Virus record (IMG/VR): IMGVR_UViG_3300032893_003185
Span: 1 to 39,346 of that record
Length of the DNA stretch: 39,346 nt
Strand: one strand, 5' to 3'
From: a virus
The position numbers and the translations under genes were made by a program. The stretch's first letter is position 1. The number at the start of each line of letters is the position of its first letter. The notes below the pieces were generated by a model. The model was not told the origin of the DNA, searched no databases, and worked only from the letters and a program-made list of their open reading frames with translations. This document shows positions 1 through 39,346 of this stretch, one piece after another.

Positions 1-1467
1 GCGGTCGATGGCGTCGGTCTTCGGGGGGGCGGGTTTGGGGGGGCGAGCGTCGCGGTTCGTTGGCCCCTTAGGAAGCCCTCGGAAGGCTAAGAAGCCAGCC
101 GACGCCGCCTCCGCTGGGTCGGTAGCGGCTTCGCTTGCCTCGGCCCTGTCCGTGGCGTCCTCGGGAGGCGGCGTAACCACCCCGTCGCCGCCTTCCGCGC
201 CATCGGCGGGCGCGGCGGCCGAGGGCGACGTGAGCACCTCTTCGCCCTCTTCCGGCTCGGGCGCGCCCATCTTGTCCTGCACCCACTTGCGCGGGATTTT
301 CAGGCCCATCGGGACCAGGGTGCTGAGAGAGGTGGCCAGCAGCTGCATGTCCACCGCCTCGGGCAGCGGCATGACGATCTTGGGATAGACGCCCCCCGGC
401 GGCGGCCCGTGGTTGAGATCGACCATCGGCCGCACCAGGTCGCGGTTCAGCGTATAGGTCAGCATGACGACGTCGGCCGCCATGATGTCGCGCCGCACCT
501 CGTTGTGGACCTTGCCCACCGCATGGCCGCCGGCGATCGCGTCGGTGGTGGCCGTCTGGCCGAGGACGACCTTCGACATTTGCTGGTCGAGGTACTCCGC
601 CAGCGACTTGTAGAGCTGCCCGGTCCCGCCGGCGCTCTGCCCCTTGCCGTCCAGGAACTCGATCTCCATCGACTTGGAGATCACCGCCGCCGCGTCCGAC
701 CCGATGTCGGCCACCGCGCGGGCCAGCTTGCGGATGTTGTCGCTGGTCTCGCCCACGTCGTGCTTGCCGATCCTCAGCGGCATGCCGAACACCTCGGCGA
801 AGGCGACCCAGTCCTTGATCGTGTAGTTCTTGAACAGCCACGCCCAGGCGACGCAGCGGCCCAGGCCCGAACGGACCGGCAGGCCGCTCTTGGCAGGATG
901 GCGATGGTCGATGAACTTGAACGGCGGCAGGGGCTGGGGCGCGACGGCGTCGCGCAGCAGCACGGTCTCGCCGTCGATCAGGTCGAACTGGAACCACCGG
1001 GGATCGCGCCGCTTCAGCGCGGCCGGCATCCACTGCCGGGCGCTCATGTCCCAGATGATCTCGGTCTCGGAAAAACCCTTGCCGACGGCGTCCAGCACGT
1101 CGAACAGCTCCATCTGCAGCTGGTCGCGCTTGAGCCAGTCGCGCACCAGGTCGGCGTCCTTCTGGGAGCGCGCGTCGGTCCCGCCCTCCTGGACGGTCAG
1201 CTCCAGCTGGGAGACCGCCCGCTTGCGGGTGCCGAGCACGCCCAGGTAGTGGAGATCCTTCTCCTCCATCTGCTCGGCCAGTTCGAGGTAGGTCAGCGGC
1301 CAGCCGTACTCGGCCTCGCGCAGCATCGCGGCCAGGCGCTGAGGCGTCAGGCCGTCGGCCGGATGCCCCGACCAGATGGTGCGGACGCTCATGGCCGAGG
1401 GGCCGGCGATCTCCTCCTTGAGGATGGCGGTCTCGATCGGGCGGCCGAGGTAGTCGACAAGGGCCAT
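1..1467 (-). CDS. Mu gp29-like portal protein (DUF935), 3' end outside window
   Basis: The frame opens at an ATG at 1467 and stays open to base 1, giving 489 codons with the end missing. The N-terminus (MALVDYLGRPIETAILKEE) and the later stretch that predicts a portal body (YLGVLGTRKRAVSQLEL, SETEIIWDM, RHPAKSGLPVRSGLGR) match the DUF935 family, the portal of Mu-like phages, which forms the dodecameric ring through which DNA enters the head. The visible C-terminus is a Pro/Ala/Glu-rich tail. The start shares one base with the terminase stop (TGATG), so the two are translationally coupled. The order gp27-gp28-gp29 is that of Mu. A long out-of-frame reading from 1666 to 68 is its shadow. Confidence 0.9.
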   Translation of the reverse strand, partial: MALVDYLGRPIETAILKEEIAGPSAMSVRTIWSGHPADGLTPQRLAAMLREAEYGWPLTYLELAEQMEEKDLHYLGVLGTRKRAVSQLELTVQEGGTDARSQKDADLVRDWLKRDQLQMELFDVLDAVGKGFSETEIIWDMSARQWMPAALKRRDPRWFQFDLIDGETVLLRDAVAPQPLPPFKFIDHRHPAKSGLPVRSGLGRCVAWAWLFKNYTIKDWVAFAEVFGMPLRIGKHDVGETSDNIRKLARAVADIGSDAAAVISKSMEIEFLDGKGQSAGGTGQLYKSLAEYLDQQMSKVVLGQTATTDAIAGGHAVGKVHNEVRRDIMAADVVMLTYTLNRDLVRPMVDLNHGPPPGGVYPKIVMPLPEAVDMQLLATSLSTLVPMGLKIPRKWVQDKMGAPEPEEGEEVLTSPSAAAPADGAEGGDGVVTPPPEDATDRAEASEAATDPAEAASAGFLAFRGLPKGPTNRDARPPKPAPPKTDAIDR

Positions 1468-2948
1468 CAGATCGCGCCTTTCCTGCGGATCGCCCGGCGG
1501 AAGCTGGCGTTGCGCGTGTTGCGGTCGTCGTCGTCCCAGTCGCCGGCGCGATCGAGCGCCGTGCGCTTGGGCACGGGGGTGTAATCGAAGGACGCCGGGC
1601 CGGTGTCGGCCGCGCGGCACGCCAGGCCGGCGGCCCAGAAGCGGTCGGCGTGGACGTCGCCGTCATTGACCAGGCGCACCTGGCCTTGGGGACCGGACAC
1701 CTTCTTGATCGCCCGCAGGTCTGAGCGGATGACCGGATCGGCGGGGACGCGGATAAGGCCGCGCTCGAAGCGCTGGACGAGCGATGTCGCCAAGTCGAGA
1801 CGGTTGGGGCCGGTCAGGAGCACGCCCACGACGCGGTAGGCGCCATGACGCTGCTGGGCGTCCTCGACCACCTTCTCGCCCATGCCGGTCTGGTCGATCC
1901 AGCAACTGGCCACCCGCCGGCTAGCGAACAGGGCGTCCATCGCATCGTCCTGCGCCCGGAAGCTGACCCCATATTCCTCGTAGCGGTCGCGCAGCCACAG
2001 AACGTCGCCGACCAGCTCGAAGCCCCAGATGATCGCCCCGTCCTTGCGCCGCGCCACGTCTCGGCCGCCGTACCAGAGGCCGCCGGTGTACAGGCCCGGC
2101 TTTCCGGCGTCGGGGTGCTCGGCCGCCGCCAGGTCTTCCGGCTTGATCAGCGACCCCGAGCCGGCCCGGGGGATGCAGTCCAGCTCCTCGTCCGCGTTGT
2201 CCGAGTAGAAGGCGCGGATGTCGGCCTCGTATTCGAGCTTGCCCTCCGGCGTCGGCGTGTCGCCCTTCACCAGGCACACCCGCTCGTAGAGGCCGTCCGC
2301 CATCGCGTCGGCGAAGGTGATGCGGAGGGTATGGCCCTTCTGTTCGCCGGACTTGATCTTGTCGAGCAGCTCGTTGAACGCGTTGGAAACGCCGTCGTGG
2401 GTGGACACGACGATCACGTTGCCGCCCCATATGAGCATGGCCATGGCGGCCTTGAGCATCTCGGCCAGGTTGTCGTGGAAGGCGGCCTCGTCGAGGATGA
2501 TCTGGCCCTGCATGCCGCGCAGCGACCGCGGCTTGGACGGTAGGGCGACGATCTTGAAGCCCGAGGCGAACTGGATGCGGAAGGCCTGGACCGGCTTGCC
2601 GTTGTCGTCCTCGAAGATTTCCTCGCCGGTCTCCACGCCGATGTGGCCAAACGACGTGGCCCACATGCCGCAGACGTCGATGAACTCGCGGGCCATGTCG
2701 AGGTTGTAGCCGATGTAGAAGGTGTTCTTGCCCCGCGCGGCCCGGCTGCGGGCGGCGCACAGCACGGCCAGGGACGCCAAGCCCCAGGTCAGGCCGATGC
2801 GCCGGCTCTTCTCGATCACCGCCAACGGCGAGGACGCACACAAGGCCACCGCCCTGCGCTGGTAGGCCAGCAACACGCCGTCCACCGGCCGGCCCCGCAG
2901 GGCGTCCGGGATCTCGGCCGGGGTCTTTTCGAAGGGACCCTGGATCAC
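1467..2948 (-). CDS. Mu gp28-like terminase large subunit
   Basis: This 493-residue protein is the packaging motor and headful nuclease of the Mu-like phage. An ATPase Walker A-type motif KSRRIGLTW lies near residues 47-55 and Walker B ILDEAAFH near 151-158. The nuclease half has WIDQTGMG near 351-358 and HADRFWAA near 433-440, as in Mu gp28 relatives. The start is GTG at 2948, which overlaps the TGA of the preceding 72-residue gene (GTGA). The frame is open further upstream to 3227, but that part lies on top of two other convincing genes and reads as Arg/Pro/Gly-rich shadow, so it is excluded. Confidence 0.92.
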   Translation of the reverse strand: MIQGPFEKTPAEIPDALRGRPVDGVLLAYQRRAVALCASSPLAVIEKSRRIGLTWGLASLAVLCAARSRAARGKNTFYIGYNLDMAREFIDVCGMWATSFGHIGVETGEEIFEDDNGKPVQAFRIQFASGFKIVALPSKPRSLRGMQGQIILDEAAFHDNLAEMLKAAMAMLIWGGNVIVVSTHDGVSNAFNELLDKIKSGEQKGHTLRITFADAMADGLYERVCLVKGDTPTPEGKLEYEADIRAFYSDNADEELDCIPRAGSGSLIKPEDLAAAEHPDAGKPGLYTGGLWYGGRDVARRKDGAIIWGFELVGDVLWLRDRYEEYGVSFRAQDDAMDALFASRRVASCWIDQTGMGEKVVEDAQQRHGAYRVVGVLLTGPNRLDLATSLVQRFERGLIRVPADPVIRSDLRAIKKVSGPQGQVRLVNDGDVHADRFWAAGLACRAADTGPASFDYTPVPKRTALDRAGDWDDDDRNTRNASFRRAIRRKGAI

Positions 2949-3163
2949 GCCGGTTGCTCCGACGGGACCAGGTGCGCCGGCAGCTGCCGGCGGAAGCGCC
3001 AGCACAGCCGTTCGAGATAGGCGGCCTGGCGCTCGGTCAGCTCCGGGGGCGCGGCCAGGGCGGCGCGCGCGGCCATGTCGCGGCAAAACCGCTTCTCCGC
3101 CGAGCCGGGCAGGAAGCTGCAGCGGCCGAGGGCTTCGGCCTGACGGCGCTGGCGCTCGTTCAC
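2945..3163 (-). CDS. small protein between gp27-like and gp28-like genes
   Basis: This 72-residue basic protein has no function I recognise. It is coupled on both sides by 4-base overlaps: its GTG start at 3163 overlaps the TGA of the gp27-like gene, and its own TGA overlaps the GTG of the large terminase. The sequence is helical and rich in Arg, Ala and Glu (MNERQRRQAEALGR at the N-terminus, two Cys at residues 15 and 27). Its place inside the packaging block suggests a head or packaging role, but that is inference from position only. Confidence 0.75.
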   Translation of the reverse strand: MNERQRRQAEALGRCSFLPGSAEKRFCRDMAARAALAAPPELTERQAAYLERLCWRFRRQLPAHLVPSEQPA

Positions 3164-3702
3164 CCCGCCACCCCCAGCACCTTGGCCATGATGAAGTCGG
3201 CAGTCTCCTGGCTGAGACCCTTTTCACCGGCGGCCTGCTTGACGGCGCCCACGGCCTTCTTGAGGGCTTCCTTCTGGATCGCCAGCGAACGGTCGGCGTC
3301 GGTCTTGAGGGCCGACGACAGGTCTTTGATCGACTTGGCGAAGAACATCAGGTTCTCGGGGTCGAGCGCCTGGTCCTCGCCCATGCCGGCCAGCATGTCG
3401 AAGGCCAGGGACTGGAAGCCCTGGGCCAGCACCTGCAGGCCCTTGCCGTCCGCGACCTGGGGGCCGATCTGCGCCACCAGGCGGTCGGTGATGTCCTGGC
3501 TGCGCTGGATGCGCGCCGAGATCGCCTCGAACTGCTGAGCGTAGCGGCCGATCGACGAGCGCGACGGCAGCTCGGCCTCGTCGGCCGTCAGGCCCTTGAG
3601 GTGCGCCACGATCCGGTCGAGCGGCACGCGGTCGCGCAGGAGGCGGTTGATCTCCTCGCGCAGCTCCGGCGACAGGTCGTAGACTTTGGAGCGCCCGGCC
3701 AT
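3160..3702 (-). CDS. Mu gp27-like protein (DUF3486), probable small terminase
   Basis: This 180-residue protein opens with MAGRSKVYDLSPELREEINRLL, an HTH-like segment followed by SRSSIGRYAQQF, typical of the DUF3486 family found directly before gp28 in Mu-like phages. Members are thought to act as the DNA-recognising small terminase subunit. The rest is mostly helical with a long coiled segment. ATG at 3702 lies three bases after the stop of the gp26-like gene. Length and neighbourhood fit the family well. Confidence 0.88.
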   Translation of the reverse strand: MAGRSKVYDLSPELREEINRLLRDRVPLDRIVAHLKGLTADEAELPSRSSIGRYAQQFEAISARIQRSQDITDRLVAQIGPQVADGKGLQVLAQGFQSLAFDMLAGMGEDQALDPENLMFFAKSIKDLSSALKTDADRSLAIQKEALKKAVGAVKQAAGEKGLSQETADFIMAKVLGVAG

Positions 3703-3705
3703 CGG

Positions 3706-3993
3706 TCAGCCGCCCGGCGAGGGACGTTGCACCCCCGGCTGAATGGCGCGGCCGTCGGCCACGTCGAGACCGCGATCGGTGATCCTGGCCACCACCACCG
3801 TGGCCACGTCCTTGGTCGAGATAAGGCCCTGCTCGGCCAGCCACGCCAGCTCGGTCCTGATCTGGTCGCGGGTCGCGCCGATGCCGAACTCGGTGGTGAC
3901 CGAGTGGATCATCGAGCTGTTGGCCGAATAGCCCTGAGCGCCCGCCAGCATGCGCAGGATCGTCAGGCGCAAATGTTCGGTCGCCGCGCTCAT
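3706..3993 (-). CDS. Mu gp26-like winged-helix protein
   Basis: This 95-residue protein has a compact helical N-terminal half (TEHLRLTILRMLAG) and a winged-helix-like segment (TRDQIRTELAWLAEQGLI) followed by a beta-wing (STKDVATVVVARITDRGLDV). It fits the small gp26-type proteins that stand between gp25 and gp27 in Mu-like phages. Their role is unknown; DNA binding is an inference from the fold. Its ATG at 3993 overlaps the stop of the gp25-like gene (ATGA). Confidence 0.8.
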   Translation of the reverse strand: MSAATEHLRLTILRMLAGAQGYSANSSMIHSVTTEFGIGATRDQIRTELAWLAEQGLISTKDVATVVVARITDRGLDVADGRAIQPGVQRPSPGG

Positions 3994-4397
3994 GTGTGGG
4001 CCCTGTTATCGAGGGCCTGGCGGATGAGGATGTTCTCGATCCGGTCGATGCCCGCCTTGGCGTCGCCGACGACCTGGCCCAGCTCCTTGACCGAGCCTTC
4101 CACGCGCGCGACGTCGGCGCGGCTCGCCGAGTGCTTGATCGCGTTGGCGTGGTCCTGGAGCGTCAGGGCATGTCGATCCAGGTCGGCGCGGATGCGCTCG
4201 GCCGGGGGCGTCTCATGCCAGCGATCGGCCGCCAACTGCGCGGCGTCGATCCGATTCTCCAGCTGCTTGGCCAGGCCGTTCTTGCGCCAGCGGGCGTCGC
4301 GCTGGGCCACGTACACGGCGCTGGCGCAGGCGACGAAGGTGCAGCCCGCTTCGAACAGGGCGAGCCAGCCGGGGAGATAGTTGGGGGGCGGCGTCAA
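3990..4397 (-). CDS. Mu gp25-like membrane/coiled-coil protein (DUF2730)
   Basis: This 135-residue protein has one N-terminal membrane segment (LPGWLALFEAGCTFVACASAVYV, quoted in part: LPGWLALFEAGCTF) followed by a long charged coiled coil ending NILIRQALDNR. That is the layout of the DUF2730/gp25 family of Mu-like phages, whose function is not known. The start is a TTG at 4397 directly after the TGA of the zinc-finger gene. No better start exists before the membrane segment. Confidence 0.82.
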   Translation of the reverse strand: MTPPPNYLPGWLALFEAGCTFVACASAVYVAQRDARWRKNGLAKQLENRIDAAQLAADRWHETPPAERIRADLDRHALTLQDHANAIKHSASRADVARVEGSVKELGQVVGDAKAGIDRIENILIRQALDNRAHT

Positions 4398-4619
4398 TCA
4401 AGCGCTCCGATACAGGCGGCGGCCCCGCTCAAGGGCCTCCTGGCAAAACAGACAGCGGACGGCGGACGGGATGGCCTGGCGCCGCTCCGGCTCGATCGGG
4501 TCGGCGCAGTCGGCGCACGCCTCCGCGCCTTCGCAGCGCAGGGCGCTGACCACCTGGTGGACGGCCATTTCGCGGGCCTGCTCGACGCGGATCTGGGCGA
4601 GGTCGACGTCATCGGCCAT
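4398..4619 (-). CDS. DksA/TraR-type C4 zinc-finger protein
   Basis: This 73-residue protein ends in a C-x2-C-x17-C-x2-C zinc finger (C35, C38, C56, C59; CADCADPIEPERRQA and CLFCQ). That is the C-terminal half of the DksA/TraR family, which binds the RNA polymerase secondary channel. Short phage members such as TraR act without ppGpp, so a role in tuning host or late phage transcription is likely. The start ATG at 4619 shares one base with the stop of the lipoprotein gene (TGATG). A longer frame upstream is shadow of that lipoprotein. Confidence 0.87.
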   Translation of the reverse strand: MADDVDLAQIRVEQAREMAVHQVVSALRCEGAEACADCADPIEPERRQAIPSAVRCLFCQEALERGRRLYRSA

Positions 4620-4999
4620 CAGCCCGTGCAGCCCTTGAGCAGGGCCCTCACCACCAGGTCGTCGGCCGCCAGGTTGTCGCCGTCCTCCAGGAGCACGCGG
4701 ACCCGGAACAGCATGTTCGCCTCGACCTGGGCGTAGGCGGCCTTGTCGGCCGGGTTCGCCTTGAGCGCCGCTTCGGCCCCGGGGAACGGAACGCCGCTCA
4801 CCAGGCGCGGATCGAGGAGCGCGGCCAGCGGCGCGGCCCCCGGATCGGCGGCGCACTTGGCCGTGACGATCACCGAGGTGGGCGTGGGATCGGCCGTGGC
4901 GATGACGGTCGCGGGCTTGGGCGGCGTCGGGGCGTCCGCGCAGGCCGCCAGGGCTAGCGCCGGGACCAGGACGGCGCAGAGGGCGAGCAGGCGCGTCAA
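4619..4999 (-). CDS. lipoprotein, possible outer-membrane spanin
   Basis: This is a 126-residue protein with a type II signal peptide: MTRLLALCAVLVPALALAAC, with the lipobox LAAC and lipidated C20, then a Pro/Thr-rich stretch. The start is TTG at 4999, which overlaps the TGA of the preceding membrane protein gene (TTGA). Position next to a membrane protein with an extended coiled region, inside the lysis group, suggests the o-spanin partner that helps fuse inner and outer membranes at lysis. It is longer than a usual Rz1, so the role is inferred. Confidence 0.7.
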   Translation of the reverse strand: MTRLLALCAVLVPALALAACADAPTPPKPATVIATADPTPTSVIVTAKCAADPGAAPLAALLDPRLVSGVPFPGAEAALKANPADKAAYAQVEANMLFRVRVLLEDGDNLAADDLVVRALLKGCTG

Positions 5000-5565
5000 C
5001 GGGCCATCTCCTTGAGGATCAGGGTGTTGGGGGCTAGGCAGGCGTCGTCGCCGGCGGCGGCCGTCCGGTCGGAAGCCGCGCCCTGGCGCAGGGCCTGGAC
5101 CTGGGGGGCCGTCTGGGCGGCCTGCACCGCGGCGGCCTTGGCCCGCGCGTCGCTGGCGGCCTTGTAGGCGGCGATCGAGGCGTTGGCGGCCACAAGCCCG
5201 GCATTCAGCTGGCCATTGGCGGCGAGGTAGCTCTTCGAGGCCGACGCGGCGGCCAAGTACTCGGCCTGCCAGGTGGCCTTGGTGGCGGGGTCGATCAGGG
5301 CGGCCTTGGCGGTCGCGAGCAGGCCGCACAGATGGATCAACAGCAGGACCAGCAGGGTGATCAGCGCGCCGGCGACGGCGGCCAAGGCGGCCGGGCTGGC
5401 GAAGATCGCCTTGGCCATGTCGCTGATGGCCGTGGCCGCGCCCACCGTGGCGGCGCGCGCCGGTTGCCACAGGGCGGCGACGCCGCCGATCACGGCGGCC
5501 AGCACCGGGCCGACCACCGGGATGAAGGTGACCGCGTGGGTCAGAAGGGCGAGGATCGCATCCAT
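4996..5565 (-). CDS. membrane protein, possible inner-membrane spanin
   Basis: This 189-residue protein has hydrophobic segments near residues 8-32 (AVTFIPVVGPVLAAVIGGVA) and 60-85 (AVAGALITLLVLLLIHLCG), followed by an Ala-rich helical region of about 90 residues that could be a periplasmic coiled coil. I recognise no family by sequence. Coupled to the downstream lipoprotein gene by a TTGA overlap, it could be the i-spanin half of a spanin pair. A holin-like function for the membrane part is an alternative. Confidence 0.65.
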   Translation of the reverse strand: MDAILALLTHAVTFIPVVGPVLAAVIGGVAALWQPARAATVGAATAISDMAKAIFASPAALAAVAGALITLLVLLLIHLCGLLATAKAALIDPATKATWQAEYLAAASASKSYLAANGQLNAGLVAANASIAAYKAASDARAKAAAVQAAQTAPQVQALRQGAASDRTAAAGDDACLAPNTLILKEMAR

Positions 5566-5589
5566 GTCGGTGCACCTGGTCGAGCGCCA

Positions 5590-5625
5590 CCCTGGCGACC
5601 GCGAGGCGTCCCGCGATCGCCAGGG
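5590..5625. terminator. hairpin in the 75-base gap of the lysis group
   Basis: A perfect 9-base inverted repeat (CCCTGGCGA at 5590-5598, TCGCCAGGG at 5617-5625) encloses further GC-rich pairing. It lies in the one sizeable gap of the late train, between the genes ending at 5641 and starting at 5565. There is no T-run after either arm, so it is not a classical Rho-independent terminator. It may slow transcription or protect RNA ends. Confidence 0.4.
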
Positions 5626-5640
5626 CTTCGCCCCCGAGGC

Positions 5641-6147
5641 TTAGGCCGCGCCGCCGGCCGGGTCGGTCCCGCCGGCCGCGTCGCCGGACGCGCCGCCGCT
5701 GTTGTCGGCCGCCCCGTCCTGGGAAGCGGCGTCGCCCGCAGGGGCGGGCGCGATGGCGGCGACGGCGGCGGTGACGGTGTCGGCCGCCGTGGTCACGGCG
5801 GTTTCCGCGTCGGCCAGGTCGGCCGTGCGCGCCGCCTCGGACGCCGTGACGGCGGCCTGGACGGCGGCGGCGGTGTTCTTGGGGATTGCGGCGGCGGCGG
5901 CGTTGAGACGATCGATCTGCGCTTGCAGGGTGGCGCTGATGCCCATGAGTTCGGCTTCCACGTCCGAGGATGAGAATGCTTGGCCGCCAGCGGACGATCC
6001 GGCGGGAGCGTTGATGTGAAGGCGCACGGACGTGACCGGCCCGGCGGCGTCGTCCATGGCGGAGCCGCTGCGGCGCCCCAGGCGATGGCCGAGGGCGAAC
6101 GCGGCCACGACGGTCGGCACGGCCGCGAGGGCGAACATGTCGATCAT
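5641..6147 (-). CDS. membrane-anchored Ala-rich protein
   Basis: This 168-residue protein begins MIDMFALAAVPTVVAAFALG, a single membrane anchor, and continues with a helical Ala/Thr/Asp-rich body (TAAAVQAAVTASEAARTADL) and a Gly/Ala/Asp-rich disordered tail. No family is recognised. The start at 6147 is chosen because it shares a base with the stop of the 37-residue gene (TGATG). The frame is open for 71 more codons upstream, but those lie over other genes. It sits among lysis genes and may belong to that process. Confidence 0.65.
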   Translation of the reverse strand: MIDMFALAAVPTVVAAFALGHRLGRRSGSAMDDAAGPVTSVRLHINAPAGSSAGGQAFSSSDVEAELMGISATLQAQIDRLNAAAAAIPKNTAAAVQAAVTASEAARTADLADAETAVTTAADTVTAAVAAIAPAPAGDAASQDGAADNSGGASGDAAGGTDPAGGAA

Positions 6148-6260
6148 CAGTCCATGCCCTCCGCGATCTTGCGCAGCAGCCAGAACGGCGCGTAGACGAC
6201 CGCGCCGGCCAGCACGGCCGCGCCGAAGCCCAGGGCGAAGGAGCCGAGGTCGAAGCTCAT
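6147..6260 (-). CDS. 37-residue single-span membrane microprotein
   Basis: This tiny gene fits exactly between its neighbours, with ATGA to the holin-like gene upstream and TGATG to the gene downstream. It encodes MSFDLGSFALGFGAAVLAGA and then VVYAPFWLLRKIAEGMD: one Gly/Ala-rich membrane helix with a short charged end. Size and position beside endolysin and holin suggest a holin, antiholin or pinholin-like accessory. The exact overlaps on both sides are the main evidence that it is translated. Confidence 0.65.
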   Translation of the reverse strand: MSFDLGSFALGFGAAVLAGAVVYAPFWLLRKIAEGMD

Positions 6261-6571
6261 TGCGGGCCGCCCGGGGGGCGCACGAAGCGACCGAACAGGC
6301 TCTTGCTTTCGACGGCCGCGCCCAGGCGGCGCAGGTCGGTGACCGTGGCGCCCACCACATAGACCAGCACGAGCAGGACGATGACGAGCAGCAGCCCCGT
6401 GGCCAGGTAGCGCAGGGTCTCGGCGTCCTGCACGCGCGCCACCAGCAGGTAGAGCAGCGCGCACATCAGGGCCGTCAGGGCGAAGGCGTAGACGCGCCGC
6501 CAGACCCAGCTGACCTCGGGCATTTCAAGGGCTTCTTTTGGGCCGCCCTGGGGGTTCTGAACGTCAGACAT
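6257..6571 (-). CDS. two-span membrane protein, probable holin
   Basis: This 104-residue protein has two membrane helices (YAFALTALMCALLYLLVA near 28-45 and LATGLLLVIVLLVLVYVVGA near 56-75) and a basic C-terminal end (RRLGAAVESKSLFGRFVR). It overlaps the endolysin gene end by eight bases. Two helices with a charged tail, next to an endolysin, is the usual picture of a phage holin that opens the inner membrane. I do not assign it to a named holin family. Confidence 0.7.
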   Translation of the reverse strand: MSDVQNPQGGPKEALEMPEVSWVWRRVYAFALTALMCALLYLLVARVQDAETLRYLATGLLLVIVLLVLVYVVGATVTDLRRLGAAVESKSLFGRFVRPPGGPQ

Positions 6572-7184
6572 GGCCGAGCGCCTCCGCGCGATTGAGCCAG
6601 GCGTTGAGGAAGCGAAGCTGCGCGGGATCGGCGACGCAGATGGACCGGTAGTGGTCCATGGCCGCCTTGCGCACCGCCTCGACCACCACGTCGCTGTGGT
6701 GGACCAGCAGGGCCTGAGCCAGGGCGTCGCGGGTGATGTCGCCCAGGTCGCCGTCCACGGTCACCGTCTGAGGGCCCACGGCGTTGATCGCCCGCTGAAG
6801 GATTCGGTAGGCGCCCACCAGGCCGCAGTTGATGGCCTGGTCGAGGATCATGCCGTCGATCGGCGCGGGCAGCGTGCAGATCGCGCCGCGCACCCACAGG
6901 CAGCGCTCGTAAAGCTCGGCCGCCAAGTCGGGCGTCAGGTCGCGGATGTCCGCGTCGTCCAGATCGTGGTTGCCGTCCAGGTCGAACGCCTGGGCCACGA
7001 CGGGGTCGATTTGTCCCTGCGCCTGCAAGAAGCGCAGCGTGACGCCGCAGTTGGTCAGGCCGCCGCGATCGCCGGGCGTATCGGACAGGCCGCCCTCTTC
7101 CGGCGCGATCGGCGCCCACACCACCAGGAACCGCGCGTGCTGCGCGGCGGTGTCGTCGGCGATGATTTTGGCGATGGCCCCCAT
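6564..7184 (-). CDS. GH108 endolysin with an EF-hand/dockerin-like loop
   Basis: This 206-residue muramidase has the GH108 signature EEGGLSDTPGDRGGLTNCGVT (near residues 29-49, quoted: EEGGLSDTPGDRGGL), including the catalytic Glu in EGG and the D-x-G-G-x-T turn. The C-terminal part resembles the usual peptidoglycan-binding region of the family. An unusual insertion, FDLDGNHDLDDADI at 67-80, places D68, D70, N72, D74, D76 and D79 as in a 12-residue calcium-binding loop. There is no signal peptide, so release depends on the holin. The ATG at 7184 has no clear Shine-Dalgarno sequence. Confidence 0.9.
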   Translation of the reverse strand: MGAIAKIIADDTAAQHARFLVVWAPIAPEEGGLSDTPGDRGGLTNCGVTLRFLQAQGQIDPVVAQAFDLDGNHDLDDADIRDLTPDLAAELYERCLWVRGAICTLPAPIDGMILDQAINCGLVGAYRILQRAINAVGPQTVTVDGDLGDITRDALAQALLVHHSDVVVEAVRKAAMDHYRSICVADPAQLRFLNAWLNRAEALGHV

Positions 7185-7218
7185 GGGTCCGAAGGCTAGA
7201 GCCTTGGCCGTGGGCGTA

Positions 7219-7242
7219 TCACCCTGAACTAATTCAGGGTGA
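7219..7242. promoter_or_regulatory. perfect 24-base palindrome between mor-like gene and lysis operon
   Basis: TCACCCTGAA (7219-7228), spacer CTAA, TTCAGGGTGA (7233-7242) form a flawless dyad right after the stop of the Mor/C-like gene and about 45 bases before the endolysin start. In Mu, Mor and C bind dyads centred near -43 of the middle and late promoters. The centre at 7230/7231 would place a -10 near 7197, where CTCTAG is found. It could instead be a terminator of the early train, but no T-run follows. Confidence 0.5.
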
Positions 7243-7244
7243 AC

Positions 7245-7619
7245 TCAGAATAGATCGGGCTGGGAGGAAGAGGTTTTCTCGCCTTCTTCAAGCACCTTGT
7301 AAACCCAGCGCTCGGTGATCTTGAGGATGCGGGCGGTCTCGGCCCTCGTCTTGCCGGCGCGGTCGAGGCGCAGGATCTCGGCCCGGCGCTGGGGCGACAT
7401 GGGCACATCGATGTCCACGCCGTGGAAGGCCCCGGCCAGTTGCTCGGCTGCTTCCTGGCCGATGGCGACGGTGATCGGATGGTTCGGCCCAGGCCGGGCG
7501 CGGATGTACAGGCGACGGCCGCCGAAGGCCTCGGTCAGGCGGTGGAAGGCGTCATTTCCCAGAAGCCGGCGCAGGTTCGAGACCGTTGCCTCCAGGCCCT
7601 CGTAATACTCCGCGCTCAT
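7245..7619 (-). CDS. mor: Mor/C-family late or middle transcription activator
   Basis: This is a 124-residue protein of the Mor transcription activator family. The N-terminal half (YYEGLEATVSNLRRLLGNDA, then GGRRLYIRARPGPNHP) is the dimerisation and beta-strand part. The C-terminal half (SPQRRAEILRLDRAGKTRAE, TARILKITERWVYKVLEE) is the helix-turn-helix. In Mu these proteins activate middle (Mor) and late (C) promoters. It is the last gene of the early train and faces the lysis and head genes across a palindrome, as expected. ATG at 7619 overlaps the preceding stop (ATGA); the longer open frame upstream is shadow. Confidence 0.88.
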   Translation of the reverse strand: MSAEYYEGLEATVSNLRRLLGNDAFHRLTEAFGGRRLYIRARPGPNHPITVAIGQEAAEQLAGAFHGVDIDVPMSPQRRAEILRLDRAGKTRAETARILKITERWVYKVLEEGEKTSSSQPDLF

Positions 7620-7867
7620 GCCGCCCATCCCGTGGGCCAGACGTCGAGCGGGATCTGCAGGGTGCGGTCGGTGCCCTCGAACCCGACGATGGCGTAGAGC
7701 CGCCCCTTGCGCACGAACACCGTGGCCACCGGCAGCGGGGCGCGGCCGTCCTCGCGCTGCTCGACCAGGATCCGCAGGCGCGCGGAGGTCAGGCGCAGCG
7801 CCAGGCCGATCGACATGGTCTCGAAGGTGGCGACGGGCTGTTCGGAACGGTGGATCGAGGCGTTCAA
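7616..7867 (-). CDS. hypothetical early phage protein
   Basis: This 83-residue protein has a TTG start at 7867 that overlaps the previous stop (TTGA), and its own TGA overlaps the ATG of the Mor-like gene. It is predicted to be mainly beta strand (RLRILVEQREDGRAPLPVA, TVFVRKGRLYAIVGFEGTD). No domain is recognised. Position just before the Mor-like activator is conserved in style with early Mu-like trains that carry small proteins here. Confidence 0.65.
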   Translation of the reverse strand: MNASIHRSEQPVATFETMSIGLALRLTSARLRILVEQREDGRAPLPVATVFVRKGRLYAIVGFEGTDRTLQIPLDVWPTGWAA

Positions 7868-8073
7868 TGGACAATCCCCTTCACCCGGTCGAGATAGGCT
7901 TCGGCCCGCAGCGCCTCGGCCGTGGCCTGGCGCAGGGCCGCCTCGCGCTGGCGGATCTGTCCATAAGGGGCGCAGCGGAGCTTGCGGGCCGCCTCGGCGC
8001 GCGCCCGGTGCGCGGCGTCGACGTCGGCCAGGGCCTCCTGCTCGTCCTTCCAGGTGAATAGATCGGCGCGCAC
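7864..8073 (-). CDS. hypothetical helical early protein
   Basis: This 69-residue protein is almost entirely helical and rich in Ala, Arg and Glu (KDEQEALADVDAAHRARAE, QREAALRQATAEALRAEAYL). The start is GTG at 8073, four bases after the GemA stop, with GGAGG nine bases before it inside the gemA end. The downstream TTG overlaps its TGA. No function is recognised. Confidence 0.6.
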   Translation of the reverse strand: MRADLFTWKDEQEALADVDAAHRARAEAARKLRCAPYGQIRQREAALRQATAEALRAEAYLDRVKGIVH

Positions 8074-8077
8074 GGCC

Positions 8078-8746
8078 TCAGGCCTCCGGGTCCGGCTGCA
8101 GCGCGCGGATCTCGGCGGCCAGCTGATGGATCGTGGCGTCGAGGTCGGCGCAGCTCTTGGAGATGTCGGGGCGCCCCAGCTTGGCGCACATGGCGGCGAC
8201 CAGGTTGCGGCGGAGGGTCGGCAGCTGGCGGTCGCCGGCCGGGACGATTTGCGACCAGCCCGCGCGCTCGGCCATCGCCTTGAGCGCCTCGATCAGCTTG
8301 TAGGACTGGCCGGCGTCGGCCCACTCCAGCTTGTCGACCCGCAGCTGGCGGCGGCCGAACGACTCCAGCGCGCGGTCCGACGGGTCGCGCACCACGCCCA
8401 GCTGGTGGAGCGAGATCCACATCGCCCGCGCCTTCTTCGCCATGGGCGTGCTGGCGGCCTTGGGCGCGGTCGGCCGGGGATCTGTTTGTTTGCCGGTGGC
8501 CGGCTCTGTTTGTTTGTCCGGGTTCACAAACACGGCCGGCTTCCAGCCCTTGGCCCCGAACTCCTTGAGCACGGTGGCGAGCTGGCCCATGGAGCAGAGG
8601 CTGGCGCTTTGCTGGCCCGTGATGCGGAGAAGGACCGCCCGATAAGTGGCCTCGTCCAGGCCCAGCTCCTTGCGGGCGATATGGACCTTGCCCAGCATCG
8701 CCCGGCGGATCTGGGCGGTGGTGTTGTAGGGAGCTGGGGCGGTCAT
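8078..8746 (-). CDS. gemA: GemA-like regulatory protein (Mu gp16, DUF1018)
   Basis: This 222-residue protein matches the gp16/GemA family. It has the N-terminal block RRAMLGKVHIARKELGLDEA, TYRAVLLRITGQQSAS, a variable Pro/Thr linker near 85-105, and the conserved MWISLHQLGVVRDPSDRALE and the basic RRQLRVDKLEW stretches. In Mu, GemA affects host DNA supercoiling and gene expression and is an early gene placed just before mor. The same order is kept here. ATG at 8746 overlaps the DUF5131 stop (ATGA). Confidence 0.9.
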   Translation of the reverse strand: MTAPAPYNTTAQIRRAMLGKVHIARKELGLDEATYRAVLLRITGQQSASLCSMGQLATVLKEFGAKGWKPAVFVNPDKQTEPATGKQTDPRPTAPKAASTPMAKKARAMWISLHQLGVVRDPSDRALESFGRRQLRVDKLEWADAGQSYKLIEALKAMAERAGWSQIVPAGDRQLPTLRRNLVAAMCAKLGRPDISKSCADLDATIHQLAAEIRALQPDPEA

Positions 8747-9828
8747 GCGGCCACCTGTGGCCGAGCGTCATGGATCACGCCGTCGAGGGCGCGGCCGGCG
8801 GCTTTCTTGCCGACGCGGAAGACCTGATCTGGCAGGGCGGTACGATCGGGGCAGAAGCCCCACTCCCCGTTCTGCTTGTGGTGGTAGGGAACCCCCGCCG
8901 CCGCACACTGATCACGGATTGCCCTGAACCAATCTGGATGGCTCGGCCGGGCCTTATGCTTGCCCTGGTCGGTCTCGCCGCCGGTGATGACCCAGTCGAT
9001 GCAGCTTGTGTCGGGATGGGCATGGACAGTGTCGCCGTCGCAGTCTGGGCAGATGCCGACGAACTCCGCGCCACTGCAGGCTGGGCAGAACTCACCGAAC
9101 CCCGATGAAATTCCGTCGCAGCTCGTGCAGCGCTCCTCAGGAGGCGATCGCCAGGAGCGCCAGCCGCATTCGGCCCTGCACTCGTATCCGCCAGGAAGCC
9201 AACGCATCAGATCCACCGGCTCCAGCAGCGGCTCCATGCTGACGAAGGCGAAGGCCGGATGCAGCCCGGCCTTCGCGTCCAGCAGCTTCGGGATGTCGCG
9301 GTCGGCTTCCGCCTGGGTCACGACCGTGCAGCCGATGGCGGCGTTACGCGGCCACAGCGACTGGCCGAGCCCAACGGACTTGGACCATTTGGCCCGCAGT
9401 TCGGGCGTGATCGCCTGGGCGAATAGCGCCGCGATGTTGCCCGGCCGCTTGGTCAGCAGCAGCCAGGTCAGATGCGGCGTCGCGTGGATCAGGTCGAACA
9501 GGTCGCGGCGCCACTCCCACGGCACAGCGTTGTCAAACACGTCGGCCAGGGAGGCGCAGAACACGAAGCGCGCCGGCGGCGCGGGCAAGCCATTGTCGTT
9601 GGCATACTTGACCTTGGCCGCCTGCTCCCGCTCCCACTTCAGCGGTTCGGCCCAATAGGCCTCCGACGTGCGCTGGCGCTCGCCGTGCGGTCCCCACGTC
9701 ACCCGCTTCAGGCGCGTGGCCATCAGGTTCTCGGCGTAGCAGCCGTCGCACGCGGGGCTGAGCTTGGTGCAGCCGATCCACGGGTTGAACGTGTCGTCGG
9801 CCCAGGAAATGGCGGTGTTCTGGGCCAT
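8743..9828 (-). CDS. DUF5131 (phage Gp37/Gp68 family) iron-sulfur-type protein with zinc ribbons
   Basis: This 361-residue protein carries the family hallmark NPWIGCTKLSPACDGCYAE, with C20, C27 and C30 arranged C-x6-C-x2-C, followed by TWLLLTKRPGNI and FVSMEPLLEPV. DUF5131 proteins look like radical-SAM-type barrels, but their reaction is unknown. This one has an insertion near residues 214-266 with eight Cys (217, 221, 234, 237, 248, 251, 260, 263), probably two zinc ribbons, before the conserved WVITGGETDQG. The start at 9828 shares a base with the upstream stop. A modification of DNA or nucleotides is conceivable but unproven. Confidence 0.85.
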   Translation of the reverse strand: MAQNTAISWADDTFNPWIGCTKLSPACDGCYAENLMATRLKRVTWGPHGERQRTSEAYWAEPLKWEREQAAKVKYANDNGLPAPPARFVFCASLADVFDNAVPWEWRRDLFDLIHATPHLTWLLLTKRPGNIAALFAQAITPELRAKWSKSVGLGQSLWPRNAAIGCTVVTQAEADRDIPKLLDAKAGLHPAFAFVSMEPLLEPVDLMRWLPGGYECRAECGWRSWRSPPEERCTSCDGISSGFGEFCPACSGAEFVGICPDCDGDTVHAHPDTSCIDWVITGGETDQGKHKARPSHPDWFRAIRDQCAAAGVPYHHKQNGEWGFCPDRTALPDQVFRVGKKAAGRALDGVIHDARPQVAA

Positions 9829-10313
9829 CAGCGTTCCCCCTTCGTCGCGTCTCGGGCGCGGTCGAGGATTTGCAGCGCCCGGGCGATATCCGGCTTCTCG
9901 CCGGTCAGGGCGTCGATCGCGGCGTCGATCTGGGCCCGGGCGGCGTGGAGTCGGCCGGTCATGTCGTGACGGCCGATCTGATAGGCGAGGAACTCCCGCT
10001 CGCTGGGCACGGCCTCCAGCGCCCAGTTCCACGCCCGCCGCGCCAGCTCGGCCGCGAGGTTCTTCCGCTCGGCCTCGGTCAAGTGCCCGGCGTTGACCAG
10101 GCGCTTTTCGGGATAGGCGTCCATCCGGTCGGCCTGCTGCAGCGCCTGCTCGACCACGGCAGGGTCGGCCCCGGCCTTAGCGATCAGGGCGGCGTAGGCG
10201 CGCAGGGTCGCGGACGCCTCGCTGTCACGGCCGCGCAGGAAGAAAGTCGGCTCCTCGGCGGGGATGCTGCTGAGGTGAAGGCGGTGGTCGAGATCGTCGC
10301 GGCCGGTTTTCAC
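9828..10313 (-). CDS. hypothetical early phage protein
   Basis: This 161-residue protein starts at GTG 10313, overlapping the TGA of the 90-residue gene (GTGA). It is mostly helical (SATLRAYAALIAKAGADPAV, EQALQQADRMDAYPEKR, LVNAGHLTEAERKNLAAEL). The frame is open upstream to 10676, but that part covers two other genes and is Arg/Pro/His-rich shadow. No function is recognised. It is embedded in the early train between small unknown genes and the DUF5131 gene. Confidence 0.65.
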   Translation of the reverse strand: MKTGRDDLDHRLHLSSIPAEEPTFFLRGRDSEASATLRAYAALIAKAGADPAVVEQALQQADRMDAYPEKRLVNAGHLTEAERKNLAAELARRAWNWALEAVPSEREFLAYQIGRHDMTGRLHAARAQIDAAIDALTGEKPDIARALQILDRARDATKGER

Positions 10314-10582
10314 GCTGCGGCTCCTCTGAGGGTGAAAGCTATGCCCAGGCTTTCGGACACCTGGGTCCACCGGCCGCCGGCCTCGCGGCAGCGGGCGGTC
10401 GCGGTGAAGCGGACGCCGTCGGGCGACACGAACAGCGCGGTGACCGTGGCCCCACGCGCAGTGCGGCGGACCTTGATGGTGGCTGGGCGCTGCCAGTCCG
10501 CGCCGACCAGGTCGAACAGCTCGATCATGGTCTCGGACCAGGCGCGCTCGTAGACGACGGAGGTGCGTTGGCGGCGCTTCAT
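10310..10582 (-). CDS. hypothetical early phage protein
   Basis: This 90-residue basic protein has alternating beta strands (ATIKVRRTARGATVTALF, VSPDGVRFTATARCREAGG). It is coupled by ATGA to the gene before and by GTGA to the gene after. No family is recognised. Size and fold would fit a small nucleic-acid-binding or inhibitor protein, but nothing in the sequence shows it directly. Confidence 0.65.
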   Translation of the reverse strand: MKRRQRTSVVYERAWSETMIELFDLVGADWQRPATIKVRRTARGATVTALFVSPDGVRFTATARCREAGGRWTQVSESLGIAFTLRGAAA

Positions 10583-10992
10583 GACGCCTCCGCCCGGCGA
10601 AGGACCGCGAGACGCTGGAAATCGCGCTTAAGCTGTTCGAGCCGGTGGCTGCATTCGGCGATCTGGGCGGACACAAGCCGCATGCTTTCGGCGACGTCTT
10701 GCCGGGAGACGATCTGGTCGATGGCCTGGGAAATCAGCCACCTTTCCTCGTCGTCGCCTTGAGCCAGGCGCAGGCCGACCTGCGCGATTCCATACCGCAC
10801 GGTGGCGCGGTCGCGGTTGATCGGGCGGCCGATCATGCTCGGCCCTGCGTCCGGCCGGACGAGGGTGCAAAGGTACATACCGCGCTGCCGAACCCGGACA
10901 ACCGGGGGAAGCCGGGAGCCCCCTCCAAGCTCGCCGTGGGTAAAGCCACTCAGTGCGCCGGCGACCCGGTACACTTCCCTCAGGTTGATCAT
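10579..10992 (-). CDS. hypothetical early phage protein
   Basis: This 137-residue protein begins MINLREVYRVAGALSGFTHG at 10992, in ATGA overlap with the GcrA-like gene, and ends in a coiled helix (AECSHRLEQLKRDFQRLAV). A middle strand region contains RGMYLCTLVRPDAGPSMIGR. I do not recognise the family. The open frame continues further upstream over the gcrA-like gene, but only as shadow. Confidence 0.65.
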   Translation of the reverse strand: MINLREVYRVAGALSGFTHGELGGGSRLPPVVRVRQRGMYLCTLVRPDAGPSMIGRPINRDRATVRYGIAQVGLRLAQGDDEERWLISQAIDQIVSRQDVAESMRLVSAQIAECSHRLEQLKRDFQRLAVLRRAEAS

Positions 10993-11495
10993 GACGCCAT
11001 CGCCCTTTGCACGGCCTTGGCGTTGCGGCGGTCCCAATCGGCCGCGGACATGCCCGCTCCGCCGATGGCCGTGTGCTGGGCGCAATAGGGGCCGTCTCCG
11101 TCGCGGGATTCGGCGCAGAACAGCTGGTCCGCGCCGGTCGCCAGACCCACCGGCCAGCGGCAATGGCGGCCCTGCAGCTGCACCAGGCGCAGGGGCTCGG
11201 GCGAGGACCACACGACGCCGGGGGGCTCGATCGGGGGCGCGGGCGGCTGCTCCGACAAAGCCCGCTCGCGGGCGACCTTCGTCTTGACGATGGCCGCGCC
11301 GATCAGCCCCGACGCGCGCTTGGCGGGCGCTGGCGCGGCGTGCCGCCCCGACTTGGAGAGCCCGAGGCGATGCACCTTGGAGATCACCGCGTTCCTGGTG
11401 GTCCCCGGCAGTCGCTTGGCGATCTGGCTCGCGGACAGCCCCTCGACCTGCCACCAGGTCGCCAGCTGCTTTTCGTTCTGCTCGGTCCAGATCAC
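10989..11495 (-). CDS. gcrA: phage-encoded GcrA cell-cycle regulator homologue
   Basis: This 168-residue protein has both conserved ends of GcrA. The DNA-binding domain is near residues 2-46 (MIWTEQNEKQLATWW, GLSASQIAKRL, TRNAVISKVHRLGLS). The C-terminal sigma70-interacting segment has CRWPVG at 112-117, FC at 126-127 and PYCAQH at 136-141. Host GcrA binds sigma70-RNA polymerase and activates promoters carrying CcrM-methylated GANTC sites. A phage copy could redirect cell-cycle transcription or read methylation on phage DNA. The C-terminal 25 residues differ from the host type. It is coupled on both sides by ATGA overlaps. Confidence 0.9.
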   Translation of the reverse strand: MIWTEQNEKQLATWWQVEGLSASQIAKRLPGTTRNAVISKVHRLGLSKSGRHAAPAPAKRASGLIGAAIVKTKVARERALSEQPPAPPIEPPGVVWSSPEPLRLVQLQGRHCRWPVGLATGADQLFCAESRDGDGPYCAQHTAIGGAGMSAADWDRRNAKAVQRAMAS

Positions 11496-11803
11496 GCGAC
11501 CCTCCCCACGAGGGGCTCGGCGCGCTTGAGCATGTCGAGGAAGGCCTGGCGCGCGGGATGGAACAGCCGGCGCACGTGGGCCTCGATGCCCTCCAGGGCG
11601 TCGAGCACGACGGCCTGCTCGGCCGGGGTGACCGGGGCCTCGTCGCCGAAGGCCGCGCGGCGGCGCGCGATCTCCTCGACCAGCTCCTGCTCGAAGTCGG
11701 ACAACACGTCGCCGAACGCCTGGGACAGCACGCCCAGGCGGGTGTGCTTGATCAGGAAGTCGCGGGACGGCGCCGCGAGGACGGGGCGGTTCGGGGCGCT
11801 CAT
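11492..11803 (-). CDS. hypothetical early phage protein
   Basis: This 103-residue helical protein (DVLSDFEQELVEEIARRRAA, EQAVVLDALEGIEAHVRRLF) starts at 11803 in ATGA overlap with a 35-residue membrane microprotein gene and ends in ATGA overlap with the gcrA-like gene. No domain is recognised. The longer open frame upstream is shadow of gam. Confidence 0.65.
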   Translation of the reverse strand: MSAPNRPVLAAPSRDFLIKHTRLGVLSQAFGDVLSDFEQELVEEIARRRAAFGDEAPVTPAEQAVVLDALEGIEAHVRRLFHPARQAFLDMLKRAEPLVGRVA

Positions 11804-11907
11804 AGGTGCAGCCCCAGGGTGCGCAGGGCGACCAGGATCACCACCGTGGCGACGACGCCGCCGGCGATGGCGCCTTCCATGAAGCCGGCTTGGAGACGGC
11901 GCCTCAT
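11800..11907 (-). CDS. 35-residue membrane microprotein
   Basis: This tiny gene lies exactly between gam and the 103-residue gene, with ATGA overlaps on both sides. It encodes MRRRLQAGFMEGAIAGGVVA followed by TVVILVALRTLGLHL: a basic N-terminus and one membrane helix, so the topology is probably N-terminus inside. No function is known. Exact four-base coupling at both ends and a clean membrane segment make translation likely. Confidence 0.6.
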   Translation of the reverse strand: MRRRLQAGFMEGAIAGGVVATVVILVALRTLGLHL

Positions 11908-12425
11908 GACGCCACCTCGACCAGCTGGGCCTCGAAAGGCTCGATGATGAAATCCTCGCCCTCGGAGCCGATCGACACGCCCGCGACCCGGCGCGCGACG
12001 TCCGGCTCTCTGAGCATCGCCTCCTTGTCAATTTCCTCGCTGGTGCGGATGAACTGAAACAGGCCGTAGCGCTTGAAGGTCTCGATGATCACCTCGACCC
12101 CGCGCACCGTCACTCTAGGCGGTCGGGTGCGCCAGAACACCTTGCCGGTGGCCAGCTGGACGGTCTTGGTCTTGTCGCCGGTCAGGGCGGAACGGTTGGC
12201 CTCGCACCATCCCTGGACCTGGCTCTGGGCCAACTCCAGCTCCGCCTGCAGGGGCAGAGCGGCGCTCTGATGCCGCTCCTTTACGGCGGCAAGCTCGTCG
12301 CCGAGGTCGGCGTCGCGGCGCTTCAGTTCGCGCTGCAGCTCGCCGATCCGGGCGACCAGGCGCTCGGCTTCGGCGCGGGATTGGGCGGCCGGCGCGGCGG
12401 GCGCCTTGGCCTTGGAACGAGCCAT
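11904..12425 (-). CDS. gam: Mu Gam-like host-nuclease inhibitor
   Basis: This 173-residue protein matches the phage Gam family. It has a charged N-terminus, a long antiparallel coiled-coil region (AERLVARIGELQRELKRRDA, DLGDELAAVKERHQ) and the conserved beta part (LATGKVFWRTRPPRVTVRG, VEVIIETFKRYGLFQFIRT). Mu Gam is a Ku-like dimer that binds DNA ends and blocks RecBCD-type exonucleases. The ATG at 12425 is preceded by AGGAGT and shares one base with the stop of the upstream microprotein gene. Confidence 0.9.
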   Translation of the reverse strand: MARSKAKAPAAPAAQSRAEAERLVARIGELQRELKRRDADLGDELAAVKERHQSAALPLQAELELAQSQVQGWCEANRSALTGDKTKTVQLATGKVFWRTRPPRVTVRGVEVIIETFKRYGLFQFIRTSEEIDKEAMLREPDVARRVAGVSIGSEGEDFIIEPFEAQLVEVAS

Positions 12426-12517
12426 CAGAAACTCCTGTGAGAAGGCCTGCGCACGGCCAGGGGCCGATGCGTCCAGGCGAGGAAGAGGAAGGTCAGCCAG
12501 CGGCGCAGGGGGCTCAT
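12425..12517 (-). CDS. 30-residue microprotein before gam
   Basis: The short frame encodes MSPLRRWLTFLFLAWTHRPL followed by AVRRPSHRSF. It links its neighbours exactly: its ATG overlaps the stop of the 86-residue gene (ATGA), and its TGA shares a base with the gam ATG. It has a short hydrophobic stretch with many Arg. It may be a real membrane microprotein or a leader that keeps ribosomes coupled into gam, since the gam Shine-Dalgarno lies in its last codons. Confidence 0.45.
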   Translation of the reverse strand: MSPLRRWLTFLFLAWTHRPLAVRRPSHRSF

Positions 12518-12774
12518 GTCCGGCCCCCATCGATGACGACCAGGTGGCCGCTGAAACGCACCGGCTTGCCGCCCTTGTGCAGGGCCGACAGGCCTTCGAG
12601 CGTGATCTCGAAGTGCTCGTCGTCGCGGAGTTTCTCGTCGATCTCGGCGAGGCTGCGGTAGGCGCGGTCCTTGATGGCCGCGAGGCGTTCGGGCGAGAGC
12701 TGGCCCGTCTGAGCCAGGGTGACGATCTGGCGCAGGTCGCGGCGCAGGGCGTCGGTGGGGTTGACGAACAGCAT
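12514..12774 (-). CDS. hypothetical early phage protein
   Basis: This 86-residue protein (MLFVNPTDALRRDLRQIVTL at the N-terminus, then helical PERLAAIKDRAYRSLAEIDE) starts 11 bases after the B gene stop. A GGAGG motif lies just before the ATG. It ends in a beta strand (RFSGHLVVIDGG). No family is recognised. It is transcribed with B and gam, so an accessory part in early replication is possible. Confidence 0.65.
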   Translation of the reverse strand: MLFVNPTDALRRDLRQIVTLAQTGQLSPERLAAIKDRAYRSLAEIDEKLRDDEHFEITLEGLSALHKGGKPVRFSGHLVVIDGGRT

Positions 12775-12785
12775 GGCGCCCTCCC

Positions 12786-13748
12786 TCACGCGGCCTGGCG
12801 GGACTGCTGGGTCCACGCCTGCTTGAGGTGATCCAGCACGCGGTCCTCGCCCTGGCTGGAGGCCAGGAAGGTGGCCATCTCCATGACCTGGGTCAGGTTG
12901 CGCAGGTGGCCCGGCTGGGCGGCGACGGCCGCCAGGAACTCCAGCTCGCGCGGGTGCTTCACGCCCCAGGCCGCGCACAGGACGGCCACATCGTTGGCCG
13001 TGGGCTTGCCGTAGACGTGGGGCATGGACACGCGGCTGAACAGCTGGGCGAACTCGGCCTTGCGCGCGCCGCCCTGCAGGCGGGTGAGCACCGTGGCGTT
13101 GCCCCCGAACACGATGCCCGCGCCGATCTCGTCGTGGATGGCGCGCAGCACTTCCAGCGAGACGTCGGTCAGATGCTGGGCTTCATCGACGATCAGAAGG
13201 GCGTCGGAGCCCGCCAGGCGGTCGCACAGGATGCTCATCAGGTTCTGGGTGTTGGACCCGGGCTGGTGCGCCCCCAGGGGCTTGAGCAGCTTGTTCAGCA
13301 TCGCGCCGGGCGCCCGCGTGGCGGGGTTCATGGCGCCCAGGTGCACGTTGGGGTGCGTGGCCTGGTACTGCAGGAACGAGGCGGTCTTGCTGATGCCCGG
13401 CGGCCCGCAGACCACCGCGATCTTGCCGCGCTGGGCCCAGGAGCACTGGGCCATGATCTTCCTGGACGTCTCGGTCGGATGGAAATGCGGGATGTCCGGC
13501 GCGTCGATCTCAAGCCGGGTGCGCTCGTCGTGCGAGCGGAAGAACCGCGCGACCTTCCACGCCACCTTGCGGTTGTCGCCGGCGTAGCGGCCCGGTCCCC
13601 ACTGAGACAGGGTGCTGCTGGCGATGTCGGTGGCGATCCCCAGCTGGCCCCAGCTGTATCCGTTGGCGTCCCGGAAGGCCATCAGCCGGACGCGCAGGTC
13701 TTCGACCTCCGCATCGCTGAAATCTTCCTGTCCTCTATCGACGTTCAT
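12786..13748 (-). CDS. B: Mu B-like AAA+ ATPase, target DNA activator
   Basis: This is a 320-residue AAA+ ATPase. The N-terminal helix-turn-helix region (near 10-60, YSWGQLGIATDIASSTLSQW) and the Walker A motif GPPGISKT (115-122), Walker B LLIVDEAQHL (185-194) and a sensor-like FGGNATVLTRL are all present. Mu B forms filaments on target DNA, activates the A transposase and gives target immunity. It is slightly longer than Mu B (312 residues). A 76-base gap with two hairpins separates it from A, a possible control point between the two. Confidence 0.92.
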   Translation of the reverse strand: MNVDRGQEDFSDAEVEDLRVRLMAFRDANGYSWGQLGIATDIASSTLSQWGPGRYAGDNRKVAWKVARFFRSHDERTRLEIDAPDIPHFHPTETSRKIMAQCSWAQRGKIAVVCGPPGISKTASFLQYQATHPNVHLGAMNPATRAPGAMLNKLLKPLGAHQPGSNTQNLMSILCDRLAGSDALLIVDEAQHLTDVSLEVLRAIHDEIGAGIVFGGNATVLTRLQGGARKAEFAQLFSRVSMPHVYGKPTANDVAVLCAAWGVKHPRELEFLAAVAAQPGHLRNLTQVMEMATFLASSQGEDRVLDHLKQAWTQQSRQAA

Positions 13749-13773
13749 GGTACCTATTCCTCTGCTGTACTGA

Positions 13774-13820
13774 GGGCCGCGAGGCCCGGAGACGGGCGCG
13801 GGGGTGCAACCCCGCGCCCG
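13774..13820. terminator. two tandem hairpins between transposase genes A and B
   Basis: A small hairpin (GGGCC 13774-13778, GCGA loop, GGCCC 13783-13787) stands beside a very stable one (CGGGCGCGGGG 13793-13803, loop GTGCAA, CCCCGCGCCCG 13810-13820). They fill the only real gap between A and B. There is no T-run in the minus-strand direction, so it is not a standard terminator. It could cut B expression relative to A or stabilise the RNA end. Confidence 0.5.
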
Positions 13821-13824
13821 AATT

Positions 13825-15789
13825 TCATGGTCGGGTGCGCAGGCGATCGATGCCGGCGCTGAACATGTCGATCACCGAGGCGGGGTCGCGCGTCGGCGCG
13901 GGCGACGCCGCCGCAGCGGCCTGAACAACCACTCCTCGACCGCGCACCGCGCGCACCACCGCCGGCGGTTCGGGCTGGTCGTCCTCGATCGTGCTGGGCA
14001 GGAAGGCCGCCAGCTTGTCGGCGTCCATGATGCGGGCGATCTCCTCGGCCCGACGGGTCGAGCGGCGCAGTTCGCTTTCCTGTTTCGCCCGCCGCTTGGC
14101 GGCCTCCGCGTCCAAGAATGCGGGCTGCTCGAGCAGCGGGGCCGTGCCGATGAACTCGCCGTCGACGCTGTAGACGTGGACCGGCAACAGCAGGTCGTCG
14201 GGGTCGAACCGCACGATGGCGCGGCGGCCGGCGATCGCGTGAAGTTCGGGCGTGAAATAGGTGTTGCCGTAGAGGCGGACCGCGCCCGAGCGCCGATCGA
14301 CCGAGGTCAGCTCGCCCGCCAGCAGCGCCAGGCGCATCTGCGCCTCGGTGGCCATGCCGATCGGTGCGGTGCGGCGGGACTCCTCGTAGACCTGGTCGAA
14401 GCTGCGGCCGTTGGCGGTCTCTGTGCGCCGGCCGAGGCGCGCGTTGTGGGCCTGGATGCCCAAGGCCACCACCGTCTTGAAATCGGCCAGGGCGACGGCC
14501 TTGGCGCCGTAGTTTTCAGGCTTGGCGTCGGGCTTGTTGCCGGTGTAGGCGCCGTCGCAGGCCGGGTGTTTGCCCACCGCCTCTTCCAGGTCGCGGAACG
14601 AGCGCTCGATCGGCTTGGATTGGCCGCGGTACGGGGTGGCCCAGTGGATCTTGACGCCCAGCTGGGTCAGCAGGCCGGTGGGCTCTTCGGGCAGAGGCTT
14701 GAACCGGAAGCGGTTGGACACACCGCCGGTGATCCACTTGGAGGCGAAGGCCCGGCCGTTGTCCATCAGGCAGCCCTTGGGGATGCCGTGGGTGCGGATC
14801 AGGTCGCCGAAGGCCAGTCGGGTGAGCACCGCCGACTCGCTCTCGCCGATGCGCCAGGCGAGAATTTTCCGCGAATAGACGTCCTGGATCATGACCATCA
14901 TCGGACGGGCGATGCGGCTCTCTGGACCCGGCCATTTGACGAACACGTCCCAGCGGTGGCCGTCGATGTTGACCAGCTCCAGGGCGTGGAGCGCCGCGAC
15001 GCTGCGCTGCTGGGGCGGGATCACCTGGCGCAGGGCCTCCTGGCCGTTGCGGCGCATGATCACCACGCGCGGGTCGATCTCGCGCTCCAGGCGGCGCTGG
15101 AAGGTCTTGACGTGGGGCAGCTCGCCCCAGCCCTGCTCCTTGGCGGCCTGTTGGGCGCGGGCGTAGGACCCCGCCCAGGTCGGCTTGGACGGGCGCAGAT
15201 AGTCGGCGACGAAATAATCCCAGGCCTTGGGATGGATCGCGGCCTCGGCGCCGCCGCCCTGGCGGCGCGGCGCCAGGTGGGCCAGCCGATCGTGGACCGA
15301 TACGCCGGCCACCAGGCCGATCCAGTTCCATAGGGTGGCGTTCGAGACGCCTTGGGCGGCGGCGGCGGCCGAGATGGCGGCCGTGCGGGTCTGGCCCTGG
15401 CGCTCGAGCGCCTCGACGGCGTCCACCGCGCGCTGGCGGCGACGGGCCTCGGCCTTGGTTTTCTCGGTCTGCTGCTCGTACCAGGACCACAGCTGCCCTG
15501 CGGTGACCGGCTCGCCCCGGTCAGGCTCGTTGTCGGGGGTGAGCAGGCCGCGCCGGGCCAGTTCGGTGGCCGCGCGGGGCGGCAGGAGCGCGATGTTGTA
15601 CTCGAATCCGCCGCCGCGTCCGGCCCGGGCCCGGGCGAGCGGCGCGCCGCCGGCGTCGGTGCGGAAGGCCCAGCGATTGTCGCTGGCCAGTTCGTTGATC
15701 TTCCGCTTGGTCTGCGGAAGCCCCGGCAGGGCCAGCTCGGCCAGTTCGGCCGCTGTGAACCACGTCTTGTCGCCCCCCCCAGGACCCAT
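13825..15789 (-). CDS. A: Mu A-like DDE transposase
   Basis: This is a 654-residue transposase that joins phage ends to target DNA for integration and replication. The N-terminus (TWFTAAELAELALPGLPQTK) is the Mu-type DNA-binding domain. The catalytic core has D276 (NIDGHRWDVFV), D343 (CLMDNGRAFAS) and E395 (SKPIERSFRDLEE). The D-to-D spacing of 67 equals that of Mu A, D269 to D336. The C-terminal region after about 520 includes a beta-barrel (VDRRSGAVRLYGNTYFTPEL) and a basic tail that would bind B. The start shares a base with the upstream stop (TGATG). Confidence 0.95.
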   Translation of the reverse strand: MGPGGGDKTWFTAAELAELALPGLPQTKRKINELASDNRWAFRTDAGGAPLARARAGRGGGFEYNIALLPPRAATELARRGLLTPDNEPDRGEPVTAGQLWSWYEQQTEKTKAEARRRQRAVDAVEALERQGQTRTAAISAAAAAQGVSNATLWNWIGLVAGVSVHDRLAHLAPRRQGGGAEAAIHPKAWDYFVADYLRPSKPTWAGSYARAQQAAKEQGWGELPHVKTFQRRLEREIDPRVVIMRRNGQEALRQVIPPQQRSVAALHALELVNIDGHRWDVFVKWPGPESRIARPMMVMIQDVYSRKILAWRIGESESAVLTRLAFGDLIRTHGIPKGCLMDNGRAFASKWITGGVSNRFRFKPLPEEPTGLLTQLGVKIHWATPYRGQSKPIERSFRDLEEAVGKHPACDGAYTGNKPDAKPENYGAKAVALADFKTVVALGIQAHNARLGRRTETANGRSFDQVYEESRRTAPIGMATEAQMRLALLAGELTSVDRRSGAVRLYGNTYFTPELHAIAGRRAIVRFDPDDLLLPVHVYSVDGEFIGTAPLLEQPAFLDAEAAKRRAKQESELRRSTRRAEEIARIMDADKLAAFLPSTIEDDQPEPPAVVRAVRGRGVVVQAAAAASPAPTRDPASVIDMFSAGIDRLRTRP

Positions 15790-16256
15790 CAGCGTCGCTT
15801 CCTCGTGAGGTTGATGGCGGGCGCGACCTTTTTCAGGACGCGTTGGCGCTCTTGCAGCTGATCGAGGAGCACCTGGATGTGGCCCATCTCGACCGTGAGC
15901 ACTTCCTCGCCGACCACCAGCTTGCAGCCGATCAGGTGCAGGAGGCTGTCCAGGATGTCGAAGCGCTGGGTCTCCGCGATCAGGGCCAGCATGCGCGCGA
16001 ACGAGATGTTGTGGCCCTCGCGCGCCTCGGCCGCGTAAGCGTCCAGCATCATCTTGGTGACGTCGTCTTCCAGCAGCGCCGAGACGCCGCCGGCGATCTC
16101 GAAGCGCGAGCGGGGGTCGTCCTTGAGGATGCGGCCCACGGCCGAGGCGATCTTGCGCTCCAGGTTCGCCAGCGAGCCCTCGCCGGCGACTCCGGCCGGC
16201 GTCTCGAAGTCGAAGCCCAGCTGCTGGGGGTTGAAGGCGGGGCGGCGCTTAGTCAT
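15789..16256 (-). CDS. hypothetical early protein before transposase A
   Basis: This 155-residue protein has a basic N-terminus (MTKRRPAFNPQQLGFDFETP), a helical middle and a C-terminal coiled coil (VEMGHIQVLLDQLQERQRVL) with a basic end. No domain is recognised. It overlaps the next upstream gene by eight bases and hands over to A by TGATG, so it is clearly part of the early train. Such a gene is not part of the classical Mu order. Confidence 0.65.
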   Translation of the reverse strand: MTKRRPAFNPQQLGFDFETPAGVAGEGSLANLERKIASAVGRILKDDPRSRFEIAGGVSALLEDDVTKMMLDAYAAEAREGHNISFARMLALIAETQRFDILDSLLHLIGCKLVVGEEVLTVEMGHIQVLLDQLQERQRVLKKVAPAINLTRKRR

Positions 16257-16476
16257 CCGCCGGTTCCTGCAGCTGCTCGTAGCCCTCGGCGATCGCGGCC
16301 TGCAGCCGATCGACCAGGCGGTCGATCTCGTCGATCACGAGGGAGTCGACGTCGCCCCAGTCGGCGGCGAGCTGGAGCAGGATGCGGCGGATGCTGGCGA
16401 CGCGGCGATTGGTCCGCGTGCGGAACGGCGCGAGCTGGATGCCCAGCCATTGAGCGTGGGTCTGGCGCTTAGCCAT
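16249..16476 (-). CDS. hypothetical small early protein
   Basis: This 75-residue helical protein (RTRTNRRVASIRRILLQLAA, DEIDRLVDRLQAAIAEGYEQ) overlaps both neighbours by eight bases. The N-terminal half is basic and the C-terminal half acidic. No function is recognised. Confidence 0.6.
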   Translation of the reverse strand: MAKRQTHAQWLGIQLAPFRTRTNRRVASIRRILLQLAADWGDVDSLVIDEIDRLVDRLQAAIAEGYEQLQEPADD

Positions 16477-16684
16477 GCGACTGCCTCGCGCGTTCGGCCG
16501 CGAGCCGGGCCTTGCGGTCGGTCCAGGTTTCGAACAGGTGCTCGTCCCAGTTGTTGGGGACGCTGCGGCCGGGCTCGATCTCGTAGGCGTGGACGGACTG
16601 CCCCTTGGGCGGCTCCTTGCGCGGCGTGCCCCGGGCCGTCAGGCCGGCGGCCAGATAGGCTTTGCGCTTGCCGCCGGGCATCAT
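16469..16684 (-). CDS. hypothetical small basic early protein
   Basis: This 71-residue protein (MMPGGKRKAYLAAGLTARGT, PNNWDEHLFETWTDRKARLA) starts at 16684 in ATGA overlap with the ParB-like gene. A second ATG three bases on could serve equally well. It is basic with an acidic-aromatic middle. No family is recognised. Confidence 0.6.
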   Translation of the reverse strand: MMPGGKRKAYLAAGLTARGTPRKEPPKGQSVHAYEIEPGRSVPNNWDEHLFETWTDRKARLAAERARQSHG

Positions 16685-17889
16685 TCGGCGTCCCCCCGCC
16701 TGGAGGGCGACGGCCGGCCGTCCCGGCCTAGCGCTTTGGCGGTCCGATCAACCGTTCCGTGATCGCCGCCATGCGTCGAAGTCTTCGGCTTTCCCGTGTG
16801 TCCGGCGCGCTTTGCGCCGCCTTTCGCAACGCCGCGTCGGCGAGCGTCAGGGCGAGGAAATACGTCGATCGCGGCTGGTTCGCCGGCGGCGTCCTGGTCC
16901 ACAGATGGGTCAGCAGGTAGGCGCTGTATCCCATCCAATTCGGCGATTTGCGAGCCATCGGCACTCTCCTGGGCCAAGGGGGCCAGAATAGCCCGCAAGT
17001 CGGCCGGTAGGCGCGGGTCGCGAACAACGACGTCGGCCAACACGGCGCGAACGGAGCGGACCGAGAGCCGGCTCCATAGCGCCGCGAACTGGGATTGAAG
17101 CTTGTCTTGTCCCTGCAGCGGCAGTGGTCTCTGGCGGATGATGTCGAGGGCGGCCGAGACGGTCTTCGCGCCGGCGACCAGGTGCTCGACGACGGCCCTT
17201 TGATCGGCTTCCGAGAGCAGCGCGAGGGCGCGCAGCTGGCCCGCATTGGAGGCCACCGGCAGGCCGCGTAGCCGGGCGGCCAGGTCGGGGCGCAGGCCCC
17301 GGTGCAGGGCCAGGTCGCGACGAATGGTGCGGGCGTTCAGCCCCAACTTGTCGCCGACCTGCTCAGACCAGCCGTATGCAACGGACATCGTGTCCGTTGC
17401 ATCCTGGGCATCGGCGGCGAGGGCCTTTGACCAGCGGGTTTCCGCCGATACCGCGCGACCGTCCTTCTGGGGATCGACACCGGCGCGGACCTTATGGATC
17501 GTCACCAACTCGGCGACGAACGCGGCGCGGTCGATCGGGTCGAGCCCCTTGCGCCACAGGTTTTCGGAGATCTCGGCCGCGCGCCGGGCCAGCGCGTCGG
17601 CGTCCACCAGGACGACCTTGAGCGCAAGGCCGGCCGTCAGGGCGCCATGATGCCGGTGGCCGCCTGTGACGAGACGGAAGCCCGCCTGCCCCGGCAGGCG
17701 GCAGACCTTGCACGGGTCCTGCTGGCCTTCGGCCGCCATGATCTTGCCCAGGGCCTCGCCCCAGGCCGAATCGATCGGCCGCAAACGGTCCACCACCTGG
17801 ATCTCGCGCGGGTCGATTTCGAACACCTGATCGACCGGAACGAGAGCCGAAGAGGCCTCTTTGACGCGCAGGGTTGTGGCGGGGGCCAT
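16681..17889 (-). CDS. ParB/Spo0J-like protein in the early train
   Basis: This 402-residue protein has the ParB N-terminal fold: VDRLRPIDSAWGEALGKIMA, the box VTGGHRHHGALTAG near 75-88 (in place of the usual GERRxRA), and ENLWRKGLDPIDRAAF near 109-124. A helix-turn-helix follows (SEQVGDKLGLNARTIRRDLA near 174-193). Host ParB is a CTP-dependent clamp for chromosome partition; phage relatives often act as regulators or nuclease-like proteins. The last 95 residues are Gly/Arg/Pro-rich, and a second gene seems to be nested in this stretch. It lies two bases after the Ner-like gene. Confidence 0.82.
   Translation of the reverse strand: MAPATTLRVKEASSALVPVDQVFEIDPREIQVVDRLRPIDSAWGEALGKIMAAEGQQDPCKVCRLPGQAGFRLVTGGHRHHGALTAGLALKVVLVDADALARRAAEISENLWRKGLDPIDRAAFVAELVTIHKVRAGVDPQKDGRAVSAETRWSKALAADAQDATDTMSVAYGWSEQVGDKLGLNARTIRRDLALHRGLRPDLAARLRGLPVASNAGQLRALALLSEADQRAVVEHLVAGAKTVSAALDIIRQRPLPLQGQDKLQSQFAALWSRLSVRSVRAVLADVVVRDPRLPADLRAILAPLAQESADGSQIAELDGIQRLPADPSVDQDAAGEPAAIDVFPRPDARRRGVAKGGAKRAGHTGKPKTSTHGGDHGTVDRTAKALGRDGRPSPSRRGDAE
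16728..16958 (-). CDS. candidate gene nested in another frame of the ParB-like tail
   Basis: A 76-residue frame starts at ATG 16958 with AGGAGAG about six bases before it. It reads MARKSPNWMGYSAYLLTHLW, then STYFLALTLADAALRKAA and RRLRRMAAITERLIGPPKR, which looks like a folded amphipathic protein. By my count about three quarters of its codons end in G or C, against about 60 percent for the ParB frame over the same bases. Either two proteins are made from this stretch or the ParB tail is a poorly constrained extension. Confidence 0.45.
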   Translation of the reverse strand: MARKSPNWMGYSAYLLTHLWTRTPPANQPRSTYFLALTLADAALRKAAQSAPDTRESRRLRRMAAITERLIGPPKR

Positions 17890-17891
17890 GT

Positions 17892-18149
17892 CTAGGCCGC
17901 CCCGCCATTTAGACGGTGCGTGTCCCGGTTTCGGGACGTATTATCCGCCTTGGTTCCCTTGAAACGCCCGGGAAAGAGACGGTCGATGGGTTTTCCGACA
18001 TATGCGGCGATGGCCTCGGCGGTCCGTCGCGAAGGCTTGCCGCGCAGGACGTCGCGAACCGAGTCGAGCGGAAGATTCTCGGCGCGCTCGAACGCGCGAG
18101 CCGAGCCATACCCCTTCCTCAGCTGCGCCTTGATATCTTCGGGGTGCAT
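17892..18149 (-). CDS. Ner-like DNA-binding regulator
   Basis: This 85-residue protein fits the Ner/Nlp helix-turn-helix type: MHPEDIKAQLRKGYGSARAF, then SVRDVLRGKPSRRTAEAIAA and the family-typical GKPIDRLFPGRF. In Mu, Ner is the first early gene and turns down both early and repressor promoters. It stands divergent from the repressor gene with only 18 bases between start codons, as expected for a Mu-type switch. The last 16 residues after the domain are extra and overlap a palindrome. Confidence 0.82.
   Translation of the reverse strand: MHPEDIKAQLRKGYGSARAFERAENLPLDSVRDVLRGKPSRRTAEAIAAYVGKPIDRLFPGRFKGTKADNTSRNRDTHRLNGGAA
17922..17937. promoter_or_regulatory. operator-like palindrome GTCCCG-N4-CGGGAC
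   Basis: GTCCCG (17922-17927), spacer GTTT, CGGGAC (17932-17937) lie in the end of the ner-like gene, 33 to 48 bases before the ParB-like start. Its core TCCC-N6-GGGA has the same letters and spacing as the palindrome at 18183-18202. A binding site for the repressor or the Ner-like protein is likely. Confidence 0.45.
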
Positions 18150-18167
18150 TCGAAATCGACTCTCTGA

Positions 18168-18884
18168 ATGAGGGCGCCAAGAAAATCCCAGTCACGGGAT
18201 TTAGAGCCCGAAAACTCGAATGGTCAAGTCGAACCTTCGGGGCGGCGGGCGCTGCTGCCCGAATTTCAGGAGCGCCTGAGGCAGGCGTTGGATGGAAAGG
18301 TCGCGGCGCATGTCGCCAAGGGGGCCGGCCTTCCGCCCCAAACACTCGATGGCTATCTGAAAGGGTCTTTCCCCAGCGCCGATCGTGCGTTCGCCCTGGC
18401 CGACTCGCTCGGCGTGGATCCGCGATGGCTCGTTCTTGGCGTGGGCGAGCCGCACCGCAGCTTCTCCGACAATTCGGATGACGACTGGCTTGTGCTCCCG
18501 CACTTCGATGTCAGGGACTTCGGCGAGCACGGAAAGCCCGAGCCGAAGGAGCATGTGCGCCTTCGTCGGGACTGGCTTCAGGGGATTCGAGCCAGCACCG
18601 GCCTATGGCTGGCCGACATGCCCAGCGACGCCATGCCAGAGATCGCGCGCGAGGGGCAGACGATCGTGTGTCAGGACCCGACGTCGCCGCTGGTCGACGG
18701 GCGGGTCTACATCTTCATGCTCGACGGGCGACTGGTGGTCCGCAAGCTTCAGTTTCGACCGGACGGCATCGCACTAAGGACCAACGATCCGTCCACGCCG
18801 ATGATCACCTTGACGGGCGACCACGCTAATACGTTAATACCGGTCGCCCGCGTCCTTGGAACGATCAACCTCAGCCCGGTGTGA
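18168..18884 (+). CDS. LexA-fold (S24-type) phage repressor lacking catalytic residues
   Basis: This 238-residue protein has a helix-turn-helix near 30-90 (VAAHVAKGAGLPPQTLDGYL, SADRAFALADSLGVDPRWLV) and an S24/LexA-like C-terminal domain. It is divergent from ner and is the lysogeny repressor of the Mu-like phage. In the active-site region the usual G-D-S-M reads SDAM (153-156), putting Ala155 where the Ser nucleophile belongs, and V-K-R-L reads VRKL (191-194), putting Arg192 in place of the Lys. Self-cleavage is therefore unlikely. No other in-frame start codon exists before the HTH region; the ribosome-binding site is weak. Confidence 0.87.
   Translation: MRAPRKSQSRDLEPENSNGQVEPSGRRALLPEFQERLRQALDGKVAAHVAKGAGLPPQTLDGYLKGSFPSADRAFALADSLGVDPRWLVLGVGEPHRSFSDNSDDDWLVLPHFDVRDFGEHGKPEPKEHVRLRRDWLQGIRASTGLWLADMPSDAMPEIAREGQTIVCQDPTSPLVDGRVYIFMLDGRLVVRKLQFRPDGIALRTNDPSTPMITLTGDHANTLIPVARVLGTINLSPV
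18183..18202. promoter_or_regulatory. operator-like palindrome AAATCCC-N6-GGGATTT
   Basis: AAATCCC (18183-18189), AGTCAC, GGGATTT (18196-18202) form a perfect dyad 34 to 53 bases before the ner-like start, where the early promoter should be. It also lies inside codons 6-12 of the repressor as annotated. A GANTC site (GACTC, 18158-18162) sits in the gap between the divergent start codons. Confidence 0.55.
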
Positions 18885-18890
18885 ACAGAG

Positions 18891-19496
18891 ATGACCGCCA
18901 AGGCCCCGCCCGCACTCAGCGCGCGAAATAAAACCCTGCTCGGGACGGCGGTCATCATTGGCATTTCGATACCCGTGGCCGGCCGAATGTTCACCGACTG
19001 GCTCTTTTCTCCCCCTGCCCCAGTATCCGCGCCCGCGCCGGTCAAGCCTGTTGGTCCCCCAACGCTGAGCAGCCTGAGCCCCGACATCAAGTCGGTCACC
19101 GTCGATGGGGACTTCCTATTCATCGACGCCGAGATCAGCGCGGCCTCGAACGATGGCTATGTCGAGCGCATGGCTGACGTGGTCGAACCCGTCGCCAAGG
19201 CGTTCAAGAGCGGCGTTGCGGATAACGTGGCCGGGGTGAAATCCGTGGCGATCACCTTCGACACGCCCGTTGTCGATCGCCTTGGCAACAAGAGCGATGG
19301 CCAGCTCGTGACGATGGGGTTCAGCGCCTCCGACCTGAAGGCGGCGCACTATGAGAACCTCGGTCCCTACAGCATCATGGCGCTGACCAACCACGTCCAG
19401 TTCGCCGACCAGGACGCCGTCGATGGCGTCGCCGCCTGGTGCGTCAAGAACGCTCCGGTGGGCGCCTCCTTCTGCAAGGCTATGCTAGCCCAATAG
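18891..19496 (+). CDS. membrane-anchored protein co-transcribed with the repressor
   Basis: This 201-residue protein has one membrane helix (KTLLGTAVIIGISIPVAGRM near 14-33), a Pro-rich linker (PPAPVSAPAPVKPVGPP) and a globular outer domain (SVTVDGDFLFIDAEISAASN, DNVAGVKSVAITFDTPVVDR) with two late Cys (C184, C194) that could bond. It starts six bases after the repressor stop, so it is made in the lysogen. This suggests lysogenic conversion or exclusion of other phages. No family is recognised. Its stop touches the phage-end repeats. Confidence 0.65.
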   Translation: MTAKAPPALSARNKTLLGTAVIIGISIPVAGRMFTDWLFSPPAPVSAPAPVKPVGPPTLSSLSPDIKSVTVDGDFLFIDAEISAASNDGYVERMADVVEPVAKAFKSGVADNVAGVKSVAITFDTPVVDRLGNKSDGQLVTMGFSASDLKAAHYENLGPYSIMALTNHVQFADQDAVDGVAAWCVKNAPVGASFCKAMLAQ

Positions 19497-19617
19497 GGTC
19501 CCAGTTCGGACGCGCCGCCTGACCGCGTGGCGCCGCCGCGCGCGTTGCTTTTCCCTTATTCCCCTTGGGATTGAGAAACTGGGCCCCGATTCCGCGAACT
19601 GGGACCCCTCAGGTCCC
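19496..19617. repeat. cluster of GGGACC-type inverted repeats at the phage end
   Basis: A 13-base perfect inverted repeat, GGGTCCCAGTTCG (19496-19508) and CGAACTGGGACCC (19595-19607), is followed by GGACCC/GGTCCC arms around CCTCA (19601-19617). Near copies AACTGGGCCCC (19578-19588) and GCGCCCAGTT lie close by. The shared core TCCC/GGGA recalls the operator palindromes near ner. Confidence 0.55.
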
Positions 19618-19757
19618 ACTTCCGCCTGGCCGCGCCCAGTTAGCCAGCGACCGCGGCGCCCGCCGCAGCCCCGCCGCGCAGCTCTGGTTTTCCCTTGCTG
19701 GGAAAGCGTTTGTGCGTTCCTCGGAAGCCCCTCACAGGGGCGCGGCGCCCGCGCGCC

Positions 19758-19777
19758 GACTCTAACCGGTCCTGTCC
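19758..19777 (-). repeat. putative transposase-binding site, inner copy (L3-like)
   Basis: On the minus strand this reads GGACAGGACCGGTTAGAGTC, matching the outer copy at 17 of 20 positions. It contains a GANTC site (GAGTC/GACTC). Confidence 0.5.
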
Positions 19778-19800
19778 GAACCACTGTCTAAACGGACCGG

Positions 19801-19820
19801 GACTCTAGACAGCGAAACGC
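19801..19820 (-). repeat. putative transposase-binding site, middle degenerate copy (L2-like)
   Basis: On the minus strand this reads GCGTTTCGCTGTCTAGAGTC. Only the end TAGAGTC and a few other bases agree with the other copies. It contains a GANTC site. It also lies in a 7-base inverted repeat CTGTCTA/TAGACAG (19784-19812). Confidence 0.35.
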
Positions 19821-19870
19821 ATTTTCGATTTCGCCGAATTTTTCTGGAGCCCTTGCCCGGTAAGGGTTTC

Positions 19871-19906
19871 GTCCCGCCCCATCCCGTCCAGTCCCGCCTT
19901 ATCCCG
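19871..19906. repeat. four RTCCCG units at exact 10-base spacing
   Basis: GTCCCG (19871), ATCCCG (19881), GTCCCG (19891) and ATCCCG (19901) follow one another at exactly one helical turn. They lie between the outer and middle transposase-site candidates. The unit shares TCCC with the operator palindromes, so a repressor or transposase accessory binding array on one DNA face is suggested. Confidence 0.5.
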
Positions 19907-19926
19907 GACTCTAATCACTCCTGTCC
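19907..19926 (-). repeat. putative transposase-binding site, outermost copy (L1-like)
   Basis: On the minus strand this reads GGACAGGAGTGATTAGAGTC, starting 8 bases inside the proposed phage end. It agrees with the inner copy at 17 of 20 positions and contains a GANTC site. Confidence 0.5.
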
Positions 19927-19933
19927 CCTAACA

Positions 19934-20141
19934 TCGACGATCATATTAGCGCTGGGATTTCTATCAGCAGTATACTCTATCAAGTTAATCAATATATCAT
20001 GGACTACACGTCCAATTCGAATTCTAAATTCGGCACATCTTCATCAGAACAATGCTCTTTCAAAATTGGAGCAAGGTCCATCAGCTGATTTGCACTACGA
20101 TAAAACGCATCCAGCATTAACAATGCGAATTGGTCATTCAT
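19934..20141 (-). pseudogene. low-GC gene remnant cut by the Mu-like phage end
   Basis: An ATG at 20141, with GAGG seven bases before it, opens a 45-codon frame (MNDQFALLMLDAFYRSANQL, MDLAPILKEHCSDEDVPNLE) that stops at 20004. In the next frame an equally convincing stretch follows (VVHDILINLIEYTADRNPSA, NMIVD) and then runs into the phage end near 19933. A single -1 shift joins them into one 70-residue protein. AT-rich codons differ from everything else in the window. It is probably a host gene broken by phage insertion and one frameshift; two overlapping small genes are the alternative. No family is recognised. Confidence 0.45.
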
Positions 20142-20146
20142 CGTTT

Positions 20147-20284
20147 CTACCTCGTAGAGAGCCCTAATCTCTCTTTACAATCATTAAGGCGCCTATGAAA
20201 GTCATTGAAATTGTTTCCGACGCCAGGTGGGCGATCCAATATCCTCCAGCACTCCTCGATGCATTGGTCGACGGGGAAGCGTCG
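20147..20284 (-). pseudogene. 3' fragment of a low-GC gene at the second prophage boundary
   Basis: A frame without a credible start codon runs from the stop at 20285-20287 to TAG at 20147. It encodes RRFPVDQCIEECWRILDRPP and GVGNNFNDFHRRLNDCKERL, GLSTR, which reads like true protein. Its end overlaps the ribosome-binding site of the next remnant with a five-base gap, an operon-like arrangement. The 5' end is replaced by the terminator of the second prophage, so the prophage junction is probably near 20285-20300. Confidence 0.45.
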
Positions 20285-20301
20285 TCACGCAGGGTTGGGT
20301 G

Positions 20302-20328
20302 AAAAAGCAGCCGCCCTCTCCCGGCGGC
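20302..20328 (-). terminator. Rho-independent terminator of the second prophage late operon
   Basis: On the minus strand a GCCGCC/GGCGGC stem (20328-20323 with 20315-20310) around GGGAGAG is followed by TGCTTTTT. It lies just after the Rz1-like stop codon and closes the late operon. Confidence 0.8.
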
Positions 20329-20333
20329 CCCGC

Positions 20334-20684
20334 CTAAAACCTCAGCCATCCCCACAACCCGGCCGGCCTTGCGGCCCCCGCCTTCGCCCGCTCGGCCTCG
20401 CAGCGCGTCTCGATGTCGAGCACATCGCCCAGGCGCCCGTTGGCCTGGTCCAGGCGCGCGGTCTGGCCGTCCAGGGCGATCCACAGCGCGCCCGCCGTGG
20501 CGTCAGCCGCCGGCAGCGGGGTCGGCGGCACCGGCGTCCGATAGGCCTGCGGGATCAGGGCCGAGCAGTTGAACGCAGGCGGGGTCGCCTCGATACGCGC
20601 CATAGAGGCACAGCCCACGACGGCCGGCGCTGTTGAGGCCAGGATCAAGGCCCTGGCCAGAGCCGGGTGCGGTTTGGATCGCAT
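20334..20684 (-). CDS. Rz1-like outer-membrane spanin lipoprotein
   Basis: This 116-residue lipoprotein has the signal MRSKPHPALARALILASTAP and lipobox VVGC with C25. A Pro-rich stretch (YRTPVPPTPLPAADATAG) and a helix (LDGQTARLDQANGRLGDVLD) follow. It starts inside the Rz-like gene in another frame and runs past its end, the classic overlapping Rz/Rz1 layout. An AGGAG lies about eight bases before the ATG. It would pair with the Rz-like protein to fuse the membranes at lysis. Confidence 0.83.
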   Translation of the reverse strand: MRSKPHPALARALILASTAPAVVGCASMARIEATPPAFNCSALIPQAYRTPVPPTPLPAADATAGALWIALDGQTARLDQANGRLGDVLDIETRCEAERAKAGAARPAGLWGWLRF

Positions 20685-20940
20685 GGTCGTTCTCCTCGTG
20701 CCGGGCCTCGCCGGCCGCATCGCGGGCCGCGCCGGCGGCGATCACGGTTCCGGCGGCTTGACTGGCCTTGGCGTCGGCGTTCGCCATCGCCGCCGCGCCC
20801 TTGGCCGCCTCCAGTTCGGCCTGCAGCCTGGCCGCGTGACCGGCTTCCGCGCGCCATAGCCACAGCGCCAAGGCCAGCAGCGACGTGAGCAAAGCCATCG
20901 CCGCCGCCCGCCAATGAGTCAGGATCAGCGCCCAGGTCAT
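20503..20940 (-). CDS. Rz-like inner-membrane spanin
   Basis: This 145-residue protein has one N-terminal membrane helix (AAMALLTSLLALALWLWRAE) and an Ala/Glu-rich coiled coil (AARLQAELEAAKGAAAMANA), as in i-spanins. Its last third is Gly/Ala/Pro-rich because the bases also encode the Rz1-like protein. ATG at 20940 overlaps the endolysin stop (ATGA). Order is holin, endolysin, Rz, Rz1. Confidence 0.8.
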   Translation of the reverse strand: MTWALILTHWRAAAMALLTSLLALALWLWRAEAGHAARLQAELEAAKGAAAMANADAKASQAAGTVIAAGAARDAAGEARHEENDHAIQTAPGSGQGLDPGLNSAGRRGLCLYGAYRGDPACVQLLGPDPAGLSDAGAADPAAGG

Positions 20941-21431
20941 GCGGTCGCCTCCTGCGCGCGCGCCGCCGCCAGCGCCTCGGCCGTCACCGTGTCCACCCGC
21001 TTCAGCCAACCCGCGCCGAACGCGGGAAAGCCGGCCAGGGTGCGATAGCGGGCCGCCCGCGCCGCGCTCATCCGCCCGATACGCTCGCTCGCGCTTCCCG
21101 CCCCCGCGGTGGCCAACAGGCGCCGGGCCTCGCCCACGCCCATGTTGACCGCCGCATCGAACGCCATCAGGTCCAGCCCGGCCGCCAGTGCCTCGCACCC
21201 CGCCGGCCGCCAGTAGAAGGCGCGATAAAGGCTCGCCGCCTCGCCCAGGGTCATATCGCGCAGCGAGTCGGGGGTCGCCGGGCGCCCCAGCGCACGCGAA
21301 TAGGCCGCCAGGGTCACGCCCATATTGGTCGGGCCGCCCCGGTCGCGCGGATCGTCGACATAGCCGCCCTCCAGGGCCAGCACCGTCTGCAGGCACGCCT
21401 CGAACCGGCCCTCGGCCGGCGCGGCGCTCAT
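20937..21431 (-). CDS. GH108 endolysin of the second prophage
   Basis: This 164-residue muramidase has the GH108 motif LEGGYVDDPRDRGGPTNMGV near 20-39 with the catalytic Glu21, then YRAFYWRPAGCEALAAGLDL and FDAAVNMGVGEARRLL. It cleaves peptidoglycan at lysis. There is no signal peptide. It is shorter than the endolysin of the Mu-like phage and lacks its calcium-like loop; the two are clearly different genes. ATG at 21431 overlaps the holin-like stop (ATGA). Confidence 0.92.
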   Translation of the reverse strand: MSAAPAEGRFEACLQTVLALEGGYVDDPRDRGGPTNMGVTLAAYSRALGRPATPDSLRDMTLGEAASLYRAFYWRPAGCEALAAGLDLMAFDAAVNMGVGEARRLLATAGAGSASERIGRMSAARAARYRTLAGFPAFGAGWLKRVDTVTAEALAAARAQEATA

Positions 21432-21742
21432 GCGCCGGGCTCGGTGGGATTGGTCCAGCGGATCAGCCCGGCGATGGCCGCGATCATCGCCGGCGCATAG
21501 GCCGTCAGCGCGGCCAGCAAGCCCGCCCAGGTGGCCCAGGCCGCCTTCTGCAGCACCAGCGCCCCCACAATCACGGCGGGCAGGATCACCAGCAGGTGCA
21601 CGCACACCAGCGCGCCCAGCACGCGCCCGATCGCGGGGGTTGCGTTGTCGGCGCCGGACAGCAGCAGCACGCACCAGCCGCTCCAGGTCGCGGGCGCGCG
21701 CGCCGGCGCGCGTGAAGGCGCCGCCGCGGATGCGTCGGTCAT
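21428..21742 (-). CDS. membrane protein, probable holin
   Basis: This 104-residue protein has two or three membrane helices (LGALVCVHLLVILPAVIVGA, LVLQKAAWATWAGLLAALTA, YAPAMIAAIAGLI) after a Pro/Ala-rich start. It directly precedes the endolysin. ATG at 21742 with GGAG six bases before it is preferred over a TTG four codons upstream. Its first 20 residues are low complexity. Holin function is inferred from topology and neighbours. Confidence 0.72.
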   Translation of the reverse strand: MTDASAAAPSRAPARAPATWSGWCVLLLSGADNATPAIGRVLGALVCVHLLVILPAVIVGALVLQKAAWATWAGLLAALTAYAPAMIAAIAGLIRWTNPTEPGA

Positions 21743-21779
21743 GGCAGTCTCCAAGATTGAGGGAAGGCGCCGGCGGGGC

Positions 21780-22715
21780 CTAGGCCGCCGCGTCCTCGTT
21801 GCGCTCGCGGAAATAGTCGCGCGCCTGGTCGATCAGCCGGCGCTTGTCGGTGGCCCATTGCAGCAGGCCATGCCGGTCATAGGCCACGTCCCGCGCGGGA
21901 TCGTAGGCGTTGCCGGTCAAGATCTCCCACCGTTCCACATAGCGCCGGTCCGCCTTGTGACCGTGAAAGCGGTGGTGGATCGCGCCGGGCAGATAACCGA
22001 TGTTGCGCTTGACCGCCGCCTCGGCCCGCGCCTGCCACGCGAGCACCATCTCCTTGTAGTTGCGGTGAATTCCGCCAGGATAGGACTGCTCGCCCTGCCC
22101 GATCAGGGCGCACGCCATATGGTGGTCGCCCGCCCCCATCACCGCCCGGTCGATCATGCCGCCCACCGCGTTCCACGCCTCCATGCGCCAGAACCAGGCA
22201 TAGCCGGGATGCCAATAGGGCCCGCCATAGCGATGCCCGCCCAGCCGGTTGTTCGGCCCCAGCCGCGCGCCCTGACGCCAACAATAGGCGAAGCCCTTGT
22301 GCGTCTGCATCGGCTCGCCCTGCGGCCCATAGTCGATCGCATGGCTGAACGGCTGCACCACGTCATAGTGCTGCAGATATTCCACCGTCTCGCTCGCCCA
22401 GTCGTCGCGCTCGAACGCCACATCGCCGTCGACCCAGCCCAGATAGCGCGCCTCGGGCGGCAGGTGACGCGCGCCCACATTGATCAGGTTCTCCTTCAGC
22501 CACAGCTCGCTGTCGCAGCGCACGCGAATGTGGCGCGGATTTTCCGGGTCCAGCACCGCCGGCTCGCGCTCGCCGAACGTCGCCTCCACCACCCACACCG
22601 TCGCGCCCGAGGCCTCCATCCGGGGCAGGAACTCCCGAAACAGCCGCACCCGCGAGCGATAGCGCACGGGGTTGGACATGACCGCAATGACATGCAGGTC
22701 CGACGCGGAAAGCAT
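21780..22715 (-). CDS. glycosyltransferase-like protein (GT-A type)
   Basis: This 311-residue protein begins with a Rossmann-like strand (LHVIAVMSNPVRYRSRVRLF) and has a metal-binding DxD motif, GWVDGDVAFERDDW (D96, D98). Further on, GGPYWHPGYAWFWRMEAWNA and GAGDHHMACALIG resemble the acceptor side of family-2-like enzymes. It would transfer a sugar to a surface polysaccharide, a protein or DNA; the acceptor cannot be told. It faces away from an acyltransferase gene, so surface conversion of the lysogen is plausible. ATG at 22715 has AGG six bases before it. Confidence 0.75.
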   Translation of the reverse strand: MLSASDLHVIAVMSNPVRYRSRVRLFREFLPRMEASGATVWVVEATFGEREPAVLDPENPRHIRVRCDSELWLKENLINVGARHLPPEARYLGWVDGDVAFERDDWASETVEYLQHYDVVQPFSHAIDYGPQGEPMQTHKGFAYCWRQGARLGPNNRLGGHRYGGPYWHPGYAWFWRMEAWNAVGGMIDRAVMGAGDHHMACALIGQGEQSYPGGIHRNYKEMVLAWQARAEAAVKRNIGYLPGAIHHRFHGHKADRRYVERWEILTGNAYDPARDVAYDRHGLLQWATDKRRLIDQARDYFRERNEDAAA

Positions 22716-22788
22716 GAAGGCCTCGCTTGATGCAAAAATAAGGAAACGGGATGTGACGGCGGCCTTGAGCGCTGGCTCCGGCGCCCAC

Positions 22789-22829
22789 CGCCTGGTCAGG
22801 CGCCGGCGGCTCTGACCGAAAGCCGCCGG
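22789..22829. other. hairpin pair between divergent cargo genes
   Basis: A small dyad (GCCTG-GT-CAGGC, 22789-22800) is followed by a strong one (CCGGCGGCT 22803-22811, AGCCGCCGG 22821-22829). They lie in the 205-base gap between the divergent glycosyltransferase and acyltransferase genes, away from any stop codon, so termination is an odd explanation. Protein binding or a module scar is possible. The rest of the gap holds nothing I can name. Confidence 0.4.
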
Positions 22830-22920
22830 ACCGGCCGCCGAAGCGCCGACGGGCCGCCGCGCAATTGATCGGGGTCGGGCGCCGGGCTAGAAAAGAAGCG
22901 CCCAGTCCGGGCGGTCAGCG

Positions 22921-24039
22921 TTGGGCGTCATCGATGGACGAAATTCAATCGCCGCCCCCGCGAGACCGCATGTGTGGGTCGACGCCCTGCGCGGCCTGGC
23001 GGCGTGCCTGGTCGTCGTGTCCCACTATCTGTGGACTCCTTTGGCCGCCTACGAAGGCGTGTGGCACTACATCATCAGCCCGGGCGAGGCCGGCGTGGCC
23101 GCGTTCTTCTGCATCAGCGGCCTGGTCATTCCCTTCTCGGTCCGCAAGGACAGCGGGCCCAAGGGCGCCGCCGGCTTCCTGATCAACCGCGCCTTCCGCC
23201 TCTACCCGGCCTATTGGATCGCGGTCCTAGTCGCCGTGCTGGCCAGCCACCCGCCGCTGCGCAACGTGCTGATCAATCTGACCATGGCGCACCGCTTCGT
23301 CGGCGTGCCCGACGTCATCGCCGTGTTCTGGACCCTGCAGGTCGAGATCGTGTTCTACGCGATCATCACCGCGTTCCTGGTCCTGGGCGTCAACAACCGG
23401 TCCAAGGCCTATTGGGTGTCGTGGATCGTGGCCCTGTCGCTGGCCCTGGCGTGCGGCCTGACGCGGTATGTCCTCCACATCAAGGCGCCGGTGGCCCTGT
23501 TCGCCGGCCTGACCGTGATGTTCGGGGTCGCGACCTATTTCGAGAACGGCCTTCGCCGGGCGCTGGGTCCCCGCCTGCTGCACGCCGTTCTGGCCGCCTC
23601 GGTGCTCATCCTCCCGGCCACCTGGATCATGTCCTACATGCAGAACTGGGGCTACGGAGAGGTCAAATACCTGTCGGGCATAACCTCCATCGTCAACTAC
23701 AGCGTCGCCACCCTGACCTTCGTCCTGTTTTCCCGGATCAAGAAGGTCTGGGGCGTCTTCGTCTTCCTGGGCGACATCAGCTACCCGCTCTATCTGTTCC
23801 ACGCGCCGATCCACGACCTCATCGTGGCCAAGCTGTCGTCCCACCTCGGTTTCTGGGGCGCCACCGGCCTCAGCGTGGTCGCCGCCCTGATCCTGGCCAC
23901 CCTGGTGCACCGGATCATCGAGCGCCCGATGATCGCGCTCGGCCGACGCCTCGCCAAACCTCTGCGCATGGCGTCCAGCCAGCCCCCGCCGCCCCTCGGC
24001 CAGCCCCTCCCCGACACGCCTGCGACGGCGGACGCGTAA
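22921..24039 (+). CDS. acyltransferase family 3 membrane protein (OafA-type)
   Basis: This 372-residue protein has about ten membrane helices and the family start VWVDALRGLAACLVVVSHYL with D21, R24 and the essential-type His35. NRAFRLYPAYWIAVLVAVLA and FWTLQVEIVFYAIITAFLVL are also typical, as is LGDISYPLYLFHAPIHDLIV. Such enzymes acetylate O-antigen or other glycans across the inner membrane. Phage versions change the host serotype and block superinfection. The start is TTG at 22921; GTG at 22972 would also keep the whole domain. It is read against the late genes, as cargo. Confidence 0.88.
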   Translation: MGVIDGRNSIAAPARPHVWVDALRGLAACLVVVSHYLWTPLAAYEGVWHYIISPGEAGVAAFFCISGLVIPFSVRKDSGPKGAAGFLINRAFRLYPAYWIAVLVAVLASHPPLRNVLINLTMAHRFVGVPDVIAVFWTLQVEIVFYAIITAFLVLGVNNRSKAYWVSWIVALSLALACGLTRYVLHIKAPVALFAGLTVMFGVATYFENGLRRALGPRLLHAVLAASVLILPATWIMSYMQNWGYGEVKYLSGITSIVNYSVATLTFVLFSRIKKVWGVFVFLGDISYPLYLFHAPIHDLIVAKLSSHLGFWGATGLSVVAALILATLVHRIIERPMIALGRRLAKPLRMASSQPPPPLGQPLPDTPATADA

Positions 24040-24073
24040 GGGGTTGGGGGCGGCCAGACAGGGGGCTTTTTGA

Positions 24074-24271
24074 ATGACGTCTAGCGGCGCGATCATTTTG
24101 ACACTGGTGCTAGCGGCCATGGCGGGTGCAGTTCTGGGAGCAAAAGTCCGTTGTGACGACCCGCGGCGACGAATGATCAATGCCGCCAAATGGAGCGGTC
24201 TATTCGCGGTGGGCGCAGCTGCCGGTTGGATTTTGCTCAAGCTCATTTCAACGGTTGCCGGGGGCGGATGA
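24074..24271 (+). CDS. small two-span membrane protein
   Basis: This 65-residue protein has two membrane helices (AIILTLVLAAMAGAVLGAKV and WSGLFAVGAAAGWILLKLIS) around a basic loop (RCDDPRRRMINAAK). It follows the acyltransferase by 34 bases on the same strand and may be co-transcribed. No family is recognised. It could assist the acyltransferase or act in exclusion. Confidence 0.55.
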   Translation: MTSSGAIILTLVLAAMAGAVLGAKVRCDDPRRRMINAAKWSGLFAVGAAAGWILLKLISTVAGGG

Positions 24272-24318
24272 GCCGCAGCTCAGTATCGCTGAGAGCGCCT
24301 CGCCTATTGCGCTCGCCG

Positions 24319-25539
24319 CTAGAACGCTCCCACCAAGGCCCGCGTTACGCCGGCGGCGATGTCCTCGTAGCCTGCAATGGACGGGTGATATTGGGCCGCC
24401 GATCCTGCCCAGCCCTGGCTTTGCGCCTGCGCCATGCCGCCGACCCGGCCGTTCCAATCGATCATTGGCACGTTAAGCGCTCCGGCCACGCTCCGCACCG
24501 ACGAAACGTATGGAGCCTGGACCGCTGCAGTAACGACGCTGGTCAGGGTTGGAAACGGCGTCATGATGATAACGTCAGACTTACCCAGCGTCGTCACAGC
24601 ACCGGCGATCGCCGTCAGATTGGCGGCGGTATTGGCCGCGCCGACGCCGTAAATCCAATCGTTGATTCCCAGGCTGATGATGTTGAGCGATGCCTGATAG
24701 GCGGTCGACTTGAGCACGAGGCCAGGATTCCAAGCCGAAGCAGTCGCCGCCCATTGCGTAGTCGTTGATCCACCCGCGCCCATGTTGCGGATGCGCACTC
24801 GGTGAATAGTCGAGTTGTAGAAATCGACACCGGCGATGTAGAGCGTGCCAGAGCCTGTCCGCTGGAGGCAAAGCGAATGCGTCGCTGACGCGCCGAGGCT
24901 GATTGTCAGGGTGTTGATGCCGCTACCGGTCGTGGAATTGGCTCCGCTGACCGACCCGCTGTCCACTTGGTAGGTGAAAGACGCCGAGCTTCCGGTGCTG
25001 ATGTAGAAGATCGTGGCGTGATCTTCGGCGAGGGCTGTAGTGGTCGTCAGACAGTTGGTGGTCGTGCTGTTCTGATCAGGTTGACCGCCAGGTATATTGG
25101 AACCCAAAGCGCTCGGAGCCCACCCGGAGCCGTCGCTGACGTTCGGATAATAGCCTGCCAATGTCGAGCCGTGCGCCCCGGCAGAGCCGTCCCCGAACCA
25201 GTTATCGGCCGAGGCTGGAATGCCGCTGGCGGTGAGTTGCGCGGCCAAGTCGGTAGGAAACGAAGTGACCCGCGCATTGGCATAGACTGCATCGGCCGCC
25301 CCCGTGGAGTTGACGCCCGCTGACGTGCTGTCGCCGATGATATTGACAACTGTGTCGGAGACGCCCGCGCGAGTATTGGCAAGCGCCAGCCGAAAGTTCG
25401 CTAGGTTGGCATACGAGAGGTTATAAGCCCCGGGGATCGCGTCAGTGTTGCTGAACATGGGCCCCATACCCACCGGCACCGCCCACGCCGGCTTGGCGAC
25501 GGCGAGGAGCGCCGCGAGGGCGCAGAGAAGACGCTTCAT
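24319..25539 (-). CDS. secreted SGNH/GDSL-type esterase
   Basis: This 406-residue protein has a signal peptide (MKRLLCALAALLAVAKPAWA) and SGNH blocks: NIIGDSTSAG with Ser71, SLGINDW with N293, and AAQYHPSIAGY with His385. A beta-rich insertion near 180-260 looks like a carbohydrate-binding jelly roll. Such phage enzymes remove acetyl groups from surface glycans. Its GC content is visibly lower than that of its neighbours, a sign of later arrival. It stands downstream of tail and fibre genes, so it may be part of the particle, although a signal peptide would be unusual for that. Confidence 0.82.
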   Translation of the reverse strand: MKRLLCALAALLAVAKPAWAVPVGMGPMFSNTDAIPGAYNLSYANLANFRLALANTRAGVSDTVVNIIGDSTSAGVNSTGAADAVYANARVTSFPTDLAAQLTASGIPASADNWFGDGSAGAHGSTLAGYYPNVSDGSGWAPSALGSNIPGGQPDQNSTTTNCLTTTTALAEDHATIFYISTGSSASFTYQVDSGSVSGANSTTGSGINTLTISLGASATHSLCLQRTGSGTLYIAGVDFYNSTIHRVRIRNMGAGGSTTTQWAATASAWNPGLVLKSTAYQASLNIISLGINDWIYGVGAANTAANLTAIAGAVTTLGKSDVIIMTPFPTLTSVVTAAVQAPYVSSVRSVAGALNVPMIDWNGRVGGMAQAQSQGWAGSAAQYHPSIAGYEDIAAGVTRALVGAF

Positions 25540-25550
25540 GACGGCGGCCC

Positions 25551-25964
25551 TCATTTCAGGTTGGCGTAGGCGCAGGTCGCGGTCGTGCCGCTGGCGTTCA
25601 CGGTGGTGATGGCGATGGGCCAGGTCTGCTGGCCGGCCTGCGCCGCCCACACGCCGGTCGATCCGTCGGCGTAGGTCACGCTCACATTGCCCGCCGCGGT
25701 GCAGGTCGCCTTGAGCGTGCGGCGCGCCTGGCTGTCGGCCGCGCCCACGGTCAGGGCCACCTCGCCCTGGAACGGCGCGTTGTTCGAGGCGCCCCCGACA
25801 TCGGTCTGCGGCAGGGGCGTGGCGGCGGTCACCGCCACGGCGTTGACGCCGTCGGGCGCGGTATAGCCGATCGGGCCGGGCGCGGCCTGGGCGGCGCCGG
25901 CGGCGGCCGAAGCCAGGGCGGCGAGCGCCAGCGCGACCGCGGCGCAAAGCCGTGTCTGGGTCAT
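25551..25964 (-). CDS. secreted Ala/Thr-rich protein
   Basis: This 137-residue protein has a signal peptide (MTQTRLCAAVALALAALASA, then AAGAAQAAPGP) and a beta-rich body (NVSVTYADGSTGVWAAQAGQ) with a Cys pair (TCTAAG and TCAYAN) that could form a disulfide. It precedes the esterase by 11 bases and is probably made with it. An immunoglobulin-like glycan-facing domain is possible. No family is recognised. Confidence 0.65.
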   Translation of the reverse strand: MTQTRLCAAVALALAALASAAAGAAQAAPGPIGYTAPDGVNAVAVTAATPLPQTDVGGASNNAPFQGEVALTVGAADSQARRTLKATCTAAGNVSVTYADGSTGVWAAQAGQQTWPIAITTVNASGTTATCAYANLK

Positions 25965-26015
25965 GATGTCCTCGTGGGTGGGGCCGCCGGGAGGGCGGCG
26001 GGGAATTGAGCCGGG

Positions 26016-26327
26016 TCAGTCGCCCGCGGCGCCGCGCCGGGGACGCGCGCGCAGCATCAAGTGGGTCACGCTGTCCTCCACCTGCTCGAAGCGGCGAGCG
26101 AAGGTAGTCTTGATCTCGTCGACGCTGGCCTTGAGCGCCTGCAGCGTGGCGGTGATCGCCGCCAGGGCCGCGCCGCTGTCCTCGCCCTGCCGGGCGCGCG
26201 CCTCCAGGCCCTCGACCCGCGCCGACAGCTTGCCGAGGTGAAAAGCGAACAGCGCCGCCTGGATCACCAGGCCAAGCGCGGTCAACGCCACGCCGGCCAG
26301 GGCCATCACATCCACGCTCGGCGCCAT
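26016..26327 (-). CDS. membrane-anchored coiled-coil protein
   Basis: This 103-residue protein has one membrane helix (LAGVALTALGLVIQAALFAF) followed by coiled coil (KLSARVEGLEARARQGEDSG, LQALKASVDEIKTTFARRFE) and a basic end. The layout recalls DUF2730-type or spanin-like phage proteins. Its role is unknown. It follows the 321-residue structural gene by three bases. Confidence 0.6.
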   Translation of the reverse strand: MAPSVDVMALAGVALTALGLVIQAALFAFHLGKLSARVEGLEARARQGEDSGAALAAITATLQALKASVDEIKTTFARRFEQVEDSVTHLMLRARPRRGAAGD

Positions 26328-26330
26328 GGG

Positions 26331-27296
26331 CTATAAGCCGCTCAGGACGCTGCTGATCAGGGGGTTAAGCCAGGAATTGAAGCTGCCGCTCTCATTATCG
26401 CTCGCCGTCTCGTTGGTCCTGTCGATGTTGCCCGTCGTGCTCGTCGTCCCGTCATTGTTCGGGAACGTCCCAAGGGTCGAGTTCATCAGGCCCTGCATGG
26501 TGATCGGATACTGCTGGGCCAGTTGCCACTGCTGATAGGCGTCGTTCAGCGCCTGTTGCTGGTTGGCCTGCTGGGCGTCGCCCGCCGCGCCGATGGCGCC
26601 GGCCCGCTGCAGCGCCTGGGTCAGCTGGGTGTTGCCGAGCGTACCCAGAGTGTTGGCGGCGTTGAGATTGAGCGACGCGCCCTGCAGGCCCGCGCTCTGG
26701 TTGGCCTGGGCCGCCTGCATCTGCCGGGCGAGGTCGCTCTGGGCCGCGCTCTGGGCCTGGGCGTAGTTCGACTGGTTCAGGCTGGCCAGAGTGGCCGCCT
26801 GCTGCCTCGCATAGCTGTCGTCGGTCAGGTTCTGCAGCACCGCCGAGCGCGAACCGCCGAACGCTCCGGCCTGGGTCGCCTGGGCCTGGTCGCCCGCGTC
26901 GGCGATGGCCTGCTGGCGGTTCAGGTCGCTCAGCGTGCTGTCGATCACGCTCTGCTGATAGGGGTTCATGTAGCTCGACAGGTCGGCGCCCGCCAACTGC
27001 GGCGCCGAGATCGTCTGGGGCGTATAGGCGCCCACGCCCTGCGCCAGGTTGATCGCGCCGCCCACCGGCGCCGAGCCGGTCTGGTTGTCATAGACGCCCG
27101 CCTGGGCGTTCTGCGCCGCGATCTGGTCGGGCGTGAAGCTGGCGACCATCTGGCCCGTATAGGGCTGAAACGGCGTGCTGGTCAGGGCCTGGGCGTGCGC
27201 CAGATTGCTGTTCAGCGCGGCGTCCAGCGTCGGATTGGGCGTATAGGTCGAGGTTCCGGAGGAGCTCTGCTGGCTCCCCCCGAGGGACAGGCTCAT
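26331..27296 (-). CDS. Gln/Ala-rich probable virion protein
   Basis: This 321-residue protein starts with a Ser/Thr-rich segment (MSLSLGGSQQSSSGTSTYTP) and continues with NPYQQSVIDSTLSDLNRQQA and long Gln/Ala/Asn-rich helices. Proteins of this style occur in short-tailed phages near tail and ejection proteins. Its overlap with the acetyltransferase-like gene (27293-27296) and its position in the tail block support a structural or ejection role. The identity is not certain. Confidence 0.6.
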   Translation of the reverse strand: MSLSLGGSQQSSSGTSTYTPNPTLDAALNSNLAHAQALTSTPFQPYTGQMVASFTPDQIAAQNAQAGVYDNQTGSAPVGGAINLAQGVGAYTPQTISAPQLAGADLSSYMNPYQQSVIDSTLSDLNRQQAIADAGDQAQATQAGAFGGSRSAVLQNLTDDSYARQQAATLASLNQSNYAQAQSAAQSDLARQMQAAQANQSAGLQGASLNLNAANTLGTLGNTQLTQALQRAGAIGAAGDAQQANQQQALNDAYQQWQLAQQYPITMQGLMNSTLGTFPNNDGTTSTTGNIDRTNETASDNESGSFNSWLNPLISSVLSGL

Positions 27297-27724
27297 GGGG
27301 TCAGGTCCTTGCTATAAACAGTCCAGCCAGTTCGGTAGCCGAGCGCCGCCAGCGCCCGCGCCCACCCGGTCCGTGGCCCGCCGCCCATCAGGCGCGCGCA
27401 GCCCTGCGTTCTCGCCCACGCCACGATGGCCGGCTCCATCGCCAGCAGCGCCTTGAGGTCGCCGCCGAGCAGCCAGATGTTGCAGGCCCGCAGGCGCGGG
27501 TAATCGTAGAATTCCGTCACCACCGCGCAGCGGCGCCCTGGCCAGAAGTGCGCCCGCCCCTGCTCGATCAGCCGCGCCACGTCCTCGATGTCATGCGTGC
27601 CGCCGGCGTGCGCCAGCGCCGCCTCGATGTACGGGAGGCAACGCGCCCAGGCCTGGGCCGGTGTTTCGGGCGCGGGCGATTGATCCGTGTGCGCAGGCTG
27701 AGCGGCGAGCCGGGGCGGGACCAT
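27293..27724 (-). CDS. GNAT-like phage protein
   Basis: This 143-residue protein resembles short GNAT-fold proteins carried in the tail region of podophages (T7 gp13-type). The core is ARLIEQGRAHFWPGRRCAVV, NIWLLGGDLKALLAMEPAIV and RLMGGGPRTGWARALAALGY. A classical acetyl-CoA loop (RxxGxG/A) is only partly visible. ATG at 27724 has GAGG six bases before it. Whether it acetylates anything is unknown. Confidence 0.65.
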   Translation of the reverse strand: MVPPRLAAQPAHTDQSPAPETPAQAWARCLPYIEAALAHAGGTHDIEDVARLIEQGRAHFWPGRRCAVVTEFYDYPRLRACNIWLLGGDLKALLAMEPAIVAWARTQGCARLMGGGPRTGWARALAALGYRTGWTVYSKDLTP

Positions 27725-27778
27725 GCGATGCCTCTTTGTTAGACCAGACGGGATAGGCCAGCCCGCCGCTGCAGACGT

Positions 27779-27973
27779 TCAGATCGCCGTCCAGATCAGC
27801 GCGCCCGAACTGTCCACCGTCAGTCTGCCGACCGTCCCGTCGGGCTTGGCCAGCAACACGAACGGCAAAGCCACCCCGCGCTTGAGGTTGTCGGCGTCGG
27901 CCTGCTCCAGGGCGCCGCGCAGGCGGGCCTGGTCGGCCGCATCGTAGCGGGCGGGCGCGGCGGCGAGCTTCAT
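27779..27973 (-). CDS. small protein next to tail genes
   Basis: This 64-residue protein (DQARLRGALEQADADNLKRG, LPFVLLAKPDGTVGRLTVDS) has a helical start and a beta C-terminus. The ATG at 27973 has GAGG six bases before it, just past the stop of the 500-residue protein. No family is recognised. It is probably a minor virion or chaperone protein. Confidence 0.6.
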   Translation of the reverse strand: MKLAAAPARYDAADQARLRGALEQADADNLKRGVALPFVLLAKPDGTVGRLTVDSSGALIWTAI

Positions 27974-27983
27974 GGGCAGCCTC

Positions 27984-29486
27984 TTATTGGGGATCGCCCG
28001 GGATCAGGTCCAGGCGGATGGCGCCGATGCGCCAGTCGTCGCTCGCGGCGCCGGTGAAGCGCACGCGGATCTGGCGGGCCTGGAACAGCACATCGGTCGG
28101 ACTGGTCAGGGCGAAGGGGCCATAGGCGGTCTCCGGTCCGTCGGGCCAGGGGCGGCCATAGAAGGTCGCGGTCACGTCGCCGTCGGCCGAAGCGTCGGGG
28201 ATCAGGCGTTGCACCTCGACCTGCGTATCGCCCTGCCCCAGCTCGATCGGGCCGCTCTCCAGATAGGGCGCGGCCGCGCCGACATAGGACACGCCGGTCT
28301 CGTGCTCGTAGAGCAGGCCCTCCGCGTCGACCATCAGCGGCGTGGGATAGACCCCGCGCCCGCTGCCGGCCAGGCGCGCCAAGGCGCCGATGGTCCAGAC
28401 GTTGCGCGACTGGCGGCTGCTCTCGCGATAGGCCCAGGCCACATAGCGGTCGCACTCGGTCGAGGCGGCGGAGGGATAGAACCACCAGACCTCGCCGTGG
28501 TCGGCCAGGTGAACCGCCGACACCTTGCTCGACTGATCCAGGTTCAGGTCGCCGAACACATGATCCTGCACATCGCAGTCGAGCGGCTGCACGCTCTGGC
28601 CATCGAACAGCCAGAAGCCGCCGCGTCCCATCCACGCCGCGATGGAATCGCGCGCCGCGACCGCGCCCTTGCTGATCACGCCGCAGCCCGACCCCACTCT
28701 CTGGAATCCGAACACCAGGGGCGTGCCGATATAGCCCGCGCGCCATACGTCCACGTCGGTGAACAGCAGCGCGCCGCCGGCCACCGCCTTGCCGCACTGG
28801 AGCGTGCCCAGGGTGGCCAGGTCGTAGTCTCCGGCCTGGTTGGTGGCGTCGGCCGTCCACAGGCTGATGTTCTGCTGGTCGCACCACGCGACCTTGCGCC
28901 GGTCGCCGCCCGCGCCCAGGGCGAACAGGAACCGCTCCTCTGACACCACCAACCCCTGGCACCCGGTCGGCGCCCCGCTCACCGCCGCCGCCGCTGCAGC
29001 AGGGTCCAAGGCCCACAGATAGATCTTGCCGTCCGTGTCGGCGCAGGCGACCAGATCCTCCCCCCAGCCATCCAGGGACCAGGTGGTCGCGGGCAGATAG
29101 GCCGTGGTGTTTGGCCGTGGCTCGCCAAACACGTCCGCGCCATAGGCTCCCCCGCCATAGCCCAGGTTCTGCGCCGCGTCCGCGCGTCCGACCGTGTAGC
29201 CAGTCGGCGTGATGTCGGCGTTGTCGCCATCCTCGGCCTGGACATACAGCTTGGCGTGGGTGCCGACCGCGATCCAGCGGCTGTTGGAATTGTCGCGCCA
29301 CGTCAGCAGCGCCCGCGCCGCGCCGGCGAACGCCGCCGCCCCCGAGCGCACCTGCCAACCGCCCACGGGCTTGATCTGGTCCTGCTGGAACCGCACCAGA
29401 TGGGCGTCGCACCAGCGCCCTTTGGACTGGTAGGTCGTCCCGTTCCTGAAGACGCCGGCCGGCGGCGCGATCGTCGCGAACGCCAT
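27984..29486 (-). CDS. large tail-hub type protein with propeller-like repeats
   Basis: This 500-residue protein starts MAFATIAPPAGVFRNGTTYQ and keeps repeating strand patterns with aromatic ends (RWIAVGTHAKLYVQ, YLPATTWSLDGWGEDLVACA, TDGKIYLWALDP, GRGGFWLFDGQSVQPLDCDV). This fits a beta-propeller tail-hub or stabilisation protein at the place of P22 gp10. It closes the tail or binds the fibre. The assignment rests on fold style and gene order, not on a motif. Confidence 0.7.
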   Translation of the reverse strand: MAFATIAPPAGVFRNGTTYQSKGRWCDAHLVRFQQDQIKPVGGWQVRSGAAAFAGAARALLTWRDNSNSRWIAVGTHAKLYVQAEDGDNADITPTGYTVGRADAAQNLGYGGGAYGADVFGEPRPNTTAYLPATTWSLDGWGEDLVACADTDGKIYLWALDPAAAAAAVSGAPTGCQGLVVSEERFLFALGAGGDRRKVAWCDQQNISLWTADATNQAGDYDLATLGTLQCGKAVAGGALLFTDVDVWRAGYIGTPLVFGFQRVGSGCGVISKGAVAARDSIAAWMGRGGFWLFDGQSVQPLDCDVQDHVFGDLNLDQSSKVSAVHLADHGEVWWFYPSAASTECDRYVAWAYRESSRQSRNVWTIGALARLAGSGRGVYPTPLMVDAEGLLYEHETGVSYVGAAAPYLESGPIELGQGDTQVEVQRLIPDASADGDVTATFYGRPWPDGPETAYGPFALTSPTDVLFQARQIRVRFTGAASDDWRIGAIRLDLIPGDPQ

Positions 29487-29490
29487 CGCC

Positions 29491-30216
29491 TCACGCGGTC
29501 TTCATGATGAAATACAGGCCGTAGTACGGCGGCAGATTGGTGCTCGCCGTCGCCGTATGGGTGTGCGGCGCGCCCGCGCCCGTATCGCCCACGCTGATGT
29601 CGGCATAGCCCGTCTCGACGCTGACATTGGCGTTGCCGGTGGCCACCGTGATGTTGGCGGCCGCGCTCTGGGTGTCGGCGCCGCCAGGATTCTGGCCGAC
29701 GTTCGCGCCGCTGGTGTTGGAGCCATAGGCCCCGCCGTTCAGCACCATGAACTGGCCGGACGACGCCGCGTGGGCGTGGCCGCTGTCGGTTGCGGCGTGT
29801 CCGTGGCCGCTGTCGCTGGCGCCGTGGCTGTGGCCCGAGTCCGACGCGCTATGGCTATGACTCGGCAGTTGGTCGACCGTCAGGGCGGCGCCATTGACCG
29901 TGATGGTCTGGGTGGCCGAACCGCCGCTGTCGCTGAGGCCATGGCTCGCGCCCGCGCCGACGATGAACCGGTCGCGCAGGTCCGGCGTGCCGTTGGTCCC
30001 GTCGCAGATCGCCCAGCCGCTCGGGCAGTTCGCCGCCAGACCGTACCAATGGATGATCATGCCGGCGGTGAACACGGCCGCGACCGCATCGCTGACCGAC
30101 TTCATCTGCGCGTCGATGCTGTCCAGGTCGCCGTTGAGCTTGGTTCCCCAACTGTCGGACGACGCGCCCACCTCGGGCTTGGTCCAGCCATAGTTGGCGG
30201 TGGTGGTGTCAGCCAT
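29491..30216 (-). CDS. tail fibre/collar protein with His-rich repeats
   Basis: This 241-residue protein begins MADTTTANYGWTKPEVGASS, a common fibre start, then has the tail-collar motif GWAICDGTNGTPDLRDRFIV. In the middle, SHSHSASDSGHSHGASDSG and HGHAATDSGHAHAAS form decapeptide-like His repeats that may bind metal, as histidines do in T4-type short fibres. The C-terminus ends NLPPYYGLYFIMKTA, typical of collar proteins. The start at 30216 follows the previous stop by one base. Confidence 0.85.
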   Translation of the reverse strand: MADTTTANYGWTKPEVGASSDSWGTKLNGDLDSIDAQMKSVSDAVAAVFTAGMIIHWYGLAANCPSGWAICDGTNGTPDLRDRFIVGAGASHGLSDSGGSATQTITVNGAALTVDQLPSHSHSASDSGHSHGASDSGHGHAATDSGHAHAASSGQFMVLNGGAYGSNTSGANVGQNPGGADTQSAAANITVATGNANVSVETGYADISVGDTGAGAPHTHTATASTNLPPYYGLYFIMKTA

Positions 30217-30217
30217 C

Positions 30218-30856
30218 TCAGCCTCGGATGATGTTGAATCGGCCGCCGCCGCCAACCGGCGCGTCGGTCAGCAGTTGCGCGGCCGACCCCGTCCGGTCGG
30301 CCGTCTCGATGTCGGTCAGCGCCGCGCCGAACAGCGAGCTCCAGGTCTGCAATCGGTCGTCCGCCCGCAGGTAAGGGGCCGACTGGGCCAGCGCGCCGTA
30401 CAGGTACGCATCCGGATGGCTGGCCAGGAGCCAGTTGCTGGGATTGCCCTCCGACAACGCCGGCAGGGCCTGCAGATAGACCAGCTCAGCCGCATAGGCC
30501 CCGTCCGGCGCCGGATGCAGCCGTATCTGCTGGCCATACAGGGCATAGAACCGCGGCCGCCCGCTGCTGGCCGACCGCACCATGGCGTCGATCTTCTCGG
30601 GCGTCAGGCAGCGCAGCACGCCCGGCGAAGCGCCCGTCAACTTGACCAGCCGCTCAGACAGAAAGTCGCCGGGCAGGTCGACGTATTCGGCCGACCAGCT
30701 GGCCGCCAACCGCGCCGTCATCGGCCGCACGCGCAGCCGCCGGTTCATCTGCGCCTCGGCCAGGGCGATGAAGCTGGGGATTTCGTCGGTCAGATCGGTG
30801 CGCCGCAGCCAAGCGGCGATCTCGGCCTTGAGGCCGTCGTAAGTGCTCAGCGTCAC
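30218..30856 (-). CDS. head-tail adaptor-like protein
   Basis: This 212-residue protein follows the coat gene and has DGLKAEIAAWLRRTDLTDEI, PSFIALAEAQMNRRLRVRPM and DFLSERLVKL, typical of phage adaptor (gp6/gp4-like) proteins of podophages that join portal and tail. The start is GTG at 30856 with GGAGG five bases before it; the longer reading to 30907 lacks a ribosome-binding site. Confidence 0.72.
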   Translation of the reverse strand: MTLSTYDGLKAEIAAWLRRTDLTDEIPSFIALAEAQMNRRLRVRPMTARLAASWSAEYVDLPGDFLSERLVKLTGASPGVLRCLTPEKIDAMVRSASSGRPRFYALYGQQIRLHPAPDGAYAAELVYLQALPALSEGNPSNWLLASHPDAYLYGALAQSAPYLRADDRLQTWSSLFGAALTDIETADRTGSAAQLLTDAPVGGGGRFNIIRG

Positions 30857-30919
30857 GCATGCCTCCGCGCGAAAGGGCGCGCCGGAGAGCGCATTGCTCT
30901 CCGGCAAGGTTCAGGGGCC

Positions 30920-32119
30920 TTAGGCGGTGATGCGGCACGCCATCTGCGGGCGGATGGTCTCGTAGCCGTAGAACACGTCGATCCGGCACGGGAAGGCGTC
31001 GTTGTTGATGTCGTAGGCGCGCACGATGCGCATCGACACCCCGTCGTAGACCTCGCGCGCCACGAAATCGACGCCGCGCGGCAGCACCAGGTCGGCGGTG
31101 GCGAAGGCGAAGGCGTCGCGGTGGAACGCCATCTCCTGCTCATAGCCGGTGTTGGCCGCGCCCACGACCGTCAGGGCCGCGCTGTTGGCCGGCGAGGCGG
31201 TCACGCTCTGCGCGGCGCCGCTGGTCACGATCGCCGGGCTGATCGGGATTGAGCCGCTGGTGCCGGTGAAGGTGGTGTCCGACGTGCACACGAACTGCTG
31301 CAACTGTTGGGTCGCCGCCTTGGTCTCGGGATGCACGCGGTAAACGCCGGCGATGGTGAACACCGTGCCGTCCTTCATCACCTGACCGTTGGTCACGCCG
31401 CCCACGGTCAGGCTCGAGCCGGTCTGATTGGCGCCGGAGACCGTCACGCTCGAGCCCGATCCGATGTCGCCGTTGGTGTGGGTGGGCACCAACGGGTTCT
31501 CGTACCAGTCAAAGCCCGCCGTGCGGCCCATCGCGCCCTCGCGGTACTGCTCGCGGATGGCGCTGGAGTCCTGGAACAGCCCCTTCAGCGCATCGACGAT
31601 CGTGGCCGTGGCGAGCGGCGACAGGTGCGCCGTGCGGTTGGCGTCCATCGGCGTGAGGCTGTTGTTCAGCTTGGCGCGCGACTGCAGATAGGTCAGCAAG
31701 GTGTTGGGCGTGGTGCCCGCCGTGCCGACCTGCTGGTACACGTCGCGGTACATGGTGAAGGCGTCAGCCTCCAGCGAGGCGGCCAGCACCGCCATGGCCG
31801 GCTCCAGGATGCGGCTGGAGAAATCGTCCAGCGACATGGTCAGCTCGGCCGAGGAGAAGTTCACGTCCACGCCCTTTTGGGTGGCGATCTGCAGCGACAC
31901 GCTCTGCTCGGCCACGTCCTGGGCCGACAGGGTCTTGCCGGTGCGCACCGTGTACTGGTTGGGCAGGCGTATCTTGAGGGTGTCGCCGATCTTGGCGCCG
32001 GCCTTGGCGAAACTGTCGTCGTACTGCCGGTTGATCGCGCCGATGAAGGTCAGCTTGTTGTGCAGCACGCGCAGCGCTTCGCGGGTGATCTGCTGGGGAG
32101 TGAGAAGGGTGTTCGCCAT
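30920..32119 (-). CDS. P22-type major coat protein
   Basis: This 399-residue protein matches the P22 gp5-like coat family: MANTLLTPQQITREALRVLH, NKLTFIGAINRQYDDSFAKA, GAKIGDTLKIRLPNQYTVRT at the start and an HK97-fold body with an inserted Ig-like/Thr-Ser-rich part near 220-330. It ends VFYGYETIRPQMACRITA. It forms the capsid shell. Scaffold lies just before it and adaptor just after. Confidence 0.93.
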   Translation of the reverse strand: MANTLLTPQQITREALRVLHNKLTFIGAINRQYDDSFAKAGAKIGDTLKIRLPNQYTVRTGKTLSAQDVAEQSVSLQIATQKGVDVNFSSAELTMSLDDFSSRILEPAMAVLAASLEADAFTMYRDVYQQVGTAGTTPNTLLTYLQSRAKLNNSLTPMDANRTAHLSPLATATIVDALKGLFQDSSAIREQYREGAMGRTAGFDWYENPLVPTHTNGDIGSGSSVTVSGANQTGSSLTVGGVTNGQVMKDGTVFTIAGVYRVHPETKAATQQLQQFVCTSDTTFTGTSGSIPISPAIVTSGAAQSVTASPANSAALTVVGAANTGYEQEMAFHRDAFAFATADLVLPRGVDFVAREVYDGVSMRIVRAYDINNDAFPCRIDVFYGYETIRPQMACRITA

Positions 32120-32122
32120 GGT

Positions 32123-32938
32123 CTATCGGCCTTTCTTGCGCAGCTGGCCGCGCCGGTGGCGGATCCAGTCTTCGGTGGACATGCGGTTGGGGTCTTGAGG
32201 GGCCGAGCCGCCGCCGCCCACCTGGATGGCGGGGCGCACGGCCTGGGTCTTCGCCAGCGTGTCGCCGGCGGCCTTCGCCTGGCCGGCCTGATGGCCAACC
32301 CAGGCGTGGTGGAGCAGCATCACCAGGCGCGGATCGTTGATCGCCTGCACCTCGCTCGGCTGAAGGCCCTGGCTTAGGGCGAACCCGGCCAGACGCGCGG
32401 CGTGCTGGGGCGACCATCCGGGCAGGCGCTGGGCCAGTTCGGCCTGCGCCTGCTCGGTCTGCAGGGCGCGTTGGCGCTGCTGGTCAAACGCCTGCACCTG
32501 CTGACGATGCGCCAGCTGACTCGACGCCAGTTGATGCGCCTGCTTCATCTGGAACAGCTGATGCAGTTGCTGGGCCGCGGCCGCCGGATTGGCCCGATGC
32601 AGCGCGCCCCAGTTCTGGCCTTCCATCTGCGCGATCTGGTCGCCCAGGGCGACGATCCGCGCGCAGTCGGCCAGATTGGCCCCATGCGCCTCCGCCGCTT
32701 GCTGCAACGCCTGATGGCCGGCCTGCAGCGCCTGCCCATGCGCGTCCAGCGCCCGGACGTGGCGCGTCAGCGCGCCGTGCAGCGCCGCCGGAATGGCGTA
32801 GGTCTGGCCCTGATGTTCGATGGGAACCAGGCCGTCCGCGTCCGGCTCGGGCGGGGCTTCGGCCGCGTCATCGTCCTCCGGCGCGCCGGCATAGCCGTCC
32901 GCGCCCGCATCCGGCTGCGCCGGCGGGTTCTGTCTCAT
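32123..32938 (-). CDS. scaffolding protein
   Basis: This 271-residue protein has a Pro/Asp/Ala-rich disordered start, a long Gln/Ala/His coiled region (HQALQQAAEAHGANLADCAR, FQMKQAHQLASSQLAHRQQV) and a basic tail (DWIRHRRGQLRKKGR) that would touch the coat protein. Position between portal and coat genes is that of P22 gp8. It is needed for capsid assembly and then released. Confidence 0.8.
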   Translation of the reverse strand: MRQNPPAQPDAGADGYAGAPEDDDAAEAPPEPDADGLVPIEHQGQTYAIPAALHGALTRHVRALDAHGQALQAGHQALQQAAEAHGANLADCARIVALGDQIAQMEGQNWGALHRANPAAAAQQLHQLFQMKQAHQLASSQLAHRQQVQAFDQQRQRALQTEQAQAELAQRLPGWSPQHAARLAGFALSQGLQPSEVQAINDPRLVMLLHHAWVGHQAGQAKAAGDTLAKTQAVRPAIQVGGGGSAPQDPNRMSTEDWIRHRRGQLRKKGR

Positions 32939-32963
32939 TGAGGTCCTCTGGGTTACGGCGGGT

Positions 32964-34843
32964 TTAGGCCGCCGGCGTCTGCAGCTTCTGCACCGCTTCC
33001 ATGCGTTCGGTGCTGGCGCGGTATTGGTCGATGTCCAGCTTCTGCTGTTGCAGGTCGCGCGCGCCCTGCAGGGCCGCTACCTGCTGCTGCAGCGCCTGCA
33101 CCTGCCCCGTCACGGCCGCCGCTTGCGGATTGGGGCCAAGCCCGCCCGCGCTGGGCTGCAACTGCGGCGGCAACAGCGCTTTCAGCCGCTCGGCGATCTC
33201 GTCGGCGCCCGGCCAGTCCAGGTTCTTGGCTAAAAGGTCGCCCAGCACCGGCGCGGCCTGCGGGAAGGCCTGGATCAAGGCGATCATCTGGTTGGCGGCT
33301 TCCTCGCGCCGCGTGGTGAAGCTGGGGCCGGCCTCTACCGTCAGGTCGTACTTGCCAACGGTCAGGTCGAACACCTGCTCAAGCGCTTGGGCAGAGCCGC
33401 CGCTCGCCTGCGCGCCGTTCACGGTCACCACCTGGGGTTCCCCGCCCGGGCCCAGCACGCGCAGCATGCGCGGCGTGGAATAGACCCGTGGGATCAGGTC
33501 GATCATGATCCGCCCCGCATGGCGGATGGCGCGCGACAGGTTGTCGATGAAGTGGAAGGTAGAGACGTCCCCTTCCCTCTGCCGCGCCAGGATCGCGCGG
33601 CCGGAGTTCTCGTTCGAGGCCGCGCCCAGCGACGCATCGTAAAGGCCCAGGATCGACTTGATATCGTCCGAGGCGTTCATCGCCTCCTGCAGCGCGCCCG
33701 CCGGAACCCGGCGAAGGCCTGCCGTTCGGGCGCCGCAGGGCCGTCGAACTCGATATAGGCGTGGCTGTCGGTATTGGCCGTGGCCCACTTGTCCGCATCG
33801 CTCTTGAACGCGCCCTTGGGCCCGATGAACGGCGCGCGCGGCGCCAGCGCCACCAACTCGGTCGAGGTGGTGCGCCAATAGTTGAACATCCGCTGCGGGT
33901 CCTTGGCGTCGCGCACAAGCGAGCGCAGGTGCCGCCGGCCCTCCACGAACACCTCGTCGCCATAGACCGGCACGATCGGGATGAACTTGCCCGCCCAATC
34001 AACCGTGTCGATCACCTCGGCCCCCGTCAGCAGGTGCTGCTTGACCGCATAGCTGAGGGCCTCTCGCGGGCGGCCGATCACGCTCACCCCGCCCGCGTCG
34101 AACAGGGCTTTGTTGCGGGCGTACTCGTCGGCGTCCACCGTCTCGCCGTTCGACAGGGCCAGGATCTGCCGGCGCACCTCGTGGCGCACCCAGTATTCGG
34201 CCGCCATCACACGCTCGTCGTCGATCCACGGCGAAGCCAGGCCGCCATAGCCCAGCCCGTCCCAGTCGATCGCGCCGGCGCCCTTGTACTGCCGCGCGAA
34301 CCGGCCCTTGGGCATCAGGTCCACCACGAAGGCGATGTTCCAGTCGGCGCTGTCGGCCGCGGTCGAATAGGGGTCGGCGTAGATCGAAAAGGGATTGGCC
34401 ACACGCTGGATGACGATGTCCTGCTCGAACCCGTCGTCGGTCGCGTAGCGCGTGTTGATGCGCAGATAGCCCAGCCCCGAGGTCACCGCCGCGTCCAGCG
34501 CCGTGTCGTAGGCCACGTCGGCGTCCGAGCAATATTCGATGTTTCGGATCAGGCCATTATAGATCTCGGCCACCGCCGGTCCCGCCGCATCGTCGGCCGG
34601 ATGCACCTTGATCGCCGGCCGGTTCTGGCGCGCGTCGTTGACCACCTGGCGGATGAAGGCCGGCAGTCGGTTGATGGTCAGGCACGGCCGCGCGTCCAGA
34701 TCGCGCTGCTTGCGCACCTCCAGCGGCCATTGCTCGCCCAGCCGCGCAAAGCGGATGTCGTCCAGCGCCTCGGCCCGCGCCTCGGCCTCGTGCGCCACGC
34801 ACAGCTCGAACGCCTCCTTGGCCTCTTTCAGCAGGTCGTCCAT
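32964..34843 (-). pseudogene. P22-type portal gene with a one-base frameshift
   Basis: From ATG 34843 (MDDLLKEAKEAFELCVAHEA) the portal reads well for about 379 residues (RDLDARPCLTINRLPAFIRQ, NPFSIYADPYSTAADSADWN) and then shifts into FRRARCRRR and stops at 33677. The rest of the portal (PAGALQEAMNASDDIKSILG, LYDASLGAASNENSG, to the Gln-rich end at 32964) continues in the next frame. One missing G in the GGG at 33707-33709 (minus strand) would give GVPAGAL. The joined protein would be about 626 residues. This may be a true mutation or a sequencing error. Confidence 0.85.
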
Positions 34844-34951
34844 GCCAGGTCCGTCAAAAAGAGAAAATGGGTGCGCCCCGGCCGCGTCCCGCCTTGGGGA
34901 ATGCGCCGCTCACGGCCGTGCGAGGAGCCGGGGCGATGGTGATGTGCGCCG

Positions 34952-34994
34952 ACAAATCAGTTCTTGATTTGTTCGAAATCCCGACTTCTAATAT
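34952..34994 (+). promoter_or_regulatory. dyad and promoter-like boxes before a plus-strand cargo gene
   Basis: A perfect 8-base dyad ACAAATCA-GTTCT-TGATTTGT (34952-34972) overlaps a TTGATT -35-like box. A TAATAT -10-like box follows at 34989-34994 after 19 bases. The region is AT-richer than the surroundings. It probably drives the membrane protein gene at 35010. Confidence 0.45.
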
Positions 34995-35009
34995 TTGGAG
35001 GGCGGGAGA

Positions 35010-35441
35010 ATGAGCATGTCAGGCATCGGCTGGGTATGGCCGCTGGGTTTCTTTATCGCGATAACTGGCCTCAAGATCGTTTGGCCGAGCTACGTCCGTT
35101 CCAAGCCGCCGCCGTGGCCGAACCCGGAAGTCCGGCGCGGGTTCCTGGTAGCGGGTGCGATCGTTTTTCCGATCGGCCGCTTCGTCTATTCAAGATTCAA
35201 AGACGAACCCCACGATCCCGCCACGATCTGCCTAGACGCCATCCGTTCAAATATCGACGACGCCCAGGGGCTGGCATTGTTTGGGGCCATCTTGAGCGGA
35301 TCGGCGCCCATGTGGTTTTTGATCGGCGGAGGCTTGCTCATGCTATTTCAGCTCGGCCGCGCCTCCGGCTTTTGGAGCGCCCTGCGCAGGATCGAGAACG
35401 CACAGCGACTGGCTCCCCAATCTGTTTCCGCCAATGGTTAG
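35010..35441 (+). CDS. cargo membrane protein inside the head module
   Basis: This 143-residue protein has three or four hydrophobic stretches (WVWPLGFFIAITGLKIVW, RRGFLVAGAIVFPIGRFVYS, LALFGAILSGS, MWFLIGGGLLMLFQLG). It is read against the late genes and meets the 210-residue gene tail to tail with a four-base overlap. ATG at 35010 has GGAGG eight bases before it. It is lysogen-expressed cargo; exclusion of other phages is possible. No family is recognised. Confidence 0.65.
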   Translation: MSMSGIGWVWPLGFFIAITGLKIVWPSYVRSKPPPWPNPEVRRGFLVAGAIVFPIGRFVYSRFKDEPHDPATICLDAIRSNIDDAQGLALFGAILSGSAPMWFLIGGGLLMLFQLGRASGFWSALRRIENAQRLAPQSVSANG

Positions 35442-36070
35442 GTTGACGACTGGCCTTGCAACTGCGTCAGACGGGCCTGAATGGCTTGGATCTCATTTTG
35501 AAGCATGGGGCTCTCGACTCCCGTCATATAGGCGCTCGTCGCGGCGCCGGCGGCGCCCACCGGATTGTCGGACTTCAGGAAATTGAAGACGTCTCCCAGT
35601 ATTCCGCCTGGCGACGCCACGCCGGCGCGCTTTGTCACCACGCCGCTAGCCCGGTTAGCCATGCCGCCAAGCGCAGCCATCGTGCGCGCTTGCGCCAATT
35701 GTTCCTCCTTACGCTGCAGGTCGTAATTCAACGCGTCGGGGTCATTCCAGCGCCAGCTGTTGCGTTCGTAGTCCAGGGCGCCGGATGGGTTCATCGGGGC
35801 GCCGCCAGCCGTCTTGATCAGCCGTGGATCGTTCGGGCCTGCGAAGGACGCGGCGCTAGTGGCTTGACCGTCCGGGGGAACCCGCACCATGCCCAGCACG
35901 CCGCCGTTCTGATCCGACGCGCCTGCTCGCCATCCCCAAGCCCCCCGGACTGGAAAGCCCGGCAGGTCATCGCCCGCCCCGGTTGAGGCCCCGCCCTGCG
36001 CGCTGTCGACGGGGAGGGTGCTCGGATCGGCGCCGCCATATTCGTCAGGGTCCATGGTTCGCGCTCGCAT
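35438..36070 (-). CDS. hypothetical protein between terminase and portal
   Basis: This 210-residue protein starts at ATG 36070 with GGGAGG five bases before it (MRARTMDPDEYGGADPSTLP). It has a Gly/Asp/Pro-rich N-terminal half and a helical C-terminal half (DLQRKEEQLAQARTMAALGG, NEIQAIQARLTQLQGQ). The longer reading up to 36160 lacks a ribosome-binding site. Its position in the packaging block suggests a minor virion protein. No family is recognised. Confidence 0.6.
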   Translation of the reverse strand: MRARTMDPDEYGGADPSTLPVDSAQGGASTGAGDDLPGFPVRGAWGWRAGASDQNGGVLGMVRVPPDGQATSAASFAGPNDPRLIKTAGGAPMNPSGALDYERNSWRWNDPDALNYDLQRKEEQLAQARTMAALGGMANRASGVVTKRAGVASPGGILGDVFNFLKSDNPVGAAGAATSAYMTGVESPMLQNEIQAIQARLTQLQGQSST

Positions 36071-36315
36071 GTCGCCTCCCTGGCCGCCAACGCCTGTGCG
36101 CCAGCGCGGGTTTAAATGAATATCGGGAGCCGCCAGTCCCACGCCGCCGTAGCCGCGCATCTGTCTGGAGTAGGTGAATGATGGTCAAACCTGCCTGACT
36201 CGTCAAGCGGAAGTTCTTTATTTGTTCCCATGGACGCCCCGCGTCGTTCACGGCGACATGAGCCACATAACCCCGCCGGCACGACCCAATCGAATAGGCA
36301 ATCGGCACGACGCCG

Positions 36316-37020
36316 CTAACGCGTCCCCTGCTCGGCCACATCGACAATGGCCAAGGCCAGGTCGTGCTGCGCCGCGGCGAGCCGTACGGCCAGCACCGTC
36401 GCGTCGTTGTCCTCGTCCATCACCGCCAGCCCCTCAATCGGTTCGCCCGATTTGGCCAAGCGGCTCATCGTGCCCATGCCGTCTTTCCTGGCGGGCGTGA
36501 CGAACGCCACGACATCTGGACCAAGCCGCCGAATCCGATCGTCGGGATATGGGCCGAACACGAAATCCGCCTTCGGCTCCAGTTTTTCGGCAATAACGGC
36601 ATCCACAAACGCCCTGCGGCGGGGAAACAGCCGCGCCGCTATCCTGGCCGCCTCGAAGCGCCCCGAGGTGTCGCCGACGGAAACGCTCAGTTGGACCGCA
36701 GGGCCGGCCACGGGGCCCTTGGAGGCGTCCCCCAGCCGGGCCGGGGTCACGAGCAGCGTGGCGCCGTTCGAACCGTAAAGCTCGATGCAGCGCCAGCCCC
36801 GCGGGGCCAGAACGCCCTTCACATAGTTGCCAACGTACCACCCTAGCCGCGCTGCGAGCGCCGCCGATAGCTCCGGCGCCTTGCCATCGTCCTTCGGCGC
36901 TGTCTGCGGACCCAGTTGGCCGTCCGAGCTGCAGCCGATGAAGGGGACGCGCACCGGCTGGGCGTGAGCCCCGCCGGCGAACGCGAGGCCAAGCGCACAA
37001 AACATCGACGCTACCCGCAT
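36316..37020 (-). CDS. secreted cargo protein downstream of terminase
   Basis: This 234-residue protein has a signal peptide (MRVASMFCALGLAFAGGAHA, cleaved before QPVRV) and a globular body with Cys30 and C78 (FIGCSSDGQLG, GWRCIELYGSNGATLLVTPA). It looks host-like rather than phage-like and has no counterpart in a standard head module. A 245-base gap to the next gene, in which I see nothing definite, sets it apart. It is probably cargo acting in the periplasm of the lysogen. The function is unknown. Confidence 0.62.
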   Translation of the reverse strand: MRVASMFCALGLAFAGGAHAQPVRVPFIGCSSDGQLGPQTAPKDDGKAPELSAALAARLGWYVGNYVKGVLAPRGWRCIELYGSNGATLLVTPARLGDASKGPVAGPAVQLSVSVGDTSGRFEAARIAARLFPRRRAFVDAVIAEKLEPKADFVFGPYPDDRIRRLGPDVVAFVTPARKDGMGTMSRLAKSGEPIEGLAVMDEDNDATVLAVRLAAAQHDLALAIVDVAEQGTR

Positions 37021-37076
37021 GGCGACAATCCTCCTTTGCGGACGTTAGGCGCCTTGAGGTGGGCGATGCAACGCCC

Positions 37077-38354
37077 TCACCCCATCCACCCGCCGCCCCC
37101 GCCACGCCGCCCCGCCTTCTTTGCCCTGCGCCCCGCCTCCGGCTCCTCGTAGGCCGTCATCAGATAGCGCAGGGCGTCCGCCGGATGGCTGGTCCAATCG
37201 TGCAGCGGCCCCAGCGCCACGCGCCGCTTGGGATCGACCCGCTCGCGATAATCGCGCAGCGCCCTAAGACCGGCCTCGCACCGCGCCGCGTCGATCCAGG
37301 TCCTGGGCAGCATGCGGCGCACCGTCTCGATCCCGTCGGCCACGCCAACGCGCGGCGTGATGCGCACGCCAAAGCCCAGACCCTCCAGCATCTCCGCCCG
37401 GCTCTTGCCGGTGCCCAGCTCGCGCGCCCGCGCGTCGTGCGGCAGGATCAGGGGCGCATAGACATAGGGCCGTTCGCGCAGGGCCCGGGCGTACCAGTCC
37501 AGCCCCACGCCTGAATTCTCGACATAGTCGATCAGCCGGATCTCGCGGCCCACGAACTGCGCCAGCCAGATGGCCGTGGCGTCGCCGATACCCAGATCGA
37601 ACGCCGCGTGCACCTCCGACGCCGGATCGTGCGCCACGCGGCCGATCCGCCCCTCCTCCTCCGCCGCCGTCAACGCCGCGGCGTAGTAGGCGCCGGCGAT
37701 GGCGGCATCGAAGCTGGTCTCCAGCTCGCGCGCGTATTCGTCGGCCGACAGCTCGGCCTTCAGCGCCTCAAGCTCCGCCTCGGCCAGCAGCCCCGTCTGC
37801 GACGCTCTCAGCCGCAAGGCGAACCAGTCGTTCGACGCCTCGGCCCGCTCGTAGAGCTCCCAGAAAGCGTTGCGGCCCTTGGGCGTGCCGATGAAGGCGG
37901 CCCACCCCTGCCGGTCGGCCAGGGCCGGGCGGATGACCTCACTCCACGCGCGCGGATCGATATCGGCGAATTCGTCGAGCACCACGCCGTCAAGATAAAG
38001 CCCACGCAAACGGTTATAGTTATCTGCGCCGTACAGCCTGATGCGCCCGCCGTTGGGCAGATCGACCCTCAGTTCCGATACGCTCACCACTACGCCCGGT
38101 ATGGGCGCCGTGTATTGCTTCAGATAGCTCCAAGCCACATCCTTGGCCTGGCTGGTGAAGGGCGCGACATAGGCAAGACGGGGCTCGGGCCGTTCGCACG
38201 TCAGCGCCGCGCGGATCAGGTCGTTGACCGCCGCCACCGTTTTGCCCGCGCGCCGGTGCGCCACGATGCACGCCCAGCGCTCCGTGCGCCCGTGAAAGGC
38301 CGCGAACGCCGGCCTCGGCGCATAGGGGATCAGGACTTTGCGGGATCGAGCCAT
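37077..38354 (-). CDS. large terminase subunit of the second prophage
   Basis: This 425-residue motor has Walker A AHRRAGKT (32-39), Walker B GVVLDEFADI (123-132), a coupling motif (FIGTPKGRNAFWELY) and an RNase H-like nuclease with D253 and D258 (AAFDLGIGDATAIW) and a late acidic/His region (SHPADALRYL). It drives DNA into the P22-like head. It starts inside the end of the small-subunit gene (25-base overlap). It is unrelated in sequence to the Mu-like terminase at 1467-2948. Confidence 0.93.
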   Translation of the reverse strand: MARSRKVLIPYAPRPAFAAFHGRTERWACIVAHRRAGKTVAAVNDLIRAALTCERPEPRLAYVAPFTSQAKDVAWSYLKQYTAPIPGVVVSVSELRVDLPNGGRIRLYGADNYNRLRGLYLDGVVLDEFADIDPRAWSEVIRPALADRQGWAAFIGTPKGRNAFWELYERAEASNDWFALRLRASQTGLLAEAELEALKAELSADEYARELETSFDAAIAGAYYAAALTAAEEEGRIGRVAHDPASEVHAAFDLGIGDATAIWLAQFVGREIRLIDYVENSGVGLDWYARALRERPYVYAPLILPHDARARELGTGKSRAEMLEGLGFGVRITPRVGVADGIETVRRMLPRTWIDAARCEAGLRALRDYRERVDPKRRVALGPLHDWTSHPADALRYLMTAYEEPEAGRRAKKAGRRGGGGGWMG

Positions 38355-38680
38355 GTGAACGTCAGACTGATTTGCCCTTCGTCTTCGCCGCCCATGCCGC
38401 CCGCAGTTTGGCCGCCCACCCGCACCGCTTGCGCCGCCCGGCCATAGGCCCGGTCGATCAGGGCGTTGGCCGCCGACACCCGCACGGCCTCCGAGTTGGC
38501 GCTTTTCACCAACTCGGCCAGCGCCTCCAGCGCGGCGGCGGCATGCGTCTGCGCGGCCTCGCGGAAGGCGACGGCGGGATCGGGCGCGGTGGGGAGCGGC
38601 CCAGGGAGCATGGGCGCGGGCTCGCTCGGGGCCGGCAAAGCCGTCACCGACGCGGCCCGCCTTCGGTTGGCGGCGGCCAT
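38330..38680 (-). CDS. small terminase subunit candidate
   Basis: This 116-residue protein has a Pro/Ala-rich start and the helical core AALEALAELVKSANSEAVRV, SAANALIDRAYGRAAQAV seen in small terminase-like or DUF5681-type proteins before the large subunit. It binds the packaging start site in related phages. A folded RNA element covers its ribosome-binding site (38681-38728). Confidence 0.72.
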   Translation of the reverse strand: MAAANRRRAASVTALPAPSEPAPMLPGPLPTAPDPAVAFREAAQTHAAAALEALAELVKSANSEAVRVSAANALIDRAYGRAAQAVRVGGQTAGGMGGEDEGQISLTFTWLDPAKS

Positions 38681-38728
38681 TGATAATCCTTTTGGGGGAA
38701 GCTGATCCTGCGCCTCAAAAGGGCTTCC
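38681..38728 (-). promoter_or_regulatory. two-state RNA hairpin over the terminase ribosome-binding site
   Basis: In the leader RNA, GGAAGC can pair with GCUUCC (38723-38728 with 38697-38702), while the directly following CCUUUUG can pair with CAAAAGG (38716-38722 with 38688-38694). The two pairings are interleaved. CAAAAGG holds the AAAAGG Shine-Dalgarno seven bases before the ATG at 38680. The second pairing hides it and the first sets it free. A compact pseudoknot is the alternative. Confidence 0.5.
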
Positions 38729-38779
38729 AGGAATGAAATCAGGCTATGGATAGGCGCCTGAGTTGGCAAGACGTCCGCC

Positions 38780-39346
38780 TCACCCCCTCAGCCCCCGATC
38801 CCGTGCGATGGCCTCCAGCACCGCTGTCAGCGCCTTGGTGTTGGCCAGCCGCGCCGAGCCGCCCGGCGCGATGGAGTTGATGGTGCGGCCCTCACCAGCC
38901 ACCAGCCGCAAGACCCACAATTGCCGCCCAGTCCTGGCCAGCGCTTCCCAAGCCTGCAGATTTTCGGCGCGGCCGGCGCGCAACTCGGCGAAGGCCGCGG
39001 CGCCCGCCTCCGAAAAGCCGCGCACGGGGGCGGCGAAGTCGCGGTTCAGGTTCGAACGCGGGCCGGCGGCCAGGGCCTCGAAACAGCGGCGGTAAAGCAG
39101 TCCCGCATCATATTCGGTCCTGGGCAATCCCCCCTGCTCGAACAGCGTCTGCAGCCCGTCGCGCGAGGTCACGCGCAGCCCGCCGCCACCCCGATCCACC
39201 GCTTCGCCCCGCAGGCGCGCCAAGGCCACCGTCTCGTTCAGGCCCGCTTCCACCGCGCGCTCCTCGGCGCGGACTTTGGCCCGCTCGGCGGTCAGCCGCG
39301 CCAGATCCTCGCCGCTCAGCCCCCGTCCCTTGCGTTTAGCGGCCAT
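38780..39346 (-). CDS. hypothetical protein at the right edge, possibly DUF6456-like
   Basis: At least 188 residues are read, with an ATG exactly at the window edge, so the start may lie outside. It has a basic helical N-terminus, then GLQTLFEQGGLPRTEYDAGL, LYRRCFEALAAGPR and LRLVAGEGRTINSIAPGGSA. The pattern of a helical domain plus GEG-type turn resembles proteins annotated DUF6456 in alphaproteobacteria, but I am unsure. A gene upstream of terminase could be a late regulator. Confidence 0.5.
   Translation of the reverse strand: MAAKRKGRGLSGEDLARLTAERAKVRAEERAVEAGLNETVALARLRGEAVDRGGGGLRVTSRDGLQTLFEQGGLPRTEYDAGLLYRRCFEALAAGPRSNLNRDFAAPVRGFSEAGAAAFAELRAGRAENLQAWEALARTGRQLWVLRLVAGEGRTINSIAPGGSARLANTKALTAVLEAIARDRGLRG

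Follow-up and report, generated by a model that had tools for sequence, protein, structure and literature searches.

A GcrA-family gene among the early genes of a Mu-like transposable phage and the exchange of its DNA reader in related phages

GcrA in hosts and in phages

GcrA is among the few activators that act via domain 2 of sigma70 and also read DNA methylation. The protein consists of a DNA-binding domain (DBD, residues 1-45), a linker and a sigma-interacting domain (SID, residues 108-173), with the SID binding sigma domain 2 and polymerase being recruited to m6A promoters (PMC7403470). Phage-encoded GcrA is already known and is not new. The phage-borne GcrA of phiCbK, gp222, was proposed in 2012 to push the host into a replicating state (PMC3556154), and GcrA has been reported in Agrobacterium phage Atu_ph08, Brucella phage Y17 and Sinorhizobium prophages (PMC6630229, PMC11836647, PMC12429752). 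A survey found that GcrA sites are not unevenly placed in phage genomes (PMC9437464). Among other activators, GafY is DnaA-domain-IV-like and binds RpoD (PMC9632790, PMC11150451); it contacts sigma domains 3-4 without a GcrA-type SID, whereas the protein considered here has the GcrA reader. The Mor/C activators of Mu are phage activators that use the host sigma70 polymerase as well.

The DNA analysed here, termed the window, is the whole stretch of 39,346 nucleotides from IMG/VR record IMGVR_UViG_3300032893_003185, and its gcrA gene lies in a Mu-type early operon. The GcrAs of Atu_ph08, Y17 and the Sinorhizobium prophages, unlike that of the window, are not reported within such an operon, and the phiCbK-like phages are giant lytic siphophages with a genome unrelated to the window. 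When the window was compared by tblastn with phage records at E<=1e-3, only Brevundimonas phage Bajun and MW202785 were matched. A literature search found no report placing GcrA in transposable phages; in the one paper whose full text combines GcrA and Mu-like, each term occurred once, with the mention of GcrA belonging to a gene table of phiLM21-like prophages.

The early operon and its gcrA gene

An S24-type repressor (18168..18884, plus strand, start codon uncertain; PF00717 E 7.4e-9, phrog_4 E 5e-20) faces away from the early operon. The first early gene is a Ner-like HTH_35 regulator (17892..18149, minus strand; PF13693 E 7.7e-10), followed on the same strand by a ParB-like gene (16681..17889; phrog_3264 E 2e-30), a CII-like regulator (15789..16256; phrog_2345 E 5e-27), the MuA transposase (13825..15789; PF02914 E 1.1e-49, phrog_310 E 6.5e-148), MuB (12786..13748; PF09077 E 6.8e-17, phrog_296), a Gam-like end-protection gene (11904..12530; PF07352 E 1.5e-34) and u102 (11492..11800), an unknown gene immediately upstream of gcrA that serves as the slot marker in relatives. 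After gcrA comes a second unknown gene, u90 (10310..10582, minus strand), the marker of the slot on its downstream flank, and a DUF5131 gene (8743-9819; E 1.5e-70) is inserted between u90 and the gp16-like gene (8078..8746, minus strand; phrog_286 E 6e-42). Further downstream the operon holds a Mor/C-type late transcription activator (7245..7874, minus strand; phrog_836 E 2.8e-22, PF08765); Mor (PF08765) is a different family from GcrA (PF07750), and the window has both. With MuA, MuB, repressor/Ner, Gam, gp16 and Mor families matched in Mu order, the setting of gcrA was confirmed as that of a Mu-like transposable phage, in agreement with an earlier note on this DNA, which had placed gcrA among the early genes of such a phage.

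A P22-like module occupies 20937-39346 of the window, with endolysin, ejection, tail fibre, coat and scaffold genes, a portal (33677-34843) and a terminase (37077-38354); a separate terminase, at 1467-3227, belongs to the Mu-like part. The gene running off the left end, probably a portal, is common to a Mu-like relative, L016. Probably the record is two phages joined, or else a Mu-like prophage that lies next to or within a P22-like prophage.

The gcrA gene (10989..11495) had been given its right coordinates and its length of 168 amino acids by the earlier note; it lies on the minus strand, runs from 11495 to 10989 from a GTG start and is the one copy of GcrA in the record. Its start codon overlaps the stop of u102 and its own stop overlaps the next ATG, and gcrA therefore lies inside a co-translated early operon. 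PF07750 matched the protein with 101.8 bits (E 6.4e-29, cut-off 26.9), spanning residues 1-144 and profile positions 1-143 of 155, and phmmer against C. crescentus GcrA 7ye1 gave an E of 1.3e-18. As a side observation, Pfam GcrA was also above its cut-off in the control genome Sulfolobus acidocaldarius, which is unexpected for an alphaproteobacterial family.

The motifs GLSASQIAKRL, TRNAVISKVHRLGL, CRWP, LFC and PYCAQH are present in the phage protein. An AlphaFold (AF2) model made from a 12-row alignment had a mean pLDDT of 72 and was confident in the DBD (residues 1-46, 11358..11495, minus strand; pLDDT 85-97). In Foldseek the modelled DBD matched 5yiv, the DBD with methylated DNA, at 0.9 Å with 60% identity and a TM of 0.92 of target, and 28 of its 46 residues are the same as in the Caulobacter host GcrA; by this fold match the N-terminal helix-turn-helix of a methyl-GANTC reader is present, with TRNAVISKVHRLGL as the recognition helix. 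The SID (residues 106-144, 11064..11180, minus strand), which holds C112, W114-P115, C127, C138 and H141, matched 5yix chain B (probability 1.00, TM 0.70 of target, 30% identity), and the C-terminal fold for sigma domain 2 with its CxWP...FC...YCxxH pattern is likewise present, the Cys and His residues being invariant across an eight-row alignment of phage and host proteins. Both ends of GcrA are kept, as had been claimed; sequence and model together confirmed the 168-residue product as a full two-domain GcrA-family protein, whose two domains can almost certainly form.

Caulobacter crescentus GcrA (7ye1/7ye2, 5yiv, 5yix) shares with the phage protein the two domains, the linker and the Cys/Trp-Pro/Cys/Cys-His pattern. 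It is, however, a chromosomal single-copy regulator, which the window GcrA is not, the latter being the product of a phage early gene with a drifted SID and another C-terminal tail. This diverged tail (residues 145-168, 10992..11063, minus strand; predicted helix 151-167) had also been picked out in the earlier note: past about residue 145 the host ending ...LARSLRRYI is missing, and other Mu-like GcrAs retain such an ending in part (RMARYAR). The SID, at 30% identity, stands farther from the host protein than the DBD does (60%), so the predicted sigma binding could be altered.

A retained slot and its exchanged readers

A MuA profile scan of IMG/VR yielded 45 loci, and integrated relatives turned up when 398 Caulobacterales genomes were scanned. 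Local profiles gave the order ParB-CII-MuA-MuB-(Gam)-u102-slot-u90-gp16-Mor in the relatives. A complete GcrA occupies the u102-u90/gp16 slot in the window and in seven distinct Mu-like loci (L023, L024, L026/L027, L039, L045, L048 and L179, the last of which sits in a Caulobacterales genome), and DBD and SID, when scored separately, were both found in all eight GcrA-bearing loci. The window GcrA thus belongs to a retained early-gene slot. Identity to the window's MuA among the seven carriers was 44-60% (most 57-60%, L179 44%), and identity to its GcrA was 33-38% in most of them. In L045 and L048, the only close pair, the dN/dS of GcrA was about 0.6, with the SID the most constrained part (dN 0.125, dS 0.344) and the reader the least (dN 0.386, dS 0.509).

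In a tree whose deep branches are weakly supported, the window GcrA sits on a long branch (1.29) outside the host rows. A single clade of Mu-like GcrAs was not recovered, and this weak tree points to at least two origins. The earlier note had named as a refuting outcome that the gene proves to be a decayed copy recently duplicated from the host and missing from related phages; what was found is a branch apart from the host sequences and a gcrA in the same slot of seven other loci, and a recent host copy was rejected on both counts. A GcrA profile search of IMG/VR gave 142 relatives. Second GcrA-like ORFs were seen in two Caulobacter genomes (L012:916-1650 and L013:12676-13314), where they adjoin genes that by eye appear portal- and scaffold-like; the setting is that of a prophage-like element carrying a diverged GcrA of its own.

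Four further loci carry in the gcrA slot a protein with a DnaA-domain-IV-like N-terminus and a GcrA SID as its C-terminus (L014:9024-9713, L030:7677-8663, L033:8837-9772 and L177:6456-7232), the last of them in a Caulobacterales genome, and these chimeras are a more novel part of the work than the window gene itself. In the model of the L033 protein, the N-terminus matched the DNA-bound form of DnaA domain IV (3pvp, probability 0.99) and the C-terminus matched the GcrA SID (5yix, probability 1.00; 7ye2, 0.97). The Foldseek E-values for these matches were modest (0.09-0.6), and the chimera reading is for that reason based on the agreement of structure, profile and sequence pattern; a PDB sequence search with a chimera alone was weak (E 0.1-0.3). 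A profile of the four chimeras matched 289 of the 398 Caulobacterales genomes; among the matches listed, most cover the C-terminal part only, and 17 such C-terminal-only matches, when retrieved and checked, were host GcrA ORFs with both GcrA domains. Together with the structure comparison, this pattern of matches decided the identity of the C-terminus. Chimeras were also looked for in isolated phages, and none was found there. Directly before the slot protein of L014, the gene at L014:8518-9024 matched the DnaA N-terminal domain (E 2.4e-6).

The occurrence of chimeras in the gcrA slot of four relatives means that the DNA reader is exchangeable. L023 joins a GcrA reader to a linker and SID of the chimera type (DHxxAIxxAL..RR ... 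GRxYCAxHxxxxG ... GRVARxY), from which it follows that the halves are exchanged. The chimeras are like GafY and GafA, the activators of gene transfer agents in which a DnaA-domain-IV-like reader recruits sigma70 polymerase, and the proteins at L007:9499-10269, L009:15260-15937 and L043:9713-10594, with a DnaA-IV-like N-terminus and a different C-terminal helix-turn-helix, recall the layout of GafA/GafYZ. It can be put forward tentatively, as an idea short of probable, that transposable phages of Caulobacterales reserve a place in the early operon for sigma70 cofactors based on the GcrA SID, in which the reader swaps between the two cell-cycle readers of the host, methyl-GANTC/GcrA and DnaA-domain-IV-like, so that either signal could tie phage transcription to replication state.

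Sigma, GANTC promoters and the likely role of the phage protein

The reading preferred here, with a probability of roughly 0.6, is that the product of the window gene works as a sigma70 cofactor of the GcrA family, which the Mu-like phage makes early; its family, its fold, its early position, its retention in related phages and the exchange of readers speak for this. We infer that the C-terminal domain binds domain 2 of the housekeeping sigma factor of the host, so that the protein travels with the host RNA polymerase, while the N-terminal domain would favour m6A-methylated GANTC at promoters. The net result would be more open-complex formation at selected methylated promoters during phage transposition, with a presumed benefit to the phage. 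The targets would most likely be host replication genes supplying transposition, possibly with phage promoters too, and the phage GcrA may redirect host S-phase transcription. Because the SID occurs with either type of reader, the common task of the slot would be bringing the host sigma70 polymerase to phage-chosen sites.

A different use of the same protein, in which phage and host GcrA work chiefly on the phage's early promoter, is unlikely, though it draws on evidence from the relatives. The early-promoter GANTC would then keep its full methylation up to the passage of a fork or of transposition, and early expression would be tied to replication state. In the window there are 38 GANTC sites against about 142 expected (0.27), making this the most depleted of 16 gapped five-base palindromes; depletion was ruled out as a GcrA trait because every relative avoids GANTC whether it carries GcrA or not, those lacking the gene being equally depleted. 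GANTC occurs at 18061 and 18074 within the Ner-like gene and at 18158..18162 in the early control region, and a cluster of three sites at 18061-18158 was discarded as a signal of the window, not being unusual (p 0.16). A weak match to an early promoter, TTGACC-N17-CTAAAT (18199..18227, minus strand), is the window's candidate element and has no GANTC in its spacer. The automatic promoter scan found nothing above chance in the early region of the window, a CcrM-type methylase was sought in the record and none was found, and the 300 bp after Mor, the late promoter region, are free of GANTC in all carriers. As GANTC is missing both from the window's spacer and after Mor in carriers, phage promoters are doubtful targets of GcrA, and the earlier suggestion that they sense GANTC methylation was not borne out for this window.

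In L023, L024, L027, L030 and L178, on the other side, a GANTC lies 1-7 bases after the TTGAC of a likely early promoter, and the 26 such elements of relatives thus hold five cases where 0.6 would be expected (p 4e-4). GANTC upstream of the repressor is commoner in carriers (18 sites, with 17.1 expected from dinucleotides) than in non-carriers (20 with 45.6 expected), and the general background ratio in this observed/expected comparison is 0.2-0.3. L023, L030 and L178, however, look alike and are not independent, GcrA is missing from L178 despite its site, and the difference between carriers and non-carriers, at p 0.01 overall, stands at p 0.13 among TTGAC-bearing loci only. Since three of the five are alike and one is without GcrA, the GANTC beside the early -35 box is a lead and not a result, and the proposal that the phage's own promoters read GANTC methylation is weakly supported.

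It is also quite improbable that the protein, with its diverged SID and tail, takes up sigma domain 2 or GANTC sites but does not activate, and so dampens the host GcrA programme. The low identity of the SID and the replaced tail would suit such a decoy, but every invariant SID residue and both domains are retained, and the exchange of readers seen in the slot would be unnecessary for a pure competitor. That gcrA is a neutral or decaying captured host gene is very improbable: GcrA has diverged faster than MuA in most carriers (33-38% against 57-60%) and the Mu-like copies have at least two origins, but the reading frame is open and overlapping within the operon, GcrA is kept in eight distinct loci, and dN is below dS in the sole close pair, most strongly in the SID.

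The fixing of GcrA in the early operons of transposable phages, with the reader swapped in sister phages, means that the sigma-binding module is portable. The chimeras provide a natural domain-swap set for testing which half decides promoter choice, and, if it is true that the phage senses replication via GcrA, replicative transposition would be linked to the methylation clock of the host.

What the first reader, a model, noticed from the sequence alone, without database searches (positions are those of the whole stretch)
19758..19926. Each putative transposase-binding repeat at the phage end contains a GANTC (CcrM) site
Three related 20-base repeats (19758-19777, 19801-19820, 19907-19926) all end in GAGTC. 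The rest of the middle copy has diverged, so GANTC is within the best-kept part. Another GANTC lies at 19588-19592. With a phage GcrA in the same genome, transposition could be timed to hemimethylated DNA behind the fork, as Dam does for IS10. That would tie phage transposition to the cell cycle.
Basis: partly seen in the sequence, partly recalled or inferred. Interest (0 to 1): 0.7.

Follow-up and report, generated by a model that had tools for sequence, protein, structure and literature searches.

The report
Mu-like phage left-end transposase sites
The three repeats are the docking sites for the transposase at the left end of a Mu-type phage; the cell-cycle methylation site inside them comes and goes among related phages, so it is probably a by-product of what the transposase reads, although a separate conserved palindrome overlapping the middle repeat looks functional.

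Summary
On the - strand the three repeats end in GAGTC; they are the L1, L2 and L3 transposase sites of a Mu-like phage whose left end is at 19933, in the layout and register of phage D108. In relatives GANTC is at 12 of 28 L1, 9 of 26 L2, 11 of 18 L3, 15 of 21 R1 and 0 of 21 R2 sites. The base that CcrM ignores is conserved (45 of 49 L1+R1 sites), while the C it needs is the least conserved (28 of 49). Phage G045, with matching duplications and a host that has a CcrM-type RAMA domain, has no GANTC in L1, R1 or R2. Phage-borne GcrA does not track GANTC. GAGTC is best read as the edge of the transposase recognition sequence; methylation is incidental, or modulatory in some phages at most. Unexpected: the middle repeat overlaps a palindrome, TGTCTA-N15-TAGACA, with a second copy at the end of the ner-like gene. 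Both copies occur in 24 of 40 left-end regions; what binds them is unknown.

The parts
19904..19933 (-). Left terminus of the Mu-like phage and transposase site L1 (TGTTAGGGGACAGGAGTGATTAGAGTCCGG read inward); 19934 is the first flanking base
   Evidence: First 12 bases identical to L ends of prophages with matching 5-bp duplications (G001b and G208; G001a and G061); GAGTC at offset 22 as in relatives
19801..19811 (-).
   Evidence: 106 bp from L1; the first two CGAAA elements of the D108 left end are 105 bp apart; pentamer resembles the phage's own L1 in G045 and L145
19758..19777 (-). Transposase site L3 (GGACAGGACCGGTTAGAGTC read inward)
   Evidence: 149 bp from L1; an L3 at 149-150 also in 6 of the 10 other phages of the 13-row clade with a known L end, not in G045, G044, G035, G025
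19785..19811 (-). 27-bp dyad copy 1: TGTCTA-N15-TAGACA
   Evidence: 26 of 40 left-end regions at two mismatches or fewer, 15 exact; 0 at one mismatch or fewer in a pool of 17 downstream loci, 669 kb with both strands summed
17889..17915 (-). 27-bp dyad copy 2 (CGTCTA-N15-TAGACA) at the ner-like stop codon and the start codon of the ParB-like gene
   Evidence: 29 of 40 regions; context
17892..18149 (-). Ner-like regulator
   Evidence: Pfam HTH_35 E 7.7e-10; PHROG 769 transcriptional repressor E 6.2e-12
16681..17889 (-). ParB-like protein
   Evidence: PHROG 3264 ParB-like partition protein E 2e-30; no Pfam match over cut-off
13825..15789 (-). Transposase A (MuA-like)
   Evidence: DDE_2 E 1.1e-49, HTH_Tnp_Mu_2, Mu-transpos_C, HTH_Tnp_Mu_1
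12786..13748 (-). MuB-like target protein
   Evidence: Phage-MuB_C E 6.8e-17
10989..11495 (-). Phage GcrA
   Evidence: PF07750 E 6.4e-29
18168..18884 (+). CI/S24-type repressor
   Evidence: Peptidase_S24 and HTH_3; PHROG 4
19588..19592 (+). Fourth GANTC (GATTC), offset 341 from the end
   Evidence: None of the 14 relatives with an L end placed has a GANTC at that offset

Best explanation
The repeats are the L1, L2 and L3 binding sites of the phage's own transposase, laid out as in Mu: L1 at the terminus, L2 106 bp and L3 149 bp inward. GAGTC is the inner edge of the recognition sequence (GACA, about nine bases, TRGAGT + C or G). It sits in the register of the CGAAA edge of D108 sites. GANTC arises when the last, loosely specified base is C. 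In a CcrM host those adenines should be methylated (inference), but methylation is not what the sites are kept for. A second constraint is visible: L2 overlaps one arm of a conserved 27-bp dyad whose twin lies at the end of the ner-like gene, probably bound by one phage protein (Ner-like, ParB-like or the N-terminal domain of A; inferred).
For: MuA, MuB and Gam domains. Ends with matching 5-bp duplications in 17 related prophages: 9 of 15 tested, 6 of 15 (5 of these 15 were re-tests), G025 and G181b; 3 weaker ones. L1-L3 spacing of 149-150 in the window and 6 kin and R1-R2 spacing of 22 resemble D108's annotated sites at 11-27 and 156-172, and 37188-37204 and 37209-37225. In pooled L1+R1 (n=49) matches to G,A,G,T,C are 45, 48, 45, 44 and 28; 11 of 13 one-off pentamers change base 5, one changes base 2 and one base 3. 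L1 and R1 of the IMG/VR set were found without scoring the pentamer. The two dyads occur together in 24 of 40 regions, neither in 9, one alone in 7.
Against: C is still preferred: of 37 L1+R1 sites with GAGT, 26 continue with C (counted), and R1 has GANTC in 15 of 21, so some selection on C in part of the clade is possible. L3 of L123 is GAATC and R1 of G025 is GACTC, which keep GANTC while changing the third base. No group of hosts without CcrM and with the same motif was available as a control. The window's right end is off the contig, so its own duplication and R sites could not be seen.
Confidence: 0.82

Rival explanations
1. CcrM methylation of GANTC in the sites times transposition to hemimethylated DNA, as Dam does for IS10, in this phage and its nearest relatives only.
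For: GANTC in all three L sites here and in G181a; R1 has it in 15 of 21; all 14 host genomes tested have a RAMA-domain hit, a CcrM proxy; methylation control of IS10 is described in PMC5371812 (passages).
Against: Absent at L1 in 16 of 28 and at R2 in 21 of 21; G251 lacks it at both L1 and R1 although its duplications match; G045 has none in the first 250 bp of its left or 300 bp of its right end; base-3 versus base-5 conservation runs the wrong way; promoter GANTC not conserved.
Confidence: 0.1
2. The GANTC sites are promoter elements for the phage GcrA, unrelated to transposition.
For: A phage GcrA is present.
Against: The sites hold fixed offsets from the phage end and lie in transposase sites; phages with GANTC at L1 often lack GcrA (G001a, G001b, G002, L115, L123), and G035 has GcrA without GANTC at L1 or R1.
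Confidence: 0.03
3. The repeats and their GANTC are chance similarity.
For: The middle copy is weak by itself.
Against: Same layout and spacing in many relatives.
Confidence: 0.01

Closest known systems
Phage Mu / D108 ends with MuA
   Same: MuA and MuB proteins; TG terminus; D108 L1 and L3 annotated 145 bp apart against 149 here, D108 R1 and R2 21 bp apart against 22 in relatives; CGAAA in D108 at offsets 21, 126 and 166, so its GA is at the same two positions as the GA of GAGTC in L1
   Different: Different recognition sequence; an S24/CI-type repressor; a ParB-like gene; a conserved dyad over L2
Roseobacter Mu-like phages vB_ThpS-P1 and vB_PeaS-P1
   Same: Mu-like phages of Alphaproteobacteria with a ParB gene next to transposase A (passages of PMC5488378; A 40-41% identical)
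   Different: Their ends and any dyad were not examined here
IS10/Tn10 Dam-controlled transposition
   Same: A methylation site lies inside a transposase-binding end in this phage
   Different: Not conserved in relatives, and no conserved promoter site
Alphaproteobacterial phages that carry cell-cycle genes
   Same: phiCbK-like phages carry a GcrA homologue (passages of PMC9437464)
   Different: That paper reports no positional asymmetry of predicted GcrA sites in the phage genomes it analysed (same passages); here GcrA sits in a Mu-like phage

Membership tests
Mu-like transposable phage | MuA-type DDE transposase plus MuB | tested here: met
Mu-like transposable phage | Left end with L1, L2, L3 at about Mu spacing and a TG terminus | tested here: met
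Mu-like transposable phage | Five-base target duplication | tested here: inconclusive
   The window's other end is off the contig. Found in 17 related prophages; not found in G035, nor in G597, G420, G566
Mu-like transposable phage | Internal transposition enhancer | tested here: inconclusive
   Dyad copy 2 is a candidate only
Methylation-timed transposon (IS10 type) | Methylation site in the transposase-binding ends, conserved in relatives | tested here: not met
Methylation-timed transposon (IS10 type) | Conserved methylation site at the promoter that drives the transposase operon | tested here: not met
   12 of 29 ner genes have GANTC within 200 bp upstream; 13 sites against 8.7 expected. 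Present in the window at 18158-18162
Methylation-timed transposon (IS10 type) | Binding or activity depends on the methylation state | not testable with these tools
   needs biochemistry

The most novel reading that the evidence does not exclude
The twin 27-bp dyads form a built-in two-point synapsis and regulatory system: one phage protein (ParB-like, Ner-like or the N-terminal domain of A) binds copy 1 inside the left end, over L2, and copy 2 at the ner gene, linking left end and internal enhancer during transpososome assembly or blocking it in lysogens. In phages whose L2 is GAGTC, CcrM methylation next to the dyad arm could further tune this.
Probability: 0.25. Interest if true: 0.6.

Novelty: new member of a known kind. 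Interest (0 to 1): 0.38.

Why it matters
It weighs a cell-cycle-timing idea against some forty related phages and finds it not borne out, and it defines the end sites of a little-studied clade of alphaproteobacterial Mu-like phages. It also exposes a conserved palindrome pair joining the left end to the early operon, a testable lead on how such phages assemble or restrain their transposition complex.

Tried and rejected
A GANTC pair 14 bp apart upstream of A in L003-L006 looked regulatory, but in G001a and G002 its offsets fall inside the ParB-like coding match; rejected as a promoter signal.

GcrA-GANTC linkage was tested and dropped. GcrA lies near A in the window, G218, G035, G181a (weak, below cut-off) and 4 of 20 virus records. 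L1 has GANTC in the window, G218, G181a and L142 but not in G035 or L109; L1 of G001a, G001b, G002, L115 and L123 has GANTC without phage GcrA.

An exact-pattern scan of IMG/VR for the outer repeats found 0. A search for twin dyads with other arms gave nothing convincing in the 12 relatives without a clear pair or with a doubtful one; of 15 rows given only the window and G061 stood out. Bases outside the arms pair only partly, so no longer stem is claimed. A look for a recalled Ner-operator hexamer in D108 found one partial match at 321, inconclusive.

What was dropped or not scanned. One search was given 61 IMG/VR loci: 57 of the 61 (L138, L156, L161 and L164 left out because A lies too near the start or the hit is partial) and 4; most other loci were not scanned for ends. 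18 of the 61 gave an L1 at score 14 or more (best control 13.2); the other 43 did not, whether for lack of the end or a different end. L160 (score 20.6, pentamer TTGCC) was left out as doubtful, so 17 of those 18 rows are in the L1 count; with it L1 would be 12 of 29. Of 20 records, nine without a credible R1 (L109, L123, L131, L142, L149, L107, L121, L128, L155) were left out; L153 (score 12.3) was kept because its duplication matches. Twelve more distant prophages are outside the counts: GANTC at L1 in 0 of 12, at R1 in 2 of 12 (G769a, G769b, near-identical copies), and in the R2 stretch of one (G967). In one search the chosen end pair of G251 and G045, and that of G061, ranked second by raw score and was chosen for its motif. 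Counts are of phages, not of independent events; they are related by descent. L3 counts use rows scoring 5 or more of 6 (18 of 29), four of which may be misplaced; L2 counts use rows with at least 5 of 6 TGTCTA bases (26 of 29). Copy 2 was searched with CGTCTA, so its CTA codon count (26 of 29 against 2.1% of Leu codons in 13 A genes) is partly circular.

Full report
What is in the window. The window is a 39,346-base virus record. From 19933 leftward lies a Mu-like phage: S24/CI-type repressor (18168-18884, +), Ner-like regulator (17892-18149, -), ParB-like protein (16681-17889, -), transposase A (13825-15789, -), MuB (12786-13748), Gam (11904-12530), GcrA (10989-11495), then a lysozyme-type gene (6564-7184), a terminase (1467-3227) and further genes towards the left edge. 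To the right is a different phage region with P22-like coat and portal genes. The right end of the Mu-like phage is not in the record.

The observation. The three repeats and their GANTC are as described. Read inward from the right, the terminus is TGTTAGGGGACAGGAGTGATTAGAGTC, and GAGTC occurs at offsets 22, 128 and 171.

What the repeats are. Relatives of the A protein were taken from 15 of 390 genomes of one family (that of Caulobacter sp. SLTY, G002) at E <= 1e-100, 9 of 385 of the class at E <= 1e-80 and 11 of 398 of the phylum at E <= 1e-60 (the lists overlap), plus IMG/VR loci. Searching prophages for a TG-start left end and a right end with the same flanking five bases gave clear ends in 9 of 15 and 6 of 15 (five re-tests among them; three further ones weaker), in G025 after extending the stretch and in G181b after correcting the register by one base: 17 in all. 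G035, G597, G420 and G566 gave none. The ends of the window's kin share GACA, about nine bases, then a pentamer at offsets 22-26; L3 lies 149-150 bp from L1 in six of them, and R2 lies 22 bp from R1. D108's annotated transposase sites (11-27 and 156-172 on the left; 37188-37204 and 37209-37225 on the right) have the same plan; its CGAAA elements are at offsets 21, 126 and 166, so GA is in the register of GAGTC and an unannotated element stands where L2 is here. In Mu the two ends carry three MuA sites each and an enhancer takes part in assembly (passages of PMC3562280 and PMC3362531). The repeats are therefore L1, L2 and L3.

Is GANTC conserved? In the 13-row clade around the window (support 100/100) plus IMG/VR records, GANTC is at 12 of 28 L1, 15 of 21 R1 and 0 of 21 R2, 9 of 26 L2 and 11 of 18 L3. 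R2 reads GAGCA or TAGCA in all 21. In the IMG/VR set L1 and R1 were located from their first 22 bases only, so the pentamer is not biased by the search; in the genome set similarity of the two ends was part of the search, and L3 was placed using a GACAG half and one T. Twelve more distant prophages have GANTC at L1 in 0 of 12, at R1 in 2 of 12 and in the R2 stretch of one. The best test is the pattern inside the pentamer. CcrM needs G, A, T and C and ignores base 3 (recalled). In 49 L1+R1 sites base 3 is conserved in 45 and base 5 in 28; 11 of 13 one-off sites changed base 5 and one changed base 3. That is what a protein reading TRGAGT predicts, and the reverse of what selection for GANTC predicts. 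Against this: C is the commonest fifth base (26 of 37 GAGT sites), and L3 of L123 (GAATC) and R1 of G025 (GACTC) keep GANTC with a changed base 3.

Direct counter-examples. G045 has matching duplications (AGAGT) and no GANTC in the first 250 bp of its left or 300 bp of its right end. G251, 57% identical in A, has GAGTG at L1 and GGGTC at R1, although its L3 is GAGTC. G035 carries its own GcrA and has none at L1, R1 or R2; no duplication was found for it, so it may be rearranged. The RAMA domain, which I recall as part of CcrM, is found in 14 of 14 host genomes tested and, among 14 controls, only in Caulobacter vibrioides; this is a proxy for CcrM, not proof.

The GcrA and promoter legs. Phage GcrA and GANTC in the sites occur with and without each other. 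GANTC within 200 bp upstream of the ner gene occurs in 12 of 29 phages, the window among them, 13 sites against 8.7 expected. So the IS10 parallel (passages of PMC5371812) lacks conservation at both points.

The middle repeat. L2 here has no GACA half. Its conserved part is TGTCTAGAGT, the left arm of an inverted repeat TGTCTA-N15-TAGACA (19785-19811); in the 15 exact cases, found without fixing the distance, the arms are 21 bp apart start to start. It is present at two mismatches or fewer in 26 of 40 left-end regions (15 exact). A second copy, CGTCTA-N15-TAGACA, lies at the 3' end of the ner-like gene in 29 of 40; both occur in 24, one alone in 7, neither in 9. In most phages its last bases overlap the start codon of the ParB-like gene; in G181a and L123 another frame follows and the ParB-like match starts about 300 bp further on, so the copy stays with ner. 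No match at one mismatch or fewer occurs in 17 downstream loci (669 kb, both strands summed). Both copies share a G-rich centre. The L2 pentamer resembles the phage's own L1 in G045 (AAGTG/AAGTC) and L145 (GAGTA/GAGTA) and is not GAGT in G061 and G181b, whose L1 is not GAGT; in other phages the two differ in the last base or more. So the middle repeat appears to serve two readers. Which protein binds the dyad is not shown. The two literature searches closest to it listed 7 and 2 papers, none of whose listings describes such a dyad; a search for the arm letters found 529 papers, of which 8 listings were seen. These do not establish that it is unpublished. A search for Mu-like, GANTC and transposase returned one paper, on Paracoccus phages, whose GANTC passage concerns phage methyltransferases.

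Mechanism and certainty. Shown: site layout, lack of GANTC conservation, dyad pair. Inferred: A binds these sites; methylation occurs in the host; methylation has no required role; one factor binds both dyads. I put 0.82 on the incidental reading and 0.1 on a methylation role restricted to part of the clade.

Noticed in passing
window 19785-19811 and 17889-17915: Twin 27-bp dyads, TGTCTA-N15-TAGACA and CGTCTA-N15-TAGACA, at the left end and at the ner-like stop, conserved across much of the clade.
   Followed up: partly
L051 near 13891; L054 (reverse strand) near 11703: Two related phages (G044, G025) sit 286 and 292 bp upstream of the start codon of a GcrA gene, right end facing it, with different duplications (GCCGG, ATCTT) and a tRNA-Gly(CCC) beyond the left end in both.
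   Followed up: partly
window 19934-39346: The Mu-like phage abuts an AT-rich stretch (39% GC in the 200 bp outside its end), then P22-like coat, portal and terminase genes; it may have inserted in or beside another prophage.
   Followed up: no
window 19496-19508 and 19595-19607: A perfect 13-bp inverted repeat, GGGTCCCAGTTCG, with 86 bp between the arms, between the 18891-19496 gene and L3.
   Followed up: no
window 1-39346: GANTC is about four-fold rarer than dinucleotide shuffles predict (38 against 145).
   Followed up: no
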